DNA of 64,000 nt from Daejeonella oryzae DSM 19973 (GCF_000422945.1 NZ_AUHA01000007.1:1-64000); one strand, 5' to 3'. Shown: positions 1 to 64,000, counted from the first letter of the stretch. Numbers and translations: made by a program. The notes: a model not told the origin generated them from the sequence alone.

Positions 1-153
1 CATTTCCTTATAAAGAAATATAGTCTTTCTGAAGAAAAAGCATTTGGACTTGATACCAGTAATGTAGTAGTTGAAAAATTTCCACTTATCGTATCACCTG
101 TTCCTGAATTAAATCTTATCAGGGTTAATAAACCAAATAGAATTCGAAATTAA
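1..153 (+). CDS. C-terminal end of an unknown protein (partial)
   Basis: An open frame enters from the left edge and stops at TAA 151-153, giving the last 50 residues of a protein whose start lies outside the window. The tail is mixed charged and hydrophobic, with a LDTSNVVVEKFPLIV stretch that looks like the end of a folded domain, and a basic C-terminus. I do not recognise the family. It could also be a remnant, because the adjacent 230-601 region is a decayed gene. Confidence 0.4.
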   Translation, partial: HFLIKKYSLSEEKAFGLDTSNVVVEKFPLIVSPVPELNLIRVNKPNRIRN

Positions 154-229
154 TAAGCACAGGAATGTAGAAGATAGTTTGTTAGGGGTTCTTTATAGAA
201 GACCGGCCATATATTGTTTTAAATGATGG

Positions 230-601
230 CCATTTTTAAATGGAAGAACAATTAGGTGCTACCTTAAATCTTCAAAATCAGGGGTAATTTTTGGCGAAAC
301 AACAGCAGGATTCAACTCTTATCTTTGCTAATTATTCTATTTTGATTCCCGTCTTTTAAAGACTCCTGAAATTCTTTTAGAAGGTTATTTTTGTTGCATC
401 TCATCCTGGAGATTACTTTTCTGTTTAATTTATCCACCAGATCCGGATAACAATGTCCTGAATGGCTTTAGAAGTTTAGTTTGTTCATCCCCTGGCCTTC
501 ATGCAGTAAGTGCTTTTATACCTTACGTCAATGGTTTTCTGAATGCTTTTGGTAACTTCCAGCAGGGTAAATATTTTTTTGTCGGCGAGGAATTCGGGCA
601 T
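230..601 (-). pseudogene. xseA: xseA fragment (exodeoxyribonuclease VII large subunit), decayed
   Basis: Read on the minus strand from ATG 601-599, the translation begins MPEFLADKKIFTLLEVTKSI, typical of the N-terminal OB-fold of Bacteroidetes XseA. A 2-base excess near position 490 breaks the frame. The next frame then gives MNKLNF, a stop where Tyr is expected, and SHSGHCYPDLVDK, which matches the conserved KAEMNKLNFY.HSGHCYP.LV.K region. Further fragments such as KVISRMR and ESLKDG follow before the similarity fades near 230. At least one frameshift and several stops make it non-functional. XseA is the nuclease subunit of ExoVII; an intact copy is presumably elsewhere. The rest of 154-757 holds no gene I can support. 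Confidence 0.75.
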
Positions 602-757
602 TTGAAAATGAATTGTTATTTGTGAAGTTAGGTTTTCAGCAATATAATAGAAAAAGGAGGTTTAAGGACCGGGAAAGCAGATTTTGTTTCCGTAGTTATT
701 TTCAAGTATCCTCGTTGCAAATGAGAACAGTAGGAGTTGACAGATACGCTCCAGGTA

Positions 758-1927
758 TTAGACCAATTTAACTAGTATACCAATTATAGCAGCAATTGCA
801 ATTATTGCTGGTTCTTGAATTTTCTTTAAATATATGAGTGCCAGTACACTGCATAAAGCAATGATTGCACTAGGAACATCTACAATAGACCGCATACCGA
901 TTACAATAGCGGCTCCGGTTAATGCACCTATCACCGAAGCTGTGATTCCGTCGACGAAAGCTTTTATGGCTGGGTTCTTTGCGATTTTCTTAAATGATGG
1001 AGCCAGCACCACGGTGAATAAATAGCAAGGTAAGAAGACCGCAAGAGCGGCAACGAAAGCGCCGGGGAACCCGGCAACGAGGTAACCTATAAAACCGACA
1101 GTGATCACGACAGGGCCTGGGGTCACCATGGCTACAGCAACTGCATCAAGAAATTGGTTCTCGGTTAGCCATCCGAATTCTTTGACTACCCCTCCATGAA
1201 GAAACGGTACAATTGCTAAACCACTCCCAAATACAAAGGCACCTGCTTTGGTGAAGAATATAGCGATATCCCAAAGCTTATCATCTGCAAATTGCCAAAA
1301 GCCCGTTCCCACCAGGAATACCGAAGGAACCAGGGGTGACGGTTTTTTCGTCCAGGCAGGTGGTGCTTTGATAAACATATAAACCAGGCCGGAAGCCAGG
1401 AAGAGCAGCACATCTTCACGTTCGGTAACTATCGTGATAATGACTCCGGAGATATAAAGTAACCAAAGGATCCACTTAGAGCGGATAGCCGCAAGTTCGA
1501 ATTTACTGATGGATTTAATGGTGAGCTTATAGGCGCTCATGGCAATAATGCCGATCACCGCCGCACCTACTCCGTAAAAAACGGCCTGGATCCAGGCAAG
1601 ACCGCTGTATAGCCGGTAAGCCATTCCTAATAAGACCACCATGATGAATGATGGGATAACGAAGGCAAAACCTGTTAAAGTAGCACCCAACAGACCATAA
1701 TGTACAAAGCCCATATATATGCCGAGTTGAGCTGCAAGCGGACCCGGGGCAAGCTGTGCAAGCGCCAAACCTTCCCTGTATTCCTCCTCACTTATCCATT
1801 GCTTGTTTTCAACAAGGTCACGGTGCATATATCCAACTAAAGCGACCGGACCTCCAAAGCCCCATGTGCCAAGTTTGAGGAAGTATAGACTAAGATCATA
1901 AAGCGAATATTTAAGAGGCTCTTTCAT
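758..1927 (-). CDS. chrA: Chromate transporter, ChrA (CHR) family, two-domain form
   Basis: Inner-membrane protein of 389 residues, the usual size of long-chain (two-domain) CHR proteins, which export chromate from the cytoplasm. The N-terminal half carries KLGTWGFGGPVALVGYMHRD and LAQLAPGPLAAQLGIYMG. The C-terminal half repeats the pattern with FVFGSGLAIVPFLHGGVV and AVAMVTPGPVVITVGFIGY. These are the paired GFGGP and PGP motifs of the family. About ten hydrophobic segments are visible. It starts at ATG 1927-1925 and is transcribed away from the TonB receptor gene across a 514 bp spacer containing two operator-like sites. The family assignment is firm; chromate as the physiological substrate is inferred, since sulfate-related anions are possible given the neighbouring sulfite-exporter family gene. 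Confidence 0.92.
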   Translation of the reverse strand: MKEPLKYSLYDLSLYFLKLGTWGFGGPVALVGYMHRDLVENKQWISEEEYREGLALAQLAPGPLAAQLGIYMGFVHYGLLGATLTGFAFVIPSFIMVVLLGMAYRLYSGLAWIQAVFYGVGAAVIGIIAMSAYKLTIKSISKFELAAIRSKWILWLLYISGVIITIVTEREDVLLFLASGLVYMFIKAPPAWTKKPSPLVPSVFLVGTGFWQFADDKLWDIAIFFTKAGAFVFGSGLAIVPFLHGGVVKEFGWLTENQFLDAVAVAMVTPGPVVITVGFIGYLVAGFPGAFVAALAVFLPCYLFTVVLAPSFKKIAKNPAIKAFVDGITASVIGALTGAAIVIGMRSIVDVPSAIIALCSVLALIYLKKIQEPAIIAIAAIIGILVKLV

Positions 1928-2119
1928 TACTTATAGTTAGCGGAAATTGATATTCACTTTTTCTTACAGTGCACTTTTCTTCCGGATCGATAAATCTTGG
2001 ATAAACCATGGGCAGGCAAGAGGGATAATAATAGGGGAGTTAGCGTGCCATTCCATTTCCTATTCCTCTACTTCTACCAATTGTTTTCCTCCTTAAACTT
2101 AGTAATAATTAGTAATGTA

Positions 2120-2137
2120 GTCTACTAAATCTATAGA
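2120..2137. promoter_or_regulatory. Operator-like site, degenerate copy
   Basis: GTCTACTAAATC followed by TATAGA lies in the chrA/TonB-receptor spacer. The first 12 bases are identical to the start of the perfect palindrome at 2296-2314, so this is probably a second, weaker site for the same regulator. Confidence 0.45.
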
Positions 2138-2295
2138 TTATAGAATAATTAAGCTGAAATAGTTAGTTTAAGAGACTTGTAGCTGATCGAGATCTTGTTG
2201 AATTCACTTCCAAAATACAGCTTTATACTACAAAATTGCGGTATTTAAAGAATATTAAACCTTTTTTGGCTATTTGAAAATGTTGTCTTATAATT

Positions 2296-2314
2296 GTCTA
2301 CTAAATCAGTAGAC
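2296..2314. promoter_or_regulatory. Palindromic operator candidate upstream of the TonB receptor
   Basis: GTCTACTAAATCAGTAGAC is an inverted repeat of two perfect 7-base arms (GTCTACT/AGTAGAC) around AAATC, 127 bp upstream of the receptor start. Dimeric winged-helix regulators of the Rrf2 class bind sites of this size. The Rrf2 gene at 6543 closes this gene group and is the obvious candidate; the pairing is inference. Confidence 0.55.
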
Positions 2315-2441
2315 TTTATTGTATGTACAGAAATTTACTTTTACTTTTCAACGGATCCGGCTTCTTCGGAGATAGTTTGTGTTGGTGATCGGGTATTCAG
2401 CAAGCATCCATCAATCACTCAAACACTAGCTATTAACAAAT

Positions 2442-5426
2442 ATGTCAAATCTATCAACTGCCAAAATCCAGGGAGTATTTCGCTCCATTCAAATCGTTCT
2501 CAGTTCAATCATTTTAATCATCGTACCGCAGTATGCGCTCGCCCAGGGGAATAACTTTATTGTGATTTCAGGTACAATCATCGAGGATGTGAGCAAATCG
2601 CCGATCCCCGGTGTTAGTGTCTCCGTTAAAAATACGGTCAACGGTTCATCTACAAACAACGACGGCACATTCAATCTTAAAACGAAAGCCACCTTCCCGC
2701 TCACCCTGGTGGTTTCAAGCCTGGGATTTCAAACCCAGGAGTTTGAAGTTAAGGGCGCGGATTCCCGGTTGAATATTGCTTTGATCACACAGACCCAGTT
2801 AGGCCAGGAAGTGGTTGTGACTGCTTCCAGAGTAGAAGAAAGTATTCTTAAATCTCCCGTCGCCATAGAGAAACTCGATATCAAAGCGATTCGGGAATCG
2901 CCGGCGCCGAGTTTCTATGACGCCCTGGAAAATGTAAAGGGCGTACAGATGACCACCTCAAGCATCACATTTAAGGTGCCTAATACCCGAGGGTTCAACA
3001 TTCCCAATAATTTTCGCTTTGTTCAGCTGGTTGACGGCGTGGATATGCAGGCCGGCACTTTAGGTGTTCCGCTCGGAAATTCTATTGGCCCAACTGAACT
3101 CGATATCGCAAGCGTAGAGGTTACCCCCGGCGCTGCATCGGCTCTTTATGGCATGAATGCTATCAACGGAATGGCGAATCTCTTAACTAAAAGCCCTTTT
3201 TACTACCACGGTTTGAGCCTCTATCAAAAAACCGGACTTAATCAAAGCAACAGCGACGGAAATGAATTAAGTATTCTAACCGAAACGGCTCTGAGATATG
3301 CTAAAGCATTCGATAACAGGTTTGCCTTCAAAGTTAATCTGAGTTATTTAAGAGGGACCGACTGGGTTTCGGACACCCGAATAAACCAGAACCCCAATGG
3401 TCTGAACACCGCCAATCCGGGTTTTCCGGAATTAGCTGCTGACTTCGACAATCCGGCTTATGACGCATGGAACAAATACGGCGATGACGGAGGAAGTAAT
3501 GCGGTTACTATTAGCGGCTTAAGTATTCCGGGGCGAACAGGTAATCAAAGTATCATCGTCAGACGAACGGGTTACTATGAAAAAGACCTGGTGAAGCCCT
3601 CGGTGGATAATTTGAAATTCGATGCTTCGCTGCATTACCGCTTAACAGAGAATGCTGAACTGTCTTACGGATACCGGACAGGCAGGATGGACGGTGTTTT
3701 TCAGCGCGGGAATAAGATCCAGCTGGACAACGTGGTCGTTCAGAATCATAAACTGGAGCTAAAGGGCGCTGATTACTTTATACGAGGCTACGCTTCTATT
3801 GAGAACACTGGTGATTCTTACAACCTAAAGCCCCTGGTCGATAACCTGGACATTACCAGCGGGGGCATTAATTCGGTTTGGGGGGCTAAATATAAAATGT
3901 CGCTGCAAAACTCTTTAAATGCAAACGTTCCCTTGGCTGAGGCATTAAGAACAGCCAGGGCGGCAGCTGATGCCGGCAGGGCAGAACCGGGAACGCCTTA
4001 TTTCGAAGAATTGAAGAATACTATTGTAAAGATCAATAACTGGGATCATGATGCAGTATTGCCCGGAACAGGAGCAACTACGACCGGAGGCGCCTGGTTA
4101 ACTCAAAAAAGCCGGACCTACCATACCGATGCGCAATGGAACCTGTCAAGCAAGATCAAAGTTTTTGATCTGCTGGTTGGCGCTGATGCCCGCATTTATG
4201 AAGTGATTCCGGATGGAAATAACTTTGTGGATTTTAGCAGGCCTGTAGCTGACCGGAATAAACCACTTGCGGATGGCAGTTTTGGCGATCATGTTTATTA
4301 TAAGAAGTTTGGCGGATTCGCCCAGGTAACTAAAACCTTTTTCGCGGAGAAACTTAAGCTTTATGGCTCTTTAAGACTGGATTATAATCCGGAGTTTGAT
4401 GCAAAGCTTAATCCCCGTATTGCGGCCGTATACACTTTAGCTGAGCGGCATAATTTCAGGGTATCTTTTCAAAACGGCTTCCGTTTCCCGGCTATATTCG
4501 AGGCGATCTCCTTTGTTAATAACGGCAATATCAGGCGGGTAGGTGGTTTATCTTACATAAACGAAGGGCTGAATTACCTCGATAATTCCTATACGCTAGC
4601 CTCCATAAACACCTTTAATGCTGCGGTAAACAAAGACCTGACCACCGGATTGCCGGCGAATGAAGCGGCTTTAAAAAACCGGAATCTTCTGGAAATAACA
4701 AGTCTGGGTGAAACTCGTCCGGAGCGGATAAATTCGTTTGAAGCGGGCTATAAGAGCATACTCCTTGATAATAAGCTGGTGGTGGATATAGACGCTTACA
4801 TTAATCAGTATGAGGGGTTTTTGGGGCAGGTGGAGGTATCGGTGCCTTACAAGGCGGGTAGTGGGCGGCCACTTAGCCAGGTCACCGTAGGGTCTGATGA
4901 GGCAGTAATAGCCATGCTGGCGGCTAATCGCAGTGCTCAACAAACCCGCTACCGGGTATATACCAATGCAAAAAATACGTATAACAACTTTGGATCTTCA
5001 CTGGGCCTTACGTATAATTTCTATCAGAAATACACCCTCGCGGGTAGTCTGAGCTACAATGATATCTCAGAAAATAAGCAGAGTGACTATTTTGTTACAG
5101 GATTCAATACGCCGAATCTTGCGACAAATCTCTCTTTCGGTAACCGTGAGATCGTCAAGAACGTCGGGTTTAATATCGTCTGGAAATGGCAGGATTCCTT
5201 TCAATGGGAAAGCCCTTTGGTCAACGGTGCGGTACCTTCATTCAATACATTCGATGCGCAGGTTAGCTATCGTTTTACTCAGGCAAAGGCAATCGTCAAA
5301 GCAGGAGGTACTAACATTTTTAACAGGAAGTACTTTCAATATGCGGGCGGACCCACGTTAGGCGGTCTTTACTATATAGCCCTGACGTTTGACGGATTGT
5401 TGAAGCAAAATTCAGTGAACAAATAG
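2442..5426 (+). CDS. TonB-dependent outer-membrane receptor with CarboxypepD_reg-like domain
   Basis: A 994-residue outer-membrane importer. Residues 1-34 form a signal peptide ending at ALAQG. Residues about 40-125 are a carboxypeptidase-regulatory-like beta sandwich (SGTIIEDVSKSPIPGVSVSV, NNDGTFNL). The plug spans about 130-250 (SPVAIEKLDIKAIRESPAPS; VEVTPGAASALYGMNAING), and the remainder is a 22-strand-type barrel ending in an aromatic-rich C-terminus. There is no SusD partner downstream, so it is not a classical polysaccharide-utilisation pair. It is followed after 34 bp by a TauE/SafE exporter gene and then an Rrf2 regulator, suggesting uptake of a sulfur compound or metal ligand; the substrate is unknown. 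Upstream lie two operator-like sites. The start chosen is the first ATG giving a complete signal peptide. Confidence 0.93.
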   Translation: MSNLSTAKIQGVFRSIQIVLSSIILIIVPQYALAQGNNFIVISGTIIEDVSKSPIPGVSVSVKNTVNGSSTNNDGTFNLKTKATFPLTLVVSSLGFQTQEFEVKGADSRLNIALITQTQLGQEVVVTASRVEESILKSPVAIEKLDIKAIRESPAPSFYDALENVKGVQMTTSSITFKVPNTRGFNIPNNFRFVQLVDGVDMQAGTLGVPLGNSIGPTELDIASVEVTPGAASALYGMNAINGMANLLTKSPFYYHGLSLYQKTGLNQSNSDGNELSILTETALRYAKAFDNRFAFKVNLSYLRGTDWVSDTRINQNPNGLNTANPGFPELAADFDNPAYDAWNKYGDDGGSNAVTISGLSIPGRTGNQSIIVRRTGYYEKDLVKPSVDNLKFDASLHYRLTENAELSYGYRTGRMDGVFQRGNKIQLDNVVVQNHKLELKGADYFIRGYASIENTGDSYNLKPLVDNLDITSGGINSVWGAKYKMSLQNSLNANVPLAEALRTARAAADAGRAEPGTPYFEELKNTIVKINNWDHDAVLPGTGATTTGGAWLTQKSRTYHTDAQWNLSSKIKVFDLLVGADARIYEVIPDGNNFVDFSRPVADRNKPLADGSFGDHVYYKKFGGFAQVTKTFFAEKLKLYGSLRLDYNPEFDAKLNPRIAAVYTLAERHNFRVSFQNGFRFPAIFEAISFVNNGNIRRVGGLSYINEGLNYLDNSYTLASINTFNAAVNKDLTTGLPANEAALKNRNLLEITSLGETRPERINSFEAGYKSILLDNKLVVDIDAYINQYEGFLGQVEVSVPYKAGSGRPLSQVTVGSDEAVIAMLAANRSAQQTRYRVYTNAKNTYNNFGSSLGLTYNFYQKYTLAGSLSYNDISENKQSDYFVTGFNTPNLATNLSFGNREIVKNVGFNIVWKWQDSFQWESPLVNGAVPSFNTFDAQVSYRFTQAKAIVKAGGTNIFNRKYFQYAGGPTLGGLYYIALTFDGLLKQNSVNK

Positions 5427-5460
5427 CTTGCCTTAGAAAGAATTCTCAAAAAAACAGCAC

Positions 5461-6395
5461 ATGACATTCAGCAAAGCAGAACATACGGTTGCCAGGGTTG
5501 TCCGGCAGGACGAGAAGAGATGGAAAAACATGGCATTTATGAGCCTTGCGCTGTTTTTGTTGCTAATCATCGGTGCAGCGATATTTGAACACCTGGGTGT
5601 TGACGTGGTAAAAGATTTAGCAAAAACCCATCTGGATAAGGCTTTCTTTTTCATGGTTTTAGTGGGATTCCTTGCCCAGATGGTGGATGGTGCTTTAGGA
5701 ATGGGTTATGGTGTAATCTCTACGACACTGCTATTGTCGGGGGGGCTAAACCCGGCCGTTATTTCCGGGAGTATCCATACGGCGGAAATGTTTTCCAGCG
5801 GAGCCTCCGGATTCAGCCATTACCGGTTCGGTAACGTTAACAAAAAGCTCTTTAAGACATTGCTCATTCCCGGCGTTCTGGGAGCAATTGCAGGGGCGGT
5901 GTTACTAGGCACTTTAGGAGCCAAGTATTCAGATTGGATCAGGCCGTACTGGCCGCCTATACCTTCTTCCTGGGCGTGCGGATTCTGCTCAATGCTTTTA
6001 AGAAAGAGGGTAAGCCCACAAAAGTAAAGCGGGCGGGATGGCTTGCCGGTGCCGGGGGATTTTTAGATTCTTTCGGCGGGGGAGGATGGGGACCGCTGGT
6101 TACGAGTACTTTGATATCTAAAGGTCGAAGCCCGAAGTATGTGATCGGCTCGGTCAGTTTAACTGAATTCTTTGTAACGATGGCCAGCGCCTTAACATTT
6201 TTTGTGATACTAGGCGTGAGTCATCTGGGTACCATCTTGGGCTTAATAGTCGGTGGCATTATCGCAGCACCCCTGGCTGCGGAACTGGCTGGCCGGCTGC
6301 CAGTAAAGAAGATGTTTATGGGTGTGGGAGTGATTGTTTTAGTCTCCAGCATCCGTATTATCTGGAACTCTCTTGACAAGGTGTTTTTTAGGTAA
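5461..6395 (+). pseudogene. TauE/SafE-family sulfite exporter, frameshifted
   Basis: Two overlapping frames together make one TauE/SafE permease of about 310 residues. The first, from ATG 5461, contains FLAQMVDGALGMGYGVISTTLLLSGG and GSIHTAEMFSSGASGFSHYRFGNV and runs to a stop at 6027. The second, open through 5934-6395, continues with LAAYTFFLGVRILLNAFKK, GAGGFLDSFGGGGWGPLVTS and the second half of the fold. The frame changes from 1 to 3 around 5930-5945, equivalent to one missing base near TGGATCAGGCCG. There is no slippery heptamer, so programmed slippage is unlikely; a true mutation or a sequencing error remains. If intact, the protein would export sulfite or sulfoacetate-like anions. It probably forms an operon with the receptor upstream. 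Confidence 0.85.
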
Positions 6396-6542
6396 TAAAA
6401 ATGTGTTTTCTTAATACCTGCAGATGAAAAGATATATATGATATGAAGGTTTCAATATTTTTAAGTACTATAGTAGAAGATTGTAAATCTCTTGTATAAT
6501 TTTTGTACATGCATTCCAAACCCTTTAATTCATATTGTACTC

Positions 6543-6974
6543 TTGCTAACTAAAAAAACAAAATATGCACTAAGGGCCCTAATCGTATTGGTTAAGGCGA
6601 AGGATAATAAACCCATGCTGATCTCTGAAATTGCGGCGGTTGGATATTTGCCTAAAAGATTTCTGGAGGGAATACTTTTAGAGATGAAAAGAAAACAACT
6701 TCTTGGAAGTAAAATGGGTGCGGGCGGAGGCTATTATCTTTTGCAACCGCCTTCAGAGATTATGGTCAGTACTGTCATCAGGATTCTGGAAGGTCCGATA
6801 GCTTTACTTCCCTGTGTAAGCATAAATTTCTACAAGCGCTGTGAAGAATGCCAAAACGAGCGAACCTGCAGTATTCGCGAAATGATGGAAAAGGTAAGGG
6901 ATGCAACTCTTAAAATCATGGGAACCACCAGTATTGCCGACCTTGCAATAAGGGAAAGGGAATTGACCCTATAA
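6543..6974 (+). CDS. Rrf2-family transcriptional regulator
   Basis: A 143-residue winged-helix regulator. It starts best at TTG 6543 (LTKKTKYALRALIVL), where family members normally begin; an upstream TTG at 6492 would add an atypical 17-residue leader. The helix-turn-helix is followed by the Rrf2 wing motif GSKMGAGGGYYL (about residues 55-66). The effector region has Cys residues in the order LPC, RCEEC and TC, which could hold an Fe-S cluster as in IscR/NsrR, or sense cysteine metabolites as in CymR. It lies about 150 bp after the TauE/SafE gene. Its likely targets are the palindromes upstream of the TonB receptor; an AGTAGA half-site also lies just upstream of this gene near 6471, suggesting self-control. 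Confidence 0.85.
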   Translation: MLTKKTKYALRALIVLVKAKDNKPMLISEIAAVGYLPKRFLEGILLEMKRKQLLGSKMGAGGGYYLLQPPSEIMVSTVIRILEGPIALLPCVSINFYKRCEECQNERTCSIREMMEKVRDATLKIMGTTSIADLAIRERELTL

Positions 6975-7288
6975 ATTAGTAGATTCTTATACTTTCAGCA
7001 GTTCCTTCTTAGATCAATTTCTTTTTCAAATTATTTTGTTTAAAAATCACCTCAACTTCCTTTGAGTAGTATAAAATTTTTAGGTTGAAAGAATATCTTA
7101 AAAGGTTAAGTTATTGAAGAATCTATCATCAATGAATGTTAGAATATTAATAATCACATATCAGTTGAAAAGGAGAACGTTAAATTAAAGATGGAAATGA
7201 TCTTTTAAACCCCAAAATCAACTAATTGCAGTTAAGATCTGAAAAAGAACTTAGGAATACGGATGACCAAATCACGACCGTATTAAGT

Positions 7289-7430
7289 TGTTATCCCCGG
7301 GCTCGACCCGGAATCTCTCAGATAATGCATTCATGCATTTGACAATGGGATTTGTCATTCGGCCCGACCGGGATCCTTATTCAAAGTCCTGCACATTTGA
7401 TAGGGATTGCGGGTTCAGCCCGCAATGACA
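7289..7430. repeat. MITE/REP-like intergenic element with imperfect terminal inverted repeats
   Basis: The left arm 7289-7317 (TGTTATCCCCGGGCTCGACC...) and the reverse complement of the right arm 7403-7430 (TGTCATTGCGGGCTGAACCC...) are similar over about 28 bases. A third related GC-rich piece (CATTCGGCCCGACCGGGATC) lies inside. The whole is much more GC-rich than its surroundings. Families of such CCCGGGC-TC-GACCCGG elements are dispersed in many bacterial intergenic regions; here no transposase is encoded. Confidence 0.6.
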
Positions 7431-7787
7431 TTTAGAGCTTCAAACGGGTGGTTCTTTATCAATAATATTAGCTTCGCTGAAATTATTGGATTTTATGAAA
7501 AGGATAATCACAACGTTTTTTATTTTGGTAAGGATTTTTTTAAACGTTCAGGAATGGACAGCATCAAGTTACCCGGTAATTTCAAAAGGCGACCAATATG
7601 GCGATGTTTGAGATTCGTTTCCTATACGCTGTAATTGGTTTATTGCTGTCTTGAAAAAACATTAAAGAAAATTGAGAATAACAATTTTTTTACTAAAATG
7701 AAGAAATGGAATTTCTTAAGAAATACAGATCATTTTTTTAAAGGTGGAATTTCTAAGGTTTAAGCATATCTTACAATAGAACTTATT

Positions 7788-7925
7788 ATGAGCAATACAG
7801 TCGCGGGGATCAAAATATCCTCGTTTGCAACCAAGGACAATAAGAGGATAGTGTTGGTCCTTCCCGAAATGCTTAAAGGTACTTATGGGGATAAAGTGGA
7901 TTCGATGATGAAGATAATAATATAG
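7788..7925 (+). CDS. Possible small ORF of 45 codons
   Basis: ATG 7788 to TAG 7923-7925, 45 residues, with an alternating hydrophobic/charged core (RIVLVLPEMLKGTYGDKV). The codon use looks plausible, but there is no recognised family, no clear ribosome site, and it lies in a largely non-coding stretch. It could be the remnant of a longer gene. Confidence 0.22.
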   Translation: MSNTVAGIKISSFATKDNKRIVLVLPEMLKGTYGDKVDSMMKIII

Positions 7926-7977
7926 ATATTTGTACCCTACTTCTTAATTACATTTGAGTCCTGATTTTTAGATAGTA

Positions 7978-9321
7978 ATGACCCAGCCCTCCATACTTAT
8001 TGTTGATGATGAAAATAAACTGCGTCAGTTGCTCGGGCGAATTTTACAATTGGAAGGGTATCGTGTTTGGGAAGCTGAAAATGTAAAAGAAGCTTGGAGA
8101 ATTCTGGAAAGAGAAGAAATTACGTTGGTTTTAAGTGATGTGAAGCTACCCGATGGAAATGGAGTTGAACTTGCCGCTCAAATCAAATTAAAGTTTCCTG
8201 CATTAGAAATAATTGTTTTAACGGCTTTTGGAAGTATTGAAGATGGCGTAAAAGCTATTAAAAACGGGGCCTTTGATTATATTATCAAAGGAGATGATAA
8301 TGATAAAATCATTCCGCTAGTTAGTAAGGCTATTAACAAATCCATTTTACAGCATAAGATTTTCCGGCTTGAAAATAAATTGCGACGGCAGTTTAGTTTT
8401 GAAAATATCGTGGGGAATTCCGCAGAGATTAAAGCGGCTATTAATATATCCCGACGGGTTGCGGTGACCGATACCACAGTTTTATTGCTGGGTGAGACAG
8501 GAACAGGCAAAGAAGTTTTCGCTCAGGCGATACATCAGGAAAGTCAGCGCCAGTCGCGGTCTTTTGTGGCGGTAAACTGCAGTTCTTTTTTAAGGGAAAT
8601 TCTGGAAAGTGAATTATTTGGTTACAAAGCAGGAGCTTTTACAGGAGCCTTAAAAGATAAAAAAGGATTATGGGAAGAAGCCGAAGGAGGAACTATTTTC
8701 CTGGATGAAATCGCGGAAATGAGTATGGACCTTCAAGCAAAGCTTTTACGCGTGTTAGAGAACGGCGAATATATAAAACTGGGTGATACAAAGACAATGA
8801 AGTCGGATGTTCGCATTATTGCAGCCACTAACCGGGATTTAAGCCAGGAAATTGAAAAAGGTACTTTCCGTTCTGATCTGTATTACCGTTTATCAGTTTT
8901 CGCCATTAAATTGCCAGCTCTACGTGAGCGAGCGGAAGATATTAGTTTACTGGCAGAGCATTACCTGCGGGAGTTTTCGCATAAAACCAACCGGCAGATA
9001 ACAGGCATGGATAAAGAATTTTTAATTAAAATATCCAGGTATTCCTGGAAAGGGAATGTCCGGGAACTAAAAAATACCATCGAGCGGGCAGTTATTCTTT
9101 CCGATTCTAATACCCTAACGCCCGATCTTCTTCCTATCGAATTTCACATAAATTCGGATTCTCTAAACCGGATGGATCTGGCATCGGTAGAACAAGCACA
9201 TATTCAAAAAGTGCTGTATTACAGCAAGGGAAATAAGGCTGAAGCTGCCCGGCTTTTGAATATCGGCCTTACTACTTTATATCGAAAAATAGAAGAATAT
9301 CAATTAGATACCGGCGTTTAA
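7978..9321 (+). CDS. Sigma-54-dependent NtrC-type response regulator linked to kdp
   Basis: 447 residues in three domains. The receiver (1-120) has acidic pocket D10/D11, phosphoacceptor D54 and conserved K104. The AAA+ sigma-54 activator has Walker A GETGTGKE (172-179), the GAFTGA loop that contacts sigma-54 (219-224) and Walker B TIFLDE (239-244). A Fis-type helix-turn-helix lies at the C-terminus (EAARLLNIGLTTLYRKI). It converges on, and overlaps by 4 bases, a kinase-less sensor paralogous to the kinase at 18034, and it lies 2.7 kb before the kdp genes. No KdpE (OmpR-type) regulator is present, so this protein probably takes KdpE's place and drives the sigma-54-like promoter at 10637. The domain assignment is certain; the target is inferred. 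Confidence 0.95.
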   Translation: MTQPSILIVDDENKLRQLLGRILQLEGYRVWEAENVKEAWRILEREEITLVLSDVKLPDGNGVELAAQIKLKFPALEIIVLTAFGSIEDGVKAIKNGAFDYIIKGDDNDKIIPLVSKAINKSILQHKIFRLENKLRRQFSFENIVGNSAEIKAAINISRRVAVTDTTVLLLGETGTGKEVFAQAIHQESQRQSRSFVAVNCSSFLREILESELFGYKAGAFTGALKDKKGLWEEAEGGTIFLDEIAEMSMDLQAKLLRVLENGEYIKLGDTKTMKSDVRIIAATNRDLSQEIEKGTFRSDLYYRLSVFAIKLPALRERAEDISLLAEHYLREFSHKTNRQITGMDKEFLIKISRYSWKGNVRELKNTIERAVILSDSNTLTPDLLPIEFHINSDSLNRMDLASVEQAHIQKVLYYSKGNKAEAARLLNIGLTTLYRKIEEYQLDTGV

Positions 9322-10367
9322 GTTTGTTTTTTTAATATATATAGTTTACCAACAGACTTGCCGGAGGTAATTATATCTAAGTCCGTATTTAATTCCGATA
9401 AATCATTTGAAGAGGCCATGATTTCCTGGATTTCTATTTGGTATTGATTGTTATTTATTATTACAGAACCACTTTGGTTGTTAGTGAATATTTTTCTCAA
9501 TGGTCCGTTGTCATCAGAGAGTTTGGATACTTTAATTCCAATAAATTTCTTTCTGTCAAGATCAAAGAGTTCTATTGCCGAAGGACTGATGAAAATAATT
9601 TCAAACAAGTTGTTTATGCCAATTACCGGATCCGGAGATTGTTTTAAAATGGCATCGGTAAACAATTTTTCAACTGTCATGATGGAAGCATTTTCTGCAT
9701 TCTGTTTTTCCAGGCTTTGTGCCATATTATTAAAAGCTTCAGAAACATCACCAAACTCATCCTTCCTATCAAAGTACAATCTTGTCTTATAATTTTTCCT
9801 GCTAATTTCCTCAATACCTTCAGTAATATACCGCAAGGGTTCTTCAAAAAAATCTGCCAGATTGAATACGAAGCTAAAGAGTACTATAAAGGTAATAGCT
9901 GATGCAACGCCAAGATAAATCGTGGCTTTTTTTATGGTTTGAGTTGAATTTTGACTTTTCCGTTCAATTGCCGACAAATTGAGTTTTTCAATTTGCCCCA
10001 CATATTTAAGGACTTCCCGAGCCGCTTCCCTTTGCCGTTGTAAGCCTAAAGAGTTATTTGTTAAGATTCCAAAACTGCGGTTTAAACCTACGACAGCCTC
10101 GTTTTCACCTTTTTCTGTTATATTTTTTTGTTCTTTGATTAAAGCAGATTTGAATTTTTCAATTGCATCTGGTGACAAGGGTATATCATTTTCGTCCAAC
10201 ACAGTTCTCATTTGGTTGGTATAATCTAAGGTGGCGTAATTATCTTTAAGAATAACATCATTGCTTTTGGAAATCAATCTTAAATAGAACAATGAAAGGG
10301 CTCCAAAAAAGATAACTACAACGAACAGGAACCAAAATCCGGCGTGGAGTTTTTGTTTTAATTTCAT
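9318..10367 (-). CDS. HAMP-PAS membrane sensor lacking a kinase domain
   Basis: 349 residues: transmembrane segment about 8-28, a periplasmic helical domain (30-145), a second transmembrane segment about 148-168, HAMP (about 170-225) and a PAS-like domain (about 240-345), ending exactly where the histidine-kinase core would begin. The N-terminal half parallels the full-length kinase at 18034 (compare VILKDNYATLDYTNQMRTVLDEND with AVLKDNYESLQYTHNMANVIDND; both then carry an AKE/KAQEQNIT-type stretch). So it is a truncated or specialised paralogue. It may form heterodimers with the kinase, act as a dominant modulator, or be a decaying copy. It is convergent with the sigma-54 regulator; the stop codons overlap. 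Confidence 0.85.
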   Translation of the reverse strand: MKLKQKLHAGFWFLFVVVIFFGALSLFYLRLISKSNDVILKDNYATLDYTNQMRTVLDENDIPLSPDAIEKFKSALIKEQKNITEKGENEAVVGLNRSFGILTNNSLGLQRQREAAREVLKYVGQIEKLNLSAIERKSQNSTQTIKKATIYLGVASAITFIVLFSFVFNLADFFEEPLRYITEGIEEISRKNYKTRLYFDRKDEFGDVSEAFNNMAQSLEKQNAENASIMTVEKLFTDAILKQSPDPVIGINNLFEIIFISPSAIELFDLDRKKFIGIKVSKLSDDNGPLRKIFTNNQSGSVIINNNQYQIEIQEIMASSNDLSELNTDLDIITSGKSVGKLYILKKQT

Positions 10368-10543
10368 TTAGAGCTCTTTAAAGTTGAGGTATTTTTTTGG
10401 AACCCAATGGTTTATTGAGTATTCAATTTACTAAATATTTCGCTATTTTTAAAGGAGACTTAGGGAAAACCAGTCAGGCCAGTATGGGAAGATTTGCAGC
10501 ATTTCATTCTTACTAATATTTAGATCCTTTCATTTTGAAAAAA

Positions 10544-10563
10544 CCCTTTCCATATTGGTAGGG
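10544..10563. promoter_or_regulatory. Possible enhancer site for the NtrC-type regulator
   Basis: CCCTTTCCATATTGGTAGGG is an imperfect inverted repeat about 90 bp upstream of the sigma-54-like promoter. This is the normal distance for an upstream activator site. The arms match in most positions but not all, and no second copy was found. Confidence 0.3.
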
Positions 10564-10636
10564 ATTATCTTCTATTTTTTTTCATATATCTAACCTTTAT
10601 TGCCTTATCGGGCTGCTAACAGGCTTTTTAATATTC

Positions 10637-10652
10637 TGGCATTTCAATAGCA
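10637..10652 (+). promoter_or_regulatory. Candidate sigma-54 (-24/-12) promoter of the kdp operon
   Basis: TGGCATTTCAATAGCA fits the -24/-12 consensus TGGCACG-N4-TTGC(A/T): GG and GC are present with exactly ten bases between them, and the flanking TGGCA and GCA agree. It lies 32 bp upstream of the first gene of the kdp group, giving a start of transcription near 10663. A sigma-54 activator is encoded next door. Confidence 0.6.
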
Positions 10653-10683
10653 TCGGGGCTATAAATAACAAATCAATTGTCCC

Positions 10684-11040
10684 ATGATTAATGACGAACA
10701 AATTTGCGAGCTTCTGAAAAACGAAGTTCCGGAAATCAGCAAAGCTTTAAAAGGCAAAGGCAGCAAAAGCTGTATTGCCGGATTAAAATTACTTACTACG
10801 CATACCGCCAGATTAATTGAGAAAGGGAGTATAGATGGCGTAAGAAAGTTCTTTTTACTGGCGGAAGAGCTTATAGAAATTGGATCACAACTTGTAAAGT
10901 CGGTTCTAACGGTGCAGTTTCTGATAAGTATCTATCCGATGCTTAAAGCCGAGACTGTGCAAACGCAACAATTAAAAGAAATCTTAAAAAGGCGACTATT
11001 ATGCCAGTACCGTTATTCGGTTAACATGGATAAATGGTAG
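10684..11040 (+). CDS. Small helical protein of unknown function, first gene of the kdp operon
   Basis: 118 residues, predicted all-helical and soluble, with no signal peptide or metal motif. Notable stretches are NDEQICELLKNEVPEIS, the basic KGKGSKSC patch and LLAEELIEIGSQLVKSV. I do not recognise a family with confidence. It follows the sigma-54-like promoter and ends 16 bp before a tiny membrane ORF and kdpF, so it is probably co-transcribed with kdpFABC. Its position suggests a Kdp-associated accessory or regulatory role; this is inference from context only. Confidence 0.75.
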   Translation: MINDEQICELLKNEVPEISKALKGKGSKSCIAGLKLLTTHTARLIEKGSIDGVRKFFLLAEELIEIGSQLVKSVLTVQFLISIYPMLKAETVQTQQLKEILKRRLLCQYRYSVNMDKW

Positions 11041-11056
11041 CCACAAAAAGAAATAA

Positions 11057-11140
11057 ATGGAAACAATCCTATTACTCCTGCTGGTTGCATTTTGCTTCTG
11101 GCTTTTTTACAAAACAGTAAACTACTTTGAAAAATTCTAA
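11057..11140 (+). CDS. 27-residue single-span membrane peptide next to kdpF
   Basis: ATG 11057 to TAA 11138-11140. The peptide has a METILLLLLVAFCFWLFY membrane segment and a basic/aromatic tail ending in EKF, the same last three residues as the KdpF-like peptide that starts 3 bp downstream. Its size and topology resemble KdpF, which stabilises KdpABC by lying against KdpA. It may be a second KdpF-like subunit, or a leader peptide. It was identified by reading between the annotated genes and is too short for normal gene callers. Confidence 0.6.
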   Translation: METILLLLLVAFCFWLFYKTVNYFEKF

Positions 11141-11143
11141 GTC

Positions 11144-11221
11144 ATGACCGCATTATTAATCGTTGGCATAGCCGTATTTATCTATATGGTGTATGTACTT
11201 ATCAAACCCGAAAAATTCTAA
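11144..11221 (+). CDS. kdpF: KdpF, small subunit of the potassium-transporting ATPase
   Basis: 25 residues (ATG 11144, TAA 11219-11221): one transmembrane helix, MTALLIVGIAVFIYMVYVLI, then KPEKF. The size, the single helix with YVL(I) near its end, and the short charged tail are those of KdpF (29 residues in E. coli, ending AEAF). It lies upstream of kdpA as in other kdpFABC operons. KdpF is a lipid-like stabiliser of the KdpABC complex. Confidence 0.85.
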   Translation: MTALLIVGIAVFIYMVYVLIKPEKF

Positions 11222-11222
11222 T

Positions 11223-11282
11223 ATGAACCATAACTTTTTACTTGCGGGCCTTACCCTGACAGCTATCTGGCTATTCCCTTAA
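11223..11282 (+). CDS. Possible 19-residue hydrophobic peptide
   Basis: ATG 11223, one base after the kdpF stop, to TAA 11280-11282. The peptide is hydrophobic (FLLAGLTLTAIWLF). The tight spacing suggests translational coupling, but at this length an open frame is easily accidental. Confidence 0.3.
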   Translation: MNHNFLLAGLTLTAIWLFP

Positions 11283-11303
11283 TCAGGCGAATTCTTAAGA
11301 TAT

Positions 11304-11369
11304 ATGTCAGAAAGAATACTGTATCCGACCCTCTATTTATTTAACATCCGGGTATTATTTAAACTCTAA
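11304..11369 (+). CDS. Possible 21-residue peptide before kdpA
   Basis: ATG 11304 to TAA 11367-11369, 18 bp before kdpA. It is hydrophobic and basic, with no recognised relation. It may be a leader peptide or chance. Confidence 0.2.
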   Translation: MSERILYPTLYLFNIRVLFKL

Positions 11370-11387
11370 AAAATTTAAACACCACAT

Positions 11388-13085
11388 ATGAATACTGAAA
11401 TTTTAAGTGTTGGATTAACTTTTCTTGTTACCATTCTCCCGGCCATTCCGCTGGGGAGGTACATTTCAAAAGTTTACAAAGGCGAGAAAACCCTGCTTGA
11501 TCCGGTCCTCAATCCGCTGGATAAATTAATCTTTAAAAGCACGGGGCTTGACGCCAATCGCGAAATGAATTGGAAACAGCATTTATACGCATTGCTTACC
11601 GTTAACATGGTTTGGTTTTTTGTAGCCATGTTCCTATTAATGAACCAGGGCTGGCTTCCCTTGAACCCCGACAGCAACCCAAGCATGTCACCTCATCTGG
11701 CCTTTAATACCGCTATCAGTTTCCTGGTTAACTGTAATTTGCAGCACTATTCGGGCGAAACAGGGATGTCGTATTTAAGCCAGATCCTGTTTGTTACCTT
11801 TTTGCAGTTCGTATCTGCCGCAACCGGTTTAGCCGCTGCCGCCATGGTATTCAATGCGTTAAAAGAACGTACCACCGAAAAACTGGGTAACTTCTACAAT
11901 AACTTTGTAAAATCGCTTACACGGATTCTGCTTCCGGTTTCGATCGTAGTCGCACTGATCCTGGCGTTTAACGGTACGCCGATGAACTTTCAAGGTAAAG
12001 ACCAGTTTATTTCTGTTCAGGGCGATACCGTCAATGTTTCCAGAGGTCCTGCTGCCGCTATGATTGCTATCAAGCACGTAGGTACCAATGGCGGAGGATA
12101 TTTCGGTGTCAACTCAAGCCATCCGCTTGAGAATCCGAATTATCTGACCAACGTGACGGAAATTATTGCCCAGATGATCATTCCCCTGGCCATGGTGTTT
12201 GCGATTGGTTTTTACCTGAAACGGAAGAAGTTATCCTGGATGATTTTCGGCGTGATGACTTTGGGGTTCCTGATGCTGGTTATTCCAACTATCTATTCGG
12301 AAATACAGGGAAACCCTCAAATACAACAGATGGGCGTTGACCAGCGTGCCGGTGCAATGGAGGGTAAGGAAACCCACATTGGTGCTGCGGCTTCAGCCTA
12401 CTGGAGTATTGCAACAACCGTAATATCTACCGGTTCCGTCAATTCCATGCATGATAGTTCCATGCCCATATCCGGTATGATGCAATTGCTGGCCATGATG
12501 ACCAATGCTTTCTATGGGGGTGTTGGTGTGGGGATACTCAATTTTTATGTCTTCATTATTATAGCTGTATTTATTTCCGGATTAATGGTGGGACGCACCC
12601 CCGAATTTATGGGCAAAAAAATAGAAGCCCGCGAAATAAAGATCGCCATGATCGTTGCACTGTTCCATCCCTTCTTAATATTGGTTGGAACCGCACTTTC
12701 CGCCTATGGGATCACTAATTTAAAGGATATCGCATGGCTCAATAATCCCGGCTTTCATGGCTTTTCAGAAATGCTGTATGAGTTCACCTCATCAGCGGCC
12801 AATAACGGCTCCGGTTTCGAAGGCCTGGGCGACAATACTCCATGGTGGAATATATCAACCGGGATAGTTCTTATTCTTGGACGCTTTATCCCGATTATTG
12901 GTCCCCTGGCCATAGCAGGCCTGCTGGCCACAAAAAAGAGCATTCCTGAAAGTGCCGGTACTTTAAAAACCGATACCACAACTTTCGGAGTGATGATCTT
13001 TGCCGTCATCTTTATTATTACTGCGCTTTCATTTTTCCCTGCCTTAACCCTGGGACCGATAGCAGAATATTTCTCTATCTATTAA
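11388..13085 (+). CDS. kdpA: Potassium-transporting ATPase subunit A
   Basis: 565-residue channel-like subunit of the high-affinity K+ pump KdpFABC, an inner-membrane protein of the superfamily of K+ transporters. The four selectivity-filter repeats are recognisable: [46 protein letters not shown] and [11 protein letters not shown]. The length matches E. coli KdpA (557). It is followed after 13 bp by kdpB. Transcription probably starts at the sigma-54-like promoter ahead of the 118-residue ORF. Confidence 0.98.
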
Positions 13086-13098
13086 TAATCATATAAAA

Positions 13099-15141
13099 AT
13101 GAGCATTCATAAACGTACAAGTCAAAATTTATTTCAGGGAGACCTGGTAAGAGAGGCTTTAAAGCAATCTTTCGTCAAACTGAATCCTATAATAATGTTC
13201 CGTAACCCGGTCATGTTTTGTGTAGAGATCTGCACTGTGATCATGCTGGTTGTTACATTTTTCTCGATCAGCGACAGTAGTCAGGGAAGTTTCGGCTATA
13301 ATCTGACCGTATTCCTGATCCTGTTTGCCACCTTACTGTTTGCCAACTTTGCCGAGGCCATTGCCGAAGCAAGAGGTAAGGCACAGGCAAACAGTCTGCG
13401 CAAGACCCGGGAAGAAACACCGGCCAAGGTAGTCCGCGAAGATGGGGCCATTGAAAAGCGTTCTTCAAGTTCCTTAAAAAAGGGAGATGTTTTCTTATGC
13501 GAAACCGGAGATATTATTCCCACCGACGGAGAAATCATTGAGGGTATTGCAACCATTGATGAGAGCGCAATTACAGGAGAATCCGCCCCGGTGATCCGGG
13601 AGTCGGGCGGTGATAAATCATCTGTAACGGGTGGAACCAAGGTGCTTTCTGACCAGGTTAAAGTGATAGTAACTACAGAGCCCGGAGAAAGTTTTCTGGA
13701 TAAAATGATAGCCCTTGTTGAAGGAGCGTCACGCCAGAAAACCCCGAATGAAATCGCCCTGACTATTTTACTGGCTGGTTTTACCCTCGTTTTCATCATT
13801 GTTTGTATTACTCTGAAACCCTTCGCTGATTATGCAAACACGCCAATAACTATAGCTGCTTTCATTTCGCTTTTTGTGTGCCTGATTCCCACTACCATTG
13901 GTGGCCTACTATCCGCCATTGGTATAGCCGGTATGGATCGTGCTTTAAGGGCGAATGTGATCACTAAATCAGGTAAAGCGGTAGAAACAGCCGGAGACCT
14001 GGATGTCTTATTACTGGATAAAACCGGCACCATCACCATTGGTAACCGTAAAGCAACTAATTTTTATCCAAGTGAAGGAGTAAATGCCCAACGTTTTAAT
14101 GAAGCCTGTGTATTCAGTTCCATTTCCGATGAAACACCAGAAGGTAAATCGATTATCGAACTGGCTAAAAACGGAAATCCGAGTGCAATTTACAAGGCTC
14201 CTGCAGGATCCACTTTCATCAAATTTACTGCTGAAACCCGTTCAAGTGGTATCGACACCCCCGAAGGTTCCCGTATCCGCAAAGGCGCATTCGATTCCAT
14301 TCGTAATATGGTGCTAAAAGCCGGTAATACGGTTCCGGCAGACATTGAAGAGAAGGTTAAAGTAATTGCCTCTAATGGCGGAACGCCATTGGTAGTTTCT
14401 GAAAGCGAATATGCTTTAGGAGTGATTGAACTACAGGACATCATCAAACCGGGAATTCAAGAACGATTTGAGCGTTTGCGTAAAATGGGTGTAAAAACGG
14501 TGATGGTTACCGGGGATAACCCGCTAACTGCGAAGTATATCGCTGAAAAGGCGGGAGTAGATGATTATATCGCGGAGGCAAAACCGGAAGATAAAATGAA
14601 TTACATCCGCAATGAGCAGGCGCAGGGTAAATTGGTAGCCATGATGGGCGACGGCACAAACGATGCGCCGGCATTGGCCCAGGCGGATGTGGGGGTAGCC
14701 ATGAACAGCGGCACGGCGGCGGCTAAAGAAGCCGGTAATATGGTCGATCTGGATAATGATCCGACTAAGCTTATTGAGATCGTAGAGATAGGAAAGCAAC
14801 TCTTAATGACCCGCGGTACATTGACCACTTTTTCCATTGCTAATGACGTAGCCAAGTACTTTGCCATTGTACCGGCCTTGTTTATTGCTTCGATACCTGC
14901 ATTGCAGGGATTGAACGTTATGAGGCTGGCAAGCCCCGAAAGTGCCATCCTTTCGGCCATTATCTTCAACGCCATCATTATCCCGATATTGATCCCGCTA
15001 GCCCTGAAGGGAGTTGCCTATAAGCCCATTGGTGCAAGTGCATTATTACGCCGAAACCTGTTCATTTACGGTCTTGGGGGTGTTATTGTCCCATTTATTG
15101 GTATCAAGCTTATTGATATGATTATCTCATTATTTATTTAA
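13099..15141 (+). CDS. kdpB: Potassium-transporting ATPase ATP-binding subunit B
   Basis: 680-residue P-type ATPase that powers K+ uptake by KdpFABC. The catalytic aspartate is D307 in [12 protein letters not shown], the same residue number as in E. coli KdpB. Other motifs are TGES (actuator loop, in [13 protein letters not shown]), [13 protein letters not shown] and [18 protein letters not shown] (hinge). The phospho-regulatory TGES serine is preserved. It is followed after 6 bp by kdpC. Confidence 0.98.
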
Positions 15142-15147
15142 ATCATC

Positions 15148-15702
15148 ATGAAACAACATATTTTAACTGCCTTACGCCTGACAGCAATTTGTATCGTAAT
15201 TTTTTGCGTAGCCTACCCGGCGCTAATCTGGGCTGTAGCCCAGGCAGCTCCCGGCCAGGGAAAGGGTGAAACTATCCTGAAGAACGGAAAAGTGATCGGG
15301 TATGAAAAAATAGGACAATCTTTTACTGAAGACCGCTATTTCAACTCACGCCCCTCGGCGGTTTCTTACAATGCGGCAGGTTCCGGGGGCTCTAACAAAG
15401 GAGCCTCAAATCCTGATTATTTGAAAGAGGTTCAGGCCAGGATTGATACTTTCCTGGTTCATAATCCGGATGTTAAAATAGAACAAATTCCGGTTGAGTT
15501 GATTACAGCTTCAGGCTCCGGTCTTGATCCGCATTTATCTCCAAAAGGAGCTAAAATACAGATTGGCAGGATAGCCAAAATCCGGAATATCAGGATCGAG
15601 AAATTGGTGCAACTGGTAGATCAGCATACTGATAAGCCCATCATGGGACCAGATGTCGTTCATATACTAAAACTTAATCTCGCACTCGACGAATTAAAAT
15701 AA
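15148..15702 (+). CDS. kdpC: Potassium-transporting ATPase subunit C
   Basis: 184 residues: one N-terminal transmembrane helix (about 10-30, AICIVIFCVAYPALIWAVAQ) and a periplasmic domain with the family motifs GQSFTEDRYFNSRPSA, NAAGSGGSN and SGSGLDPHLSPKGAK. KdpC helps assemble the pump and raises its ATP affinity. The length matches the family (about 190). Confidence 0.97.
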   Translation: MKQHILTALRLTAICIVIFCVAYPALIWAVAQAAPGQGKGETILKNGKVIGYEKIGQSFTEDRYFNSRPSAVSYNAAGSGGSNKGASNPDYLKEVQARIDTFLVHNPDVKIEQIPVELITASGSGLDPHLSPKGAKIQIGRIAKIRNIRIEKLVQLVDQHTDKPIMGPDVVHILKLNLALDELK

Positions 15703-15768
15703 TTAAAAATCACTTTGTCCGCTGGCTGTACCAGTTTACTGATATAAAACTTATAAATAAGTAATATA

Positions 15769-16842
15769 ATGAAAAAACCATTTATACTTGCAGCACTCGC
15801 TGCTTGTACTATTTTAACTGCGAATGCACAATCTAATCCGCTTACCATTTCAGGTTATGTAGAAGGATACTATGTTCATGATTTTGCAATTCCTGTAAAT
15901 AATCTACGCCCCTCATTCACTTATAATCATACCCGGCATAATGAAGTTAATCTTAATTTGGGTTTATTAAAAGCCGCTTATGCAACAGATAATGTGCGTG
16001 CCAATCTGGGCTTAATGGTAGGAACTTACGCCCAATATAACCTGGCTGCAGAAAGTGAGGTCTTCCGGAATGTGTACGAAGCCAATGTGGGTGTTAAATT
16101 AAGCAGGAACTCGGACTTTTGGCTGGATGCCGGTATATTTGCCTCCCATATTGGATGGGAAAGTGCAATTGGTAAGGATAACTGGACCTTAACGCGTAGT
16201 ATTGCTGCCGAAAACTCTCCTTATTATGAAGCCGGCGCCAAAGTCAGCTATACTACAACAGATAATAAATTGTCCCTTTCAGGAATGGTATTAAACGGAT
16301 GGCAGCGCATTCAGCGGCCGGATGGAAACCGTTCTGCTGCTTTTGGTACCCAGGTTACCTATAAACCCAGCGCTTCAGTTACTCTGAATTCCAGTACCTT
16401 TATTGGTAATGATAAACCGGAAGTGAGCCGCCAATACCGATACTTTCATAACTTTTATGGTATTTTCCAGTTGAATGAGCAGGTTGGATTAATTCTGGGT
16501 TTTGATGCCGGAGCTGAGCAAACATCTAAGGAGTCCGACGATCACAACACCTGGTATTCACCGGCAGCCATACTACGCTACAAGCCTTCTGAAAAAGTAT
16601 CGCTGGCGGGTCGTACCGAATATTACAGTGATGAGAATGGAGTAATCGTTTCAACCGGAACACCCAACGGATTTAAAACCTGGGGTTATTCAGCCAATGT
16701 TGATTACAGTCCGTATCAAAACATGGTGTTCAGACTGGAAGGTAAAGTGTATGATAGCAAGGATGCGATTTTCACTAATGATAACAGCATTCCATCAAAT
16801 AGTAACTCGGCCATAACTGCCGCGATAGCAGTTAGTTTCTAA
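15769..16842 (+). CDS. Outer-membrane beta-barrel porin in the kdp operon
   Basis: 357 residues with a signal peptide (cleavage after TANAQ, residue 21) and a barrel of alternating aromatic strands. It resembles the OmpL-like beta-barrel porin-2 family, which has SGYVEGYYVHDF near the N-terminus and ends in an aromatic residue (AVSF). It sits between kdpC and kdpD, 66 bp after kdpC, so it is probably made together with the pump. An outer-membrane pore made under potassium limitation would help K+ reach the pump; this is inference. The start at ATG 15769 gives a clean signal peptide. Confidence 0.85.
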   Translation: MKKPFILAALAACTILTANAQSNPLTISGYVEGYYVHDFAIPVNNLRPSFTYNHTRHNEVNLNLGLLKAAYATDNVRANLGLMVGTYAQYNLAAESEVFRNVYEANVGVKLSRNSDFWLDAGIFASHIGWESAIGKDNWTLTRSIAAENSPYYEAGAKVSYTTTDNKLSLSGMVLNGWQRIQRPDGNRSAAFGTQVTYKPSASVTLNSSTFIGNDKPEVSRQYRYFHNFYGIFQLNEQVGLILGFDAGAEQTSKESDDHNTWYSPAAILRYKPSEKVSLAGRTEYYSDENGVIVSTGTPNGFKTWGYSANVDYSPYQNMVFRLEGKVYDSKDAIFTNDNSIPSNSNSAITAAIAVSF

Positions 16843-16863
16843 GATTTGTATTTTAACCGAATA

Positions 16864-17988
16864 ATGGCAGACAATAGCGAATCAGCCCAACATTTTCTGG
16901 ATCTTATCCAGCAAAGCAAGAGAGGTAAGTTTAAGATCTACATCGGCATGAGTGCAGGTGTAGGTAAAACTTTCCGGATGCTGCAGGAAGCGCATACCAT
17001 GCTCAGAAATGGCATCGATGTAAAAATAGGTTACGTTGAAACCCATGGCCGGGCCGAAACTGAAGTTTTGATTCAGGGTTTGCCTGTTATTCCCCGGAGA
17101 AAATTATTCTATAAAGGGAAAGAGCTGGAGGAAATGGATGTTCAGACAATCATTAACATTCATCCTGAAGTAGTGATTGTGGATGAGCTGGCTCACAGCA
17201 ATATTGAGGGCAGCAAAAATGAAAAGCGCTGGCAGGATGTTGTTGATATACTGAATGCAGGGATCAATGTTATCAGTGCGGTAAATATTCAACATCTGGA
17301 AAGTTTAAACGAGGATGTTGAAGCGATTACAAGGGTTTCCATAACCGAGCGGATTCCTGATAAGATCCTGGAGATGGCTGATGAGGTGGTCAATATTGAC
17401 CTAACATCCGACGAGCTTATTACACGGTTAAAAGAAGGGAAAATTTACGAACAAACCAAAATTGAAAGAGCCTTAGGAAATTTTTTTCAGCCTGAGCGGA
17501 TACTTCAGCTCAGGGAATTAGCTTTAAAAGAAGTTGCTCACCAGGTGGAACGTAAAGTAGATATTGAAGTTCCCAAGAATATTAAATTAAGAAGTGAGCG
17601 CTTTCTGGCATGCATCAGTTCTAATGATAAAATTGCAAGAACCGTGATCCGTAAAACGGCTCGTCTGGCTTCCTATTACAATTCTAAGTGGTGTGTATTA
17701 TATGTTCAAACCGGACGGGAGTCGGGGGATCGCATCAAACTCGATAAACAAAGGCATTTGATCAATAATTTAAAAATGGCAACGGAACTAGGTGCAGAGG
17801 TAATTAAAATTAAAGGTGATAACATTACCAAAACGATCATGGAAGTAGCGGAGCAAAAGGAAATTACGACTATTTGTATAGGAAAACCGCATATGGGTTT
17901 GTTTGAGGTAATACTAAGCACTGCCATATTTAGTCAGCTCCTGAAAAAACTCTCCTCTTCTGATATAGATTTAGTTATACTTTCCTAA
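16864..17988 (+). CDS. kdpD: KdpD N-terminal sensor domain plus USP domain, without kinase
   Basis: 374 residues from ATG 16864 (a TTG at 16846 is less likely). The KdpD domain (1-215) has Walker A GMSAGVGKT (28-36), YVETHGRAETE, and the Walker B-like VVIVDELAHSN. A universal-stress (UspA-like) domain follows (about 235-374). The four transmembrane helices, GAF and kinase domains of classical KdpD (about 890 residues) are missing; the next gene supplies a membrane histidine kinase. This split arrangement is typical of Bacteroidetes kdp loci. It probably senses cytoplasmic K+/c-di-AMP or ATP and modulates the neighbouring kinase. Confidence 0.93.
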   Translation: MADNSESAQHFLDLIQQSKRGKFKIYIGMSAGVGKTFRMLQEAHTMLRNGIDVKIGYVETHGRAETEVLIQGLPVIPRRKLFYKGKELEEMDVQTIINIHPEVVIVDELAHSNIEGSKNEKRWQDVVDILNAGINVISAVNIQHLESLNEDVEAITRVSITERIPDKILEMADEVVNIDLTSDELITRLKEGKIYEQTKIERALGNFFQPERILQLRELALKEVAHQVERKVDIEVPKNIKLRSERFLACISSNDKIARTVIRKTARLASYYNSKWCVLYVQTGRESGDRIKLDKQRHLINNLKMATELGAEVIKIKGDNITKTIMEVAEQKEITTICIGKPHMGLFEVILSTAIFSQLLKKLSSSDIDLVILS

Positions 17989-18033
17989 TAATGGAGAAGT
18001 GCTAACGCATTTCTGTAGTAAATACGAATACCA

Positions 18034-19752
18034 ATGAAAATTAAAACAAAATTAAGGCTGGGAGTAGGATTATTGTTCGGCCTTACATTAATCGTATGTG
18101 TTTTAGCCACCTACTACCTTAATCGTCTTTCCGGGGATGCCAACGCCGTATTGAAAGATAATTATGAAAGCCTTCAGTATACTCATAATATGGCGAATGT
18201 GATTGATAATGATCGTCTCCGCTTGGATGAAAGTAACATTAAAGCCTTTGAACGTAATTTAAAAGCCCAAGAGCAAAACATTACAGAAGCAGGGGAGGCA
18301 GAGCAAACTCAAATTATCCGTGATCAGTTTAAACAGCTTCAAAATAAAGGGTCTGAAGATGCTCAGATAAGCCAGGCGAAGCTGGAGATCAAGAAAGCCC
18401 TCGGCAATGTCAATGCTGTTAATATGCAGGCTATTTACGATAAGAATAAAATTGTGTTGAATACCGTAAAAAATGCGAATATGTATTTAGCATTCATTGC
18501 TACCTTATGCCTGCTTATCGGCTTTACTTTTATTGTTAATTTCCCGGGCTATATAGCAAATCCAATACACGAACTTACTGAGGGTATTAAAGCGATAGCT
18601 GATAAAAATTATAAGCAACGACTTGAGTTTAAATCCAATGATGAATTTGGCGATTTAGCTACTGCTTTTAATACTATGGCCCGCAAACTGGATGAGTATG
18701 AAAGCAGCAATTTGTCAAAAATCCTGTTTGAAAAGAGCCGTATTGAGGCTATTATTGACCAGATGAGTGATGCCATCATCGGATTGGATGAAAAAAAGCA
18801 AATCATATTCTGTAATCCGATGGCCAGCCTATTATTAGGAATTTCCGCCCAAAAGCTAATTGGAAATTATGCCCCGGATATAGCTCTGCATAATGATCTG
18901 TTAAGAAACTTGTTAACCGAACAACCAAAAAAAGAATTAAAAATTTATGCTGATTATAAGGAGAGTTATTTTACTAAAGATGTAATAGAAGTTATATCCA
19001 ATGATCAAGTCATTGGACGAGTAATCGTACTTAAAAATGTCACTGGTTTCCATGAGTTGGATGAAGCTAAAACTAATTTTATTGCAACTATTTCCCATGA
19101 GCTTAAGACACCTATTGCATCAATAAAAATGAGTTTAAAACTGCTTGAAGATAAACGTATTGGAGCTATAAATGCTGAACAGGATCAACTGATCAAGCAC
19201 ATTAGTGATGATGCCAACAGGCTTTTAAAAATAACGGGTGAATTACTTGATCTGGCCCAGCTAGAAACCGGGAATATTCAGCTGAATTTTGCAGCTGCCA
19301 AGCCTTCTGAAATTGTTGAGTATGCGATTAATGCTGTTCAATTTCAGGCAGAGCAAAAATCCATCCTCCTGGAACTTGATACAGACCCAAAGTTGCCTGA
19401 AGTTCAGGCTGATGTTGAAAAAACTGCTTGGGTACTTGTAAATTTTTTATCGAATGCGTTACGCTATAGTGCGGAAAAATCAAAAGTGATTATTGGAGTT
19501 CACAGGAAAAACGAGCTGGTAGAATTTTCTGTGAAGGATTTTGGAAGCGGAATTGAAGAGAAATATCAGAAACGCTTATTTGAACGATATTACCAAGTGC
19601 CTACTAATGGCAGAGGAAAGTTCGGGACAGGTTTGGGGTTGTCGATTTCTAAGGATTTTATTGAGGCTCAGCATGGTGAAATTTTCGTCGAAAGCGAATT
19701 GGGGGAAGGAAGCAAATTTGGCTTCTGCTTGCCAGTCACCCAAACAGAATAA
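18034..19752 (+). CDS. Membrane sensor histidine kinase of the kdp locus
   Basis: 572 residues: transmembrane helix about 8-28, periplasmic helical sensor (30-145), second helix about 150-170, HAMP (170-225), PAS (about 235-345), HisKA with H355 in ATISHELKTP, and HATPase_c with N box NFLSNALRYS, DFGSGI and GTGLGLSIS. It follows the kinase-less KdpD by 45 bp and most likely completes it. A kinase-less paralogue lies at 9318 beside the NtrC-type response regulator, which is the probable phosphorylation target because no other response regulator is in the locus. Confidence 0.95.
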   Translation: MKIKTKLRLGVGLLFGLTLIVCVLATYYLNRLSGDANAVLKDNYESLQYTHNMANVIDNDRLRLDESNIKAFERNLKAQEQNITEAGEAEQTQIIRDQFKQLQNKGSEDAQISQAKLEIKKALGNVNAVNMQAIYDKNKIVLNTVKNANMYLAFIATLCLLIGFTFIVNFPGYIANPIHELTEGIKAIADKNYKQRLEFKSNDEFGDLATAFNTMARKLDEYESSNLSKILFEKSRIEAIIDQMSDAIIGLDEKKQIIFCNPMASLLLGISAQKLIGNYAPDIALHNDLLRNLLTEQPKKELKIYADYKESYFTKDVIEVISNDQVIGRVIVLKNVTGFHELDEAKTNFIATISHELKTPIASIKMSLKLLEDKRIGAINAEQDQLIKHISDDANRLLKITGELLDLAQLETGNIQLNFAAAKPSEIVEYAINAVQFQAEQKSILLELDTDPKLPEVQADVEKTAWVLVNFLSNALRYSAEKSKVIIGVHRKNELVEFSVKDFGSGIEEKYQKRLFERYYQVPTNGRGKFGTGLGLSISKDFIEAQHGEIFVESELGEGSKFGFCLPVTQTE

Positions 19753-19756
19753 TAGA

Positions 19757-20235
19757 CTAGCAAATTTTCATTAGTTCTAAATATTCTTCCTCATCACCTA
19801 CTTTTTTAAGGGGATAAGCATCTAAAAATTCATCCGGTACCGGGCTTAGGGCATTTTTGCTTTCCTGGTAAGATAAGTCAGTATCGAGCCAGACTTTTAC
19901 GGTTTCGGTGGTTAGGAATGCGGGCATCAGGCCTTTGGTGTTGTGGATTCCGGCCATTAGCGAGTTTGCCGGAAGGGTGATGATGGTGCAGCTCGGGATT
20001 AATTCCCCGGTTTCTTTGTTAGCCCATGCGGACCATAATCCGGCCATGTAGGTGAAACGGCTGTTTTTTGCTTTGATCAGGTGGGGATGTGATCCTTTCT
20101 TTTTTATGGGATCATCGTATTGCCATTCGTAGAATCCATCCGTAATTACCACGCAATGTCTTTTTCCCAACAGAGGCTTCCAGAGATTGGATTCTTCCAG
20201 TCGCTCGATGGTGGCGTAATACGGGGATTGGGGGT
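19757..20235 (-). pseudogene. SRAP (SOS response-associated peptidase) C-terminal fragment
   Basis: The minus-strand frame from about 20235 to 19757 reads PYYATIERLEESNLWKPLLG, then RHCVVITDGFYEW, and continues through YMAGLWSAW and IHNTKGLMP, all typical of the SRAP fold (YedK/HMCES). HMCES/YedK proteins form a covalent shield on abasic sites in single-stranded DNA using Cys2. The N-terminal half with Cys2 is missing; an in-frame stop (TAA) lies about 40 bases upstream of the similarity. An internal ATG at 20170 leaves a 137-residue ORF. Upstream, the DNA switches directly into an integrase N-terminus in another frame, so this is a deletion or recombination product. Confidence 0.75.
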
Positions 20236-20550
20236 GATTTTTCCATTAAGGGTTTGGACGAATGTAGTCTGCTTATACAAGCAGGTAATACCTAAAAGAT
20301 TTTTATGGGTTTTTTCAATCCGGGTGATCAGATCTTCCACTTGCTGGTAAAGCATCTGGTTCTTCAACCGCTGTTTGACCTGCTGTTTTTTCTGATCCCA
20401 AAGTACTGAAGGGATTAGCAATCTGGTGCTGAATTCAAATGGTTTTTGACCTGGCCGGATGATCTTGGCATACAGCGGTCCTTTTCCCTGGCAATCGATC
20501 TGAGATTTTTTAAGGAAGAGGTAAATGGTAAATTGTTTTACGGGCTCCAT
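20146..20550 (-). pseudogene. Tyrosine-recombinase (integrase) N-terminal fragment
   Basis: 134-residue ORF whose first about 105 residues match the arm-DNA-binding domain of Bacteroidetes phage/ICE integrases (FTIYLFLKKSQIDCQGKGPL, YAKIIRPGQKPFEFSTRLLI, followed by WDQKKQQVKQ and an amphipathic helix). The SAM-like core-binding and catalytic domains (R..H..R..Y) are missing. From about 20245 the ORF runs out of frame through the SRAP fragment and stops. Its position 215 bp from the 3' end of tRNA-Pro is that of a tRNA-targeting integrase. Confidence 0.75.
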
Positions 20551-20629
20551 AAGCTTTGAGGTTTAGGGCACCCATCAACAAATCGATAAAAACTATGGCG
20601 AGTAATAGTATGGAATATTGATGACAAAT

Positions 20630-20665
20630 AATTTTGCCATAAATTTTGCCATAAATTTTGCCATA
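20630..20665. repeat. Three tandem copies of a 12-bp repeat
   Basis: AATTTTGCCATA occurs three times in exact tandem between the integrase fragment and the tRNA-Pro gene. It could be integrase arm-binding sites or part of an attachment site of the lost element. Confidence 0.85.
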
Positions 20666-20708
20666 AATAGAATGATTGGAATGCCGTTTATTAAATAGCT
20701 AAAAAAAC

Positions 20709-20741
20709 AAAACCCTCTTTCTGATATAGAAAGAGGGTTTT
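20709..20741 (-). terminator. Intrinsic terminator of the tRNA unit (bidirectional hairpin)
   Basis: AAAACCCTCTTTCT (20709-20722) and AGAAAGAGGGTTTT (20728-20741) form a perfect 14-bp stem with a GATAT loop. The A-rich and T-rich flanks make it usable from either side. It lies just downstream of tRNA-Pro on the minus strand. Confidence 0.8.
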
Positions 20742-20765
20742 TGCTACCGGATGTATTCCGTATCG

Positions 20766-20839
20766 TCGGGATGGCAGGATTCGAACCTGCGACCTCCTGG
20801 TCCCAAACCAGGCGCGATACCGGGCTACGCTACATCCCG
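20766..20839 (-). tRNA. tRNA-Pro (UGG)
   Basis: 74 nt on the minus strand. The acceptor stem CGGGATG pairs with CATCCCG plus discriminator A, the anticodon stem-loop is CCTGG-TTTGGGA-CCAGG with anticodon TGG, and the T arm is GCAGG-TTCGAAT-CCTGC. No CCA is encoded. Its 3' end faces the integrase fragment. Confidence 0.97.
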
Positions 20840-20941
20840 AACTTTTCATTTGACATTGTGTATAAAACTCTGTCGTTTGAAGGTCTGCAAAGATAGTATT
20901 TCTGCAGTGACTGTCAAATATATTTAAAAATATATTTTCAG

Positions 20942-21028
20942 CGGAGAGAGAGGGATTCGAACCCTCGGTACCGTTGCCAGTACGTCAGTTTAGCAAACTG
21001 ATCCTTTCGGCCACTCAGGCATCTCTCC
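20942..21028 (-). tRNA. tRNA-Ser (GCU)
   Basis: 87 nt with a long variable arm as expected for serine. The acceptor stem GGAGAGA pairs with TCTCTCC, followed by discriminator G. The anticodon loop is TTGCTAA (GCT) between TCAGT and ACTGA, and the T arm is GAGGG-TTCGAAT-CCCTC. It is transcribed in the same direction as tRNA-Pro, about 100 bp upstream of it. Confidence 0.97.
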
Positions 21029-21096
21029 AATTCAAAATTACGACCCTTTTGGGGTCTGCAAATATAGTAAATCAGTAATGCCTTCAAAAAATATTT

Positions 21097-23181
21097 TCAT
21101 TTATCCAGAACATATTCGATTCGGACATGGTAAATCCCCATCAGCATAGTCTTAAAGATCAATTTTATGGTATCAATGTCTTTTAAAGTGATATTACTGT
21201 CGGTTAATTGATGCTGATCCAATTTATACTCTATAATGCGGTCTACCAGATCGCTAATGCTTTGCCCGTCAGGTTCTTTGAGACTTCGTGAAGCTGCCTC
21301 CACTGAATCTGCGAGCATCAGAACGGCTGTTTCTTTAGAAAAAGGAATTGGGCCGGGATAGCGGAAAATATTCTCATCCACGAATTTTTCGGGGAAATTC
21401 TTCAAAAAACTCTGGTAAAAATAATCTACCCGTGTATTGCCATGATGCGTACGGATAAAGTCGATAAGCATTTCCGGAAGATGATGGCGCCGGGCATTTT
21501 CTACCCCTTTATTTACATGCTGAATAATGATCTGCGCACTTTGCTCATAGGATAATGTATCATGAGGGTTAGCACCTTTATTTTGGTTCTCAATAAAATA
21601 CTGAGGATTGTCCATTTTACCTATGTCGTGATACAAGGCACCGGCCCTAACCAGCAATGAATTTCCTCCGATCTTAAAAATTGCAGCCTCCGCAAGGTTT
21701 GCTACCTGAAGAGAGTGCTGAAAAGTCCCAGGAGCTTTAAAAGCCAAATCTCTTAGAAGTTTTGTATTTGTATTGGTTAACTCCATCAGTGTGACATCTG
21801 AGGTGATGCCAAACATCCGCTCGAATGCATAAATTAATGGATAGGCTAAAAGGGTGAGAAGCACGCTGAAAATAAAAGGAACAAAATTAAGCCATTCTAT
21901 TACCTGCAGTGAGCCATCCCTGATCAGGGAAATTCCTAAGAATGTTACAAAATAGTTGCTGAGGATTAGTAATGCCGAGACAAGGAACTGTTCCCTTTTG
22001 ATCAGGTTTTTGATGCTGTAAATAGCAACCATTCCTGATGTGATCTGTATAAAAGCAAATTCAAAGCTGTTGGGAACAAAAAAACCTGCAATTAGAACCA
22101 CCAGTAAATGAATATTTAGTGCCAGACGAGTGTCGAATAATATCCTTATGATAATTGGAACAATGCAATAAGGGATATAATATAAGCTGGGAATGCTCAG
22201 GCGGATGGAATAGGATAAAACCAGCAGCATTCCGGTTATAACCATCAATATCAATGAGAGCTGACGGTTATCCATGTAAATATCCCTTCTGAAGAGATAA
22301 AGAAATGCCATTAGCAAGGACAAAACCAAGCCGACCAATAAAAACTGACCAAATAATACAAGTTTGCTGTTACCGCCAACTTTTGCATCTTCTTCATAAG
22401 CTGCTTTCAGGGATTCCAGCTTTTGATAAATTTCGCTGTTCACGTTGATGCCGTTGGCTACGATCAACTCGCCTTTTTGAACCATTCCCCGGGTTGTTGA
22501 GATACTGGTTAAAGCATCTGCCTCCAGTTTATTACTGATGCGCTCATCATAAATGTAATTCGCCTGTAAGTGACCTTTTAATAATTTAATCAGCCAGTTC
22601 CTGATTTCAGGATTTGCAATAGATTTAAATTGCTCATCGATATATTTTTCTGCGGTATTTACCGTGAAAACATCGATGCTATTGAGTGTAGCTGAAACAT
22701 TATTTTTAACCAGACTGAAATTATAGTTTGGATCATCATCTTTCTGGTATTTTTTTACAGTATTAATTATACCTCTTTGATAGATTTTTTTTAGTGTATT
22801 AGTTCCCAGAATCTGATATTTATTTTTTTCAGAATCGATTCCTCCGGAATCTTTCCATTTGGTTTCAAATTCGGTTTTAAAATTCTCAAAAACATTCGCT
22901 ACAACCTCTTCATTGTTCTGATAGACCGGAAGGACAGCTTTTAAAATTTCTTTTCTATCTTTTTCTATTTCTGAATTGGTTTTTTTTATTGCGAAATTGT
23001 AAGGAGAAACCAGATCCTTTTGCATCCATTTTTTACCTTTTTCGTATTCAAACCTGAACCGGGCTTGTTTGGGTAAAACCATGGTTATAATCAGAACGCT
23101 CAAAGCAAGCAGCAAAAACTTCAGGCTTGTAGAATATTTTCTATAAATAATAAGGTGTGAATTTCTTTTAAGTCTGGCCAC
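21097..23181 (-). CDS. pgpH: PgpH-like 7TM-HD phosphodiesterase (7TMR-HDED, c-di-AMP type)
   Basis: 694 residues. A transmembrane helix at about 20-37 is followed by an extracytoplasmic 7TMR-HDED domain (about 40-260), seven closely spaced helices (about 275-455) and a cytoplasmic HD domain with ALYHDIGKM and RRHHLPEMLIDFIRTHHGNT. This order is that of PgpH, which hydrolyses cyclic di-AMP to pApA in Listeria and is widespread in Bacteroidetes. Because c-di-AMP controls potassium uptake in several phyla, its position about 1.3 kb after the kdp locus may be meaningful, though the tRNA scar lies between them. Substrate inferred from the family. Confidence 0.9.
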   Translation of the reverse strand: MARLKRNSHLIIYRKYSTSLKFLLLALSVLIITMVLPKQARFRFEYEKGKKWMQKDLVSPYNFAIKKTNSEIEKDRKEILKAVLPVYQNNEEVVANVFENFKTEFETKWKDSGGIDSEKNKYQILGTNTLKKIYQRGIINTVKKYQKDDDPNYNFSLVKNNVSATLNSIDVFTVNTAEKYIDEQFKSIANPEIRNWLIKLLKGHLQANYIYDERISNKLEADALTSISTTRGMVQKGELIVANGINVNSEIYQKLESLKAAYEEDAKVGGNSKLVLFGQFLLVGLVLSLLMAFLYLFRRDIYMDNRQLSLILMVITGMLLVLSYSIRLSIPSLYYIPYCIVPIIIRILFDTRLALNIHLLVVLIAGFFVPNSFEFAFIQITSGMVAIYSIKNLIKREQFLVSALLILSNYFVTFLGISLIRDGSLQVIEWLNFVPFIFSVLLTLLAYPLIYAFERMFGITSDVTLMELTNTNTKLLRDLAFKAPGTFQHSLQVANLAEAAIFKIGGNSLLVRAGALYHDIGKMDNPQYFIENQNKGANPHDTLSYEQSAQIIIQHVNKGVENARRHHLPEMLIDFIRTHHGNTRVDYFYQSFLKNFPEKFVDENIFRYPGPIPFSKETAVLMLADSVEAASRSLKEPDGQSISDLVDRIIEYKLDQHQLTDSNITLKDIDTIKLIFKTMLMGIYHVRIEYVLDK

Positions 23182-23294
23182 GTTTATTCGATTTCTCCAA
23201 ATTTAATAATTTATGTCAGACAGAGGGCTTGTGTTAATTTACAGGGAATAAAATCAGGAAAAGGAATTATCCACGATTTAAAATTAGGATGGGT

Positions 23295-23756
23295 TCAGTC
23301 GGTGGCCGCTGCAGACGAAAGCTCCATGTTATTAATAAAAGAAGTTCCGTCGCTCAGTTGGCTGGCAAGTTGCCCGATGGTAGTTTTCTGAAACGCATCC
23401 AGCAATGCTTCTCTCGCTATTTTATACTGATTATGCATCGGACAAGGATGCTTTTCTGAACATTGCTCTAATCCAAGTCCGCATTCTCTGAACACCGCCA
23501 TGCCATCAATAGCATTCACAATGTTTATAACGGGTTGTTCCAATTGAAACTGATCAATGAAAAATCCACCATACGGGCCTTTAAGGGATGTAATTATGCG
23601 ATGCTTGTTCAGAATCTGCAAAATCTTTGCTGTAAATGCTTCGGGCGCATCTACTTCTTTTGCTATTTCTTTCACATTCAGCTTTATGCCCAATTCTATT
23701 TTAGAAGCCACAAAAACTGTTGCTCTTATTCCGTATTTACATGCTTTTGAAATCAT
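23295..23756 (-). CDS. Rrf2-family regulator, NsrR-like, with cysteine cluster
   Basis: 153 residues. The winged helix (KACKYGIRATVFVASK; wing SLKGPYGGFFI) is followed by a cysteine motif C-x6-C-x5-C (ECGLGLEQCSEKHPC), the Fe-S ligand pattern of NsrR/IscR-type sensors. The start codon overlaps the stop of the preceding gene (ATGA), so it is translated with the membrane protein and truncated haemoglobin as a three-gene operon. NO-sensing control of the operon and of the divergent Fe-S repair gene is the natural reading. A shared GATAATTTTATC palindrome in this promoter and in that of the metal ATPase is the likely binding site. Confidence 0.88.
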   Translation of the reverse strand: MISKACKYGIRATVFVASKIELGIKLNVKEIAKEVDAPEAFTAKILQILNKHRIITSLKGPYGGFFIDQFQLEQPVINIVNAIDGMAVFRECGLGLEQCSEKHPCPMHNQYKIAREALLDAFQKTTIGQLASQLSDGTSFINNMELSSAAATD

Positions 23757-24226
23757 AACGATTGGGATGTATTTAAAGATTGAGATATCTTATCCTGCTT
23801 GTAATAAAATGTTTTAATTCCTAAAATCAACAGCAAAATAATTTTTAGTATTTCTCCTGCAACATAATATAAATGAATTGAACTCGGAGCTGGATCCGTC
23901 CCTTTTTGCATCATTGCAATCCTTAAATCCAGATTGGGCATTAACCAATACATTTGAATAAGTAATACCAATCCGGTTAAAAGAATAAGTTGGAGTATAT
24001 ATTTAGGAGTATCTGAAAAAAAATAACCGGCCAGCACTAACAGAAATAAAATGGTTTCTACGTTATTTAAAGCATGAAAAACTAAATTTCCAATTCCAAC
24101 TCCGATTAGTAAGGTAACACCTGGAGCCTGGAATTTTAAAGGAGTTTCAATAAAGCTGATGCCCATTAATAAGCCTGCCCAAACAAAAGAAAGTGCCACG
24201 ATTGCGAGTATCGCTACATTTTTCAT
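23753..24226 (-). CDS. Four-helix membrane protein of unknown function
   Basis: 157 residues with four hydrophobic segments (about 5-25, 38-68, 75-98, 122-142). It has GISFIETPLKF after the first helix and LVFHALNNVETILFLLVLAGY. I do not recognise a named family with certainty; such proteins recur next to NO-related genes in Bacteroidetes. It overlaps the truncated haemoglobin stop by one base and the Rrf2 start by four, so it is tightly co-translated with them. A haem or NO-related membrane role is inferred from context only. Confidence 0.8.
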   Translation of the reverse strand: MKNVAILAIVALSFVWAGLLMGISFIETPLKFQAPGVTLLIGVGIGNLVFHALNNVETILFLLVLAGYFFSDTPKYILQLILLTGLVLLIQMYWLMPNLDLRIAMMQKGTDPAPSSIHLYYVAGEILKIILLLILGIKTFYYKQDKISQSLNTSQSL

Positions 24227-24621
24227 TAAAATATTGGTTTTTTGTTTCCGGATTCAAGATCTTTTAATCTGATCTGAAACATATTTGCCATGATCATTCC
24301 TCTTTTTTTTGCATCCTCTGCAGTGGGGCCTTCAAAATTCGCATCAATAGTTTCATTAAACAAGTTTAACCAATGTTTAAAATGCTCTTCATTGATTTCC
24401 ATGGTGGCGTGTTTCATAAACGGATTACCGTTATAACCTTTAACTCCAAAAAGTGCGGCATTCCAGAATGTGTACATTTTCTCTAAATGAGGAGTCCAGT
24501 GAGTGGAAAGCCGGAAGTTGAATATAGGAGCGAGGAGCTCATCTTTTTGAACTTTAGCATAAAACTCATCCACCATTAGCTTTATATCTTCAATTCCCCG
24601 GATATCGTGTTTTGTTTGCAT
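24226..24621 (-). CDS. Group III truncated haemoglobin
   Basis: 131 residues from ATG 24621-24619 (MQTKHDIRGIEDIKLMVDEF); a longer frame back to 24717 adds an unlikely hydrophobic leader. The family pattern is seen in FYAKV, THWTPHLEKMYTFWNAALFG, GNPFMKHATMEINEEHFKHWLNLF and RGMIMANMFQIRL, with the proximal His in the FMKH segment. Group III truncated haemoglobins are thought to handle NO or peroxide under microaerobic conditions. It is the first gene of an operon with a membrane protein and an NsrR-like regulator, divergent from an Fe-S repair protein. Confidence 0.92.
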   Translation of the reverse strand: MQTKHDIRGIEDIKLMVDEFYAKVQKDELLAPIFNFRLSTHWTPHLEKMYTFWNAALFGVKGYNGNPFMKHATMEINEEHFKHWLNLFNETIDANFEGPTAEDAKKRGMIMANMFQIRLKDLESGNKKPIF

Positions 24622-24670
24622 TGTTATTTCAGGTATGTAATCTGAGAGCAAAGATAATAAAAAAACCAAA

Positions 24671-24686
24671 AAGGATAATTTTATCT
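24671..24686. promoter_or_regulatory. Operator-like palindrome in the haemoglobin/RIC divergent promoter
   Basis: AGGATAATTTTATCTT, whose core GATAATTTTATC is identical to that of the palindrome at 25605. It sits just upstream of a TAAGTTTG -7 element, in position to repress it. Confidence 0.55.
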
Positions 24687-24698
24687 TAAATAGATTTT

Positions 24699-24706
24699 GT
24701 AAGTTT
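24699..24706 (+). promoter_or_regulatory. Bacteroidetes-type -7 element for the RIC gene
   Basis: TAAGTTTG matches TAnnTTTG, the -7 box recognised by the primary sigma factor of Bacteroidetes. Transcription would start near 24713, 50 bases before the chosen ATG. No clear -33 TTG was seen. Confidence 0.5.
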
Positions 24707-24762
24707 GAAATGAGCAATCTGTAAGAAACATGATTTGTGATAAACCCTTAAATTTTTGCAAA

Positions 24763-25515
24763 ATGATTAGTATAAACGATGAAACAATAGGCTCGATGGT
24801 AGCCCGGAATTACAAAGCGGCATCTGTATTTCAAAAATTTGGAATTGATTTTTGCTGCAAAGGAGGCAGAACTCTGGAGGAAGCTTGTAAGGAAAAACAA
24901 GTAGATGCAGAAACTGTAAAGAATGAGGTAGATGCTGTATTATCTAAAAAGGATAATGAATCTATTGATTTTAAATCATGGCCTTTAGATCTCCTGGCCG
25001 ATTATATTGAAAAGAAACATCATCGCTATGTAACAGAAAAGGCTCCCGAATTAACTGCCTATCTTCATAAAATTAACAAAGTGCACGGAGAAAAGCATCC
25101 CGAATTAAATGAGATTTATAATTTGTTTGTCGCATCTGTTCAAGAACTGAGCAGCCACATGAAAAAAGAGGAGAATATTCTTTTCCCTTTTATCAGGAAG
25201 ATGGTAGAAACAAAAAGTAAGGGAAGAGTATTAAATCCTCCTCAATTCGGAACAGTGAAAAATCCAATAGAGGTTATGATGCAGGAACATGTAAATGAAG
25301 GCGAAAGGTTTGAGCGCATTTCTAAATTAACAAATTCATATACTGCACCAGAAGACGGTTGCACCACCTATAAAGTTGCTTTTGCTTTGCTGAAAGAATT
25401 TGAAGCTGATTTACATGCACATATTCACCTTGAAAATAATATCCTTTTTCCAAAAGCCATAATACTGGAGAAAAACTTTAATGCATGCAGTATTCCGGTA
25501 GCATCCAGTCTGTAA
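24763..25515 (+). CDS. ric: Iron-sulfur cluster repair di-iron protein (RIC/ScdA/YtfE family)
   Basis: 250 residues from ATG 24763. The N-terminal DUF542/ScdA_N domain (ETIGSMVARNYKAASVFQKF, then GIDFCCKGG, with the CC pair) is followed by a hemerythrin-like four-helix domain with ligands in KKHHRYVTEKAPEL, HGEKHPEL, SSHMKKEENILFPF, MMQEHVNEG and DLHAHIHLENNILFPKA. RIC proteins rebuild Fe-S clusters damaged by NO or peroxide. The gene is divergent from the truncated haemoglobin operon and shares its promoter region and operator. Confidence 0.95.
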   Translation: MISINDETIGSMVARNYKAASVFQKFGIDFCCKGGRTLEEACKEKQVDAETVKNEVDAVLSKKDNESIDFKSWPLDLLADYIEKKHHRYVTEKAPELTAYLHKINKVHGEKHPELNEIYNLFVASVQELSSHMKKEENILFPFIRKMVETKSKGRVLNPPQFGTVKNPIEVMMQEHVNEGERFERISKLTNSYTAPEDGCTTYKVAFALLKEFEADLHAHIHLENNILFPKAIILEKNFNACSIPVASSL

Positions 25516-25604
25516 TGCAGTATAGATAAATTGAACGTAGATAGAGAAATAGCTTGGTATTAAGTTTAATGTTTTTTTCAGGCTGATCAGGCCGTTTATT
25601 CTAC

Positions 25605-25622
25605 TCTGATAATTTTATCAGA
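25605..25622. promoter_or_regulatory. Perfect palindrome upstream of the metal ATPase
   Basis: TCTGATAATTTTATCAGA is two perfect 8-base arms around TT, 138 bp upstream of the ATPase start and 90 bp after the RIC stop. It shares its 12-base core with the site at 24671, so both promoters are probably in one regulon. Confidence 0.6.
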
Positions 25623-25759
25623 CAACTATTATATTGCGGAAAACAAAATGATAAGTACAGCATTTGCAATTTAGTGTAATGATACCTAAGCTTGTAATAG
25701 TTAGGGTTGAGAATGCCTAAGTATTTGAAGATCAACATTGCTGTACTTATTACTTTGGA

Positions 25760-28204
25760 ATGGAAAAAACACAGATCAACCTGAATATATTATTGCCGGA
25801 AGTGCCTGATGAGCGGGACGCTTGCGTTGCCCGGCTTATCAATCAGATGGAAGGTCAAAAAGGGGTTGAAGAAGTTCATCTTAAACCACGACAGAATGGA
25901 ACTCCCGCCCAGCTTTGCTTTCATTATAATGCTGATCTGATCAGCCTTGAGAAGGTAAAGTTTTATGCAGAAAAGGCCGGAGCTTCCATATCAAAGCAAT
26001 ACGGACATCTTATTGCAGATACCAGAGGCTTGAAAGATATGAACCAGGCCAATGTAATTGAAGATAATCTTAAAAAAATTCCCGGCATTCTGGATGTCTC
26101 TGTAGGAGGAACCGGGACAATACGAATAGAATTTGATCAGAATATTACAGATAAACACCAGGTAATATCTGCTATCGAAAAATATGACCTTAAGGTAAAT
26201 GCTTATTTCCAGGTAATAGATCAGGGTCATGTTCATGACCATAATGCCGAAACTTCAGAATACCTGAAAATACATTCATCCGAGAGTGTACATGCACATT
26301 CACATGATGATGGTCATGATCACGACCATACTGAAGGTGCGGATCAAACATGGCGAATTTATGTGCCGGTTGCAATCAGCTCCGTTTTACTGATTTTTGG
26401 TTTAATAGCCGATAACTATCTAAAACCTCCATTTTTCAGCGGATTTTTACGTCTGATTTATTATATCATAGCATATATTCCTGTCGGCTGGCCGGTTGCA
26501 TCCCGCGGGATTAAATATGCTGTTAAAGGAAACCTTTTTACAGAATTTTTCCTGATGACACTCGCCACTACAGGGGCTTTTTTTATCGGCGAATACCCGG
26601 AAGGAGTTGCTGTTATGCTGTTTTATACCGTAGGTGAGTTGTTCCAGGATTCGGCAGTAAATAAGGCTAAAAGAAGTATAAAGGCATTGCTTGATATCCG
26701 GCCAGAATCTGCTTCAGTATTTCGGGACGGAAAGTATCATCAAATTAAGCCGGAAGAAGTTCAGATTGGTGAAATTATCCAGATAAAACCGGGTGAAAAG
26801 GTGGCTCTTGACGGAGAAATGCTTTCTGAAAGCAGCAGTTTTAATACGGCTGCCCTTACAGGGGAGAGTAAACCTTCTACTCTTCGTAAAGGAGAAAATA
26901 TTCTGGCGGGGATGATCAACCAGGAAAAGCTTCTGGAGCTGAGAGTGAATAAGCTTTACAATGATAGTTCTCTTGCCCGAATCCTAAACCTGGTGCAGGA
27001 AGCTACTACCAGAAAGGCCAAGACGGAACAATTTATCCGTAAATTTTCCCGTATGTACACGCCTGTAATTGTTTTTCTGGCTATCTGTATTGTCTTTCTC
27101 CCATATTTATTTGATAAGGATTATGTTTTCAATGAGTGGTTGTACCGGGCATTGGTATTTCTTGTAGTTTCCTGTCCCTGTGCATTGGTTATTTCCATTC
27201 CACTGGGTTACTTCGGAGGAATCGGGGCTGCATCACATGCCGGAATCCTGTTTAAAGGCTCCAATTTTCTGGACCTGATGACCAAAGTGAATATGGTGGT
27301 GATGGATAAAACGGGAACACTTACCAAAGGTGTATTCAAAGTACAGGAAGTGAAAAGCCTGCATGGAGATGAAAATGAATGGCTACCTCTTGCTGCAGCT
27401 TTGGAATCTAAATCTACACACCCGGTAGCACAGGCAGTTGCTGATTATGCAGCGGAGAAAAGTCATCAGGCTTCGGTTGAAAATGCAGAAGAAATTAATG
27501 GGCATGGCATCAGGGGGATGGTGAACGGAAAGCCATTGTTGGCCGGAAATGTCAAACTGATGGAGAAATTTAATGTAGCCGTACCTCAAGAGCTGAAAAA
27601 CCTGGTTGATACAATTGTTTTAGTGGCGATAAATGGGGAGTTAGCAGGTTATATAATTATTGCTGATGAACTAAAAGAAGACAGCAAAGAAGCTATTGCC
27701 GCACTTCATAAGAGACATATTAAAACGGTAATGCTCTCCGGCGATAAGCAGGCGGTAGTTGATAAAATTGCAAGTGAACTGGGTATAGACAATGCTTACG
27801 GCGACCTGCTGCCTGAAAATAAAGTTCAGCGGCTGGAAGAATTAAAAAAAGACCTTGAAAATGTAATTGCTTTTGTCGGCGACGGCATTAATGATGCTCC
27901 GGTATTGGCTTTAAGTGATGTGGGTATTGCCATGGGCGGACTTGGCAGCGATGCCGCAATTCAAACGGCTGATGTAATTATACAAACCGATCATCCATCT
28001 AAAATTGCCAAAGCTATTGATATGGGAAAGGCAACAAACCGGGTAGTGTGGCAGAATATTTCTTTCGCATTCGTGGTTAAAGGTATCGTTCTTATTTTAG
28101 GTGCGGGTGGACTTGCCACAATGTGGGAAGCTGTTTTTGCGGATGTAGGCGTAGCTTTACTGGCTATTTTAAATGCTGTAAGAATCCAAAAAATGAAGTT
28201 TTAA
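25760..28204 (+). CDS. Heavy-metal P1B-type ATPase (Zn/Cd/Co-like) with His-rich linker
   Basis: 814 residues. Two ferredoxin-like repeats (about 1-75 and 80-155) resemble HMA domains but lack the CxxC metal motif. They are followed by a His/Asp-rich linker (about 155-195: HVHDHN, HAHSHDDGHDHDHTEG), then the transporter core with the CPC signature in VVSCPCALVIS, D516 in DKTGTLTKG, an HP motif (KSTHPVAQ) and GDGINDAPVLALSDVGIAMG. CPC plus a His-rich linker fits export of Zn, Cd or Co, but the metal cannot be fixed from sequence; P1B-4-type or haem-linked roles are alternatives. It carries the same operator core as the NO-stress operon upstream. Confidence 0.93.
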   Translation: MEKTQINLNILLPEVPDERDACVARLINQMEGQKGVEEVHLKPRQNGTPAQLCFHYNADLISLEKVKFYAEKAGASISKQYGHLIADTRGLKDMNQANVIEDNLKKIPGILDVSVGGTGTIRIEFDQNITDKHQVISAIEKYDLKVNAYFQVIDQGHVHDHNAETSEYLKIHSSESVHAHSHDDGHDHDHTEGADQTWRIYVPVAISSVLLIFGLIADNYLKPPFFSGFLRLIYYIIAYIPVGWPVASRGIKYAVKGNLFTEFFLMTLATTGAFFIGEYPEGVAVMLFYTVGELFQDSAVNKAKRSIKALLDIRPESASVFRDGKYHQIKPEEVQIGEIIQIKPGEKVALDGEMLSESSSFNTAALTGESKPSTLRKGENILAGMINQEKLLELRVNKLYNDSSLARILNLVQEATTRKAKTEQFIRKFSRMYTPVIVFLAICIVFLPYLFDKDYVFNEWLYRALVFLVVSCPCALVISIPLGYFGGIGAASHAGILFKGSNFLDLMTKVNMVVMDKTGTLTKGVFKVQEVKSLHGDENEWLPLAAALESKSTHPVAQAVADYAAEKSHQASVENAEEINGHGIRGMVNGKPLLAGNVKLMEKFNVAVPQELKNLVDTIVLVAINGELAGYIIIADELKEDSKEAIAALHKRHIKTVMLSGDKQAVVDKIASELGIDNAYGDLLPENKVQRLEELKKDLENVIAFVGDGINDAPVLALSDVGIAMGGLGSDAAIQTADVIIQTDHPSKIAKAIDMGKATNRVVWQNISFAFVVKGIVLILGAGGLATMWEAVFADVGVALLAILNAVRIQKMKF

Positions 28205-28259
28205 AATTATTCACCCTGATCTTACATTGATTTTTAAATAAGAATTTAACCTGGTTTGT

Positions 28260-29189
28260 ATGTCTGGAATAATAACGATCACCTTTAGTCCATGTATCGA
28301 TAAAAGCACATCGGTACCGGCTTTGATCCCTGAAAAAAAGTTAAAATGCAGTATGCCTGTCCTGCAACCCGGCGGCGGGGGTATCAATGTGGCAAGAGCC
28401 ATCAAATATCTTGGAGGAGAGGCGACAGCTGTTTTTCCTTCCGGAGGTTATACCGGCAAGTTTTTTAATCATCTACTGGAAATGGAAAATATCACTTCCC
28501 TTATTATAGAATCCAGTTCTGAAACCAGGGAAAATATTATTATCGTCGAAGAATCGAGTACGAATCAGTATCGCTTTGGGATGCCGGGCACCCAACTAAG
28601 CGAAGAAGAATGGAAAAAATGCCTTAAAGCGGTTGAAGAAAATGATTCAGCAGGATTCATTGTTGCCAGTGGCAGTTTACCTCCCGGAGTACCTGCAGAT
28701 ATATATGCGCAACTGGCCAAAATTGCAAAAAGCATCAATGCAAAACTTATTGTAGATACTTCCGGCGAAGCGTTAAAGCGAGCGGCTGATGAAGGCGTGT
28801 ATTTATTAAAACCAAATCTTTCGGAATTGGGTACACTGGCGGGCTTAGAAAATATAGATGCAGGAGCAGTGGAATCAATTGCTAAGAAGCTGATTCTTGA
28901 GAATAGCTGTGAGGTGATGATTGTTTCGCTGGGAAGTGAGGGGGCCATATTGGTTACAAAAGAAGAAAGCTACAAGGTCAAACCACCAAAGGTTGACCGA
29001 AAAAGTACAGTTGGCGCCGGCGACAGTATGGTAGCAGGAATAGTCATCAGTTTATCAAGAGGTATGAGTTTAAAAGAAGCTTTGCAGTATGGAGTGGCTT
29101 GTGGTTCGGCGGCCACAATGAATGAAGGCACAAGTTTATGCAGAAAAGAAGATGCTGACAGGTTGTTTGAACGGATCAAACTTGAGTAA
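28260..29189 (+). CDS. pfkB: PfkB-family sugar kinase (6-phosphofructokinase II / 1-phosphofructokinase type)
   Basis: 309 residues with a ribokinase fold. The N-terminal substrate motif is GGGGINVARAIKYLGG, with ASGSLPPGVP in the middle and the C-terminal PfkB signature STVGAGDSMVAGI containing the catalytic Asp. The length (309) matches E. coli PfkB. It would phosphorylate fructose-6-phosphate or a related sugar phosphate. It begins 56 bp after the metal ATPase and is separated from glycolytic genes; its company here (ATPases, USPs, Hsp20) matches that of pfkB in the mycobacterial Dos regulon. The substrate is uncertain. Confidence 0.92.
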   Translation: MSGIITITFSPCIDKSTSVPALIPEKKLKCSMPVLQPGGGGINVARAIKYLGGEATAVFPSGGYTGKFFNHLLEMENITSLIIESSSETRENIIIVEESSTNQYRFGMPGTQLSEEEWKKCLKAVEENDSAGFIVASGSLPPGVPADIYAQLAKIAKSINAKLIVDTSGEALKRAADEGVYLLKPNLSELGTLAGLENIDAGAVESIAKKLILENSCEVMIVSLGSEGAILVTKEESYKVKPPKVDRKSTVGAGDSMVAGIVISLSRGMSLKEALQYGVACGSAATMNEGTSLCRKEDADRLFERIKLE

Positions 29190-29308
29190 TTATGATTTTG
29201 CCCAAATGATAGAATTGATTCCAATTTTTATCATTGAACAGGCTGATTATAATCATCAGTTAATATTCAACATCCATTTAATTTTATTTTTCTTAATATA
29301 TAACTGAA

Positions 29309-30049
29309 ATGAGCTTACTCTTTTTCTGTATGGCAATTTGTTTTTCAACTATTCTGAAGGATCAAAATGCCGCAGAAATAGTCCAGAAAGCAGATCAGAA
29401 AATGCGTGGGAGCACCATGCAGGCAGAGATGAGCATTAAAACCACAAGGCCAACCTGGTCGCGGGAAATGAAATGCAAGGTGTGGACAAAAGGAAACAGC
29501 CTGTCTATGATCCTGATCCAATCGCCTGCCAGAGATAAGGGCATCTCTTTTCTCAAAAGAAATAAAGAAGTATGGAACTGGTTGCCCGCCCTGGAACGGA
29601 GCATCAAACTACCTCCGTCTATGATGAGTCAAAGCTGGATGGGAACGGATTTTACCAATGATGATCTGGTTAAGGAATCGTCAATTGTAGAGGATTATGT
29701 GCACACCCTGAAGGGAGATACGGTTATCCAGAACAGGGAATGCTATATTATTCAGATGATTCCAAGGCCGGAAACAGCGGTGGTGTGGAGCAAAGTGATC
29801 GTCTGCATTGATAAAAAAGATTTTATGGAACTTCATAGCCGTTTTTACGATGAGGAGGGAGAGCTTGTTAATACTATGAATGGCTATGATGTGAAAATGA
29901 TGGATGGGAGGCTGATACCAACACGTTTTGAAATGATTCCAACCGGTAAAAAAGGACAAAAAACAGAAATGATTTACTGGTTTATCAAATATAACCGGCC
30001 AATACCTGATGAATTCTTTAGCACTGAAAAAATGAAAGCATTGACTTAG
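29309..30049 (+). CDS. LolA-like outer-membrane lipoprotein-sorting protein
   Basis: 246 residues with a short hydrophobic N-terminus (MSLLFFCMAICFSTIL), then a half-barrel domain of the LolA-like type (AAEIVQKADQKMRGSTMQ, KGISFLKRNKEVWNWLPALE, and SWMGTDFTNDDLV, a motif common in this group). It binds lipid or lipoprotein in the periplasm. It opens a five-gene operon with two FtsX-type permeases, a LolD-like ATPase and an outer-membrane protein; spacing is 4-20 bp throughout. It probably hands cargo from the ABC exporter to the outer membrane. Confidence 0.88.
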   Translation: MSLLFFCMAICFSTILKDQNAAEIVQKADQKMRGSTMQAEMSIKTTRPTWSREMKCKVWTKGNSLSMILIQSPARDKGISFLKRNKEVWNWLPALERSIKLPPSMMSQSWMGTDFTNDDLVKESSIVEDYVHTLKGDTVIQNRECYIIQMIPRPETAVVWSKVIVCIDKKDFMELHSRFYDEEGELVNTMNGYDVKMMDGRLIPTRFEMIPTGKKGQKTEMIYWFIKYNRPIPDEFFSTEKMKALT

Positions 30050-30069
30050 TACTAACTAATCTATGAAAG

Positions 30070-31287
30070 ATGTGGATGATTCAAATGGCATGGAAAAACA
30101 TGTGGCGCAATCGAAGCCGGACCATCATTACCATGTCGGCGATATTCTTCGCCGTCATTTTATCCATTTTAGCAAGCAGTTTACAGGATGGAATTTTTAA
30201 AAATCTGGTTAAGAATGTTGTAAGTTTTTATACGGGCTATGTACAGGTTCATAAGCAGGGTTATTGGAATGAACAGATTTTGGACAACAGTTTTCAATCC
30301 TCAGTATATTCAGAAAAGAAAATTTTAGTAAATAAGTACGTGGCTGGTCTTACCGCCAGGCTGGAATCATTCGCTTTGGCTTCTTCTGGAGAAATTACAA
30401 AAGGATGCTTGGTTGTTGGGATAGATCCTGAAAAAGAAAATATAATCACTTTACTTAAAGACAAGGTTGTTAAAGGAAGCTATCTCAAAGATAATGACCG
30501 GGCAGTATTACTTTCTGAGGGTTTGGCGGAGCGGTTAAAATTGGGTGTTAATGATACACTGATTTTAATAGGTCAGGGCTATCATGGAGCTACGGCTGCA
30601 GGCAAATATTTAATAAAAGGTATTTTAAAATTTGGTTCCCCCGATCTTAATGAAAAGGCCTTATTCATGCCTTTGCCTATTGCGCAGGATTTTTATGGGG
30701 CATACGGAAGGGTTACGTCCTATGTTCTTGCTTTAAATAATTCCGGGGAAATGCAATCCACGGCAACGGATGTTGGTAAAGCGCTGGGAAGCAGTTTTGA
30801 AGTAATGACCTGGGAGCAAATGATTCCGGACATTAAGCAGCATATTGAATCTGATTCAAATAGCATGAAAAATATTCAGGGAATTTTATACATGCTTATT
30901 TGTTTTGGGATTTTCGGGACTTTACTGATGATGATGGTTGAACGAAAATTTGAAATGGGCATGCTTGTGGCCATCGGTATGAAGAAGAAGTGGCTCATTA
31001 TTCTACTTCTGTTCGAATCTGTATTTACGGTGCTGGCCGGCTGCATATTTGGCATTATTGTCTGTATTCCTCTTGTTTATTACTTGAACAGAAATCCTCT
31101 GAAGATGGGTGGAGAAACCTCTAAAGCTTACGAAGAATTTGGATTTGAACCCATTTTCCCCACATCAATTGATGCGGCGAATTTTATAAATCAAGGGCTA
31201 ATTGTTCTTGTTATTGGTTTGTTACTATCTCTATATCCCATTTATAAAATACTCCGGCTTGACCCTGTAAAGGCAATGAAACGCTAA
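30070..31287 (+). CDS. ABC transporter permease, FtsX/LolC-E type (first)
   Basis: 405 residues: N-terminal helix with the MAWKNMWRNRSRTIITMSAIF signature, a large periplasmic domain (about 45-270), and three C-terminal helices (about 275-300, 325-350, 375-395) ending in the KILRLDPVKAMKR box. This is the MacB/LolCE architecture that works by mechanotransmission rather than transport through the membrane. It pairs with the next permease (4 bp gap) as a heterodimer under the ATPase at 32518. Confidence 0.92.
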   Translation: MWMIQMAWKNMWRNRSRTIITMSAIFFAVILSILASSLQDGIFKNLVKNVVSFYTGYVQVHKQGYWNEQILDNSFQSSVYSEKKILVNKYVAGLTARLESFALASSGEITKGCLVVGIDPEKENIITLLKDKVVKGSYLKDNDRAVLLSEGLAERLKLGVNDTLILIGQGYHGATAAGKYLIKGILKFGSPDLNEKALFMPLPIAQDFYGAYGRVTSYVLALNNSGEMQSTATDVGKALGSSFEVMTWEQMIPDIKQHIESDSNSMKNIQGILYMLICFGIFGTLLMMMVERKFEMGMLVAIGMKKKWLIILLLFESVFTVLAGCIFGIIVCIPLVYYLNRNPLKMGGETSKAYEEFGFEPIFPTSIDAANFINQGLIVLVIGLLLSLYPIYKILRLDPVKAMKR

Positions 31288-31291
31288 ACTC

Positions 31292-32506
31292 ATGATTATA
31301 ATAATGGCATGGCGAAATATATGGCGTAATAAGATGCGAAGCATGGTTATTATATTATCTATAGCGGTCGGATTGTTTGCAGGCATTGCTGTGCTCGCCT
31401 TGTATAAGGGAATGATGAAAAGCAGGGTACGGACGTTGATTTATGCTGAGGCTGGTCATCTGCAGATACATGACAGCAATTTTAAAAAAGATTATGATCC
31501 CCGATATGTGATTATTAATGGGTCTAAAATAATAAAAGAAATTGCATCAGCGCCAGGGGTTTTACTGGCTGCACCGCGAAGCATCACTCAAGGTATGCTG
31601 GCCACTACCACGGGTAGTGCGGGTGTTCAAATTAATGGTGTAATACCTGAATTGGAATATGCTGTATCCCAGTTAAAAAGAAAAATTGTAGAAGGGGCAA
31701 AATTTAACTCTGCTAAAAAAAATGAAGTCCTGATCGGGAAAAAACTGGCTGATAAAATGAAATTAAAACTTCGCTCCAAGCTTGTTCTGACATTTACAGA
31801 TTCCTCCGGAACAATAGTTTCCGGGGCCTTTCGGGTAGCCGGTATTTTTCAAAGTGATAATGCTCCGCTGGATGAAAAAAATGTTTATGTTGATATAAAA
31901 GATTTAAATGCCTTGCTAAGTATTAGTTATGCTTTTCATGAGATTGTTATTCTGCTCGACAGAGATGAAGATGTCAGCAGCATTCAGGATAATTTAAGAA
32001 GAAGGTATCCGGGTTTGTTAATTGAATCATGGAGAGAAATATCACCCGAAACGGATCTCTTAGTAAAAACCACAAACCAATATTCCTACATCATCATGAT
32101 AATCATTATGATTGCCCTGGCCTTTGGTATCATTAATACCATGCTAATGGCCATAATAGAAAGAACCAGGGAAATTGGCATGATGCTCGCTCTGGGTATA
32201 AACAGGCTGCGGCTATTTACTCTTATTTTGCTCGAAACTATTTTCCTCACTCTCGCCGGAACTCCTATTGGAATTCTGGCAGCCTGGCTGATTATTAATT
32301 ACTATAACAAAAAGGGGCTTAACTTATCAGGTTTGGGTGAAGAAATGATGAGCAGCTTTGGTTTTGGAATGATCATTTATCCGGAATTTCCCATCGATAA
32401 ATTAGCCGGAGTGCTGATTATAGTAATTGCTACAGCCATTATTTCCTGTTTATTTCCGGCTTTAAGAGCTTTGATGCTTCAGCCGGTTGTGGCCTTAAGA
32501 AGATAA
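31292..32506 (+). CDS. ABC transporter permease, FtsX/LolC-E type (second)
   Basis: 404 residues with the same plan as its neighbour: MAWRNIWRNKMRSMVIILSI at the start, a periplasmic MacB-core-like domain, helices near 265-290, 315-340 and 370-395, and a LQPVVALRR end. The motif MLMAIIERTREIGMMLALG is characteristic of FtsX/LolE cytoplasmic coupling helices. The two permeases differ in sequence, so a LolC/LolE-type heterodimer is likely. Confidence 0.92.
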   Translation: MIIIMAWRNIWRNKMRSMVIILSIAVGLFAGIAVLALYKGMMKSRVRTLIYAEAGHLQIHDSNFKKDYDPRYVIINGSKIIKEIASAPGVLLAAPRSITQGMLATTTGSAGVQINGVIPELEYAVSQLKRKIVEGAKFNSAKKNEVLIGKKLADKMKLKLRSKLVLTFTDSSGTIVSGAFRVAGIFQSDNAPLDEKNVYVDIKDLNALLSISYAFHEIVILLDRDEDVSSIQDNLRRRYPGLLIESWREISPETDLLVKTTNQYSYIIMIIIMIALAFGIINTMLMAIIERTREIGMMLALGINRLRLFTLILLETIFLTLAGTPIGILAAWLIINYYNKKGLNLSGLGEEMMSSFGFGMIIYPEFPIDKLAGVLIIVIATAIISCLFPALRALMLQPVVALRR

Positions 32507-32517
32507 AAAATTAAACG

Positions 32518-33240
32518 ATGGACACTGTGATTGATGCTCATAATATCAGCAAGGTATATAACCCTGAAACCATACCGGTTTATGCTGTAAATAATGTGCA
32601 TCTGCATTTAAAAAAGGGTGAATTTACTGCTTTGGTAGGTCCTTCAGGCTCAGGTAAAACAACTTTACTGAATTTGATAGGTGGGCTAGACAAACCAGAT
32701 GAAGGGAATATTCTTATAAATGGGATAGACATCACTAAATTATCAGCCAATGATCTTATCGATTTCAGACTCCACAACATCGGTTTTGTCTTTCAATCTT
32801 TTAACCTAATTCCCGTTTTAACGGCGAAGGAAAATGTAGAATTTATCATGCAGCTGCAGCGCATAAATAAAAAGCAGCGGGATGAACGGATTAAACAATT
32901 GTTTAAAGAGATTGATCTGGAAGATAAACTCAACGAACGGCCTTCGAAACTTTCCGGAGGACAGCAGCAGCGTGTAGCGGTAGCAAGGGCTCTTGCCTCC
33001 AAACCAAAGTTTATTCTGGCTGATGAACCTACTGCCAACCTTGATTCTAAATCGGCCTCCAATCTGTTAGATATAATGGACAAACTAAACCGGGAGGAAA
33101 ACATAACCTTTCTTTTCTCTACTCATGACCAGCGGGTTATTGACCGGGCCAGAAGAGTAATCACATTGGTAGATGGAAGAATTGTGAGCGATACGGCAGA
33201 GGTTTCAACCAAACATGAAGATGCAGATATGAAGCACTAA
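32518..33240 (+). CDS. ABC transporter ATP-binding protein, LolD/MacB-type
   Basis: 240 residues: Walker A GPSGSGKTT, Q loop FVFQSFNLIPVLTAKENVEF (the FNLIPxLTAxENV signature of the LolD/MacB group), signature LSGGQQQRVAVARAL, Walker B ILADEPTANLD and H loop STHDQ. It energises the two FtsX-like permeases encoded just upstream. Confidence 0.95.
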   Translation: MDTVIDAHNISKVYNPETIPVYAVNNVHLHLKKGEFTALVGPSGSGKTTLLNLIGGLDKPDEGNILINGIDITKLSANDLIDFRLHNIGFVFQSFNLIPVLTAKENVEFIMQLQRINKKQRDERIKQLFKEIDLEDKLNERPSKLSGGQQQRVAVARALASKPKFILADEPTANLDSKSASNLLDIMDKLNREENITFLFSTHDQRVIDRARRVITLVDGRIVSDTAEVSTKHEDADMKH

Positions 33241-33250
33241 AGACTACAGG

Positions 33251-34402
33251 ATGAAAAAGCTGATGCTGTTATTCTTTTGCATTACGGTCCAAATCCCTTC
33301 ACTTGCTCAGGATAGCCTGATTCTGCCTAAACAGCTGGAAGTAGATGGATATATTAAGAATCTTCAGAGTCTCAATTTTGATAGAACTTTTAAAAATTTG
33401 ATAACACTTAATCTCCTTCACAACCGTCTAAATTTTAAATGGAAAAGCTCTGAGCATTTTATAGCGGTAACCGAACTGCGAACCCGGGTGTTTTGGGGGG
33501 AGGAAGTAAAACAAACCCCGGGATTTGCTTCATTACTGCGAAATGAAATTGAAAAAATAAATTTACAAACGACCTGGATAGACAATGAATCGCTGGTTGC
33601 ACATACTAATGTGGAGAGGCTTTACCTGGATTACAGGAAGAATAATTTAAATGTGAGATTAGGACGTCAGCGAATTAATTGGGGTGTTACAGGCACATGG
33701 AACCCCAATGATATTTTTAATGCATATAATTTCCTTGATTTTGATTATGAAGAACGCTCCGGAGTAGATGGCGGGAAAGTTCATTTAGATATACGCCCCT
33801 TGTCCAGTACAGAAATTGCGTATTCTTTTAGCGGAAAAAAAGGGAGTGTCGCCGCAATCAGGTATTCATTAAATAAGTGGAATTATGATATGCAGCTAAT
33901 CACAGGCTGGTATAATGACCGTCTTACAGCCGGACTTGGATGGGCGGGTTATATTAAAGATGCAGGTTTTAAAGGCGAAACTCAGTATTACTTTGCCGCA
34001 AAAAATACCGCATCTCATATCAACCTGACCCTGGAAGGAGATTACATGCTTAAAAACGGCTGGTACTTAAATGCCGGATTTTTATTAAACCAAGAAGGTT
34101 TAAATAAGCCTGTAAGCAATTGGGAGGATATTAACCTGAAACTCTCCTCAGAAAACCTGATGCCCACTAAATGGAATTTCATATTAACTACAGCCAAAGA
34201 ATTGAATCCCTTGCTGTCGGCAAATGTAGGGGTTCTATACGCCCCCGGAACAGAACTGCTGATATTGCTTCCTTCGTTTAATTATAATATGTCTCCAAAT
34301 CTTGATGTAAATCTGCTAGGTCAATCATTTTTTGCTTCCTTAAACGGGAACATGGAAGCAGTTAATCACCACTTTTTTTTAAGAGTAAAATGGAGTTTTT
34401 AG
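33251..34402 (+). CDS. Outer-membrane beta-barrel protein of the ABC export operon
   Basis: 383 residues with a signal peptide (about 1-19, ending LAQDS) and a barrel-like pattern ending FLRVKWSF, with a terminal Phe as required for BamA recognition. Motifs such as RLGRQRINWGVTGTWNPNDI recall the DUF1302-like family of barrels that pair with lipid-handling exporters. It ends the LolA-permease-permease-ATPase operon (10 bp after the ATPase), so it is the probable outer-membrane outlet or insertion partner. The cargo is unknown. Confidence 0.82.
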   Translation: MKKLMLLFFCITVQIPSLAQDSLILPKQLEVDGYIKNLQSLNFDRTFKNLITLNLLHNRLNFKWKSSEHFIAVTELRTRVFWGEEVKQTPGFASLLRNEIEKINLQTTWIDNESLVAHTNVERLYLDYRKNNLNVRLGRQRINWGVTGTWNPNDIFNAYNFLDFDYEERSGVDGGKVHLDIRPLSSTEIAYSFSGKKGSVAAIRYSLNKWNYDMQLITGWYNDRLTAGLGWAGYIKDAGFKGETQYYFAAKNTASHINLTLEGDYMLKNGWYLNAGFLLNQEGLNKPVSNWEDINLKLSSENLMPTKWNFILTTAKELNPLLSANVGVLYAPGTELLILLPSFNYNMSPNLDVNLLGQSFFASLNGNMEAVNHHFFLRVKWSF

Positions 34403-34497
34403 CGGATGTGACAAACGTCATAATTATTAATGAGGATAGTCAATTTTAATTTACAACCTGACTATTAACTTGTAATCTCAAATAAATCATTTCTATT

Positions 34498-34710
34498 ATG
34501 AAAAAGTCATCTAAAATACTTGCTGCGATGGGCTTTGTAGCTTTTGCAGGTGTGATTGTCGGGATTATGATTGCTCCTGATAAAGGCAGCAGAACCATCA
34601 GGAAAATTAAAGACAAGGGTAGAAGAATTGCTGATGATTTAGAGGATACCGTCCGAAAAGGTAAAGAAAAACTTCATGATCTCAGAGAAAAAGCGGATGA
34701 GTTTATTTAA
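34498..34710 (+). CDS. YtxH-domain small membrane protein
   Basis: 70 residues: a Gly-rich transmembrane segment (about 8-28, MGFVAFAGVIVGIMIAPDKGS with the APxxG motif of YtxH) followed by a basic amphipathic helix (RKIKDKGRRIADDLEDTVRK). This family is induced by general and envelope stress in many bacteria; the molecular function is unknown. Confidence 0.85.
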   Translation: MKKSSKILAAMGFVAFAGVIVGIMIAPDKGSRTIRKIKDKGRRIADDLEDTVRKGKEKLHDLREKADEFI

Positions 34711-34861
34711 AATCTTAGCATTTTATAATATACAAGGTCTTTCAAAGGATTTAAATGGTTCTCTTCTTAAATAAAATTTAAGAGAATTCTGATAATTTTT
34801 AAAATTGAATCTATTTATTGAGAGTTGTTTCTATTCAGAACATTAAATATTCTGCAATCTT

Positions 34862-37381
34862 ATGCCGGAAAAGGTAATTCATTTACATAACATTCAGGGA
34901 TTATCTGATCAGCAGGTTAACGAACTTCGGGAAAAGTATGGAGAAAATATTTTTCATGCTGATTCCTCCGGCCGCTTTATACATATAATTTGGGATATCA
35001 TTAAAGAGCCGATGTTTATACTTCTGGCTATTGCATGCTCTTTATATTTTATTTTGAATCAGCCCGAAGAAGGTTTTTTGATGCTTTTGGCGATGATTTT
35101 TGTGTCAGCTATTTCTTTTTATCAGGAAGTGAAAAGCAGCAATGCCTTAAAAGCCTTAAAGCAGTATACAGAGCCGAAGGTACGGGTAATTAGAAATGCA
35201 GAGGAATTGACTATATCGTCGCAGGAACTTGTTCCCGGAGATATTATTTTGCTGGAAGAAGGCATGAATATTCCTGCAGATGCGGTCATTCTGGAGGAAA
35301 ATGATTTTACGGTAAATGAATCAATTATTACGGGTGAATCTTTGCCGGCTGATAAAGAGGAAACGGAAGGAAAAAACCTCTTATATCAGGGAACCACAAT
35401 CAACAGCGGGAAGTGTACAGCAAAAGTTACCACTACCGGCAACAATACTGTTTTAGGTAAACTTGGTAAATCTTTGGGGAGTTATAATCCTCCCAAAACA
35501 ATGCTTCAACAGCAAATTAATGTATTTGTGCGCCGTCTTGCTTTATTTGGTTTACTTGGGTTTTTTATCATTTTCATTGTAAATTATCTCAATCACGGCG
35601 AATGGGTTATAAGTCTTTTGTTTGCTTTAACCTTAGCAATGTCTGCCGTACCCGAAGAAATTCCTGTCGCATTTTCTTCTTTTATGGCATTGGGCGCTTA
35701 TAAAATGAGCAAGCTGGGGATTATTTCCAGGCAACCTCAGGTAGTTGAAAATCTTGGAGCGGTAAGCGTCATCTGTTTCGATAAAACGGGTACAATCACA
35801 GAGAATAAAATGCAGGTTAAAACTATTTATGACTTTGCCAGCGATGCCTTAATTGATCTGGATGATTCTGTTGATCTGAAAAATAAAAATGTATTGCGTT
35901 TTGGAGTTTTGGCCAGTGAAAAGAATCCATTCGATGCAATGGAGAAAGCAATTTGGGAGGCATTTTATTTGTTTGCTGATGGCAAAGGTCATGAAGTGCA
36001 GAAAATGATATTTGAATATCCATTGGAAGGGCAGCCGCCTATGATGACTCATGTTTATGAAATCAATTCAGTTAAGGTAGCCGCCGGAAAAGGTGCAGGA
36101 GAGCGGATTATAGCAATCAGCAAATTGAAAGAAGCTGACCAGGAAAAAATAGCCCAGCATATTAAAACGCTGGCTTCAAAAGGGTACCGTGTTATTGCCG
36201 TTTCGAGTGCGGTGTATTCAGGTCTTCAGCTTCCTGCACATCAGAACGATTTTGACTGGCAGTTTGAAGGTCTGCTTGCTCTTTATGATCCTCCCAAAAA
36301 GAATATCAGGGAGGTACTTAAAAAATTTGATAACGCCAAAATTGATGTTAAACTTATCACCGGCGATTATCCCGAAACAGCAATCAACATAGGTGGTCAG
36401 GTTGGCATCCCCAATCACCTTAAATTCCTCAGCGGCGAACAGGTAATGAGCCTGAGTACAGCGGAGCTTCAACAAAAAGTTAATACCATTCATATTTTTG
36501 CCCGTATGTTTCCGGATGCGAAATTAAAGGTTATTGAAGCCTTAAAAGCAAATGGAGAAATTGTAGCCATGACAGGCGACGGAGTAAATGATGGCCCGGC
36601 ATTAAAATCTGCCAGCATTGGTATTGCAATGGGGCAAAAGGGAACGGAGATTGCCCGACAGGCTTCAGATCTGATCCTGACGGATGATAATATGGAACGG
36701 ATGGTTACCGCCTTATATGAAGGAAGAAAAATTTTCAGTAACCTTAAAAAAGCCGTTCGATATATTATCTCCATTCATATTCCTATTGTGCTGGTTGCCT
36801 CACTGCCTGTAATTCTGGGCTGGACCTATCCCAATATTTTTACCCCTATTCATGTTATTTTCATGGAATTGATAATGGGTCCCACTTGTTCTATTTTTTT
36901 TGAAAGAGAACCTGTAGAAGAAAATATTATGCAGCAAGGTCCAAGGGAAAGAAAAGGAAGCCTGTTTACGCGGAACGAACTTCTGGTGAGTATTATTCAG
37001 GGACTGATGATTGCCGCCGGAGCATTAATTCTGTATTTTTATTATATGAGTAATGGTTCCAGTCTCGAACAAACCCGTACCATTGTTTTTACAATGCTGA
37101 TACTAAGCAATATTTTCCTAACGTTTGCCAATAGATCATTTACTAAAACACTCTACTATACAGTACGTTATAAAAATAATCTGGCGCCTTATATTTTAAT
37201 AATTTCCGCATTTTTCCTGATTTGTCTCCATTTCGTTCCTTATGTTAGAAATGTGTTTCAACTTAGTTCTATAACATTAGTACAGTTTTGGAATTGTTTC
37301 GGAGTAGCACTGCTCAGCGTATTTTGGTTTGAGCTTTACAAAATCAGATTCTTACATTCAGCTGTAGATCTTAAATTCTAA
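34862..37381 (+). CDS. Cation P-type ATPase, Ca2+/P2-like (first)
   Basis: 839 residues: N-terminal cation-ATPase domain (LSDQQVNELREKYGENIF), actuator TGES (ITGESLPADKEE), helix 4 with PEEIPVAF in place of the SERCA PEGLP, D307 in CFDKTGTITENK, KLITGDYPETA, MTGDGVNDGPALKSASIGIAMG, and a C-terminal six-helix domain. The variant helix 4 and a missing KGAPE-type motif (AAGKGAGERI is seen) place it in a divergent branch near Ca2+ ATPases; the ion is uncertain. An AT-rich spacer of 150 bp upstream holds a partial TCTGATAATTTT half-site (34789-34800). Confidence 0.9.
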   Translation: MPEKVIHLHNIQGLSDQQVNELREKYGENIFHADSSGRFIHIIWDIIKEPMFILLAIACSLYFILNQPEEGFLMLLAMIFVSAISFYQEVKSSNALKALKQYTEPKVRVIRNAEELTISSQELVPGDIILLEEGMNIPADAVILEENDFTVNESIITGESLPADKEETEGKNLLYQGTTINSGKCTAKVTTTGNNTVLGKLGKSLGSYNPPKTMLQQQINVFVRRLALFGLLGFFIIFIVNYLNHGEWVISLLFALTLAMSAVPEEIPVAFSSFMALGAYKMSKLGIISRQPQVVENLGAVSVICFDKTGTITENKMQVKTIYDFASDALIDLDDSVDLKNKNVLRFGVLASEKNPFDAMEKAIWEAFYLFADGKGHEVQKMIFEYPLEGQPPMMTHVYEINSVKVAAGKGAGERIIAISKLKEADQEKIAQHIKTLASKGYRVIAVSSAVYSGLQLPAHQNDFDWQFEGLLALYDPPKKNIREVLKKFDNAKIDVKLITGDYPETAINIGGQVGIPNHLKFLSGEQVMSLSTAELQQKVNTIHIFARMFPDAKLKVIEALKANGEIVAMTGDGVNDGPALKSASIGIAMGQKGTEIARQASDLILTDDNMERMVTALYEGRKIFSNLKKAVRYIISIHIPIVLVASLPVILGWTYPNIFTPIHVIFMELIMGPTCSIFFEREPVEENIMQQGPRERKGSLFTRNELLVSIIQGLMIAAGALILYFYYMSNGSSLEQTRTIVFTMLILSNIFLTFANRSFTKTLYYTVRYKNNLAPYILIISAFFLICLHFVPYVRNVFQLSSITLVQFWNCFGVALLSVFWFELYKIRFLHSAVDLKF

Positions 37382-37486
37382 TAATCACAAGTTTATGTTT
37401 TTTATTTCCATTAATAATCTTTGAATTTTTGTTGATTCTGAACAAAAAACCTTAAATTAATTATTATAAAATCGTGATATCTCTTT

Positions 37487-39112
37487 ATGAACAGAAATGA
37501 AAGCTCAAATCATTTTGAAGCATTTTTTGAGTATGCTACTATGGGAATCCTGGTTACAAACAAAAACGGCGAAATTACCGCTATCAATCCTTTTGCAATT
37601 CAGGAGTTCGGGTATTCTGAGCGAGATCTGATTGGTGAAAAAATTGAAAGATTAATTCCCTCTAGATTTCATACCAGGCATATTGTTCATCGTGGAAAAT
37701 TTTCCAAAAATCCACAGACAAGGCCCATGGGTTTGGGAATGGACTTATATGCACTAAAAAAGGATGGTACCGAATTTCCGGTAGAGGTTAGTCTGGGTAA
37801 TTATTTTAATGAAGGAAACAGATTTGTAATTGCTTTTATCAATGATATATCCGTCCGTAAGGCAGCGGAAGCTAAAGTAGAGAAACTAAATAATGAACTG
37901 GAAGAAACCGTTGCACAGCGCACCCGGGACTTACAGGAAACATTACATCAACTGAATATTTCCAAAGATAAGCTGCAGGATGTGCTTTCTTATCAAAAAG
38001 CTTTGCTGGATAATGCAGGAGCATTAATAATTGCCACTGACGTGAACGGTATAATCAAGCTTTTTAATCCCGAAGCTTCCCGTCTTACCGGGTACAGTGA
38101 ATCTGAAGTTATTGATAAGGCTACACCTCTTTTATTTCATGATCAGAGCGAAGTTGAAAAAAAGCGCATAAAATTAGAGAGTGAATTTGGACTAAAGTTT
38201 ACAAATGATTTTGCAGTATTGGTTGAAAAATCCAGACGAAATATTCATGAAGAAGAACAATACACTTACATAACCAAAAGCGGAGATTCATTTCCTGTAT
38301 CCTTAACTATTACTTCTATACGAGATGTTACAGGAGAAATTACCGGTTTTATGGGCATTGCAATTGATATTTCAAAAAGAATAAAAGCGGAGGAGGATCT
38401 CAGGGAGTCGCTAGAAAAGGAAAAGGAACTGAATGAACTGAAATCAAGGTTTGTTTCTATGGCTTCGCATGAATTCCGAACACCATTAAGTACGGTTCTC
38501 TCATCAGCTTATTTAATTGAAAAATATAGGGTTATAGAAGATCAGCCACAGCGTGAAAAACATCTTCAGCGTATTATTTCTTCGGTAAGCATGCTGACCG
38601 ATATTCTGAATGATTTTTTAAGTGTGGGAAAAATTGAAGAAGGTAAGATTCAGGTCAGGATTACAGAATTTGACATAGAACAGCAGCTCACTTTGATTTT
38701 ATCGGAAATTAAGCATATCCTAAAAGATCGTCAAAAAGTACAGTATGTTCATGAAGGAAGTTCTCTTGTGTTTTTGGACAGTTCGCTGCTAAAGCATATT
38801 GTTATGAATTTAATCTCCAACGCAAGTAAGTTTTCACCGGAGGATGGTGCTATTGAAATCAAAACCATACATAACGAACAGCATATTTATCTTTCGGTAA
38901 AAGATCATGGAATAGGAATTTCTAAAGACGATCAAAAACATTTAATGGAACGCTTTTTCCGTGGTACAAATGCAGGCCATATTCAGGGTACAGGTCTCGG
39001 ATTGCATATAATTTCTAAATATGCCGAGCTGATGAATGGTGCCGTTCAATGTATAAGTGAACTTGAAAAAGGTACAGAGTTTGTCATTACATTTAATACT
39101 AAAAAAGTGTAA
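37487..39112 (+). CDS. Soluble PAS-PAS histidine kinase, FixL-like
   Basis: 541 residues without transmembrane helices. PAS1 (about 10-125) resembles the FixL haem-PAS: YATMGILVTNKNGEITAIN, IPSRFHTRHIVHRGKF and KKDGTEFPVEVSLG, with H65 where FixL has its haem ligand. A coiled coil (125-165) is followed by PAS2 (about 165-300), HisKA with H328 in MASHEFRTPL, and HATPase_c with NLISNASKFS, DHGIGI and GTGLGLHIIS. The next gene, 140 bp downstream, is a receiver-Crp fusion and is the likely partner. An oxygen or redox-sensing role is inferred; haem binding cannot be read from sequence alone. Confidence 0.92.
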   Translation: MNRNESSNHFEAFFEYATMGILVTNKNGEITAINPFAIQEFGYSERDLIGEKIERLIPSRFHTRHIVHRGKFSKNPQTRPMGLGMDLYALKKDGTEFPVEVSLGNYFNEGNRFVIAFINDISVRKAAEAKVEKLNNELEETVAQRTRDLQETLHQLNISKDKLQDVLSYQKALLDNAGALIIATDVNGIIKLFNPEASRLTGYSESEVIDKATPLLFHDQSEVEKKRIKLESEFGLKFTNDFAVLVEKSRRNIHEEEQYTYITKSGDSFPVSLTITSIRDVTGEITGFMGIAIDISKRIKAEEDLRESLEKEKELNELKSRFVSMASHEFRTPLSTVLSSAYLIEKYRVIEDQPQREKHLQRIISSVSMLTDILNDFLSVGKIEEGKIQVRITEFDIEQQLTLILSEIKHILKDRQKVQYVHEGSSLVFLDSSLLKHIVMNLISNASKFSPEDGAIEIKTIHNEQHIYLSVKDHGIGISKDDQKHLMERFFRGTNAGHIQGTGLGLHIISKYAELMNGAVQCISELEKGTEFVITFNTKKV

Positions 39113-39252
39113 TTAAATAAACGACTTTCACATTTATACATTGGAATAGTGAAGATGATAATGCTGGTTTTGTTTTTATAAATTATTTGATATTCACTGA
39201 TTAAATGCCTTTTAAATATTAATTAAATAGAATTTAAAATCAATCTGTTCGG

Positions 39253-40311
39253 ATGAAAACGATTTTGCTGATAGAAGATAATGACGATATCCGCAATAAT
39301 ACGGCGGAAATTCTGGAACTGTCAAATTACAAGGTAATAGTGGCAGAAAATGGAAAGACGGGTATTGAAAAAGCCCTGAAATACATGCCTGATTTAATCA
39401 TTTGCGATATATTGATGCCCGTACTGGATGGATACGGAGTATTGCATGCCATTCATAAAAATGATAAGATCAAGAATATTCCTTTCATTTTTCTAACTGC
39501 AAAAACAGAAAGATCTGATTTTAGAAAAGGCATGGAGCTTGGAGCGGATGATTATATAACCAAACCTTTTAATGGAACAGAATTGTTAAATGCCGTTGAT
39601 AGTCGCCTTAAAAAACTGGATTTATTAAAACAGGACCTGACTCCTGATTTACAAGGTCTTAAACAATTAATTCAGGTTTCATTCGGGAAAAATGTATTGC
39701 AATCTCTTACCGAAGAGCGGAACATAAATAAATACAAAAAAAAGCAAATCGTGTATTCAGAAGGCAATCATCCCAACAGGTTGTATTATGTAATAAAAGG
39801 GAAAGTGAAAGCCTATAAGACAAATGAAGATGGTAAAGAACTGGTAACTGATCTTTTTAGTCCGGGAGATTTTCTGGGACATATTGCTTTGCTGGAGGGA
39901 ACAGTGTACAAAGACATGGCTGAAACTTTAGAAGAAACCGAACTGGCAGTGATTCCTAAGGAAGATTTTGAAGAAATAATTAATAAAAATCCGGAAGTAG
40001 CCAAGAAATTTATTCAGTTGCTGGCAAGGAATATTTCTGAAAAAGAAAGCCACTTATTGGGACTTGCTTATAATTCACTTCGTAAAAAAGTGGCCGATGC
40101 ACTGATTATGCTCCAAAATAAATACCAGGAAACTCAGGAAGAAAAGTTTGAAATACATATCAGCAGAGAAAGTTTGGCTACTATTGCAGGTACGGCTACA
40201 GAATCACTTATCAGAACACTCAGCGATTTTCGTACTGAAAAGATGATAGATATTAAAGACGGTAATATTACTATTATTAACAGAAGTAAGCTCGAGCATT
40301 TGCTTAACTAA
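39253..40311 (+). CDS. Response regulator fused to a Crp/Fnr-type regulator (REC-cNMP-HTH)
   Basis: 352 residues: receiver domain (1-120) with E8/D9, phosphoacceptor D52 in LIICDILMPVLDG and the conserved ITKPF Lys; a linker helix (125-150); a cyclic-nucleotide-binding-like domain (about 150-265, GNHPNRLYYVIKGKVKAY, LFSPGDFLGHIALLEG); and a Crp-type helix-turn-helix (ISRESLATIAGTATESLIRTL). It therefore joins in one protein what FixJ and FixK do in two. It is paired with the PAS kinase upstream and placed centrally in the stress island. There are no FNR-type cysteines. Confidence 0.94.
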   Translation: MKTILLIEDNDDIRNNTAEILELSNYKVIVAENGKTGIEKALKYMPDLIICDILMPVLDGYGVLHAIHKNDKIKNIPFIFLTAKTERSDFRKGMELGADDYITKPFNGTELLNAVDSRLKKLDLLKQDLTPDLQGLKQLIQVSFGKNVLQSLTEERNINKYKKKQIVYSEGNHPNRLYYVIKGKVKAYKTNEDGKELVTDLFSPGDFLGHIALLEGTVYKDMAETLEETELAVIPKEDFEEIINKNPEVAKKFIQLLARNISEKESHLLGLAYNSLRKKVADALIMLQNKYQETQEEKFEIHISRESLATIAGTATESLIRTLSDFRTEKMIDIKDGNITIINRSKLEHLLN

Positions 40312-40349
40312 AACAAATTAAAAAAATGTAATAAAACGGTTTATAATAA

Positions 40350-41570
40350 TCACTGATATTGCTTTTTTAACATGCTTAGGAATATGATGCTAGTTCCTGT
40401 GAATAAAATTACTGCAGCCACAAGCAGCATCAGATTTATGTGGGGCACAACATTATATATTAAAGCTGCAACTCCCTGTAACATTAAAAGAATTTCGTTA
40501 ATAAGAATACCTGCAATAAAAATGTAAGCGCCCATTTTTATTTTTTTTGTAACAGCTATCAGTTCAAAGGAAAAGATATAGCCAATAATAAATATGCTTG
40601 TCACAGCCAATAAGACCAGATGAAGGTAACCGATTATGATGGGCCTGAAACCATATGACAACTGGCTTAATGCTGGGTGAACAGAAGCCGTCTGAAGTAG
40701 CAGCTTAATTGAAAATGCTGTTCCGGAAAGAAACAACAATATTTTACCGTGTTTTGAGAACTGTTTATTTACAATGTCCTTATTTGTGATCCAGAACTTA
40801 ATTATTAAAAACCAGCCTGCCAACTGTGCAATTACAGCGAAAATAATAATTCCATAAGTAAATGCCGACATGGGTATCCATAGTATGGATAACAAGTATG
40901 CGGGGATGCATGCAAAACAAAAAAGTAGGAATGCAAACTTTAAATTTTTAACGGATTTATACAGAATTTCTAATCTGGATACAAGCAACCCTATTCCAGC
41001 AAACAAAAACCAGCCATTATATTGAAAATGTAAGTAAAAATAGATGTTTGCCAGGTGCCAGTTCTGATCGGTTAACCGGTTTATCATCATGTAAGCCAGG
41101 CCAAACGTGCCCAAAGATGAAAAAACACCGAAAGCGAGTGCGGCCTTAATCCATAGAGAACTTACTTTATTTTCCTTGATTCTGTTCAGATCTTTCCAGT
41201 AATAAATAGCAAAGCAATAAGAAACCAGAATAGACAGGGTTGAAAAACTTATAGATAAATAATTATAACCCTGTAAAAAGAAACTTATGAGCATACCATA
41301 AGCTGTAACTACATTAGCATAAAGTAACCAGCGGTATTTTTTTAGAATCTGTTCTCCGTGTGTTAAAGCTAAATGGTGAATCAGTAACACCATTAAAGTT
41401 TGCGTAATCCAGCCTGCAAAAGCAAAATGAGAATGACTGTGTAAGACGTATTTCTGTTCTATGAATGGAAGGGAAAATTCAATTTTATAGCGAAGGATAA
41501 ATCCAAGAACGGCAACCAGCAATAGGTTTAGAAAAGAAACAGTTAGCCACCTGTGTAAGAATTTACTCAT
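40350..41570 (-). CDS. Multi-pass membrane protein, haem-copper-oxidase subunit I-like
   Basis: 406 residues with about twelve hydrophobic helices. HSHSHFAFAGWITQTLMVLLIHH near residue 45 resembles the helix with the haem-ligand His in subunit I of cbb3/NO-reductase-type enzymes, and HFQYNGWFLFAGIG recalls a second ligand helix. The full six-His set was not found, so it is not a normal oxidase. It follows a Crp/Fnr gene (31 bp gap, same strand) and is divergent from the nos operon. A role in denitrification-linked electron transfer or haem/copper handling is inference. Confidence 0.75.
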   Translation of the reverse strand: MSKFLHRWLTVSFLNLLLVAVLGFILRYKIEFSLPFIEQKYVLHSHSHFAFAGWITQTLMVLLIHHLALTHGEQILKKYRWLLYANVVTAYGMLISFFLQGYNYLSISFSTLSILVSYCFAIYYWKDLNRIKENKVSSLWIKAALAFGVFSSLGTFGLAYMMINRLTDQNWHLANIYFYLHFQYNGWFLFAGIGLLVSRLEILYKSVKNLKFAFLLFCFACIPAYLLSILWIPMSAFTYGIIIFAVIAQLAGWFLIIKFWITNKDIVNKQFSKHGKILLFLSGTAFSIKLLLQTASVHPALSQLSYGFRPIIIGYLHLVLLAVTSIFIIGYIFSFELIAVTKKIKMGAYIFIAGILINEILLMLQGVAALIYNVVPHINLMLLVAAVILFTGTSIIFLSMLKKQYQ

Positions 41571-41601
41571 GCAATTTTTCTCAAAATAACATCAAAGAAA
41601 A

Positions 41602-42222
41602 TTAAATGAGTATGACTTCAATCATATCGGTAAAAAACACTTTTCCTTTTGCTATGGTCAGTTCTCCCTTATCATGCATATGGCGCATCGTTCTGATCAC
41701 AGTTTCAACCCTTAAACCCGTCATGTCTGCAATTTGCTGACGGGTTAATTTAAGCTGATTACAATCATTACAAAAGTTTTTATTTTCGGATTTTAGATAA
41801 TTGAGAAGATTTGCTATCCGTGTTTCCGGACAATGAGAGCCGAACGATTTTATAATTGATAATTTAAAGCGAACTCTTTTTGCAAGCAGCCGCGTAAAAG
41901 CAAATTGAATTTCATAATTCTCTTTAATCAGATCGAGAAAGATGGGTTTGTAAAGTCTGATTACTACGCTTTTGGTATCAGATATAGCAGTTGCGGCATA
42001 TGGACCGTCATCAAAAAGCGGTAATTCGCCAAAGGATTCACCCTGTTCGACAATGCTGTGAATACATTCTTTACCGTCTTCATCAATATTAACCCACCTT
42101 ACATTGCCGCTTACTAATTGATAATAGTAACTGCAGGATTGACCTTCACTAAAAATAGTTTCGTTGGCACTTAGTTTTTTATAAGTAGCTCCCCATGCTA
42201 ATAATCGGTCTATTTCAATCAT
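41602..42222 (-). CDS. Crp/Fnr-family transcriptional regulator
   Basis: 206 residues: cNMP-like sensor domain (FSEGQSCSYYYQLVSGNVRW, VEQGESFGELPLFDDGPYAATA) and a Crp helix-turn-helix (LTRQQIADMTGLRVETVIRTMRHM). It lacks the N-terminal Cys cluster of FNR but has several scattered cysteines, including NFCNDC. It is divergent from the cytochrome c-nosZ operon over a 310 bp spacer, so it is the best candidate for controlling nos expression in response to low oxygen or NO. Confidence 0.92.
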   Translation of the reverse strand: MIEIDRLLAWGATYKKLSANETIFSEGQSCSYYYQLVSGNVRWVNIDEDGKECIHSIVEQGESFGELPLFDDGPYAATAISDTKSVVIRLYKPIFLDLIKENYEIQFAFTRLLAKRVRFKLSIIKSFGSHCPETRIANLLNYLKSENKNFCNDCNQLKLTRQQIADMTGLRVETVIRTMRHMHDKGELTIAKGKVFFTDMIEVILI

Positions 42223-42532
42223 TTGTTATTAAAGTTATCTGCTTATAAACTTTACCAAAGTTAGCCCGGGGCTTAGCTTTCAATTATGACTTGGATTAAT
42301 TAATTATATGATCTTGCTTATTTTTTTATGCAGGGATTGCTTGGTAGATTTAATTTCTACATGCTTATTAAACTTTGAGTTAACTTCTGTTTAATAAACC
42401 TGATTATCAGCAAGGTACGGTCTTTTTTAGATTTATAAGCGTTCTTTTTTAGTTTATGATTGAACGCATAACAATCTATTTTTTCTATAGGTAAACTTGC
42501 ATAATCAAATTTTAAATAAAAGATAAAATCAC
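42223..42532. other. Divergent regulatory spacer between the Crp/Fnr gene and the nos operon
   Basis: 310 bp of AT-rich DNA. CTGATTATCAG at 42400-42410 is a short palindrome whose half-site resembles TGATA-type sites elsewhere in the island. No classical TTGAT-N4-ATCAA Fnr box was found. Confidence 0.45.
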
Positions 42533-43015
42533 ATGAAAAAACTGATTGTACTAAGCCTGGTAGTGTTTTTTATAGGATTTTTAGTTGCCTGCGGAGGTAA
42601 CAAAAGTTCCGATAATACAGCTGATGAAAGCACTTCAGAAGAAGTAAAAACGGATGAAAATCCGTCTTATGATCCCCAGCGGGGTGAAGGGAAGTTTACA
42701 AAAATTGATGTTAGCGCCACTTTAGATGCAGAAAAAGCAGAACTTGGAAATAAAGTATTTCAGGTGAAATGTGGGGGCTGTCATAAACTTACTGACGAAA
42801 GGTTAGTGGGCCCGGGATGGGCTGGAGTAACCGAACGCCGGGAACCCGAATGGATTATGAATTTCATCACGAATACCGACGAAATGATTGATAAGGATCC
42901 TAAGTTGCAGGCTCAACTTGAATTATGCCTGGTACGGATGCCAAATCAAAGCCTTACAGATGATGACGCCAGAAATCTCCTTGAATTTATGCGTAAAAAT
43001 GACGGCGTAAAATAG
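42533..43015 (+). CDS. Monohaem cytochrome c lipoprotein (nos operon)
   Basis: 160 residues: signal peptide with lipobox (FLVACGG), an acidic linker (about 24-60), then a class I cytochrome c with CGGCHKL as the haem site, GPGWAGV, and a methionine ligand probably in VRMPNQSLTDDDARNLLEFM. It precedes nosZ by 130 bp. It probably delivers electrons from the quinol pool to nitrous oxide reductase, as cytochromes do in clade II nos clusters. Confidence 0.92.
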   Translation: MKKLIVLSLVVFFIGFLVACGGNKSSDNTADESTSEEVKTDENPSYDPQRGEGKFTKIDVSATLDAEKAELGNKVFQVKCGGCHKLTDERLVGPGWAGVTERREPEWIMNFITNTDEMIDKDPKLQAQLELCLVRMPNQSLTDDDARNLLEFMRKNDGVK

Positions 43016-43145
43016 GATAAGCTCCCTAAAGCTCCTCCAAACTTTACAGAAAATTATAATTCATATGAATAGCGATTATCGCTTAACAGGATTTTTATGC
43101 CCTGTAAAATGCAAAAGCTCAATTGTCCAATTTAAAAAAGATAAA

Positions 43146-45140
43146 ATGAAACTAATCAAAAACAGTGTATTTGGCCTTTCGGCCCTTGCATTATTATTAA
43201 GCATGAACGCATGCAAGCCAAAGGATGCAGGTTCTGTTGTGAGTGGCGATGCAGCCTCCAAAACGTATGTTGCTCCAGGCAAATATGATGAATACTACAA
43301 CTTTGTATCCGGTGGTTTTAGCGGGCAATTGGCCGTTTACGGATTGCCAAGCGGTCGGTTATTACGTGTAATCCCGGTTTTTTCGGTTGATCCTGAAAAA
43401 GGATGGGGCTATAGCGAAGAAACAAAACCAATGCTGAACACGTCGCATGGCGAAGTTCCCTGGGATGATTTGCACCACGTATCTATGTCGCAAACAAAGA
43501 GTGTAATTGATGGCCGATGGGTATTTGTAAATGGAAACAATACACCCCGTGTAGCTCGTATAGATCTGAAGACATTCCGCACAGCAGAAATTTTAGAACT
43601 GCCAAATAGCGGCGGTAATCACTCATCACCATTTATTACTGAAAACTCTGAATATATTGTTGCGGGCACGCGGTTCAGTATTCCTCTTGATGACCAGAAT
43701 GGCGATGTACCCATCAACACCTACAAACAAAATTTTAAAGGAACCATCAGTTTTATAAGTGTAGATAAAGATAATGGCAATATGGATGTTGCATTTCAAT
43801 TGAAAACCCCTGGCGTAAACTTCGATTTAAGTCGGGCCGGAAAAGGTAAATCGGCCGGATGGTTCTTCTTTAGTTGCTATAATACCGAACAGGCCAATAC
43901 TTTACTTGAAGTAAACGCATCCAAAAATGATAAAGATTTTATCATGGCTGTAAATTGGAAGAAAGCAGAAGAGCTGATTAAGGCGGGAAAAGGGAAAAAA
44001 CAAGCTGTTAAATATGCAAGCAACCGTTTTGACGAAAAAACGCACACTGCAACTTCTAGGATGAAAAACGAAGTAACCGTTTTGGATATTAAAGATCACC
44101 CCGGATTGGTTTATATGATACCTTGTCCTAAATCTCCGCACGGTGTTAATGTAGATCCAACAGGCGAATACATTGTAGGCAGCGGAAAACTGGCAGCAAT
44201 ACTTCCGGTATTTAGCTTTGATAAAATGCAAAAAGCAATCGCCAATAAAACCTTTGAAGGAGATTATCAGGGAATTCCGGTTATTAAATACGAAGCAGCT
44301 TTACATGGCGAAGTTCAAAAGCCAGGTTTAGGCCCTCTTCACACGGAGTTTGATGATAAAGGCAATGCTTATTCAACCATGTTTGTATCCAGTGAGGTAG
44401 TAAAATGGAATGTGAAGACCTTAAAGGTGTTAGACAGACAGCCAACATATTATTCTCCGGGCCATTTAATGATCCCTGGTGGGGATTCAGGTAAACCAAC
44501 GGGAAAATACATGGTTGTTTATAACAAAATTACAAAAGACCGTTTCCTGCCAACTGGCCCGGAATTATCACAAAGTGCACAATTGTTTGATATCAGCGGA
44601 GATAAGATGCAGTTGATACTCGACTTTCCGACCATAGGAGAGCCACACTACGCCCAGGCGATAGCGGCCAGCGCAATCCGCGAAAATTCAACAAAACTCT
44701 TTAAAATTGAAGAAAATAGCCATCCTTACGTATCTAAAGGAGAAGGCGAAACTAAAGTAGTACGTAAAGGTAAAGAAGTACATGTAAACCTTACGTTGAT
44801 CCGTTCTCATCTTACACCTGACAATATTGAAGGAATTAAAGTAGGTGATGAAGTATATTTTCATGCAACCAACCTGGAGCAGGATTGGGATGTACCGCAT
44901 GGATTTGCTATTAAAGGAGCATTAACCGCTGAGTTACTGGTAATGCCGGGCGAAACTACCACCTTAAAATGGATACCTAAGAAAGCGGGTATGTACCCGA
45001 TGTATTGCACTGATTTTTGCAGTGCTCTGCACCAGGAAATGTCGGGATATATCAGAGTTTCTCCGGCGGGAAGCAACGTGGCAATAAGCTACAGCACAGG
45101 TACAAACCAGCCTAAATCAGCAGTTACTGCTAAGAAGTAG
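43146..45140 (+). CDS. nosZ: Nitrous oxide reductase, clade II (Sec-type)
   Basis: 664 residues from ATG 43146 (MKLIKNSVFGLSALALLLSM); an upstream ATG at 43065 would put a polar leader before the signal peptide. The signal peptide lacks a twin-arginine motif and ends LSMNACK, so this is the Sec-exported, possibly lipid-anchored, clade II enzyme. The CuZ region begins with DDLHHVSMSQTK; the C-terminal CuA domain has DWDVPHGFAIKG and YCTDFCSALHQEM (the C-x3-C-x3-H-x2-M site). It reduces N2O to N2 in the periplasm. The operon continues with NosL, D, F and Y. The presence of NO-handling genes but no NO reductase in the window suggests a N2O-scavenging lifestyle or reductases elsewhere. Confidence 0.97.
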   Translation: MKLIKNSVFGLSALALLLSMNACKPKDAGSVVSGDAASKTYVAPGKYDEYYNFVSGGFSGQLAVYGLPSGRLLRVIPVFSVDPEKGWGYSEETKPMLNTSHGEVPWDDLHHVSMSQTKSVIDGRWVFVNGNNTPRVARIDLKTFRTAEILELPNSGGNHSSPFITENSEYIVAGTRFSIPLDDQNGDVPINTYKQNFKGTISFISVDKDNGNMDVAFQLKTPGVNFDLSRAGKGKSAGWFFFSCYNTEQANTLLEVNASKNDKDFIMAVNWKKAEELIKAGKGKKQAVKYASNRFDEKTHTATSRMKNEVTVLDIKDHPGLVYMIPCPKSPHGVNVDPTGEYIVGSGKLAAILPVFSFDKMQKAIANKTFEGDYQGIPVIKYEAALHGEVQKPGLGPLHTEFDDKGNAYSTMFVSSEVVKWNVKTLKVLDRQPTYYSPGHLMIPGGDSGKPTGKYMVVYNKITKDRFLPTGPELSQSAQLFDISGDKMQLILDFPTIGEPHYAQAIAASAIRENSTKLFKIEENSHPYVSKGEGETKVVRKGKEVHVNLTLIRSHLTPDNIEGIKVGDEVYFHATNLEQDWDVPHGFAIKGALTAELLVMPGETTTLKWIPKKAGMYPMYCTDFCSALHQEMSGYIRVSPAGSNVAISYSTGTNQPKSAVTAKK

Positions 45141-45175
45141 TGCCTCATTAACATGCTAATTGGGCAATTGCCTAA

Positions 45176-45206
45176 AAACTTGTCAGGTTTAATGCCTGAC
45201 AAGTTT
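45176..45206 (+). terminator. Strong hairpin between nosZ and nosL
   Basis: AAACTTGTCAGG (45176-45187) and CCTGACAAGTTT (45195-45206) form a perfect 12-bp stem with a 7-base loop, 35 bp after nosZ. No long T-run follows directly (CTAATTCC), so it may be an attenuator or mRNA-stabilising structure that raises nosZ over the accessory genes. Downstream, 45262-45300 holds a degenerate REP-like stretch (TTCGACTCAGTTCAGGATAG). Confidence 0.6.
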
Positions 45207-45369
45207 CTAATTCCTGATTATACTTTTTTCTTAAACGATCCATCAGATTTTACACAACAATCCTTTTGCCGCCTTTTCGACTCAGTTCAGGATAGCCAAG
45301 AGGATTTCGCTTCAATCCATACTGCTAAATGAGCAGGACAGGATTTTATGATGTTAAAAACTCCAATTT

Positions 45370-46410
45370 ATGAAGGTTGATCTCAGCACTCACAACTCAA
45401 CACTTACTACGCTTTCCAGAATCACGCTTTTTATTTGCGGACTGGGTTTATTGGTGGTTTTATTTGCACCGATCTGGAGAATAGATTTAATGGCTCCGCA
45501 ATACCCGGAAGGGTTAAGATTGCTGATTTATGCCAATAATTTAGCCGGCAACGTGGATATTATTAATGGCCTGAACCATTACATCGGTATGAAGACCCTG
45601 CATGCAGATGATTTTGTGGAATTTAAAGTATTACCCTATATCATTGTGTTCTTTTCTATTTGTTTTATTGCTGTGGCCATTGCTGCAAAAAGAAAATGGA
45701 TGAACATTCTATTCGTGCTATTTGTGGCTTTTGGTATTCTGGCAATGGTTGATTTTTGGAGATGGGAATATAGTTACGGACATGATTTAAACCCGGATGC
45801 AGCCATCAAAGTGCCCGGAATGGCCTATCAGCCTCCTTTAATTGGCTATAAACAATTATTAAATTTTGGAGCCTGGTCTGTACCTGATATTGGCGGATGG
45901 ATATTTATTGCCGTGGGTGCATTACTATTATCAGCTGTGGTTTATGAATGGAGGAGGAGAAAAAAAATAATCACGCAATTTGGCACAACGCCTTTATGGT
46001 TTATTGGTGTTCTGACATTGGCGCTTACTGGTTGCAGTACAGATCCCGAACCCATCCGAACAGGGCAGGATAACTGCAATTTTTGTAAAATGACAATTAG
46101 CGATAAACGTTTTGGTGCGGAAATAGTAACTCAAAAGGGTAAAATCTACAAATTTGATGATGCTCATTGTTTGAACGCTTTTATGGATTCTAACAAAGTA
46201 GGGAAAGCGGAAATTGCAGGGGTTTATTTTACAGACTTCATCCAGCCGCATGAGCTTACAAATGTTGAACAGGCTTATTTTTTGCAAAGCCCCAAATTAA
46301 AAAGTCCTATGAACGGAAACATAGCCGCTTTTAGCCGGGAGGATAGCCTTACTAAAATGTTGCCCCAGTATCCTGGTTTCAAAATAACATGGGAGGACGT
46401 GCAGAAGTGA
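45370..46410 (+). CDS. nosL: Membrane protein-NosL fusion
   Basis: 346 residues in one open frame. Residues 1-205 form a membrane domain with four helices (about 20-40, 85-105, 110-130, 175-195) and a periplasmic loop. Residues about 215-346 are NosL, the copper-binding chaperone that supplies NosZ, with NCNFCKMTISDKRFGAEIV (CxFCxM) and YKFDDAHCLNAFM. Between them lies LWFIGVLTLALTGCSTD, which looks like the former lipoprotein signal peptide of NosL retained as an internal helix. No start codon lies near it, so this is a real fusion, not two genes. The membrane part may correspond to the separate membrane protein found next to nosZ in other clade II clusters. The gene overlaps nosD. Confidence 0.9.
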   Translation: MKVDLSTHNSTLTTLSRITLFICGLGLLVVLFAPIWRIDLMAPQYPEGLRLLIYANNLAGNVDIINGLNHYIGMKTLHADDFVEFKVLPYIIVFFSICFIAVAIAAKRKWMNILFVLFVAFGILAMVDFWRWEYSYGHDLNPDAAIKVPGMAYQPPLIGYKQLLNFGAWSVPDIGGWIFIAVGALLLSAVVYEWRRRKKIITQFGTTPLWFIGVLTLALTGCSTDPEPIRTGQDNCNFCKMTISDKRFGAEIVTQKGKIYKFDDAHCLNAFMDSNKVGKAEIAGVYFTDFIQPHELTNVEQAYFLQSPKLKSPMNGNIAAFSREDSLTKMLPQYPGFKITWEDVQK

Positions 46411-47636
46411 AACATTGCCTGTTTATATTATCCCTGTTTTTTTGTTATGCCACATCGGCAAAAACTATACATGTGGGTTCAAGTCATCCATACAAAACGG
46501 TTACCGCAGGCCTTGAAGCAGCGTTAGCCGGAGATACGGTGCTGGTGGATGCCGGTCACTATAAGGAGAAAAACCTGGTCATCAATAAAAGAATTTTTCT
46601 TATCGGAATAAATTATCCGGTATTGGATGGAGAAAAAAAATACGAAATCATATCCATAATGGCGGACGCCGTAGTGGTTGATGGCTTTAAAATCATAGGC
46701 TCTGGCATTTCAAGCCTGCAAGATCTGAGCGGCATAAAAATTTACGACAGCAAAAAAGTTATCGTCAAAAATAATATCCTTGAAGATACTTTTTTTGGCA
46801 TCTACACACAAAATGGTGTGGACTGCACCATTGAAAACAATCGGCTTATATCCAGCAGTAAAGGAGAACAGCAAAACGGCAACGGTATCCATTGCTGGAA
46901 AAGTGAAGGTATGCGTATTATCGGCAATCAGGTAACCGGACACCGCGACGGAATTTATCTGGAGTTCGTAACAAATTCAATTATCTGGCGCAATACTTCC
47001 ATAAAAAATGTCCGCTACGGCCTTCATTTTATGTTTTCTAATGATGATACCTATGTGGCCAATGTTTTTAGCAACAACGGCTCTGGTGTGTCGGTCATGT
47101 TTTCACAACGCATAAAAATGTTAAGCAATTATTTTGAAGAAAACTGGGGCGATGCCGCCTATGGAATCTTGCTTAAAGAAATATCAGACGGCTACATGGA
47201 GGGCAATCATTTCAGAAAGAATACAAGCGCCATTTACATGGAAGGCGCCAACCGCATTTTAATGAAGCGAAATACTTTTGAGAACAACGGCTGGGCATTA
47301 AAGATTCAGGCAAGTTGCATGGATGTGGTTTTGGAGCAGAATAACTTTGTAGGCAATACATTTGATGTTGGCACTAACGGCTCTTTAGTGTTAAACAGGT
47401 TTACCAATAATTATTGGGATAAATACGAGGGGTACGATCTTGATAAAGACAAGATTGGCGATATTCCATACCGTCCGGTAAGTATGTTTTCCATGATCGT
47501 AGAAAAATACCCAACGGCTATGATCTTATTCCGGACTTTTATAACGGCTTTATTAGATAAAACAGAAAAAATATTGCCAAGTCTGACACCGGAAAACTTG
47601 AAAGATACAGCGCCGTTGATGAAAAAAGCGTTTTGA
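46407..47636 (+). CDS. nosD: NosD, periplasmic nitrous oxide reductase maturation protein
   Basis: 409 residues from GTG 46407, whose GTGA overlaps the nosL stop; an ATG at 46389 would add six unlikely residues. A signal peptide (CLFILSLFFCYATSA) is followed by a right-handed parallel beta-helix of NosD/CASH repeats (GIYTQNGVDCTIENNRL, GNGIHCWKSEGMRIIGNQVTG, HRDGIYLEFVTNSIIWRN). NosD is needed for CuZ assembly in NosZ and works with NosF and NosY. Confidence 0.95.
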   Translation: MKHCLFILSLFFCYATSAKTIHVGSSHPYKTVTAGLEAALAGDTVLVDAGHYKEKNLVINKRIFLIGINYPVLDGEKKYEIISIMADAVVVDGFKIIGSGISSLQDLSGIKIYDSKKVIVKNNILEDTFFGIYTQNGVDCTIENNRLISSSKGEQQNGNGIHCWKSEGMRIIGNQVTGHRDGIYLEFVTNSIIWRNTSIKNVRYGLHFMFSNDDTYVANVFSNNGSGVSVMFSQRIKMLSNYFEENWGDAAYGILLKEISDGYMEGNHFRKNTSAIYMEGANRILMKRNTFENNGWALKIQASCMDVVLEQNNFVGNTFDVGTNGSLVLNRFTNNYWDKYEGYDLDKDKIGDIPYRPVSMFSMIVEKYPTAMILFRTFITALLDKTEKILPSLTPENLKDTAPLMKKAF

Positions 47637-47751
47637 AGTTAAATATATCTTCAGCAATCAGGAAAAGAAACAGAACAGGTGGAAGTTCTATGATTTCTTA
47701 TTCTAAAGCGGATAACTGGGTTAATAGCTAAAAGCCCGATAAATAAATACA

Positions 47752-48456
47752 ATGATAATTGCAACCAACATCAGTAAACAATTCGGGAAACTGAAAGCAC
47801 TTGACCATGTTTCCACTACTTGTAGTAAGGGTGAATGTATTGCTTTAATTGGCCCAAACGGCAGCGGTAAAACTACTTTCATAAAATCAATTTTGGGCAT
47901 GGTGGTGCCAGATAGCGGTACAATAGAATTTAAAGGTAAAAATATCCGTAACCAGTGGCAATACAGAGATGAGATTGGCTACATGCCTCAAATAGGAAGG
48001 TATCCGGATAACATGACCATCGGTCAGGTGCTGGATATGATGACAGATATCAGAAATAAAAAAACTGCCTTGGATGACGATCTGATTCAGGCTTTTTCAT
48101 TACACAATTTGCTGGATAAAAGAATGCGGACATTATCTGGTGGCACCCGCCAGAAAATAAGTGCGGCCCTTGCCTTTTTGTTCGATCCTGCGGTGCTTAT
48201 TCTGGATGAACCAACAGCCGGGCTGGATCCGGTTTCATCTGAATTATTGAAAGAAAAAATCATCGCCGAAAAGGAAAAAGGTAAATTGGTTTTGATCACT
48301 TCGCATGTATTAAGCGAGTTAGATGACCTGGTAACCCGTATTATTTATATGCAGGATGGGAAATTGCTTTTCCAAAAAAGTATTGAAGACCTGAAACAAG
48401 ATACAGGAGAAAATAAACTTTCAAAAGCAATTGCCTGGGTGATGACGAATGAATAA
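47752..48456 (+). CDS. nosF: NosF, ABC ATPase for NosZ maturation
   Basis: 234 residues: Walker A GPNGSGKTT, GYMPQIGRYPDNMTIGQVLD, signature LSGGTRQKISAALA, Walker B VLILDEPTAGLDP and H loop ITSHVLSELDDL. It has the family length and order between nosD and nosY, 115 bp after nosD. It energises the NosDFY complex that delivers sulfur or matures the copper-sulfide cluster. Confidence 0.95.
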   Translation: MIIATNISKQFGKLKALDHVSTTCSKGECIALIGPNGSGKTTFIKSILGMVVPDSGTIEFKGKNIRNQWQYRDEIGYMPQIGRYPDNMTIGQVLDMMTDIRNKKTALDDDLIQAFSLHNLLDKRMRTLSGGTRQKISAALAFLFDPAVLILDEPTAGLDPVSSELLKEKIIAEKEKGKLVLITSHVLSELDDLVTRIIYMQDGKLLFQKSIEDLKQDTGENKLSKAIAWVMTNE

Positions 48457-48549
48457 GTATTTTTTCTAGCTGCCAGCTTTCAGCCATTATATTTCAGAAC
48501 ACATAACTTAACACGAATATCCAATAATCATTACATAATACGATCCTTA

Positions 48550-49317
48550 ATGACCAAAATAATAAAATATGTAATAGCTGATATCTTGCGCAACAGGATG
48601 GTACTTGTTTATACTCTGTTTTTGTTAGCATCCTCATTTACGGTATTTAGTCTGGAAGATAACAGCAGTAAAGGGCTGTTAAGTTTGTTAAATATTATCC
48701 TGATTGTTGTGCCCCTGGTGAGCCTCATTTTTTCGACCATTTATGTGTATAACAGCGCTGAGTTTGTTGAGCTGCTGGTAAGTCAACCTTTAAAACGAAA
48801 ATCCATCTGGCTAAGTTTATTCTCCGGATTGGCCGCTTCGCTTTCTATAGCATTTTTAATAGGCGCAGGTATTCCGCTTTTAATTTACCAGGCTAACATG
48901 ATTGGTTTCACTATGATCATGGTAGGCATCATGCTGAGCATTATTTTTGTTTCTATAGCCTTATTAGCTACTGTAAATACCCGAGATAAAGCAAAAGGAA
49001 TTGGAGTTGCAGTAATGCTGTGGTTGTATTTTTCATTACTTTTTGATGGATTCGTTCTGTTCCTGTTATTCCAGTTTGCAGATTACCCTCTGGAAAAACC
49101 AATGATTGCGGTAAGTGCTCTTAATCCAATAGATCTCAGCAGGATATTAATCTTGCTTCAGTTAGATGTTTCCGCGATGATGGGGTATACCGGAGCTGTA
49201 TTTAAAGATTTCTTTGGCACGTCCACCGGCTTAATATTTTCAGTTACAATTTTATTTTTATGGATAGCATTACCGGTATGGTTCTCTACCCGTCAGTTTA
49301 ACACTAAAGATTTATAA
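48550..49317 (+). CDS. nosY: NosY, ABC permease for NosZ maturation
   Basis: 255 residues with six membrane helices (about 15-35, 47-70, 95-120, 125-145, 155-180, 230-250). It has the NosY pattern at the start (KYVIADILRNRMVLVYTLFL) and VSIALLATVNTRDKAKGIGVAVMLW. It partners NosF. It is followed after 2 bp by a hemerythrin-like gene, so the operon continues. Confidence 0.92.
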   Translation: MTKIIKYVIADILRNRMVLVYTLFLLASSFTVFSLEDNSSKGLLSLLNIILIVVPLVSLIFSTIYVYNSAEFVELLVSQPLKRKSIWLSLFSGLAASLSIAFLIGAGIPLLIYQANMIGFTMIMVGIMLSIIFVSIALLATVNTRDKAKGIGVAVMLWLYFSLLFDGFVLFLLFQFADYPLEKPMIAVSALNPIDLSRILILLQLDVSAMMGYTGAVFKDFFGTSTGLIFSVTILFLWIALPVWFSTRQFNTKDL

Positions 49318-49319
49318 GT

Positions 49320-49763
49320 ATGAAACGGCATCCTGCACTTATTCCCTTGTCACGTGAACATCACGGAGCTTTAATACTGGCAAGATTGATTCAAAAAGAT
49401 GCGCCTGCGTATAAAGGTCTTCCAGAAGATCATGAATCAAAATCTATATATGCTTTAAATTTTTATGAGAAGGAGCTGATTAAGCATTTTGAAGAGGAAG
49501 AAAAGGTTTTTAAACTGGTAACAGGCACAACCAAAGACCTTGATTTATTGATTGAAACAATTTTACAGGAGCATCAGGAATTACATGGTTTATTCCGGTC
49601 GATACCTAACCATCCGGATCTCAAATCTCATCTGCACCAGCTTGGTAAATTTTTGGAAGCACATATTCGTAAAGAAGAAAGACAAGTTTTTCCGCAGATG
49701 CAGGAAACCTGCAGCGACGAACAATGGGCAACAATTGAAAAAATAGTATCCTTAACACATTGA
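49320..49763 (+). CDS. Hemerythrin-like domain protein
   Basis: 147 residues forming a four-helix hemerythrin-like fold with the ligand-type residues in PLSREHHGALILAR, HFEEEEKVF, QEHQELHGLFR and FLEAHIRKEERQVFPQM. Such proteins bind di-iron and O2 or NO. Its start is two bases from the nosY stop and its end close to the truncated haemoglobin, so it belongs to the nos operon and probably protects or senses around N2O reduction. Confidence 0.92.
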   Translation: MKRHPALIPLSREHHGALILARLIQKDAPAYKGLPEDHESKSIYALNFYEKELIKHFEEEEKVFKLVTGTTKDLDLLIETILQEHQELHGLFRSIPNHPDLKSHLHQLGKFLEAHIRKEERQVFPQMQETCSDEQWATIEKIVSLTH

Positions 49764-49766
49764 AAA

Positions 49767-50168
49767 TTGAAAAAGGATATTGAAAACCGGGCTGATATCG
49801 AACTGCTGGTTAATACGTTCTATGAGAAAGTAAAGGCAGATAAACAGCTAGGGTTTATTTTTGAGGAAATTGCTCAAATAAACTGGTCAGCACATTTACC
49901 GGCCATGTGTAATTTTTGGGAAAATATTCTTTTTTATACAGGGTCCTATACAGGAAATCCGATGAATCTGCATAAGCACCTGGATCAAATAACCCGCTTA
50001 AATGATGCTAATTTTGACCAATGGAATAAATTATTTCTTGGAACAGTTAATGAGCTTTTTGAGGGGGAAAAAGCAGAGATGGCAGGGTCTCGGGCAATTA
50101 GTATCTCCAAAATTATAAAACAAAAACTTTCAGATCACCGGAAAGGAGATACAGCATCTGATTTATAA
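49767..50168 (+). CDS. Second truncated haemoglobin (group III-like)
   Basis: 133 residues starting at TTG, three bases after the hemerythrin stop. The pattern is ADIELLVNTFYEKVKADKQLGFIFEEI, WSAHLPAMCNFWENILFYTG, GNPMNLHKHLDQITRLNDANFDQWNKLF, with the proximal His in the MNLHKH segment. It is related to, but clearly distinct from, the haemoglobin at 24226. Position at the end of the nos operon suggests NO detoxification. The TTG start is weak; no nearby ATG fits. Confidence 0.88.
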   Translation: MKKDIENRADIELLVNTFYEKVKADKQLGFIFEEIAQINWSAHLPAMCNFWENILFYTGSYTGNPMNLHKHLDQITRLNDANFDQWNKLFLGTVNELFEGEKAEMAGSRAISISKIIKQKLSDHRKGDTASDL

Positions 50169-50191
50169 ATTTGGGAAAAAGTTCGTTGTTA

Positions 50192-51751
50192 TTATTCTCT
50201 TTTAGCCCAGTTAAATTTCCTGTAAATATCTTCGAAAAAAAGCAACCTGCCGGAAGAATCAATACCTGCCGGATTATACCAAACTAATACAGGCATTTTT
50301 TCATCTGCCAGAACCGAAATTGGCGATTGATTTCTTACACATCCCTTTTGGTTAACTGTATCAATTGCTACAGAATTATTTTTTAATATAAGATGAGCCA
50401 AATCCATGGGTTTCTCCATTCGCATGCAGCCATGGCTAAAAAATCGGCTATCCTTTTTAAATAAAGTTTTTGCAGGTGTATCATGGAGGTAAACGCTGTA
50501 TGGGTTGTTAAAATTGAGTTTTATCAATCCCAGGGCATTGTCACAGCCGGTACATTGTCTGATGATATATGGGAAATACCTCATACTCAATGCCCGCCAG
50601 TTAATGGAATAAGGATTCATGATTTTACCTGCTTTATTCAAAACCTGGTAATTATTTTTATCTAAATAGGAAGGATCACGCTTAATAGAAGGAAGTAATT
50701 CTTTAATAGCAATGCTTTTCGGTACATGCCAATACGGATAAAGTATCACTTCATTTACCCGGCTGATTAAAGTGGGAGTGGGTGTGGCGGGTTTACCAAC
50801 TACCATCCGCATTTCCAATATTACTTTGTTATTTTTATAAACTTTTAAATAAGCAGCAGGAATATTTACCACAATTACAGATTGATTCTGTTGTATGCAA
50901 TTCAGCCATCTGTAGTAATTCAGCGAAAGATCTAATTGTTTAAGTCTCCACGCAAGCGGCACATTTAATTCCTTCAGAATAGCATCGTCAAGAACGGTAT
51001 TTTCCGGCAGATTAAACTGTAGCTGTGCTTCCTGCAGGCTTTTTCTTACAATTCTTGGGGATAGTTTGCTTGCTGCGGTATCCAATAATCCCAATTGGTA
51101 AAGTTTGAAAATTAGATTTGTATTCGTTTCATTTACCTCCCTGGATCTGACAATAATTTCTTTAAAATTATCCTGATTAATAATGGCCAGATACCATTTT
51201 ATTTTACTCTGAATTATGGTAATTTCTGTAGAGGCAGGTGCAAACTGAAGCATTATTTCCTGCAAATTATTCTTTAAAATATGGTCTGCCAGTACAGTTG
51301 ATATATTAAAGCAATTGGGCTTATAACCCAGCCCGTTAAATCCCAGGACAGGAATAGTATTTCCATATACCATATCACTGTAATAGTGAATTGCGGCATC
51401 AGTTAAGCGTATTTCAGCTTTAAGAGAATCTTCTTTGGTTTGTAAACTGACCTTACGATTTAGAAAAGATTGGATAAAATCAAAGTGGTAGTCTTTTTCT
51501 CTCAGACCGTTTTCGGCGGACTTTTTTAAAGAACTAATTAATATGCCCAGATTAAGGGTATTGCCCTTTTTAATCCATGCGTTAGTGTAGTTTAAACGGG
51601 AATAAAACTCCTTAATTTCAGTTTCGTTATTAAAGCTGTTTTCTGAAATTATTTTATGCAAATCATCCGGGGTCATTTGTGCAACCGCAGCAATACTCCA
51701 GAAAAATGTTGTAAGTAAAAGAAGTATGTTTTTTATTTTTTTGTGCTTCAC
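50192..51751 (-). CDS. L,D-transpeptidase (YcbB/LdtD type)
   Basis: 519 residues: signal peptide (about 1-24, cleavage after AVAQ), a domain with a peptidoglycan-binding-like helix (EKDYHFDFIQSF), and a C-terminal YkuD catalytic domain with GLIKLNFNNPYSVYLHDTPAKTLF and SHGCMRME, the H-G-C-x-R active site. The long form with an inserted lid resembles YcbB/LdtD enzymes that make 3-3 cross-links in peptidoglycan. Its 4-base overlap with the upstream small gene indicates a shared transcript. A cell-wall remodelling role in dormancy-like states would fit the island; that is inference. Confidence 0.92.
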   Translation of the reverse strand: MKHKKIKNILLLLTTFFWSIAAVAQMTPDDLHKIISENSFNNETEIKEFYSRLNYTNAWIKKGNTLNLGILISSLKKSAENGLREKDYHFDFIQSFLNRKVSLQTKEDSLKAEIRLTDAAIHYYSDMVYGNTIPVLGFNGLGYKPNCFNISTVLADHILKNNLQEIMLQFAPASTEITIIQSKIKWYLAIINQDNFKEIIVRSREVNETNTNLIFKLYQLGLLDTAASKLSPRIVRKSLQEAQLQFNLPENTVLDDAILKELNVPLAWRLKQLDLSLNYYRWLNCIQQNQSVIVVNIPAAYLKVYKNNKVILEMRMVVGKPATPTPTLISRVNEVILYPYWHVPKSIAIKELLPSIKRDPSYLDKNNYQVLNKAGKIMNPYSINWRALSMRYFPYIIRQCTGCDNALGLIKLNFNNPYSVYLHDTPAKTLFKKDSRFFSHGCMRMEKPMDLAHLILKNNSVAIDTVNQKGCVRNQSPISVLADEKMPVLVWYNPAGIDSSGRLLFFEDIYRKFNWAKRE

Positions 51752-52131
51752 CCGTATTTCATTTTTTTTGACATGTAGTGATTGAAGGAGAGTTTTAAAT
51801 TACCAAATTGTTTCTCCGCATTCACAATATTATTACGGAGGCTTTTTAATTTAAAATCTATCATATTCAGAATTATCTCATCCTCATATCGTTCTTTTAG
51901 CAATGCGTCAATTTCTGCAATGTCATTTCGCAATAAGCCAATAAGCAGGTCTTCTTTTATAAAACTGCTTTGAAAACGCTCTACTTCTTCCAGTAAATTG
52001 GTGTCAAAATCGTCTTTGAGTATTTCAGCAAGCCTGTTTTTCAGATGAGTATTTTCATCCATCATAAAAGACAGCAAGCGTTTCCAGGTCTCGCTTTCAT
52101 ACTTAATTTGTTTTATTTTAGACGCTGGCAT
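51748..52131 (-). CDS. Small coiled-coil protein of unknown function
   Basis: 127 residues, predicted almost entirely helical (WKRLLSFMMDENTHLKNRLAEIL; DIAEIDALLKERYEDEIILNM), no signal peptide. It overlaps the L,D-transpeptidase start by 4 bases and precedes it. I do not recognise the family. Confidence 0.7.
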   Translation of the reverse strand: MPASKIKQIKYESETWKRLLSFMMDENTHLKNRLAEILKDDFDTNLLEEVERFQSSFIKEDLLIGLLRNDIAEIDALLKERYEDEIILNMIDFKLKSLRNNIVNAEKQFGNLKLSFNHYMSKKMKYG

Positions 52132-52350
52132 ACTTTGTTTGTATGAATATATAACTTGTAAAGATATTGTTGTTGAAAAGCCAGTCTAAGAATTTTCATC
52201 AGGAAAATACCTGATTTTGGTCAATTACACAGTTCACCTTCAGTCATTCTGATAATTAAATTAAATATGGATGATACCGGTGTTAAAAATAGTATCAGAT
52301 TTGAACTCATCAAGAATTTAAATCTGCATCGTGTATATAATCCATAAAAA

Positions 52351-52375
52351 CACCCCGACAGTGAATGGCGGGGTG
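52351..52375 (-). terminator. Intrinsic terminator of hsp20
   Basis: CACCCCG (52351-52357) and CGGGGTG (52369-52375) form a GC-rich 7-bp stem around an 11-base loop; on the minus strand a T-run (TTTTTA) follows directly. It lies 23 bp past the hsp20 stop. Confidence 0.85.
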
Positions 52376-52397
52376 CTAAGATTTTATTCGTCAGAAT

Positions 52398-52841
52398 TTA
52401 TTTAACAGAAATCTGTTTATTCAGATGTCTTTTAGATTCTTCTTTGCGGGGCAGTGAAATTTTCAAAACGCCATCTTCATATTTAGCTTCTATTTTTTCC
52501 TGGTTAATTTCTTCAGGCAATGAAAAACTGCGGCTGAAAGAGGAATAGCTATACTCTTTGCGTGTAAATCTTTTATCTTTTTCTTCAGAGCTTTCTTCTT
52601 TTTCGCTGCTGATGCTTAGCATATTGCCTTCCAGATCAATTTTAAAATCGCTTTTTTTCATTCCCGGAACAGCCAGAGAAACCAGATATTCATCTTTGCT
52701 CTCGGTTATATTTACTGCCGGAACATTCATAACCCTGTTTAATAAATTACCGCCATCAAACCATTCATTCCATGGCTTGAATAAATCTTCAAATACAGTC
52801 GGCATTCTTTCGGCTGCTTTGGCTAATGATTGAGTTCTCAT
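52398..52841 (-). CDS. Small heat-shock protein, Hsp20/alpha-crystallin
   Basis: 147 residues from ATG 52841-52839 (a GTG two codons upstream is less likely given the ribosome site). The alpha-crystallin domain (about 40-140) is VNITESKDEYLVSLAVPGMKK, DFKIDLEGNMLSISSEKEE, and YEDGVLKISLPRK with the GVL motif. It is an ATP-independent holdase. It has an extraordinarily complete Shine-Dalgarno sequence and a strong terminator. Hsp20 beside USP genes is also found in dormancy regulons. Confidence 0.96.
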   Translation of the reverse strand: MRTQSLAKAAERMPTVFEDLFKPWNEWFDGGNLLNRVMNVPAVNITESKDEYLVSLAVPGMKKSDFKIDLEGNMLSISSEKEESSEEKDKRFTRKEYSYSSFSRSFSLPEEINQEKIEAKYEDGVLKISLPRKEESKRHLNKQISVK

Positions 52842-52855
52842 GATCACCTCCTTTT
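52842..52855 (-). promoter_or_regulatory. Full-length Shine-Dalgarno sequence of hsp20
   Basis: AAAAGGAGGTGATC on the minus strand, directly before ATG, is the complement of essentially the entire conserved 3' end of 16S rRNA. Genes in this window otherwise mostly lack any SD, as is usual in Bacteroidetes. Confidence 0.85.
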
Positions 52856-53193
52856 GGTTTTAAAATCAATTGTTTTTGTTTAACAAATGTATTTTTATCA
52901 GCAATAGCGATCAAAGACAGTGGTCAGGCGAAACAATGAGATTGGTCAGGCTGCAGAATTTCATTAACGGATTAGTAATTAAAAACAACTTTTCCTATCT
53001 GAATCACTTTAATTTTCGATTGGTAATCATACAATTCAATGATGATGGTCATTCTTAATCCTCAGTCTATAAAATATTTTTACTGTATAATTTGTTGCGG
53101 TAATGCATTGATTATTATGTTTTGGATTGGGATCAAAATTTTTGAGATCAATAATCCGCCAACAAATAAATTTTTCCTCGAAAGCTATTTCAT
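52856..53193. other. Spacer between hsp20 and the USP genes
   Basis: 338 bp holding a direct repeat TGGTCAGGC at 52921-52929 and 52943-52951 (22-bp period, two helical turns), and an imperfect inverted repeat GATCAAAATTTTTGAGATC near 53133. These are candidate regulator sites for the divergent hsp20 and USP promoters. No gene was seen. Confidence 0.45.
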
Positions 53194-54036
53194 ATGAAAA
53201 AATTTTTAGCTGCATTTGATGGTTTTAAAATGTCAAAAAGTACTTTGGAATATGCCATACAGCTAACAAAAATTGCTGATGCACATTTAGTAGGGGTTTT
53301 TCTGGATGAATTTTTTTACCGAAACTATAATCTGTATAAAGTGCTTACAACTTCTAAAAATCCTGATAAAGTAATCAAAGAACTTGACGCCAAGGACAAG
53401 AAGAAAAGGGATGAAGCCGCCATACTTTTTCAAAAAACATGTGAGAAAGCGAAGATCAAATTTTCCATCCATCGCGATATAAGCTTTGTAGAACAGGAGT
53501 TGCAGCATGAGAGTATGTTTGCAGATCTGGTAATTATTAATGAATATGAAACATTTGCCAAAACCAAAGAAGGTCCTCCTACACATTTTATGAAAGATTT
53601 TCTGGCCGATGTACAATGTCCGGTACTGGTGGTGCCGGGCGCTTTTAAGAAGATTGATAAAATTGTTCTGTTATATGATGGAGGCCCTTCGTCCATTTAC
53701 GCAATAAAAATGTTCAGCTATCTTTTTGGAAATCTGCCGGATGTGCCTGTTGAAGTTTTCACTGTAAAAGATCGCTCTTTGGGAACATTAAGACTTCCGG
53801 ATAATAAATTAATGAGGGAGTTTATCAAGAGACATTTTCCGAAAGCTACTTATATAATCAATAAGGGAGATGCCGAAAAGCAGATTTTGGGTCATTTGCG
53901 AAATTATAAAGAAAACGAACTGGTGGTATTAGGTGCATATCGTCGGAGTGAATTGTCTAGATGGTTTAAAACCAGTATGGCAGATGTTTTAATGAAAGAG
54001 CTGGATACTCCTTTATTCATTGCTCACAATAAATAA
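53194..54036 (+). CDS. Universal stress protein, tandem UspA domains (first of three)
   Basis: 280 residues: two UspA-like domains (1-150 and 155-280). The first has FLAAFDGFKMSKSTLEYAIQL and VIINEYET; the second has KIVLLYDGGPSSIYAIKMF and the LVVLGAYRRSELSRWFKTSMADVLMKELDTPLF end, a partial GxxG-N-type nucleotide site. It opens a row of three USP genes, 35-55 bp apart. Homologous tandem USPs are strongly induced by hypoxia in mycobacteria. Confidence 0.93.
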   Translation: MKKFLAAFDGFKMSKSTLEYAIQLTKIADAHLVGVFLDEFFYRNYNLYKVLTTSKNPDKVIKELDAKDKKKRDEAAILFQKTCEKAKIKFSIHRDISFVEQELQHESMFADLVIINEYETFAKTKEGPPTHFMKDFLADVQCPVLVVPGAFKKIDKIVLLYDGGPSSIYAIKMFSYLFGNLPDVPVEVFTVKDRSLGTLRLPDNKLMREFIKRHFPKATYIINKGDAEKQILGHLRNYKENELVVLGAYRRSELSRWFKTSMADVLMKELDTPLFIAHNK

Positions 54037-54090
54037 TTGTTTGCCGACAGATAAAAATGAAAGTTGTGTTGACTGCTAAATTTTACTCCG

Positions 54091-54936
54091 ATGAAAAATA
54101 TATTAATTACTACTGACTTTTCAATTTGTGCTGCTAATGCTGTTGATTTTGCAGTCCAATCCGCCAAATATCTAAAATCAAACCTGATACTAATCCATTC
54201 TTTTGAATCATCAGGAAGTTTGTATACGGATTACCAGGGTGTAAACACCGAATTTAATCAAAGTCTTTTTCTGCAGGCAGAACAAAAATTGAACGACCTA
54301 AAAAAGGAAATTCTGCAGCAGGATGGAATATCAGTTGAAGGTTACGTTTATAAAGGATCATTAAATGAAGCGTTAACTCAGGCGGTGACAGAGAAAAATA
54401 TAGACCTCATAATAATGGGTACATCCGGCGCAAGCGGAATTAAAGAAAAGTTTAGAGGAAGCAAAACAGCTGATGTTATGGGAAAATGTAAAATTCCGGT
54501 AATGGCAATACCTATAGAATACAAATGGAAAAAACCGGAAAAAATTCTGATGGCTATTAATAACCTGTTAGATGAGGAAATTAAACTGGACTTTCTTTTT
54601 GAAATAGCATTATTTTTTGAAGCTCAGGTAGAAGTTGCAGTTTTTACTGATGATGAAAAAGATACAGCAATTACTTATTTGGAAAATACCCGTAAAATTC
54701 CCCGGTATGAACGCATGCTAAAAGAGCAATATCATGCAGAAACGCTTACTGTAACACACTTTTTTGGCCATGAATTTGAAAAAACAATGAAGGACTATAT
54801 TGGTCAGAATGAGATAGACATTCTTGCCATGATTATTCATAAAAGGAAATTCCCTGATTCCTTATTTCATCCCAGTTTAACCAAGCAAATGGCTTATCAC
54901 ACAAAAATTCCTTTGCTGTCTATTCCTGCTAACTGA
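54091..54936 (+). CDS. Universal stress protein, tandem UspA domains (second)
   Basis: 281 residues with two UspA domains. The first is well preserved: NILITTDFSICAANAVDFAV and LIIMGTSGASGIKEKFRGSKTADVMGKCKIPVMAIP (a G-x2-G-x9-G-type ATP loop). The second is more diverged, ending LAMIIHKRKFPDSLFHPSLTKQMAYHTKIPLLSIP. It is adjacent to two further tandem USPs; no promoter signal is obvious in the 54 bp gap, so it is probably co-transcribed. Confidence 0.93.
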   Translation: MKNILITTDFSICAANAVDFAVQSAKYLKSNLILIHSFESSGSLYTDYQGVNTEFNQSLFLQAEQKLNDLKKEILQQDGISVEGYVYKGSLNEALTQAVTEKNIDLIIMGTSGASGIKEKFRGSKTADVMGKCKIPVMAIPIEYKWKKPEKILMAINNLLDEEIKLDFLFEIALFFEAQVEVAVFTDDEKDTAITYLENTRKIPRYERMLKEQYHAETLTVTHFFGHEFEKTMKDYIGQNEIDILAMIIHKRKFPDSLFHPSLTKQMAYHTKIPLLSIPAN

Positions 54937-54971
54937 GAATAATTCAAATTTTCTTTAGTGAAGAAGATACT

Positions 54972-55814
54972 ATGAAAAGACTTTTAGTGCCTACAGATTT
55001 TTCGCCCACATCGGAAAAAGCTTTCCGGTTTGCATTGGATATAGCAAAAAGAAGCAAAGGCATGATTTTTCTTTATCATGGAATCACCCCGCACCAAAAA
55101 AAATCAACAGAATCAGAAGAATACAGTAATAACTATACTACTGAATCAGAAATCATCATTGTTAAAAGACTTTTGAGATTAAAAAAAAAAGTGTTACAAG
55201 ATACACCAGGTATTCTGATTTCAGTAGGGCTGGGCGACACACCGCTTGTACCTAATATTTTGGAATTTGCATTGCATAACCAGATTGATTTAATTGTAAT
55301 GGGAACCCAGGGAGCAAGAGGTTTGAAAAAAATAATTATAGGCAGTTTGACATCAGAAATTATAGAAAAATCATGTATTCCGGTACTCTTAATTCCTGAA
55401 AAGTATAAATGGAAAGAACCTGAAATTATCGCTTTTGCAGATAACTGCTTAAAAACAGATAAGCAGGCAATATACAGCATGCGCTCCTTTGCACATTATT
55501 ATGATGCCTCATTTACTATCGTTCACATTTGCAAAGAAGCTGCAGATGAGAATATCGCAAAAATTGAGTTTGAAGAATACGTTTCAGAGATGAGAAAAGA
55601 GTTTTATCCTGTTGAATTGAATTTTCAACGGGTAAAAGCATTATCAGTAACAGAAACAATGGAAAATCTTCATACGATAATACCTTATGATTTATTGGTC
55701 ATGCTTCGCCGCAAAAAGACTTTTATTAAACGGTTTCTTCACGCAAGTTTTACAAAAAAAATGGCTTATGTTACACATTTGCCATTGTTGGTAATACCTG
55801 AATTAGAAAATTAA
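54972..55814 (+). CDS. Universal stress protein, tandem UspA domains (third)
   Basis: 280 residues: first UspA domain (RLLVPTDFSPTSEKAFRFAL, LIVMGTQGARGLKKIIIGSLTSEIIEKSCIPVLLIP) and a degenerate second domain ending RRKKTFIKRFLHASFTKKMAYVTHLPLLVIP. It is similar in plan to the second USP, indicating duplication. It is followed after 32 bp by a TerB-like gene. Confidence 0.93.
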   Translation: MKRLLVPTDFSPTSEKAFRFALDIAKRSKGMIFLYHGITPHQKKSTESEEYSNNYTTESEIIIVKRLLRLKKKVLQDTPGILISVGLGDTPLVPNILEFALHNQIDLIVMGTQGARGLKKIIIGSLTSEIIEKSCIPVLLIPEKYKWKEPEIIAFADNCLKTDKQAIYSMRSFAHYYDASFTIVHICKEAADENIAKIEFEEYVSEMRKEFYPVELNFQRVKALSVTETMENLHTIIPYDLLVMLRRKKTFIKRFLHASFTKKMAYVTHLPLLVIPELEN

Positions 55815-55846
55815 TTCACTTCATTATTAATATTAATAATCAGATT

Positions 55847-56233
55847 ATGTTTTATCAGGATTTATATTCAGAATTAGGAAAGTTGTTTTTTTTAATTGCA
55901 TCAGTTGATGGTAAAGTAAATCGGGCAGAGCGGCTATCATTAAATCAACTGATTCAAGATACCTGGAAGCCCATGGAGAATTTTACCGACAGGTACGGAA
56001 CTGACCTGGCTTATGAAATAGATTATAGTTTCGATTATGAAGAATCAGAACTTCCGGAGGAAGATATTTTTGAGTCGTTTAAGGATTTTTATCAGGAAAA
56101 CAAATCAAAATTTACTGATGAAATTAAAGGCCGGATTATGAAAACAGCGCAGGCTATTGCTGATGCATTTCACGGAAAGAATGAACAGGAGAGGGCTCTT
56201 TTAGAAAAATTAACTATTCTGCTTAAAAACTGA
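55847..56233 (+). CDS. TerB-like helical protein
   Basis: 128 residues. The motif FFLIASVDGKVNRAERLSLNQLI matches the metal-binding first half of TerB/DjlA-like domains (D-G-x-V-x-x-x-E). A second acidic stretch (DYSFDYEESELPEEDIFESF) and a helical C-terminus follow. TerB-like proteins link to metal or tellurite stress; the exact role is unknown. It ends the USP gene row. Confidence 0.72.
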   Translation: MFYQDLYSELGKLFFLIASVDGKVNRAERLSLNQLIQDTWKPMENFTDRYGTDLAYEIDYSFDYEESELPEEDIFESFKDFYQENKSKFTDEIKGRIMKTAQAIADAFHGKNEQERALLEKLTILLKN

Positions 56234-56467
56234 ATACGCTGTTAAAGCAAGCCTTCATTATTTTATTTCCTAAATAAAATACGACCGTATTGGGGATTGA
56301 GCAGCTAAATGGATGTTATGCGGAGTATGGCATTGCATGATTAACTAGTGCATATCCGGCACAACGGGAATGGCTTGAAATGGAAATAATAATCCATTTT
56401 GGGAAATAAAGAATAGTAATTATAGTGATGATTAACCAGGGATTAATCCGGGTTTCAAACAATAAAA

Positions 56468-57475
56468 TTGGACAACTTATTCCTAAGCATTCTGGGATTT
56501 TTAGCCTGTGCCGCTATTATTGTTTTTAGCGGATCTAAACTTGCTAAATACGGAGATGTCATAGCGGAATTAACCGGCATGGGCAAAGCCTGGTTTGGAT
56601 TAATTCTGATGGCTGCGGTTACTTCGCTTCCCGAATTATTTACGGGCATAAGTTCCATTTTAATAGTTGATACACCTGATATTGCTGTGGGAGATATCCT
56701 GGGAAGCTGTGCCTTTAACCTGCTAATTTTTGCTGTATTGGATTACTTTATTCCGGTCAGACCTATAAGTTCTGTAGTTACCAAGAGCCATGTACTTGCA
56801 GGTTTAGCAGCAATTTTTCTGGTAACACTTTCGGTAATTACAATTATTTTCAGCACAGTGGTTCCGGTGATTGGGTGGTTCAGCAGTTCTTCTTTATTCC
56901 TGGTAATATTATATCTGATTTCGGTACGAATTATTTTCAAAAATGAAATCAGAACAAATGATCATAAAACCATCCCCGTAATTCATAATACCTATTTACA
57001 AATAGGTCTGAGACATGCAATAAAACGATACAGTTTTTTTTCCTTATTAGTTATTATAGGAGGTATAGCCTTGCCTTTTTTTGCTGACCGCCTTGCCGAA
57101 CAAGGCGGTCTGAGTAAATCTTTTGTAGGAACATTTATGGTAGCTACTGCTACCTCTCTTCCAGAATTAGTTGTAGCCGTTGCTGCCGTTAAACTGGGGA
57201 GCATAGATATAGCAGTAGGAAATCTCTTGGGCAGCAATATTTTCAATATGCTCATTTTAGCTCTGGATGATTTTTTGTACACAAAAGGGCCTCTTCTTTC
57301 AGTGGCTAATGAAAATCATGCGTTAAGCGGACTTGCAACTTTATTAATGACTTCAGTGGTTGGTATTGGTATTCTTTATTCATCGCATTCCAAACGATTT
57401 GCATTGGGCATAGATGCAATTCTCCTTATTCTGGTTTATATATCGCTCATGCTGGCACATTACAGCCTGAGATAA
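56468..57475 (+). CDS. Ca2+/Na+ (cation) antiporter, CaCA family
   Basis: 335 residues with ten helices and the two inverted alpha-repeats: GKAWFGLILMAAVTSLPELFTG with GDILGSCAFNLLIFAVLD, and SFVGTFMVATATSLPELVVA with GNLLGSNIFNMLILALDD. The key glutamates are in TSLPE in both repeats. It starts at TTG 56468; no nearby ATG fits. It is separated by 9 bp from a Ca2+-ATPase-like gene, suggesting both handle the same ion. A long perfect hairpin lies inside the gene at 57086-57110. Confidence 0.92.
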   Translation: MDNLFLSILGFLACAAIIVFSGSKLAKYGDVIAELTGMGKAWFGLILMAAVTSLPELFTGISSILIVDTPDIAVGDILGSCAFNLLIFAVLDYFIPVRPISSVVTKSHVLAGLAAIFLVTLSVITIIFSTVVPVIGWFSSSSLFLVILYLISVRIIFKNEIRTNDHKTIPVIHNTYLQIGLRHAIKRYSFFSLLVIIGGIALPFFADRLAEQGGLSKSFVGTFMVATATSLPELVVAVAAVKLGSIDIAVGNLLGSNIFNMLILALDDFLYTKGPLLSVANENHALSGLATLLMTSVVGIGILYSSHSKRFALGIDAILLILVYISLMLAHYSLR

Positions 57476-57484
57476 ATTATTGTT

Positions 57485-60073
57485 ATGAACTGGCACCGCT
57501 TAAGTATAGAAGAAGTTTTAGAGATGCTAAATTCGGATGCCAAAGGCCTGAGTTCAAGTGAGGCGGAAGAAAAGCTCCTGCAGGCAGGTCCCAATGAGTT
57601 AGAGGAAGGCAGGAAGAAAAGTATTATCGAAATATTTTTGTCTCAATTTAAGGATGTAATGATCCTGATTTTGCTGGCTGCCGCGATTATATCTGGGGTT
57701 ATAGGAGATCTTACAGATACCATAGTTATTCTGGTTATAGTTTTATTAAACGCCATTATTGGTTTCCTTCAGGAATACCGGGCCGAACAAGCAATGGCGG
57801 CTTTAAAGCAACTGTCCGTAACCCAGGCCAGAGTTTTGCGGGATGGAAATACATCCTGGCTGCCCGCAAATGTATTGGTTCCCGGAGATGTAATTCTATT
57901 GGAAGCAGGTAATGCCGTTCCGGCAGATATCCGAATTATTGAATCTGTTAATTTAAAAATTGAAGAAGCGGCTTTAACAGGCGAATCTCTGGCAACAGAT
58001 AAAATTACAAAGGGTCTGGAAACAGATAATTTGCCTATTGGCGACAAAAGTAATCTGGCTTTTAAAGGCACATTTGTAACTTATGGAAGGGGAAAAGGCG
58101 TAATTGTAGGAACGGGAATGGATACGGAATTGGGCCGTATTGCAAAAATGCTCCAGGAAGACGAAACTCTAACTCCTTTACAACAAAGGATGGCCGTTTT
58201 CGGGAAAAAGCTTTCTATCCTGGTTTTATTTTTATGCGTGTTGTTCTTTGTAGCCGGCTGGCTTCGCGGAGAAGAAATCACAAAAATGATTCTTACCAGC
58301 ATTTCATTGGCGGTTGCTGCCATCCCCGAAGCGCTGCCGGCTGTAATTACAATTTCTCTTGCTCTGGCGGCCAGGAGAATGATCAGGCTAAACTGTTTGG
58401 TAAGAAAATTACCTGCTGTAGAAACTCTGGGTTCTGTTACTTATATCTGCACGGATAAAACAGGAACCCTTACCAAAAATAAAATGCATGTCGAGCAGGT
58501 TTTCGTTAACGGACATTTGTACGAAAGGGATAATCTATCCGCGGTTAAAAAGGATGAAAAAATAGCCTTACTTCTAGCTGCTTTTGCTCTTAATAACGAT
58601 GCTGAAATTACAGAAAATCAGGTTATTAGGGGAGATAGTACCGAAGTTGCCTTATTAGAGGTGGCGGTAGAACATAACCTTCACCTTAATAAATGGCCCC
58701 GTGTATCAGAAATTGCTTTTGATGCTGAACGAAAATTAATGACCACTTTCCACCGTCATGATGATAAAATCATTTCTATCAGTAAAGGTGCCCCCGATGT
58801 TCTGCTGCGGCGCTGTGCAGATATTGATCTTCCTGAATTATTAAAGCAGGTGGACAGTATGGCCGATCAGGGTTTCCGGGTATTGGGATTCGCTTACCGA
58901 TATTGGGATGAAATACCGCAAAATCCGGATATTGAAACACATGAATTTGGTTTAAAATTTCTGGGCCTGGCCGGTATGATAGATCCGCCAAGGGAGGAAG
59001 TTACTGAAGCTGTTGCTCAGTGCAAAACAGCAGGTATTGTACCTGTGATGATAACCGGCGACCATCCGCTAACAGCTAAAACAATTGCCGCCCGCATTGG
59101 AATTTTAAGCGACAAAGACAGGGTAATTACTGGGCAGGAGCTGGCTGAATTAGATGATGACAGTTTCCTTTCTGTCATAGAAAAAATCAAGGTGTATGCC
59201 CGTGTCTCTCCGGAGCAAAAACTGCGTATTGTTAAAATGCTGCAAAAAAAGGGACATTATGTGGCAATGACCGGAGACGGAGTAAATGATGCACCCTCAT
59301 TAAAAAGGGCAAATATTGGTATCGCCATGGGAATTACGGGTACAGATGTTTCAAAGGAAGCTGCGCATATAATTTTGCTGGATGATAATTTTTCGACCAT
59401 TGTAAGGGCTGTACGCGAGGGGAGAAGGATATATGATAATATTCTCAAGTTTATTAAATACCTGATGACTACAAATTCCAGTGAAATATGGACCTTGCTG
59501 TTAGGACCAATGCTGGGTTTACCCATTGCATTGTTACCAATTCATATTTTGTGGATCAATCTGGTTTCAGATGGCTTGCCGGCAATTTCACTTTCGTTTG
59601 AAAAAGAAGAAAAAAACATTATGAACCGTCCTCCTCGGCCTCCGCAGGAAAATATTTTTGACAATGGCAGGGGATTTCATATGATCTGGGTCGGGATATT
59701 AATGGGTGCTATTGCGCTTTCTATGCAGGCATGGGCTTTTGAAAACGGACTGCACTGGCAAACAATTGTTTTTAATGTTCTTTGCCTGAGTCAGATGGGA
59801 CATGTTCTGGCAATCCGTTCAGAAACGAAATCATTATTCAGAATCGGGATTTTTTCAAATAAACTGATGCTGGGGTCGGTAGTGCTGGTTATGATTCTGC
59901 AGGTTATGATAACGTATATTCCTTTATTACAACCAATATTCCATACAGAAGCTCTTACCTTAAAAGAATTTTTAATGGTCGGGGCGGCATCTTCAATCGT
60001 ATTTTTTGCAGTAGAAATTGAGAAAGCTATTTTCAGGAGAAAACGTTCCTTTAATAGTACGGGAGTTCAGTAA
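57485..60073 (+). CDS. Cation P-type ATPase, PacL/SERCA-like (CtpF-like)
   Basis: 862 residues: N-terminal domain (WHRLSIEEVLEMLNSDAKGLSS), actuator LTGESLAT, helix 4 PEALPAVITISLALAARRM (Ca2+-ATPase-type PEaLP), D324 in CTDKTGTLTKNKM, ISKGAPDVLLRRC, MITGDHPLTA and MTGDGVNDAPSLKRANIGIAMG, then six C-terminal helices. It follows the CaCA antiporter by 9 bp, so the two form an ion-export operon. The family includes mycobacterial CtpF, a Dos-regulon Ca2+ exporter. Confidence 0.95.
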   Translation: MNWHRLSIEEVLEMLNSDAKGLSSSEAEEKLLQAGPNELEEGRKKSIIEIFLSQFKDVMILILLAAAIISGVIGDLTDTIVILVIVLLNAIIGFLQEYRAEQAMAALKQLSVTQARVLRDGNTSWLPANVLVPGDVILLEAGNAVPADIRIIESVNLKIEEAALTGESLATDKITKGLETDNLPIGDKSNLAFKGTFVTYGRGKGVIVGTGMDTELGRIAKMLQEDETLTPLQQRMAVFGKKLSILVLFLCVLFFVAGWLRGEEITKMILTSISLAVAAIPEALPAVITISLALAARRMIRLNCLVRKLPAVETLGSVTYICTDKTGTLTKNKMHVEQVFVNGHLYERDNLSAVKKDEKIALLLAAFALNNDAEITENQVIRGDSTEVALLEVAVEHNLHLNKWPRVSEIAFDAERKLMTTFHRHDDKIISISKGAPDVLLRRCADIDLPELLKQVDSMADQGFRVLGFAYRYWDEIPQNPDIETHEFGLKFLGLAGMIDPPREEVTEAVAQCKTAGIVPVMITGDHPLTAKTIAARIGILSDKDRVITGQELAELDDDSFLSVIEKIKVYARVSPEQKLRIVKMLQKKGHYVAMTGDGVNDAPSLKRANIGIAMGITGTDVSKEAAHIILLDDNFSTIVRAVREGRRIYDNILKFIKYLMTTNSSEIWTLLLGPMLGLPIALLPIHILWINLVSDGLPAISLSFEKEEKNIMNRPPRPPQENIFDNGRGFHMIWVGILMGAIALSMQAWAFENGLHWQTIVFNVLCLSQMGHVLAIRSETKSLFRIGIFSNKLMLGSVVLVMILQVMITYIPLLQPIFHTEALTLKEFLMVGAASSIVFFAVEIEKAIFRRKRSFNSTGVQ

Positions 60074-60197
60074 GCCGGATTATGCATATCGCAAATTCAA
60101 TGCTTGCGTCTCATTGTTTTTAATTATTTCTGAACCTCCATTTTAGATTCTGCATTTTTTTGCAATTGACTGATTTATTAAAGAGAATATTTATTAT

Positions 60198-60575
60198 TTA
60201 TTGGATCATCGGCAAGTATTTTGCACGGTTTTCTATAATTACCCAAAGATTTATCGCTAGAAGAATTAATGTTAAAGGAAGCCCTGATGGGGCATTCATT
60301 ATGCTGGTTAAAAGTATCCCGATCATGATCGGGAAAATAATTATTGCACCAAGCGCCCTGTATTTATTTGTGATGAAAAGTATTCCGCCCACTATTTCGG
60401 CAATTCCAATAAGAGGCATTAACCAACCGATTGTCATAACCGCTTCCATTACCTTCATCAGGTTTTCCGGCAAATTTTCTGGCGGAGGCATATAATTAAA
60501 AAATTTATTCAGTCCGGCATTAATAAACATCAATCCAAAAAGGAGACTTACTCCAAATAAAATTTTATTTTTCAT
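60198..60575 (-). CDS. DoxX-like membrane protein
   Basis: 125 residues from ATG 60575-60573 (MKNKILFGVSLLFGLMFINA); an upstream ATG at 60623 adds a poor leader. There are four helices, with the NKFFNYMPPPENLPENL periplasmic loop and WLMPLIGIAEIVGGILF motif of DoxX/DoxD-like proteins. Function in this organism is unknown. Confidence 0.85.
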   Translation of the reverse strand: MKNKILFGVSLLFGLMFINAGLNKFFNYMPPPENLPENLMKVMEAVMTIGWLMPLIGIAEIVGGILFITNKYRALGAIIIFPIMIGILLTSIMNAPSGLPLTLILLAINLWVIIENRAKYLPMIQ

Positions 60576-60662
60576 GGTTTCGCTATTGCCTAATATATAT
60601 ATGGAATTTATATAAATGTTCATTTAGAATAACCCTTAAATATGGATGGCTACAAGTTTTCG

Positions 60663-60767
60663 TCAAGGTTTTATCTTGAATGATTTAATCACAAAATAAA
60701 TCAGCGGAATAAAAATAATTCCCATTAATCCGATATATAAAATGGTTAAAATCAGTATTAAAGTCAA
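60663..60767 (-). CDS. Possible 34-residue membrane peptide
   Basis: A minus-strand frame, closed upstream by a stop near 60794, reads LTLILILTILYIGLMGIIFI followed by PLIYFVIKSFKIKP and a stop at 60665-60663. A TTG at 60767 could start it; no ATG fits. It may be a small membrane protein or the tail of a lost gene. The remaining spacer 60624-60877 is otherwise empty. Confidence 0.3.
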   Translation of the reverse strand: MTLILILTILYIGLMGIIFIPLIYFVIKSFKIKP

Positions 60768-60877
60768 AATAGTCGCTTCCCCCCAAACCCGTCAGCCTGA
60801 CCTGCTCCATTATAATGTATCGGAATACGCTATCCGCTTTTATATCATGTCAGTCTTTCTTCGTCCTTAGTATGGGG

Positions 60878-61339
60878 TCAATGTATTTCACACATTTCCT
60901 TCAGCTTTTCGAGAGCTTTTGGATAGGTATTATTCATATAATCTAAAAAATCTTCTGTCGTGTCTAAATCAACTGTAACTAAAGTTGATCCATTGCTTTC
61001 ATCGAAGGTATAGTTTTCAAATCCGTTTGCCCATTTTTCCACTTCTGGTCCCTCTGTAATTTCCTTGTCAGCTTTTACAAGACCATAATGTTGAATCGAA
61101 ACGAACCGGTTGGGAATGTTTTCAACTATCCTGGAAACCATTCCTCCCTTTTCTCCTTTTTCATCTACTCCAATAAATAGAATTTTATTTCCCTTTTCCC
61201 AGGTTCCCTCATAGGTAGATGTCGGGTTAAACAAAGAAGTCCATTGCTCATAAGTTGATTTTTTGTTAATGCCAAGCATAAAATCATATATCCTGGTCAC
61301 AGGAGCATTAATGTTTATTTTGTATTGTAACTTTTTCAT
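60878..61339 (-). CDS. SRPBCC-family (AHSA1/START-like) protein
   Basis: 153 residues with the helix-grip fold of SRPBCC proteins: INAPVTRIYDFMLG at the start, the middle GTWEKGNKILFIGVDEKGEKGGMVSRI, and a C-terminal long helix (DYMNNTYPKALEKLKEMC). These proteins bind hydrophobic ligands in a deep pocket; the ligand is unknown. It is one of a row of small same-strand accessory genes. Confidence 0.88.
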   Translation of the reverse strand: MKKLQYKININAPVTRIYDFMLGINKKSTYEQWTSLFNPTSTYEGTWEKGNKILFIGVDEKGEKGGMVSRIVENIPNRFVSIQHYGLVKADKEITEGPEVEKWANGFENYTFDESNGSTLVTVDLDTTEDFLDYMNNTYPKALEKLKEMCEIH

Positions 61340-61501
61340 AATGGTTAATATTTGTTAAATGAAATTTTTCAATTTATTGATCTGGGTCAATCAGCCTGAA
61401 ACGGTTTAGGCTAAAGCAGTTTCGTTATTAATTGGCAGACTAAATGCCCCAACATTTTAAAGTTTTGAGGTAATACATAAAGTTCATTTAATTTCTGAAT
61501 A

Positions 61502-61909
61502 TTATTTATTTGCACGAATTAGCTGTATAAATACAACCAGAAAAAAGAGGAAAAAAAGCCAATCATTAATACCATAAATTGCGTAATATATGCCTGCCAT
61601 TTTATCTTTCGCAAAAACTTCTGATATACTGTTGTGCATCACCCAATTTGTCCAATGCAAAGCATAGATCAGCTTTTCGATTATAAAGACTCCAATTAGA
61701 AGCGGTATTTTGTCATAATTTTTGGATACTGATAAAAAAATAAAACCCCAAACCACAATCATCAACAGTCCGAAATTCGACATAGCCTGAGTATCATATT
61801 CTGGTATAACAGCATTGCTGAAAAACCTTGAAAATATTAAAACTCCTGAAATATTCATTATTCCAGCCAGTATAAATCCTTTTTCTATGAGCTTGTTTTT
61901 TATATACAT
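61502..61909 (-). CDS. Four-helix membrane protein of unknown function
   Basis: 135 residues from ATG 61909-61907 (MYIKNKLIEKGFILAGIMNI); an ATG at 61930 is also possible. Four hydrophobic segments are visible, with the motif SNFGLLMIVVWGFIFLSVSK, seen in an uncharacterised Bacteroidetes membrane family. The LprI-like ORF upstream runs through its 5' end in another frame. Confidence 0.75.
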   Translation of the reverse strand: MYIKNKLIEKGFILAGIMNISGVLIFSRFFSNAVIPEYDTQAMSNFGLLMIVVWGFIFLSVSKNYDKIPLLIGVFIIEKLIYALHWTNWVMHNSISEVFAKDKMAGIYYAIYGINDWLFFLFFLVVFIQLIRANK

Positions 61910-62354
61910 TGCCTGGTGCATATTTGTCAATCGTTAACATGTCGTAGTACCCTTTTATTTCTAATGCTCTTTGTTTAACAATTTCACAAGAACGTCCGGC
62001 GGCTTCCACACGCCACATCGTCCCTTGCATATTATAGTACATTGTACCAGAAAATTCCATTTCTTTGTCCCGGTAGCTTAACCAGGCATTTTGTGATGCT
62101 TTTAGTTTTGTTCCTTCGCCTGTTTGCAAAGTGTCCATGAGAAGTTTGTAATACTTGTTCATTTCAATGTTCCATTCATCTCTGGCAATTGCTTCGCAGT
62201 TCATCATTCCATAAGTCGTCTGATTTGAATTGATGGTATGACATTTATCTAGTCGGATGTCAATAGGATGTTTTTCCTTTGATTTGTTATCCTGCCCGAA
62301 TGAAGGCACAGTTATAAGACCGAATATTGCAAGAGTTATTGTCTTTAACGTCAT
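61794..62354 (-). CDS. LprI-like (DUF1311) secreted protein with an overrun C-terminus
   Basis: 186 residues from ATG 62354-62352 (signal peptide ending VPSFGQ). The LprI domain covers about 35-145: CHTINSNQTTYGMMNCEAIA, WNIEMNKYYKLLM, KASQNAWLSYRDKEM, ending EIVKQRALEIKGYYDML. LprI-type proteins bind or inhibit lysozyme. After ML the frame continues about 40 more residues through the start of the next gene in another frame, with unusual composition, so the natural stop may have been lost by a frameshift or fusion of spacer DNA. Confidence 0.78.
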   Translation of the reverse strand: MTLKTITLAIFGLITVPSFGQDNKSKEKHPIDIRLDKCHTINSNQTTYGMMNCEAIARDEWNIEMNKYYKLLMDTLQTGEGTKLKASQNAWLSYRDKEMEFSGTMYYNMQGTMWRVEAAGRSCEIVKQRALEIKGYYDMLTIDKYAPGNVYKKQAHRKRIYTGWNNEYFRSFNIFKVFQQCCYTRI

Positions 62355-62585
62355 AATATATTCTGTTTTAGCATTAGGCATAACGGTTAGGTTATTGCCG
62401 AAGGCGGCGGATAGAAGGCACATCACTGTCGCCCTATTACTAAAGTAATTAAAAAGCAGAACAGAACAAGAACCACATTGCCCGGGCATAATGCATACCT
62501 GATGTTAGTCCTCGTTTTGTTATATCATGCATTCGATCAGCGGTCAAATCCTAGTTTGATAAAACTATGTTGCTCCAAATTAAAT

Positions 62586-63149
62586 TCAGTCTTTTACTTC
62601 CTTCAATCCAATTATTCTAGTTAGTTTCTTTAAACCTGTTTTTGATATAAACCGAAAACTTAATTCAAGAAAAACAAATCTGATAAATAATATCACCATA
62701 ACTATTGGGACAATAATTCCGATTGATTTTTCAATTCCTTGCAGGGCGATTGCAATTACAAACCCGACAACCGGCATTAGCATTAGAATAGAAAATAATA
62801 TTTTAAATGCACTATTTATTCTTATCTCAACCGTTCCAAAAGAGTCTTGAAAGTCACCCTCAAAAACACAAAGTGCCCCACGTCCAATTTCGGATGATAT
62901 TATTTTAAACCCGAAGTCATCTACCTGTCCGATAAACTCTTTGTCGGTGTAGTCAGAAACCAATTTGTTAGTCAGTTTTGTGTTGCGCCTTAATTCGTCC
63001 AATGATGTCGCTCTATCATTTCTTAATTCTATTAGCAAACTTTTACTTGGAAACACGTCCATTGAGATTGTGTTGCTTTTTAAATGTTGCCCAACGGTTT
63101 GCAGGTTTAAGTCGAGCCAAAATTTACTTGTAGAATTTACCCATAGCAC
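62586..63149 (-). CDS. Hypothetical protein with two membrane helices
   Basis: 187 residues: N-terminal mixed region (MLWVNSTSKFWLDL), a central domain (DDFGFKIISSEIGRGALCVFEG) and two closely spaced C-terminal helices (about 118-138 and 142-160). I do not recognise the family. It is flanked on both sides by short palindromic spacers. Confidence 0.65.
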   Translation of the reverse strand: MLWVNSTSKFWLDLNLQTVGQHLKSNTISMDVFPSKSLLIELRNDRATSLDELRRNTKLTNKLVSDYTDKEFIGQVDDFGFKIISSEIGRGALCVFEGDFQDSFGTVEIRINSAFKILFSILMLMPVVGFVIAIALQGIEKSIGIIVPIVMVILFIRFVFLELSFRFISKTGLKKLTRIIGLKEVKD

Positions 63150-63215
63150 TAATGTAAATAAATGGTTTAAATTTTTGTGTCCGGACTTCGCTCAAGGCTT
63201 AACTTAAACCTGTTG
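63150..63215. repeat. Short palindromic spacer (attC-like?)
   Basis: On the minus strand the 66 bp gap reads GCCTATAACAACAGGTTT... followed by AAGCC and a TTGAGCGAAGTCC segment. GCCTATAAC and a partly complementary AGTTAAGCC recall the ends of cassette recombination sites (YAAC/GTTR pairs). A related short structure (GGCAATAAC...GTTATGCC) lies upstream of the LprI-like gene at about 62384-62406. Similarity is by eye only. Confidence 0.3.
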
Positions 63216-63815
63216 TTATAGGCTGATTTGTTGTAATATTTTTAAATTTTCAAGCTCTTTTAGAATTTCTTTTTGGTCATTAATTACCGAAGCTTCATTT
63301 AAAGGGTTTTCTGCTTTTCCCGAATTGATACGTCTAAACAATTTATGATTATGAAAATATTTTCTGCTTTCGTAATATTTGGAATTACTTCTGTCAAAAG
63401 GCAGATGATATTGTTCAAAACTTTCGAAAACGAATAGGAGCCGTGAATTATCGAGATAATATTCCCTTACCAAACGAAAGGTTTCTCCCATTTGGTCGGT
63501 TCTTATTTTTTTAAGTTCACTGTTCAAATAGAAAAACTTTGCTTCACCACCTTCATTTGTTCGCTCTAGAAATTCTTTTTTGATTTTATCCCATTTTGTA
63601 ATTTTATTGATTTGATTAAAATTGCCTCGTATTTCATTGATTAAACTCTCGACTTGTTTATTGTTTAGGCTATCTTTTTTAACAGATACTGGATTTATTT
63701 TATCTGCTAATGTTTCAAGATTGTTTTTTGTCGACACAATACTTTTGTCGTGATTTGTACAACTGATGCAGATTACAGAAATAACTAATAAAAGCTGGGC
63801 TGTCTTTATTTTCAT
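63216..63815 (-). CDS. Hypothetical lipoprotein
   Basis: 199 residues with a lipoprotein signal peptide (LLLVISVICISC, Cys at about residue 19), then a charged, mostly helical domain (ESLINEIRGNFNQINKITKW) and a beta-rich part (GEAKFFYLNSELKKIRTDQM, LFVFESFEQYHLPFDRSNSK). I do not recognise the family. It is 9 bp after the partial membrane-protein gene at the right edge, so it is probably co-transcribed with it. Confidence 0.7.
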   Translation of the reverse strand: MKIKTAQLLLVISVICISCTNHDKSIVSTKNNLETLADKINPVSVKKDSLNNKQVESLINEIRGNFNQINKITKWDKIKKEFLERTNEGGEAKFFYLNSELKKIRTDQMGETFRLVREYYLDNSRLLFVFESFEQYHLPFDRSNSKYYESRKYFHNHKLFRRINSGKAENPLNEASVINDQKEILKELENLKILQQISL

Positions 63816-63824
63816 TTGTATTAG

Positions 63825-64000
63825 TCAATAGCACGATTGCTTCGAATCTTCAGCTCGCTTCGATAATGAGACAAATGCCATAAGTCCAATGGTAAAAAGG
63901 AATATTAGCATGTTGCCAACGAGTCCAACTCTATTTTGAATTTTAGCTTTATTTTCGTCAGGCTTTTCTTTAAAGCCAGTATAAATTCCGATAGTCGTAA
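63825..64000 (-). CDS. C-terminal part of a small membrane protein (partial)
   Basis: An open minus-strand frame runs in from the right edge to a TGA at 63827-63825. The tail has a basic/acidic stretch (TGFKEKPDENKAKIQNRVG), one hydrophobic helix (NMLIFLFTIGLMAFVSL) and a charged end. The start lies outside the window. Family not recognised. Confidence 0.6.
   Translation of the reverse strand, partial: TTIGIYTGFKEKPDENKAKIQNRVGLVGNMLIFLFTIGLMAFVSLSKRAEDSKQSCY

Follow-up and report, generated by a model that had tools for sequence, protein, structure and literature searches.

Haem PAS kinases, Crp proteins and response regulators are each already known, and fusions of a receiver to a Crp-type output form a minor class in response-regulator surveys. 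The systems closest to the locus described here are FixL-FixJ-FixK of Sinorhizobium and Bradyrhizobium, DosP (EcDos), FG214, mycobacterial DosS/DosT-DosR and the Crp/Fnr regulators. In FixL, Arg220 moves onto bound O2. Oxygen and NO control is poorly charted in Bacteroidota, including carriers of a clade II nitrous oxide reductase such as the strain discussed below. FG214, a haem-PAS one-component regulator of Fimbriimonas ginsengisoli reported in a 2026 preprint, holds haem b through a proximal His156, with either His175 or Met172 on the distal side (PMC13060918; PDB 10jx/10jy). The mycobacterial Rv2028c-Rv2031c operon encodes Usp, PfkB, PRTase/erythromycin-esterase and HspX, and its Usp and PfkB genes are reported to be induced by hypoxia, NO and CO (PMC4410610). 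Neither the receiver-Crp class nor the paired lineages described here are treated in the open-access papers searched, a coverage outside which most subscription journals lie.

The window analysed is a 64,000-nucleotide stretch of Daejeonella oryzae DSM 19973 (GCF_000422945.1 NZ_AUHA01000007.1:1-64000). The original prediction placed in it a soluble PAS kinase followed by a receiver fused to a cNMP-binding-like domain and a Crp helix-turn-helix (HTH), and this much is borne out: the two open reading frames (ORFs) lie on the plus strand at 37487..39112 and 39253..40311, no part of the kinase looks transmembrane (its highest 19-residue Kyte-Doolittle mean is 1.33), and Pfam recovers all three domains of the second protein (Response_reg, 5e-27; cNMP_binding, 2e-23; HTH_Crp_2, 3e-14). 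The 541-amino acid (aa) kinase has the order PAS-PAS-HisKA-HATPase, with PAS1 at 37511..37867 (residues 9-127), PAS2 at 37997..38374, and HisKA (E 4e-13; H328) and HATPase_c (4e-25) at 38441..39097; the H, N, G1 and G2 boxes were all found. PAS2 lacks a haem-ligand His and is missing from many orthologues. The 352-aa regulator (REC-Crp) comprises a receiver (39262..39597), the cNMP-binding-like domain (39730..39990) and the Crp-type HTH (40087..40302), with the recognition helix TATESLIR at 40192-40215. The 141 bp between the two genes differ from the spacing in most relatives, which counts against the reading that we prefer below. Elsewhere in the window, two overlapping ORFs in different frames (5461-6395) both resemble parts of one TauE/SafE-type transporter, a possible frameshift, and a separate KdpD-like N-terminal domain (380 aa) and then a separate sensor kinase are encoded behind kdp transporter genes (16846-19752).

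PAS1 aligns without gaps to FixL, DosP and FG214. His65 (37679..37681, plus strand) falls on the FixL proximal ligand (BjFixL H200), the DosP ligand and FG214 H156, with no gap across the F-helix/G-strand region, and is the predicted proximal haem ligand. The claim that PAS1 carries an RxxH motif aligned with the FixL ligand was right about the aligned His and wrong about the motif: the string here is R60-F-H62-T-R64-H65, with His rather than Arg at position -3, and R..H occurs in the kinase only outside PAS1, in strings ending at residues 254 and 359. RxxH was rejected as a haem diagnostic because the literal motif is absent from this domain. When PAS1 alone was compared by sequence with the PDB, the 14 best chains were all haem PAS domains (FixL, DosP and FG214), FixL being the top single match. 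A profile of the PAS1 family gave 14 haem PAS domains at E<=1e-15, followed by LOV proteins at about 1e-7. The structural check that had been proposed for PAS1 agrees: the first 34 fold matches of an AlphaFold2 model (pLDDT 87.8) are all haem PAS chains. The PAS structures in the PDB are biased towards FixL and DosP, which leaves this match evidence strong, not decisive; from sequence and model, haem binding by PAS1 is likely.

The alignment with FG214 also points to a candidate distal ligand. Met172, the distal ligand in the reduced FG214 crystal, corresponds to Met81 of PAS1 (37727..37729, plus strand), the M of an RPMG motif, and His175 corresponds to G84. The oxygen-switch Arg of FixL (BjFixL Arg220) and DosP (Arg97) is replaced by Met85 (37739..37741, plus strand). 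These correspondences yield a specific prediction, namely His/Met coordination of haem in PAS1.

The same genome encodes a second kinase/REC-Crp pair, on contig C2 at about 229.6-231.9 kb (L099:10622-12870). Its REC-Crp is 49% identical to that of the window and its gene overlaps the kinase gene; the 394-aa kinase contains a PAS with MPEPYKSAHNGY...IIGIGREV, and so has both the His and Arg220. The pair adjoins ldhA-, hemN-, CcoI-like ATPase, fused ccoNO, ccoP and pta-ackA genes (named by sequence inspection). We refer to the window type of kinase and REC-Crp as lineage W and to the C2 paralogue type as lineage P. In relatives, P loci have the order kinase, REC-Crp, ldhA and hemN, often with ccoI/ccoNO/ccoP, and the kinases keep both His and Arg220 in 23/23 cases. 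Among 23 W kinases, the equivalent of H65 is kept in 20 and the Met81 position is Met in 17, and position 220 is occupied by Met (12), Leu (5), Arg (4) or Ile (2). Since W-type partners outside the Chitinophagaceae mostly have Arg at position 220, the Met appears to be derived. In a PAS tree, FixL groups with P, and W, the RPMG-type PAS domains and FG214 lie across a branch with support of 98/92 or 100/99. The columns are few, FG214 and DosP have long branches, and an alternative grouping (W in a joint clade with FixL) survives testing (p-AU 0.42), so the tree is support for the W/P split, short of proof.

It is at the C2 locus that His, Arg and the cbb3/hemN context all occur together, and the tree places FixL with the C2 paralogue. 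A reading of window PAS1 as a true oxygen sensor of the FixL kind, and of its pair as a FixL-FixJ-FixK cascade in two proteins, is therefore quite improbable, even with the aligned His ligand, the low-oxygen context and a FixL chain as the best single PDB match. FixL orthology of window PAS1 was rejected on the strength of Met85 and the tree position, the C2 paralogue being the FixL match, and the term "FixL-like" overstates the resemblance because Met85 stands in place of Arg220. The condensed cascade of the original prediction is a good description of the C2 locus and a loose one of the window locus, which has neither Arg220 nor a PAS1 of the FixL branch.

A second alternative is that PAS1 is haem-free or otherwise liganded, the His having another role, and that the pair senses a metabolite or signals via PAS2 or its partners. 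The switch Arg is missing, the broad RPMG family to which PAS1 belongs is of unknown cofactor, and three orthologues have no His. We consider this alternative unlikely, while giving it some weight, as all close sequence relatives with a solved structure bind haem (the RPMG-type FG214 among them), most orthologues keep the His, and the gene context is one of low oxygen. In favour of haem, too, the three orthologues without the His have the longest PAS branches in the W set, as expected if the cofactor has been lost. The reading that we prefer, a haem-binding PAS1 that is not a true FixL, has the same points to answer: Met at the switch position, His at position -3, three W kinases that lost the His yet keep the system, and the wide occurrence, in kinases with no established cofactor, of RPMG-type PAS domains that carry this His. 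PAS domains of this type with the same conserved His were seen in Streptomyces, Legionella, Paraburkholderia, Variovorax and haloarchaea (loci L173-L178), often in tandem copies, and analogy with FG214 suggests that many of them may bind haem.

The receiver of the window REC-Crp has an intact active site (E8/D9, phospho-acceptor D52, T82 and K104), which is conserved in relatives. The output is not an HTH of the NarL/FixJ type: Pfam assigns a cNMP-like fold and a Crp HTH, and PDB matches are to Crp/Fnr structures. The CRP phosphate-binding cassette with Glu72/Arg82 is absent; the position of Glu72, which contacts cAMP in CRP, is His or Tyr in W proteins, and the cassette reads FLGHIALLEGTVYKDMA. 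The FNR Fe-S cysteines are likewise absent from the window protein, whose single Cys (C51) is in the receiver. The lack of both a Glu72 equivalent and the Fe-S cysteines fits phosphorylation as the only switch. The E..SR recognition helix of the FixK/FNR type is not present either, the window protein having ESLIR. A full-length REC-Crp structure model was of low confidence (pLDDT 67, pTM 0.40) and was set aside.

The proposed survey of REC-Crp proteins beside PAS kinases showed that the pairing recurs. At E<=1e-40, REC-Crp was found in 109/142 good family genomes (Chitinophagaceae), mostly as P, and in 60/392 sampled Bacteroidota genomes, two of those 60 matching over the receiver only. Ferruginibacter, Niabella, Arachidicoccus and Chitinophaga are among the genera with close W orthologues, and the culturable species Niabella drilacis and Chitinophaga filiformis carry W-type loci (L041 and L059). 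In W and P loci, and likewise in Hymenobacter, Runella and Spirosoma plasmids, the genes for kinase and REC-Crp are neighbours; the Hymenobacter swuensis pair adjoins truncated haemoglobins, a heavy-metal P-type ATPase, ccoS and ccoN. Because it is found across the Chitinophagaceae and other Bacteroidota, amid low-oxygen genes, the pairing is conserved and not accidental. Every alignable W protein has the recognition helix E-S-L/M-I-R, and P proteins have E-T-I/V/L-S-R. In the phylum sample, PAS type tracks helix type (IIG.GR with ET.SR, RPMG with ES.IR), with one ETVIR (L204) as the sole exception.

The two lineages also differ in the DNA around them. A gapped-palindrome search of intergenic DNA, in which only half-site and gap lengths were assumed, returned ATGA/CTGA halves in W loci and GTGA/ATGA halves in P loci. 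The intergenic density of TGA-N6-TCA is 2.31/kb in W loci and 2.63/kb in P loci versus 0.53 in twenty control regions, a 4-5 fold enrichment around the loci of both lineages, with other spacings at background. The outer base of the half-site leans to C in W loci and to G in P loci (per-locus test, p 1e-5, which is optimistic because the loci are related). Site pairs 22 bp apart occur 24 times in W and 23 times in P, and no other spacing occurs more than twice. This exact tandem pattern was found 129 times versus 4 reversed controls in 61 family genomes, and five times versus none in the D. oryzae DSM 19973 genome. A relaxed genome-wide definition of targets (MTGA-N6-TCAK) was discarded as too common, with 498 matches; intergenic density and the tandem pattern were used in its place.

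In the window, one predicted tandem operator pair, 22 bp apart (34408..34443), lies upstream of an ORF for a small YtxH-like protein (34498..34710, plus strand) and the Ca-type cation P-type ATPase directly upstream of the kinase (34862..37381, plus strand), both candidate targets. Single TGA-N6-TCA sites lie 88 bp upstream of Hsp20 (52936..52949), about 142 bp upstream of the Usp gene at 53194 (53039..53052) and 52 bp upstream of a LolA-like/ABC operon at 29309-33240 (29243..29256). A PfkB-like gene is also present in the window (28260-29189). Among W-locus copies, an upstream site is present for 10/11 Hsp20 and 11/12 Usp1 genes, and among P-locus copies for 14/14 ldhA genes, versus 36/289 control ORFs; the distance of the Hsp20 site from the start codon is kept in orthologues, usually at 88-98 bp. 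The remaining four tandem pairs of the genome are on C2. One precedes Usp and a PPDK-type enzyme; the others separate a baeRF-family gene from a methyltransferase, BON from PRTase, and a DUF892 gene from an erythromycin esterase. None of these four has a clear W or P signature and the W-type outer C is not clear, so that the P regulator could be the one that uses them. The region C2:338000-375999 (L235, L236), with four of the genome's five predicted tandem operators, has the appearance of a stress/low-oxygen island, its genes including Usp, PPDK, FtsH-, DegP- and AcsA-like genes, PRTase, BON and erythromycin esterase.

Other Crp-family proteins are encoded in the same genome and may share TGA-N6-TCA sites, a further point against the preferred reading. 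The sites could belong mainly to such regulators, for example the P-type REC-Crp or the lone Crp encoded at 41602-42222, leaving the window REC-Crp with few targets. The lone Crp, near the window pair, has a similar helix (ETVIR), and tandem sites also occur in some genomes with no detected REC-Crp. Tandem pairs are, however, commoner in genomes with REC-Crp (2.59 vs 0.88, p 0.002), the sites concentrate round both REC-Crp loci, and the half-site bias differs between W and P, all of which makes this assignment unlikely. The kinase/REC-Crp pair adjoins a Sec-dependent (clade II) nitrous oxide reductase operon (43065-49317). The lone Crp and a 406-aa membrane protein (40350-41570; no Pfam or NCBIfam match) are conserved together, adjoining cytochrome c and, where in view, NosZ, in relatives L040, L137 and L146; in relative L153, matches were confined to the membrane protein, cytochrome c and NosZ. 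Relatives have TGA-N6-TCA in the gap that separates the lone Crp gene from the gene for the nos-linked cytochrome c. In the window, the corresponding interval (42223-42532) contains only imperfect versions and gives no support for the window REC-Crp controlling the nos operon directly.

On balance, and with modest confidence, we favour the explanation that the window pair is a two-component system in which PAS1 binds haem b via His65 without being a true FixL, and in which REC-Crp acts on TGA-N6-TCA sites. His65 would most likely hold haem b, and the distal ligand would probably be Met81 (or Met85). A change at this haem, whether of gas (O2 or NO) or of haem redox state, would determine how active the kinase is at H328, from which phosphate would pass to D52 of the adjacent REC-Crp, whose Crp part has neither the key cAMP-contact residue nor Fe-S cysteines, so that phosphorylation would replace ligand binding as its switch. 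Phosphorylated REC-Crp would then recognise TGA-N6-TCA sites of the Crp type, in many cases with two dimers on an operator pair spaced 22 bp, and would regulate Hsp20, Usp, YtxH/Ca-ATPase, BON, PRTase, erythromycin-esterase and PEP-synthase-like genes (low-oxygen/stress) without an intermediate. The sequence itself shows the genes and domains, their conserved pairing and paralogy, the matching residues, and the enrichment and spacing of the sites; haem and its ligand, phosphotransfer, DNA binding and the direction of control are inferred. The pair probably switches on these low-oxygen survival genes directly. Within this explanation, it is an accessory paralogue of a core FixL/REC-Crp system adjoining cbb3 oxidase genes.

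A broader interpretation is offered tentatively, as possible rather than probable. These proteins may form a Bacteroidota class of response regulators in which phosphorylation takes the place of cAMP or Fe-S, with two co-evolved haem-kinase/REC-Crp pairs that have different DNA codes and 22-bp dimer-pair operators; the FixL-type pair might serve microaerobic respiration, and the His/Met-haem window pair a DosR-like survival regulon. Such a phylum-level module, if real, would connect gas sensing directly to respiration and survival genes by way of two proteins, its predicted operators being ready for testing, and would show one sensor-regulator pair duplicating and diverging in both sensing residue and DNA code.

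Compared with FixL-FixJ-FixK, the pairs described here share a haem-type PAS kinase, a receiver and a Crp/FNR-type output, and the C2 paralogue adjoins genes of the kind that FixK would target (cbb3 oxidase, ccoI and hemN). They differ in that receiver and Crp output are one protein, with no separate FixJ or FixK in the pair; in addition, window PAS1 lacks Arg220 and lies outside the FixL branch, and the window's candidate targets resemble stress genes, not fixNOQP. FG214 shares with window PAS1 the RPMG-type PAS and, in matching positions, the proximal His and the Met at +16, but it is an HTH-PAS protein without a kinase, and its distal His175 is Gly84 in the window. DosP is a haem PAS match by both sequence and fold, and His/Met coordination would be comparable; its Met95, however, is at +18 (Leu83 in the window), it keeps Arg97, and its output is a phosphodiesterase. 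Mycobacterial DosS/DosT-DosR likewise combines a haem sensor kinase (predicted here) with a stress/dormancy gene set, the candidate counterparts here being Hsp20, Usp, PfkB, PRTase/erythromycin-esterase and the Ca-type ATPase. This likeness is unproven and one of candidate gene content only: the haem domains of DosS/DosT are GAF domains, DosR is of the NarL type, and these regulators have no homology to the window pair. With Crp/Fnr proteins, the regulator shares its cNMP-like domain, Crp HTH and palindromic TGA-N6-TCA sites; unlike them, it has no cAMP Glu72 or Fe-S cysteine set, carries a receiver fused in front, and is associated with sites arranged in tandem, 22 bp apart.
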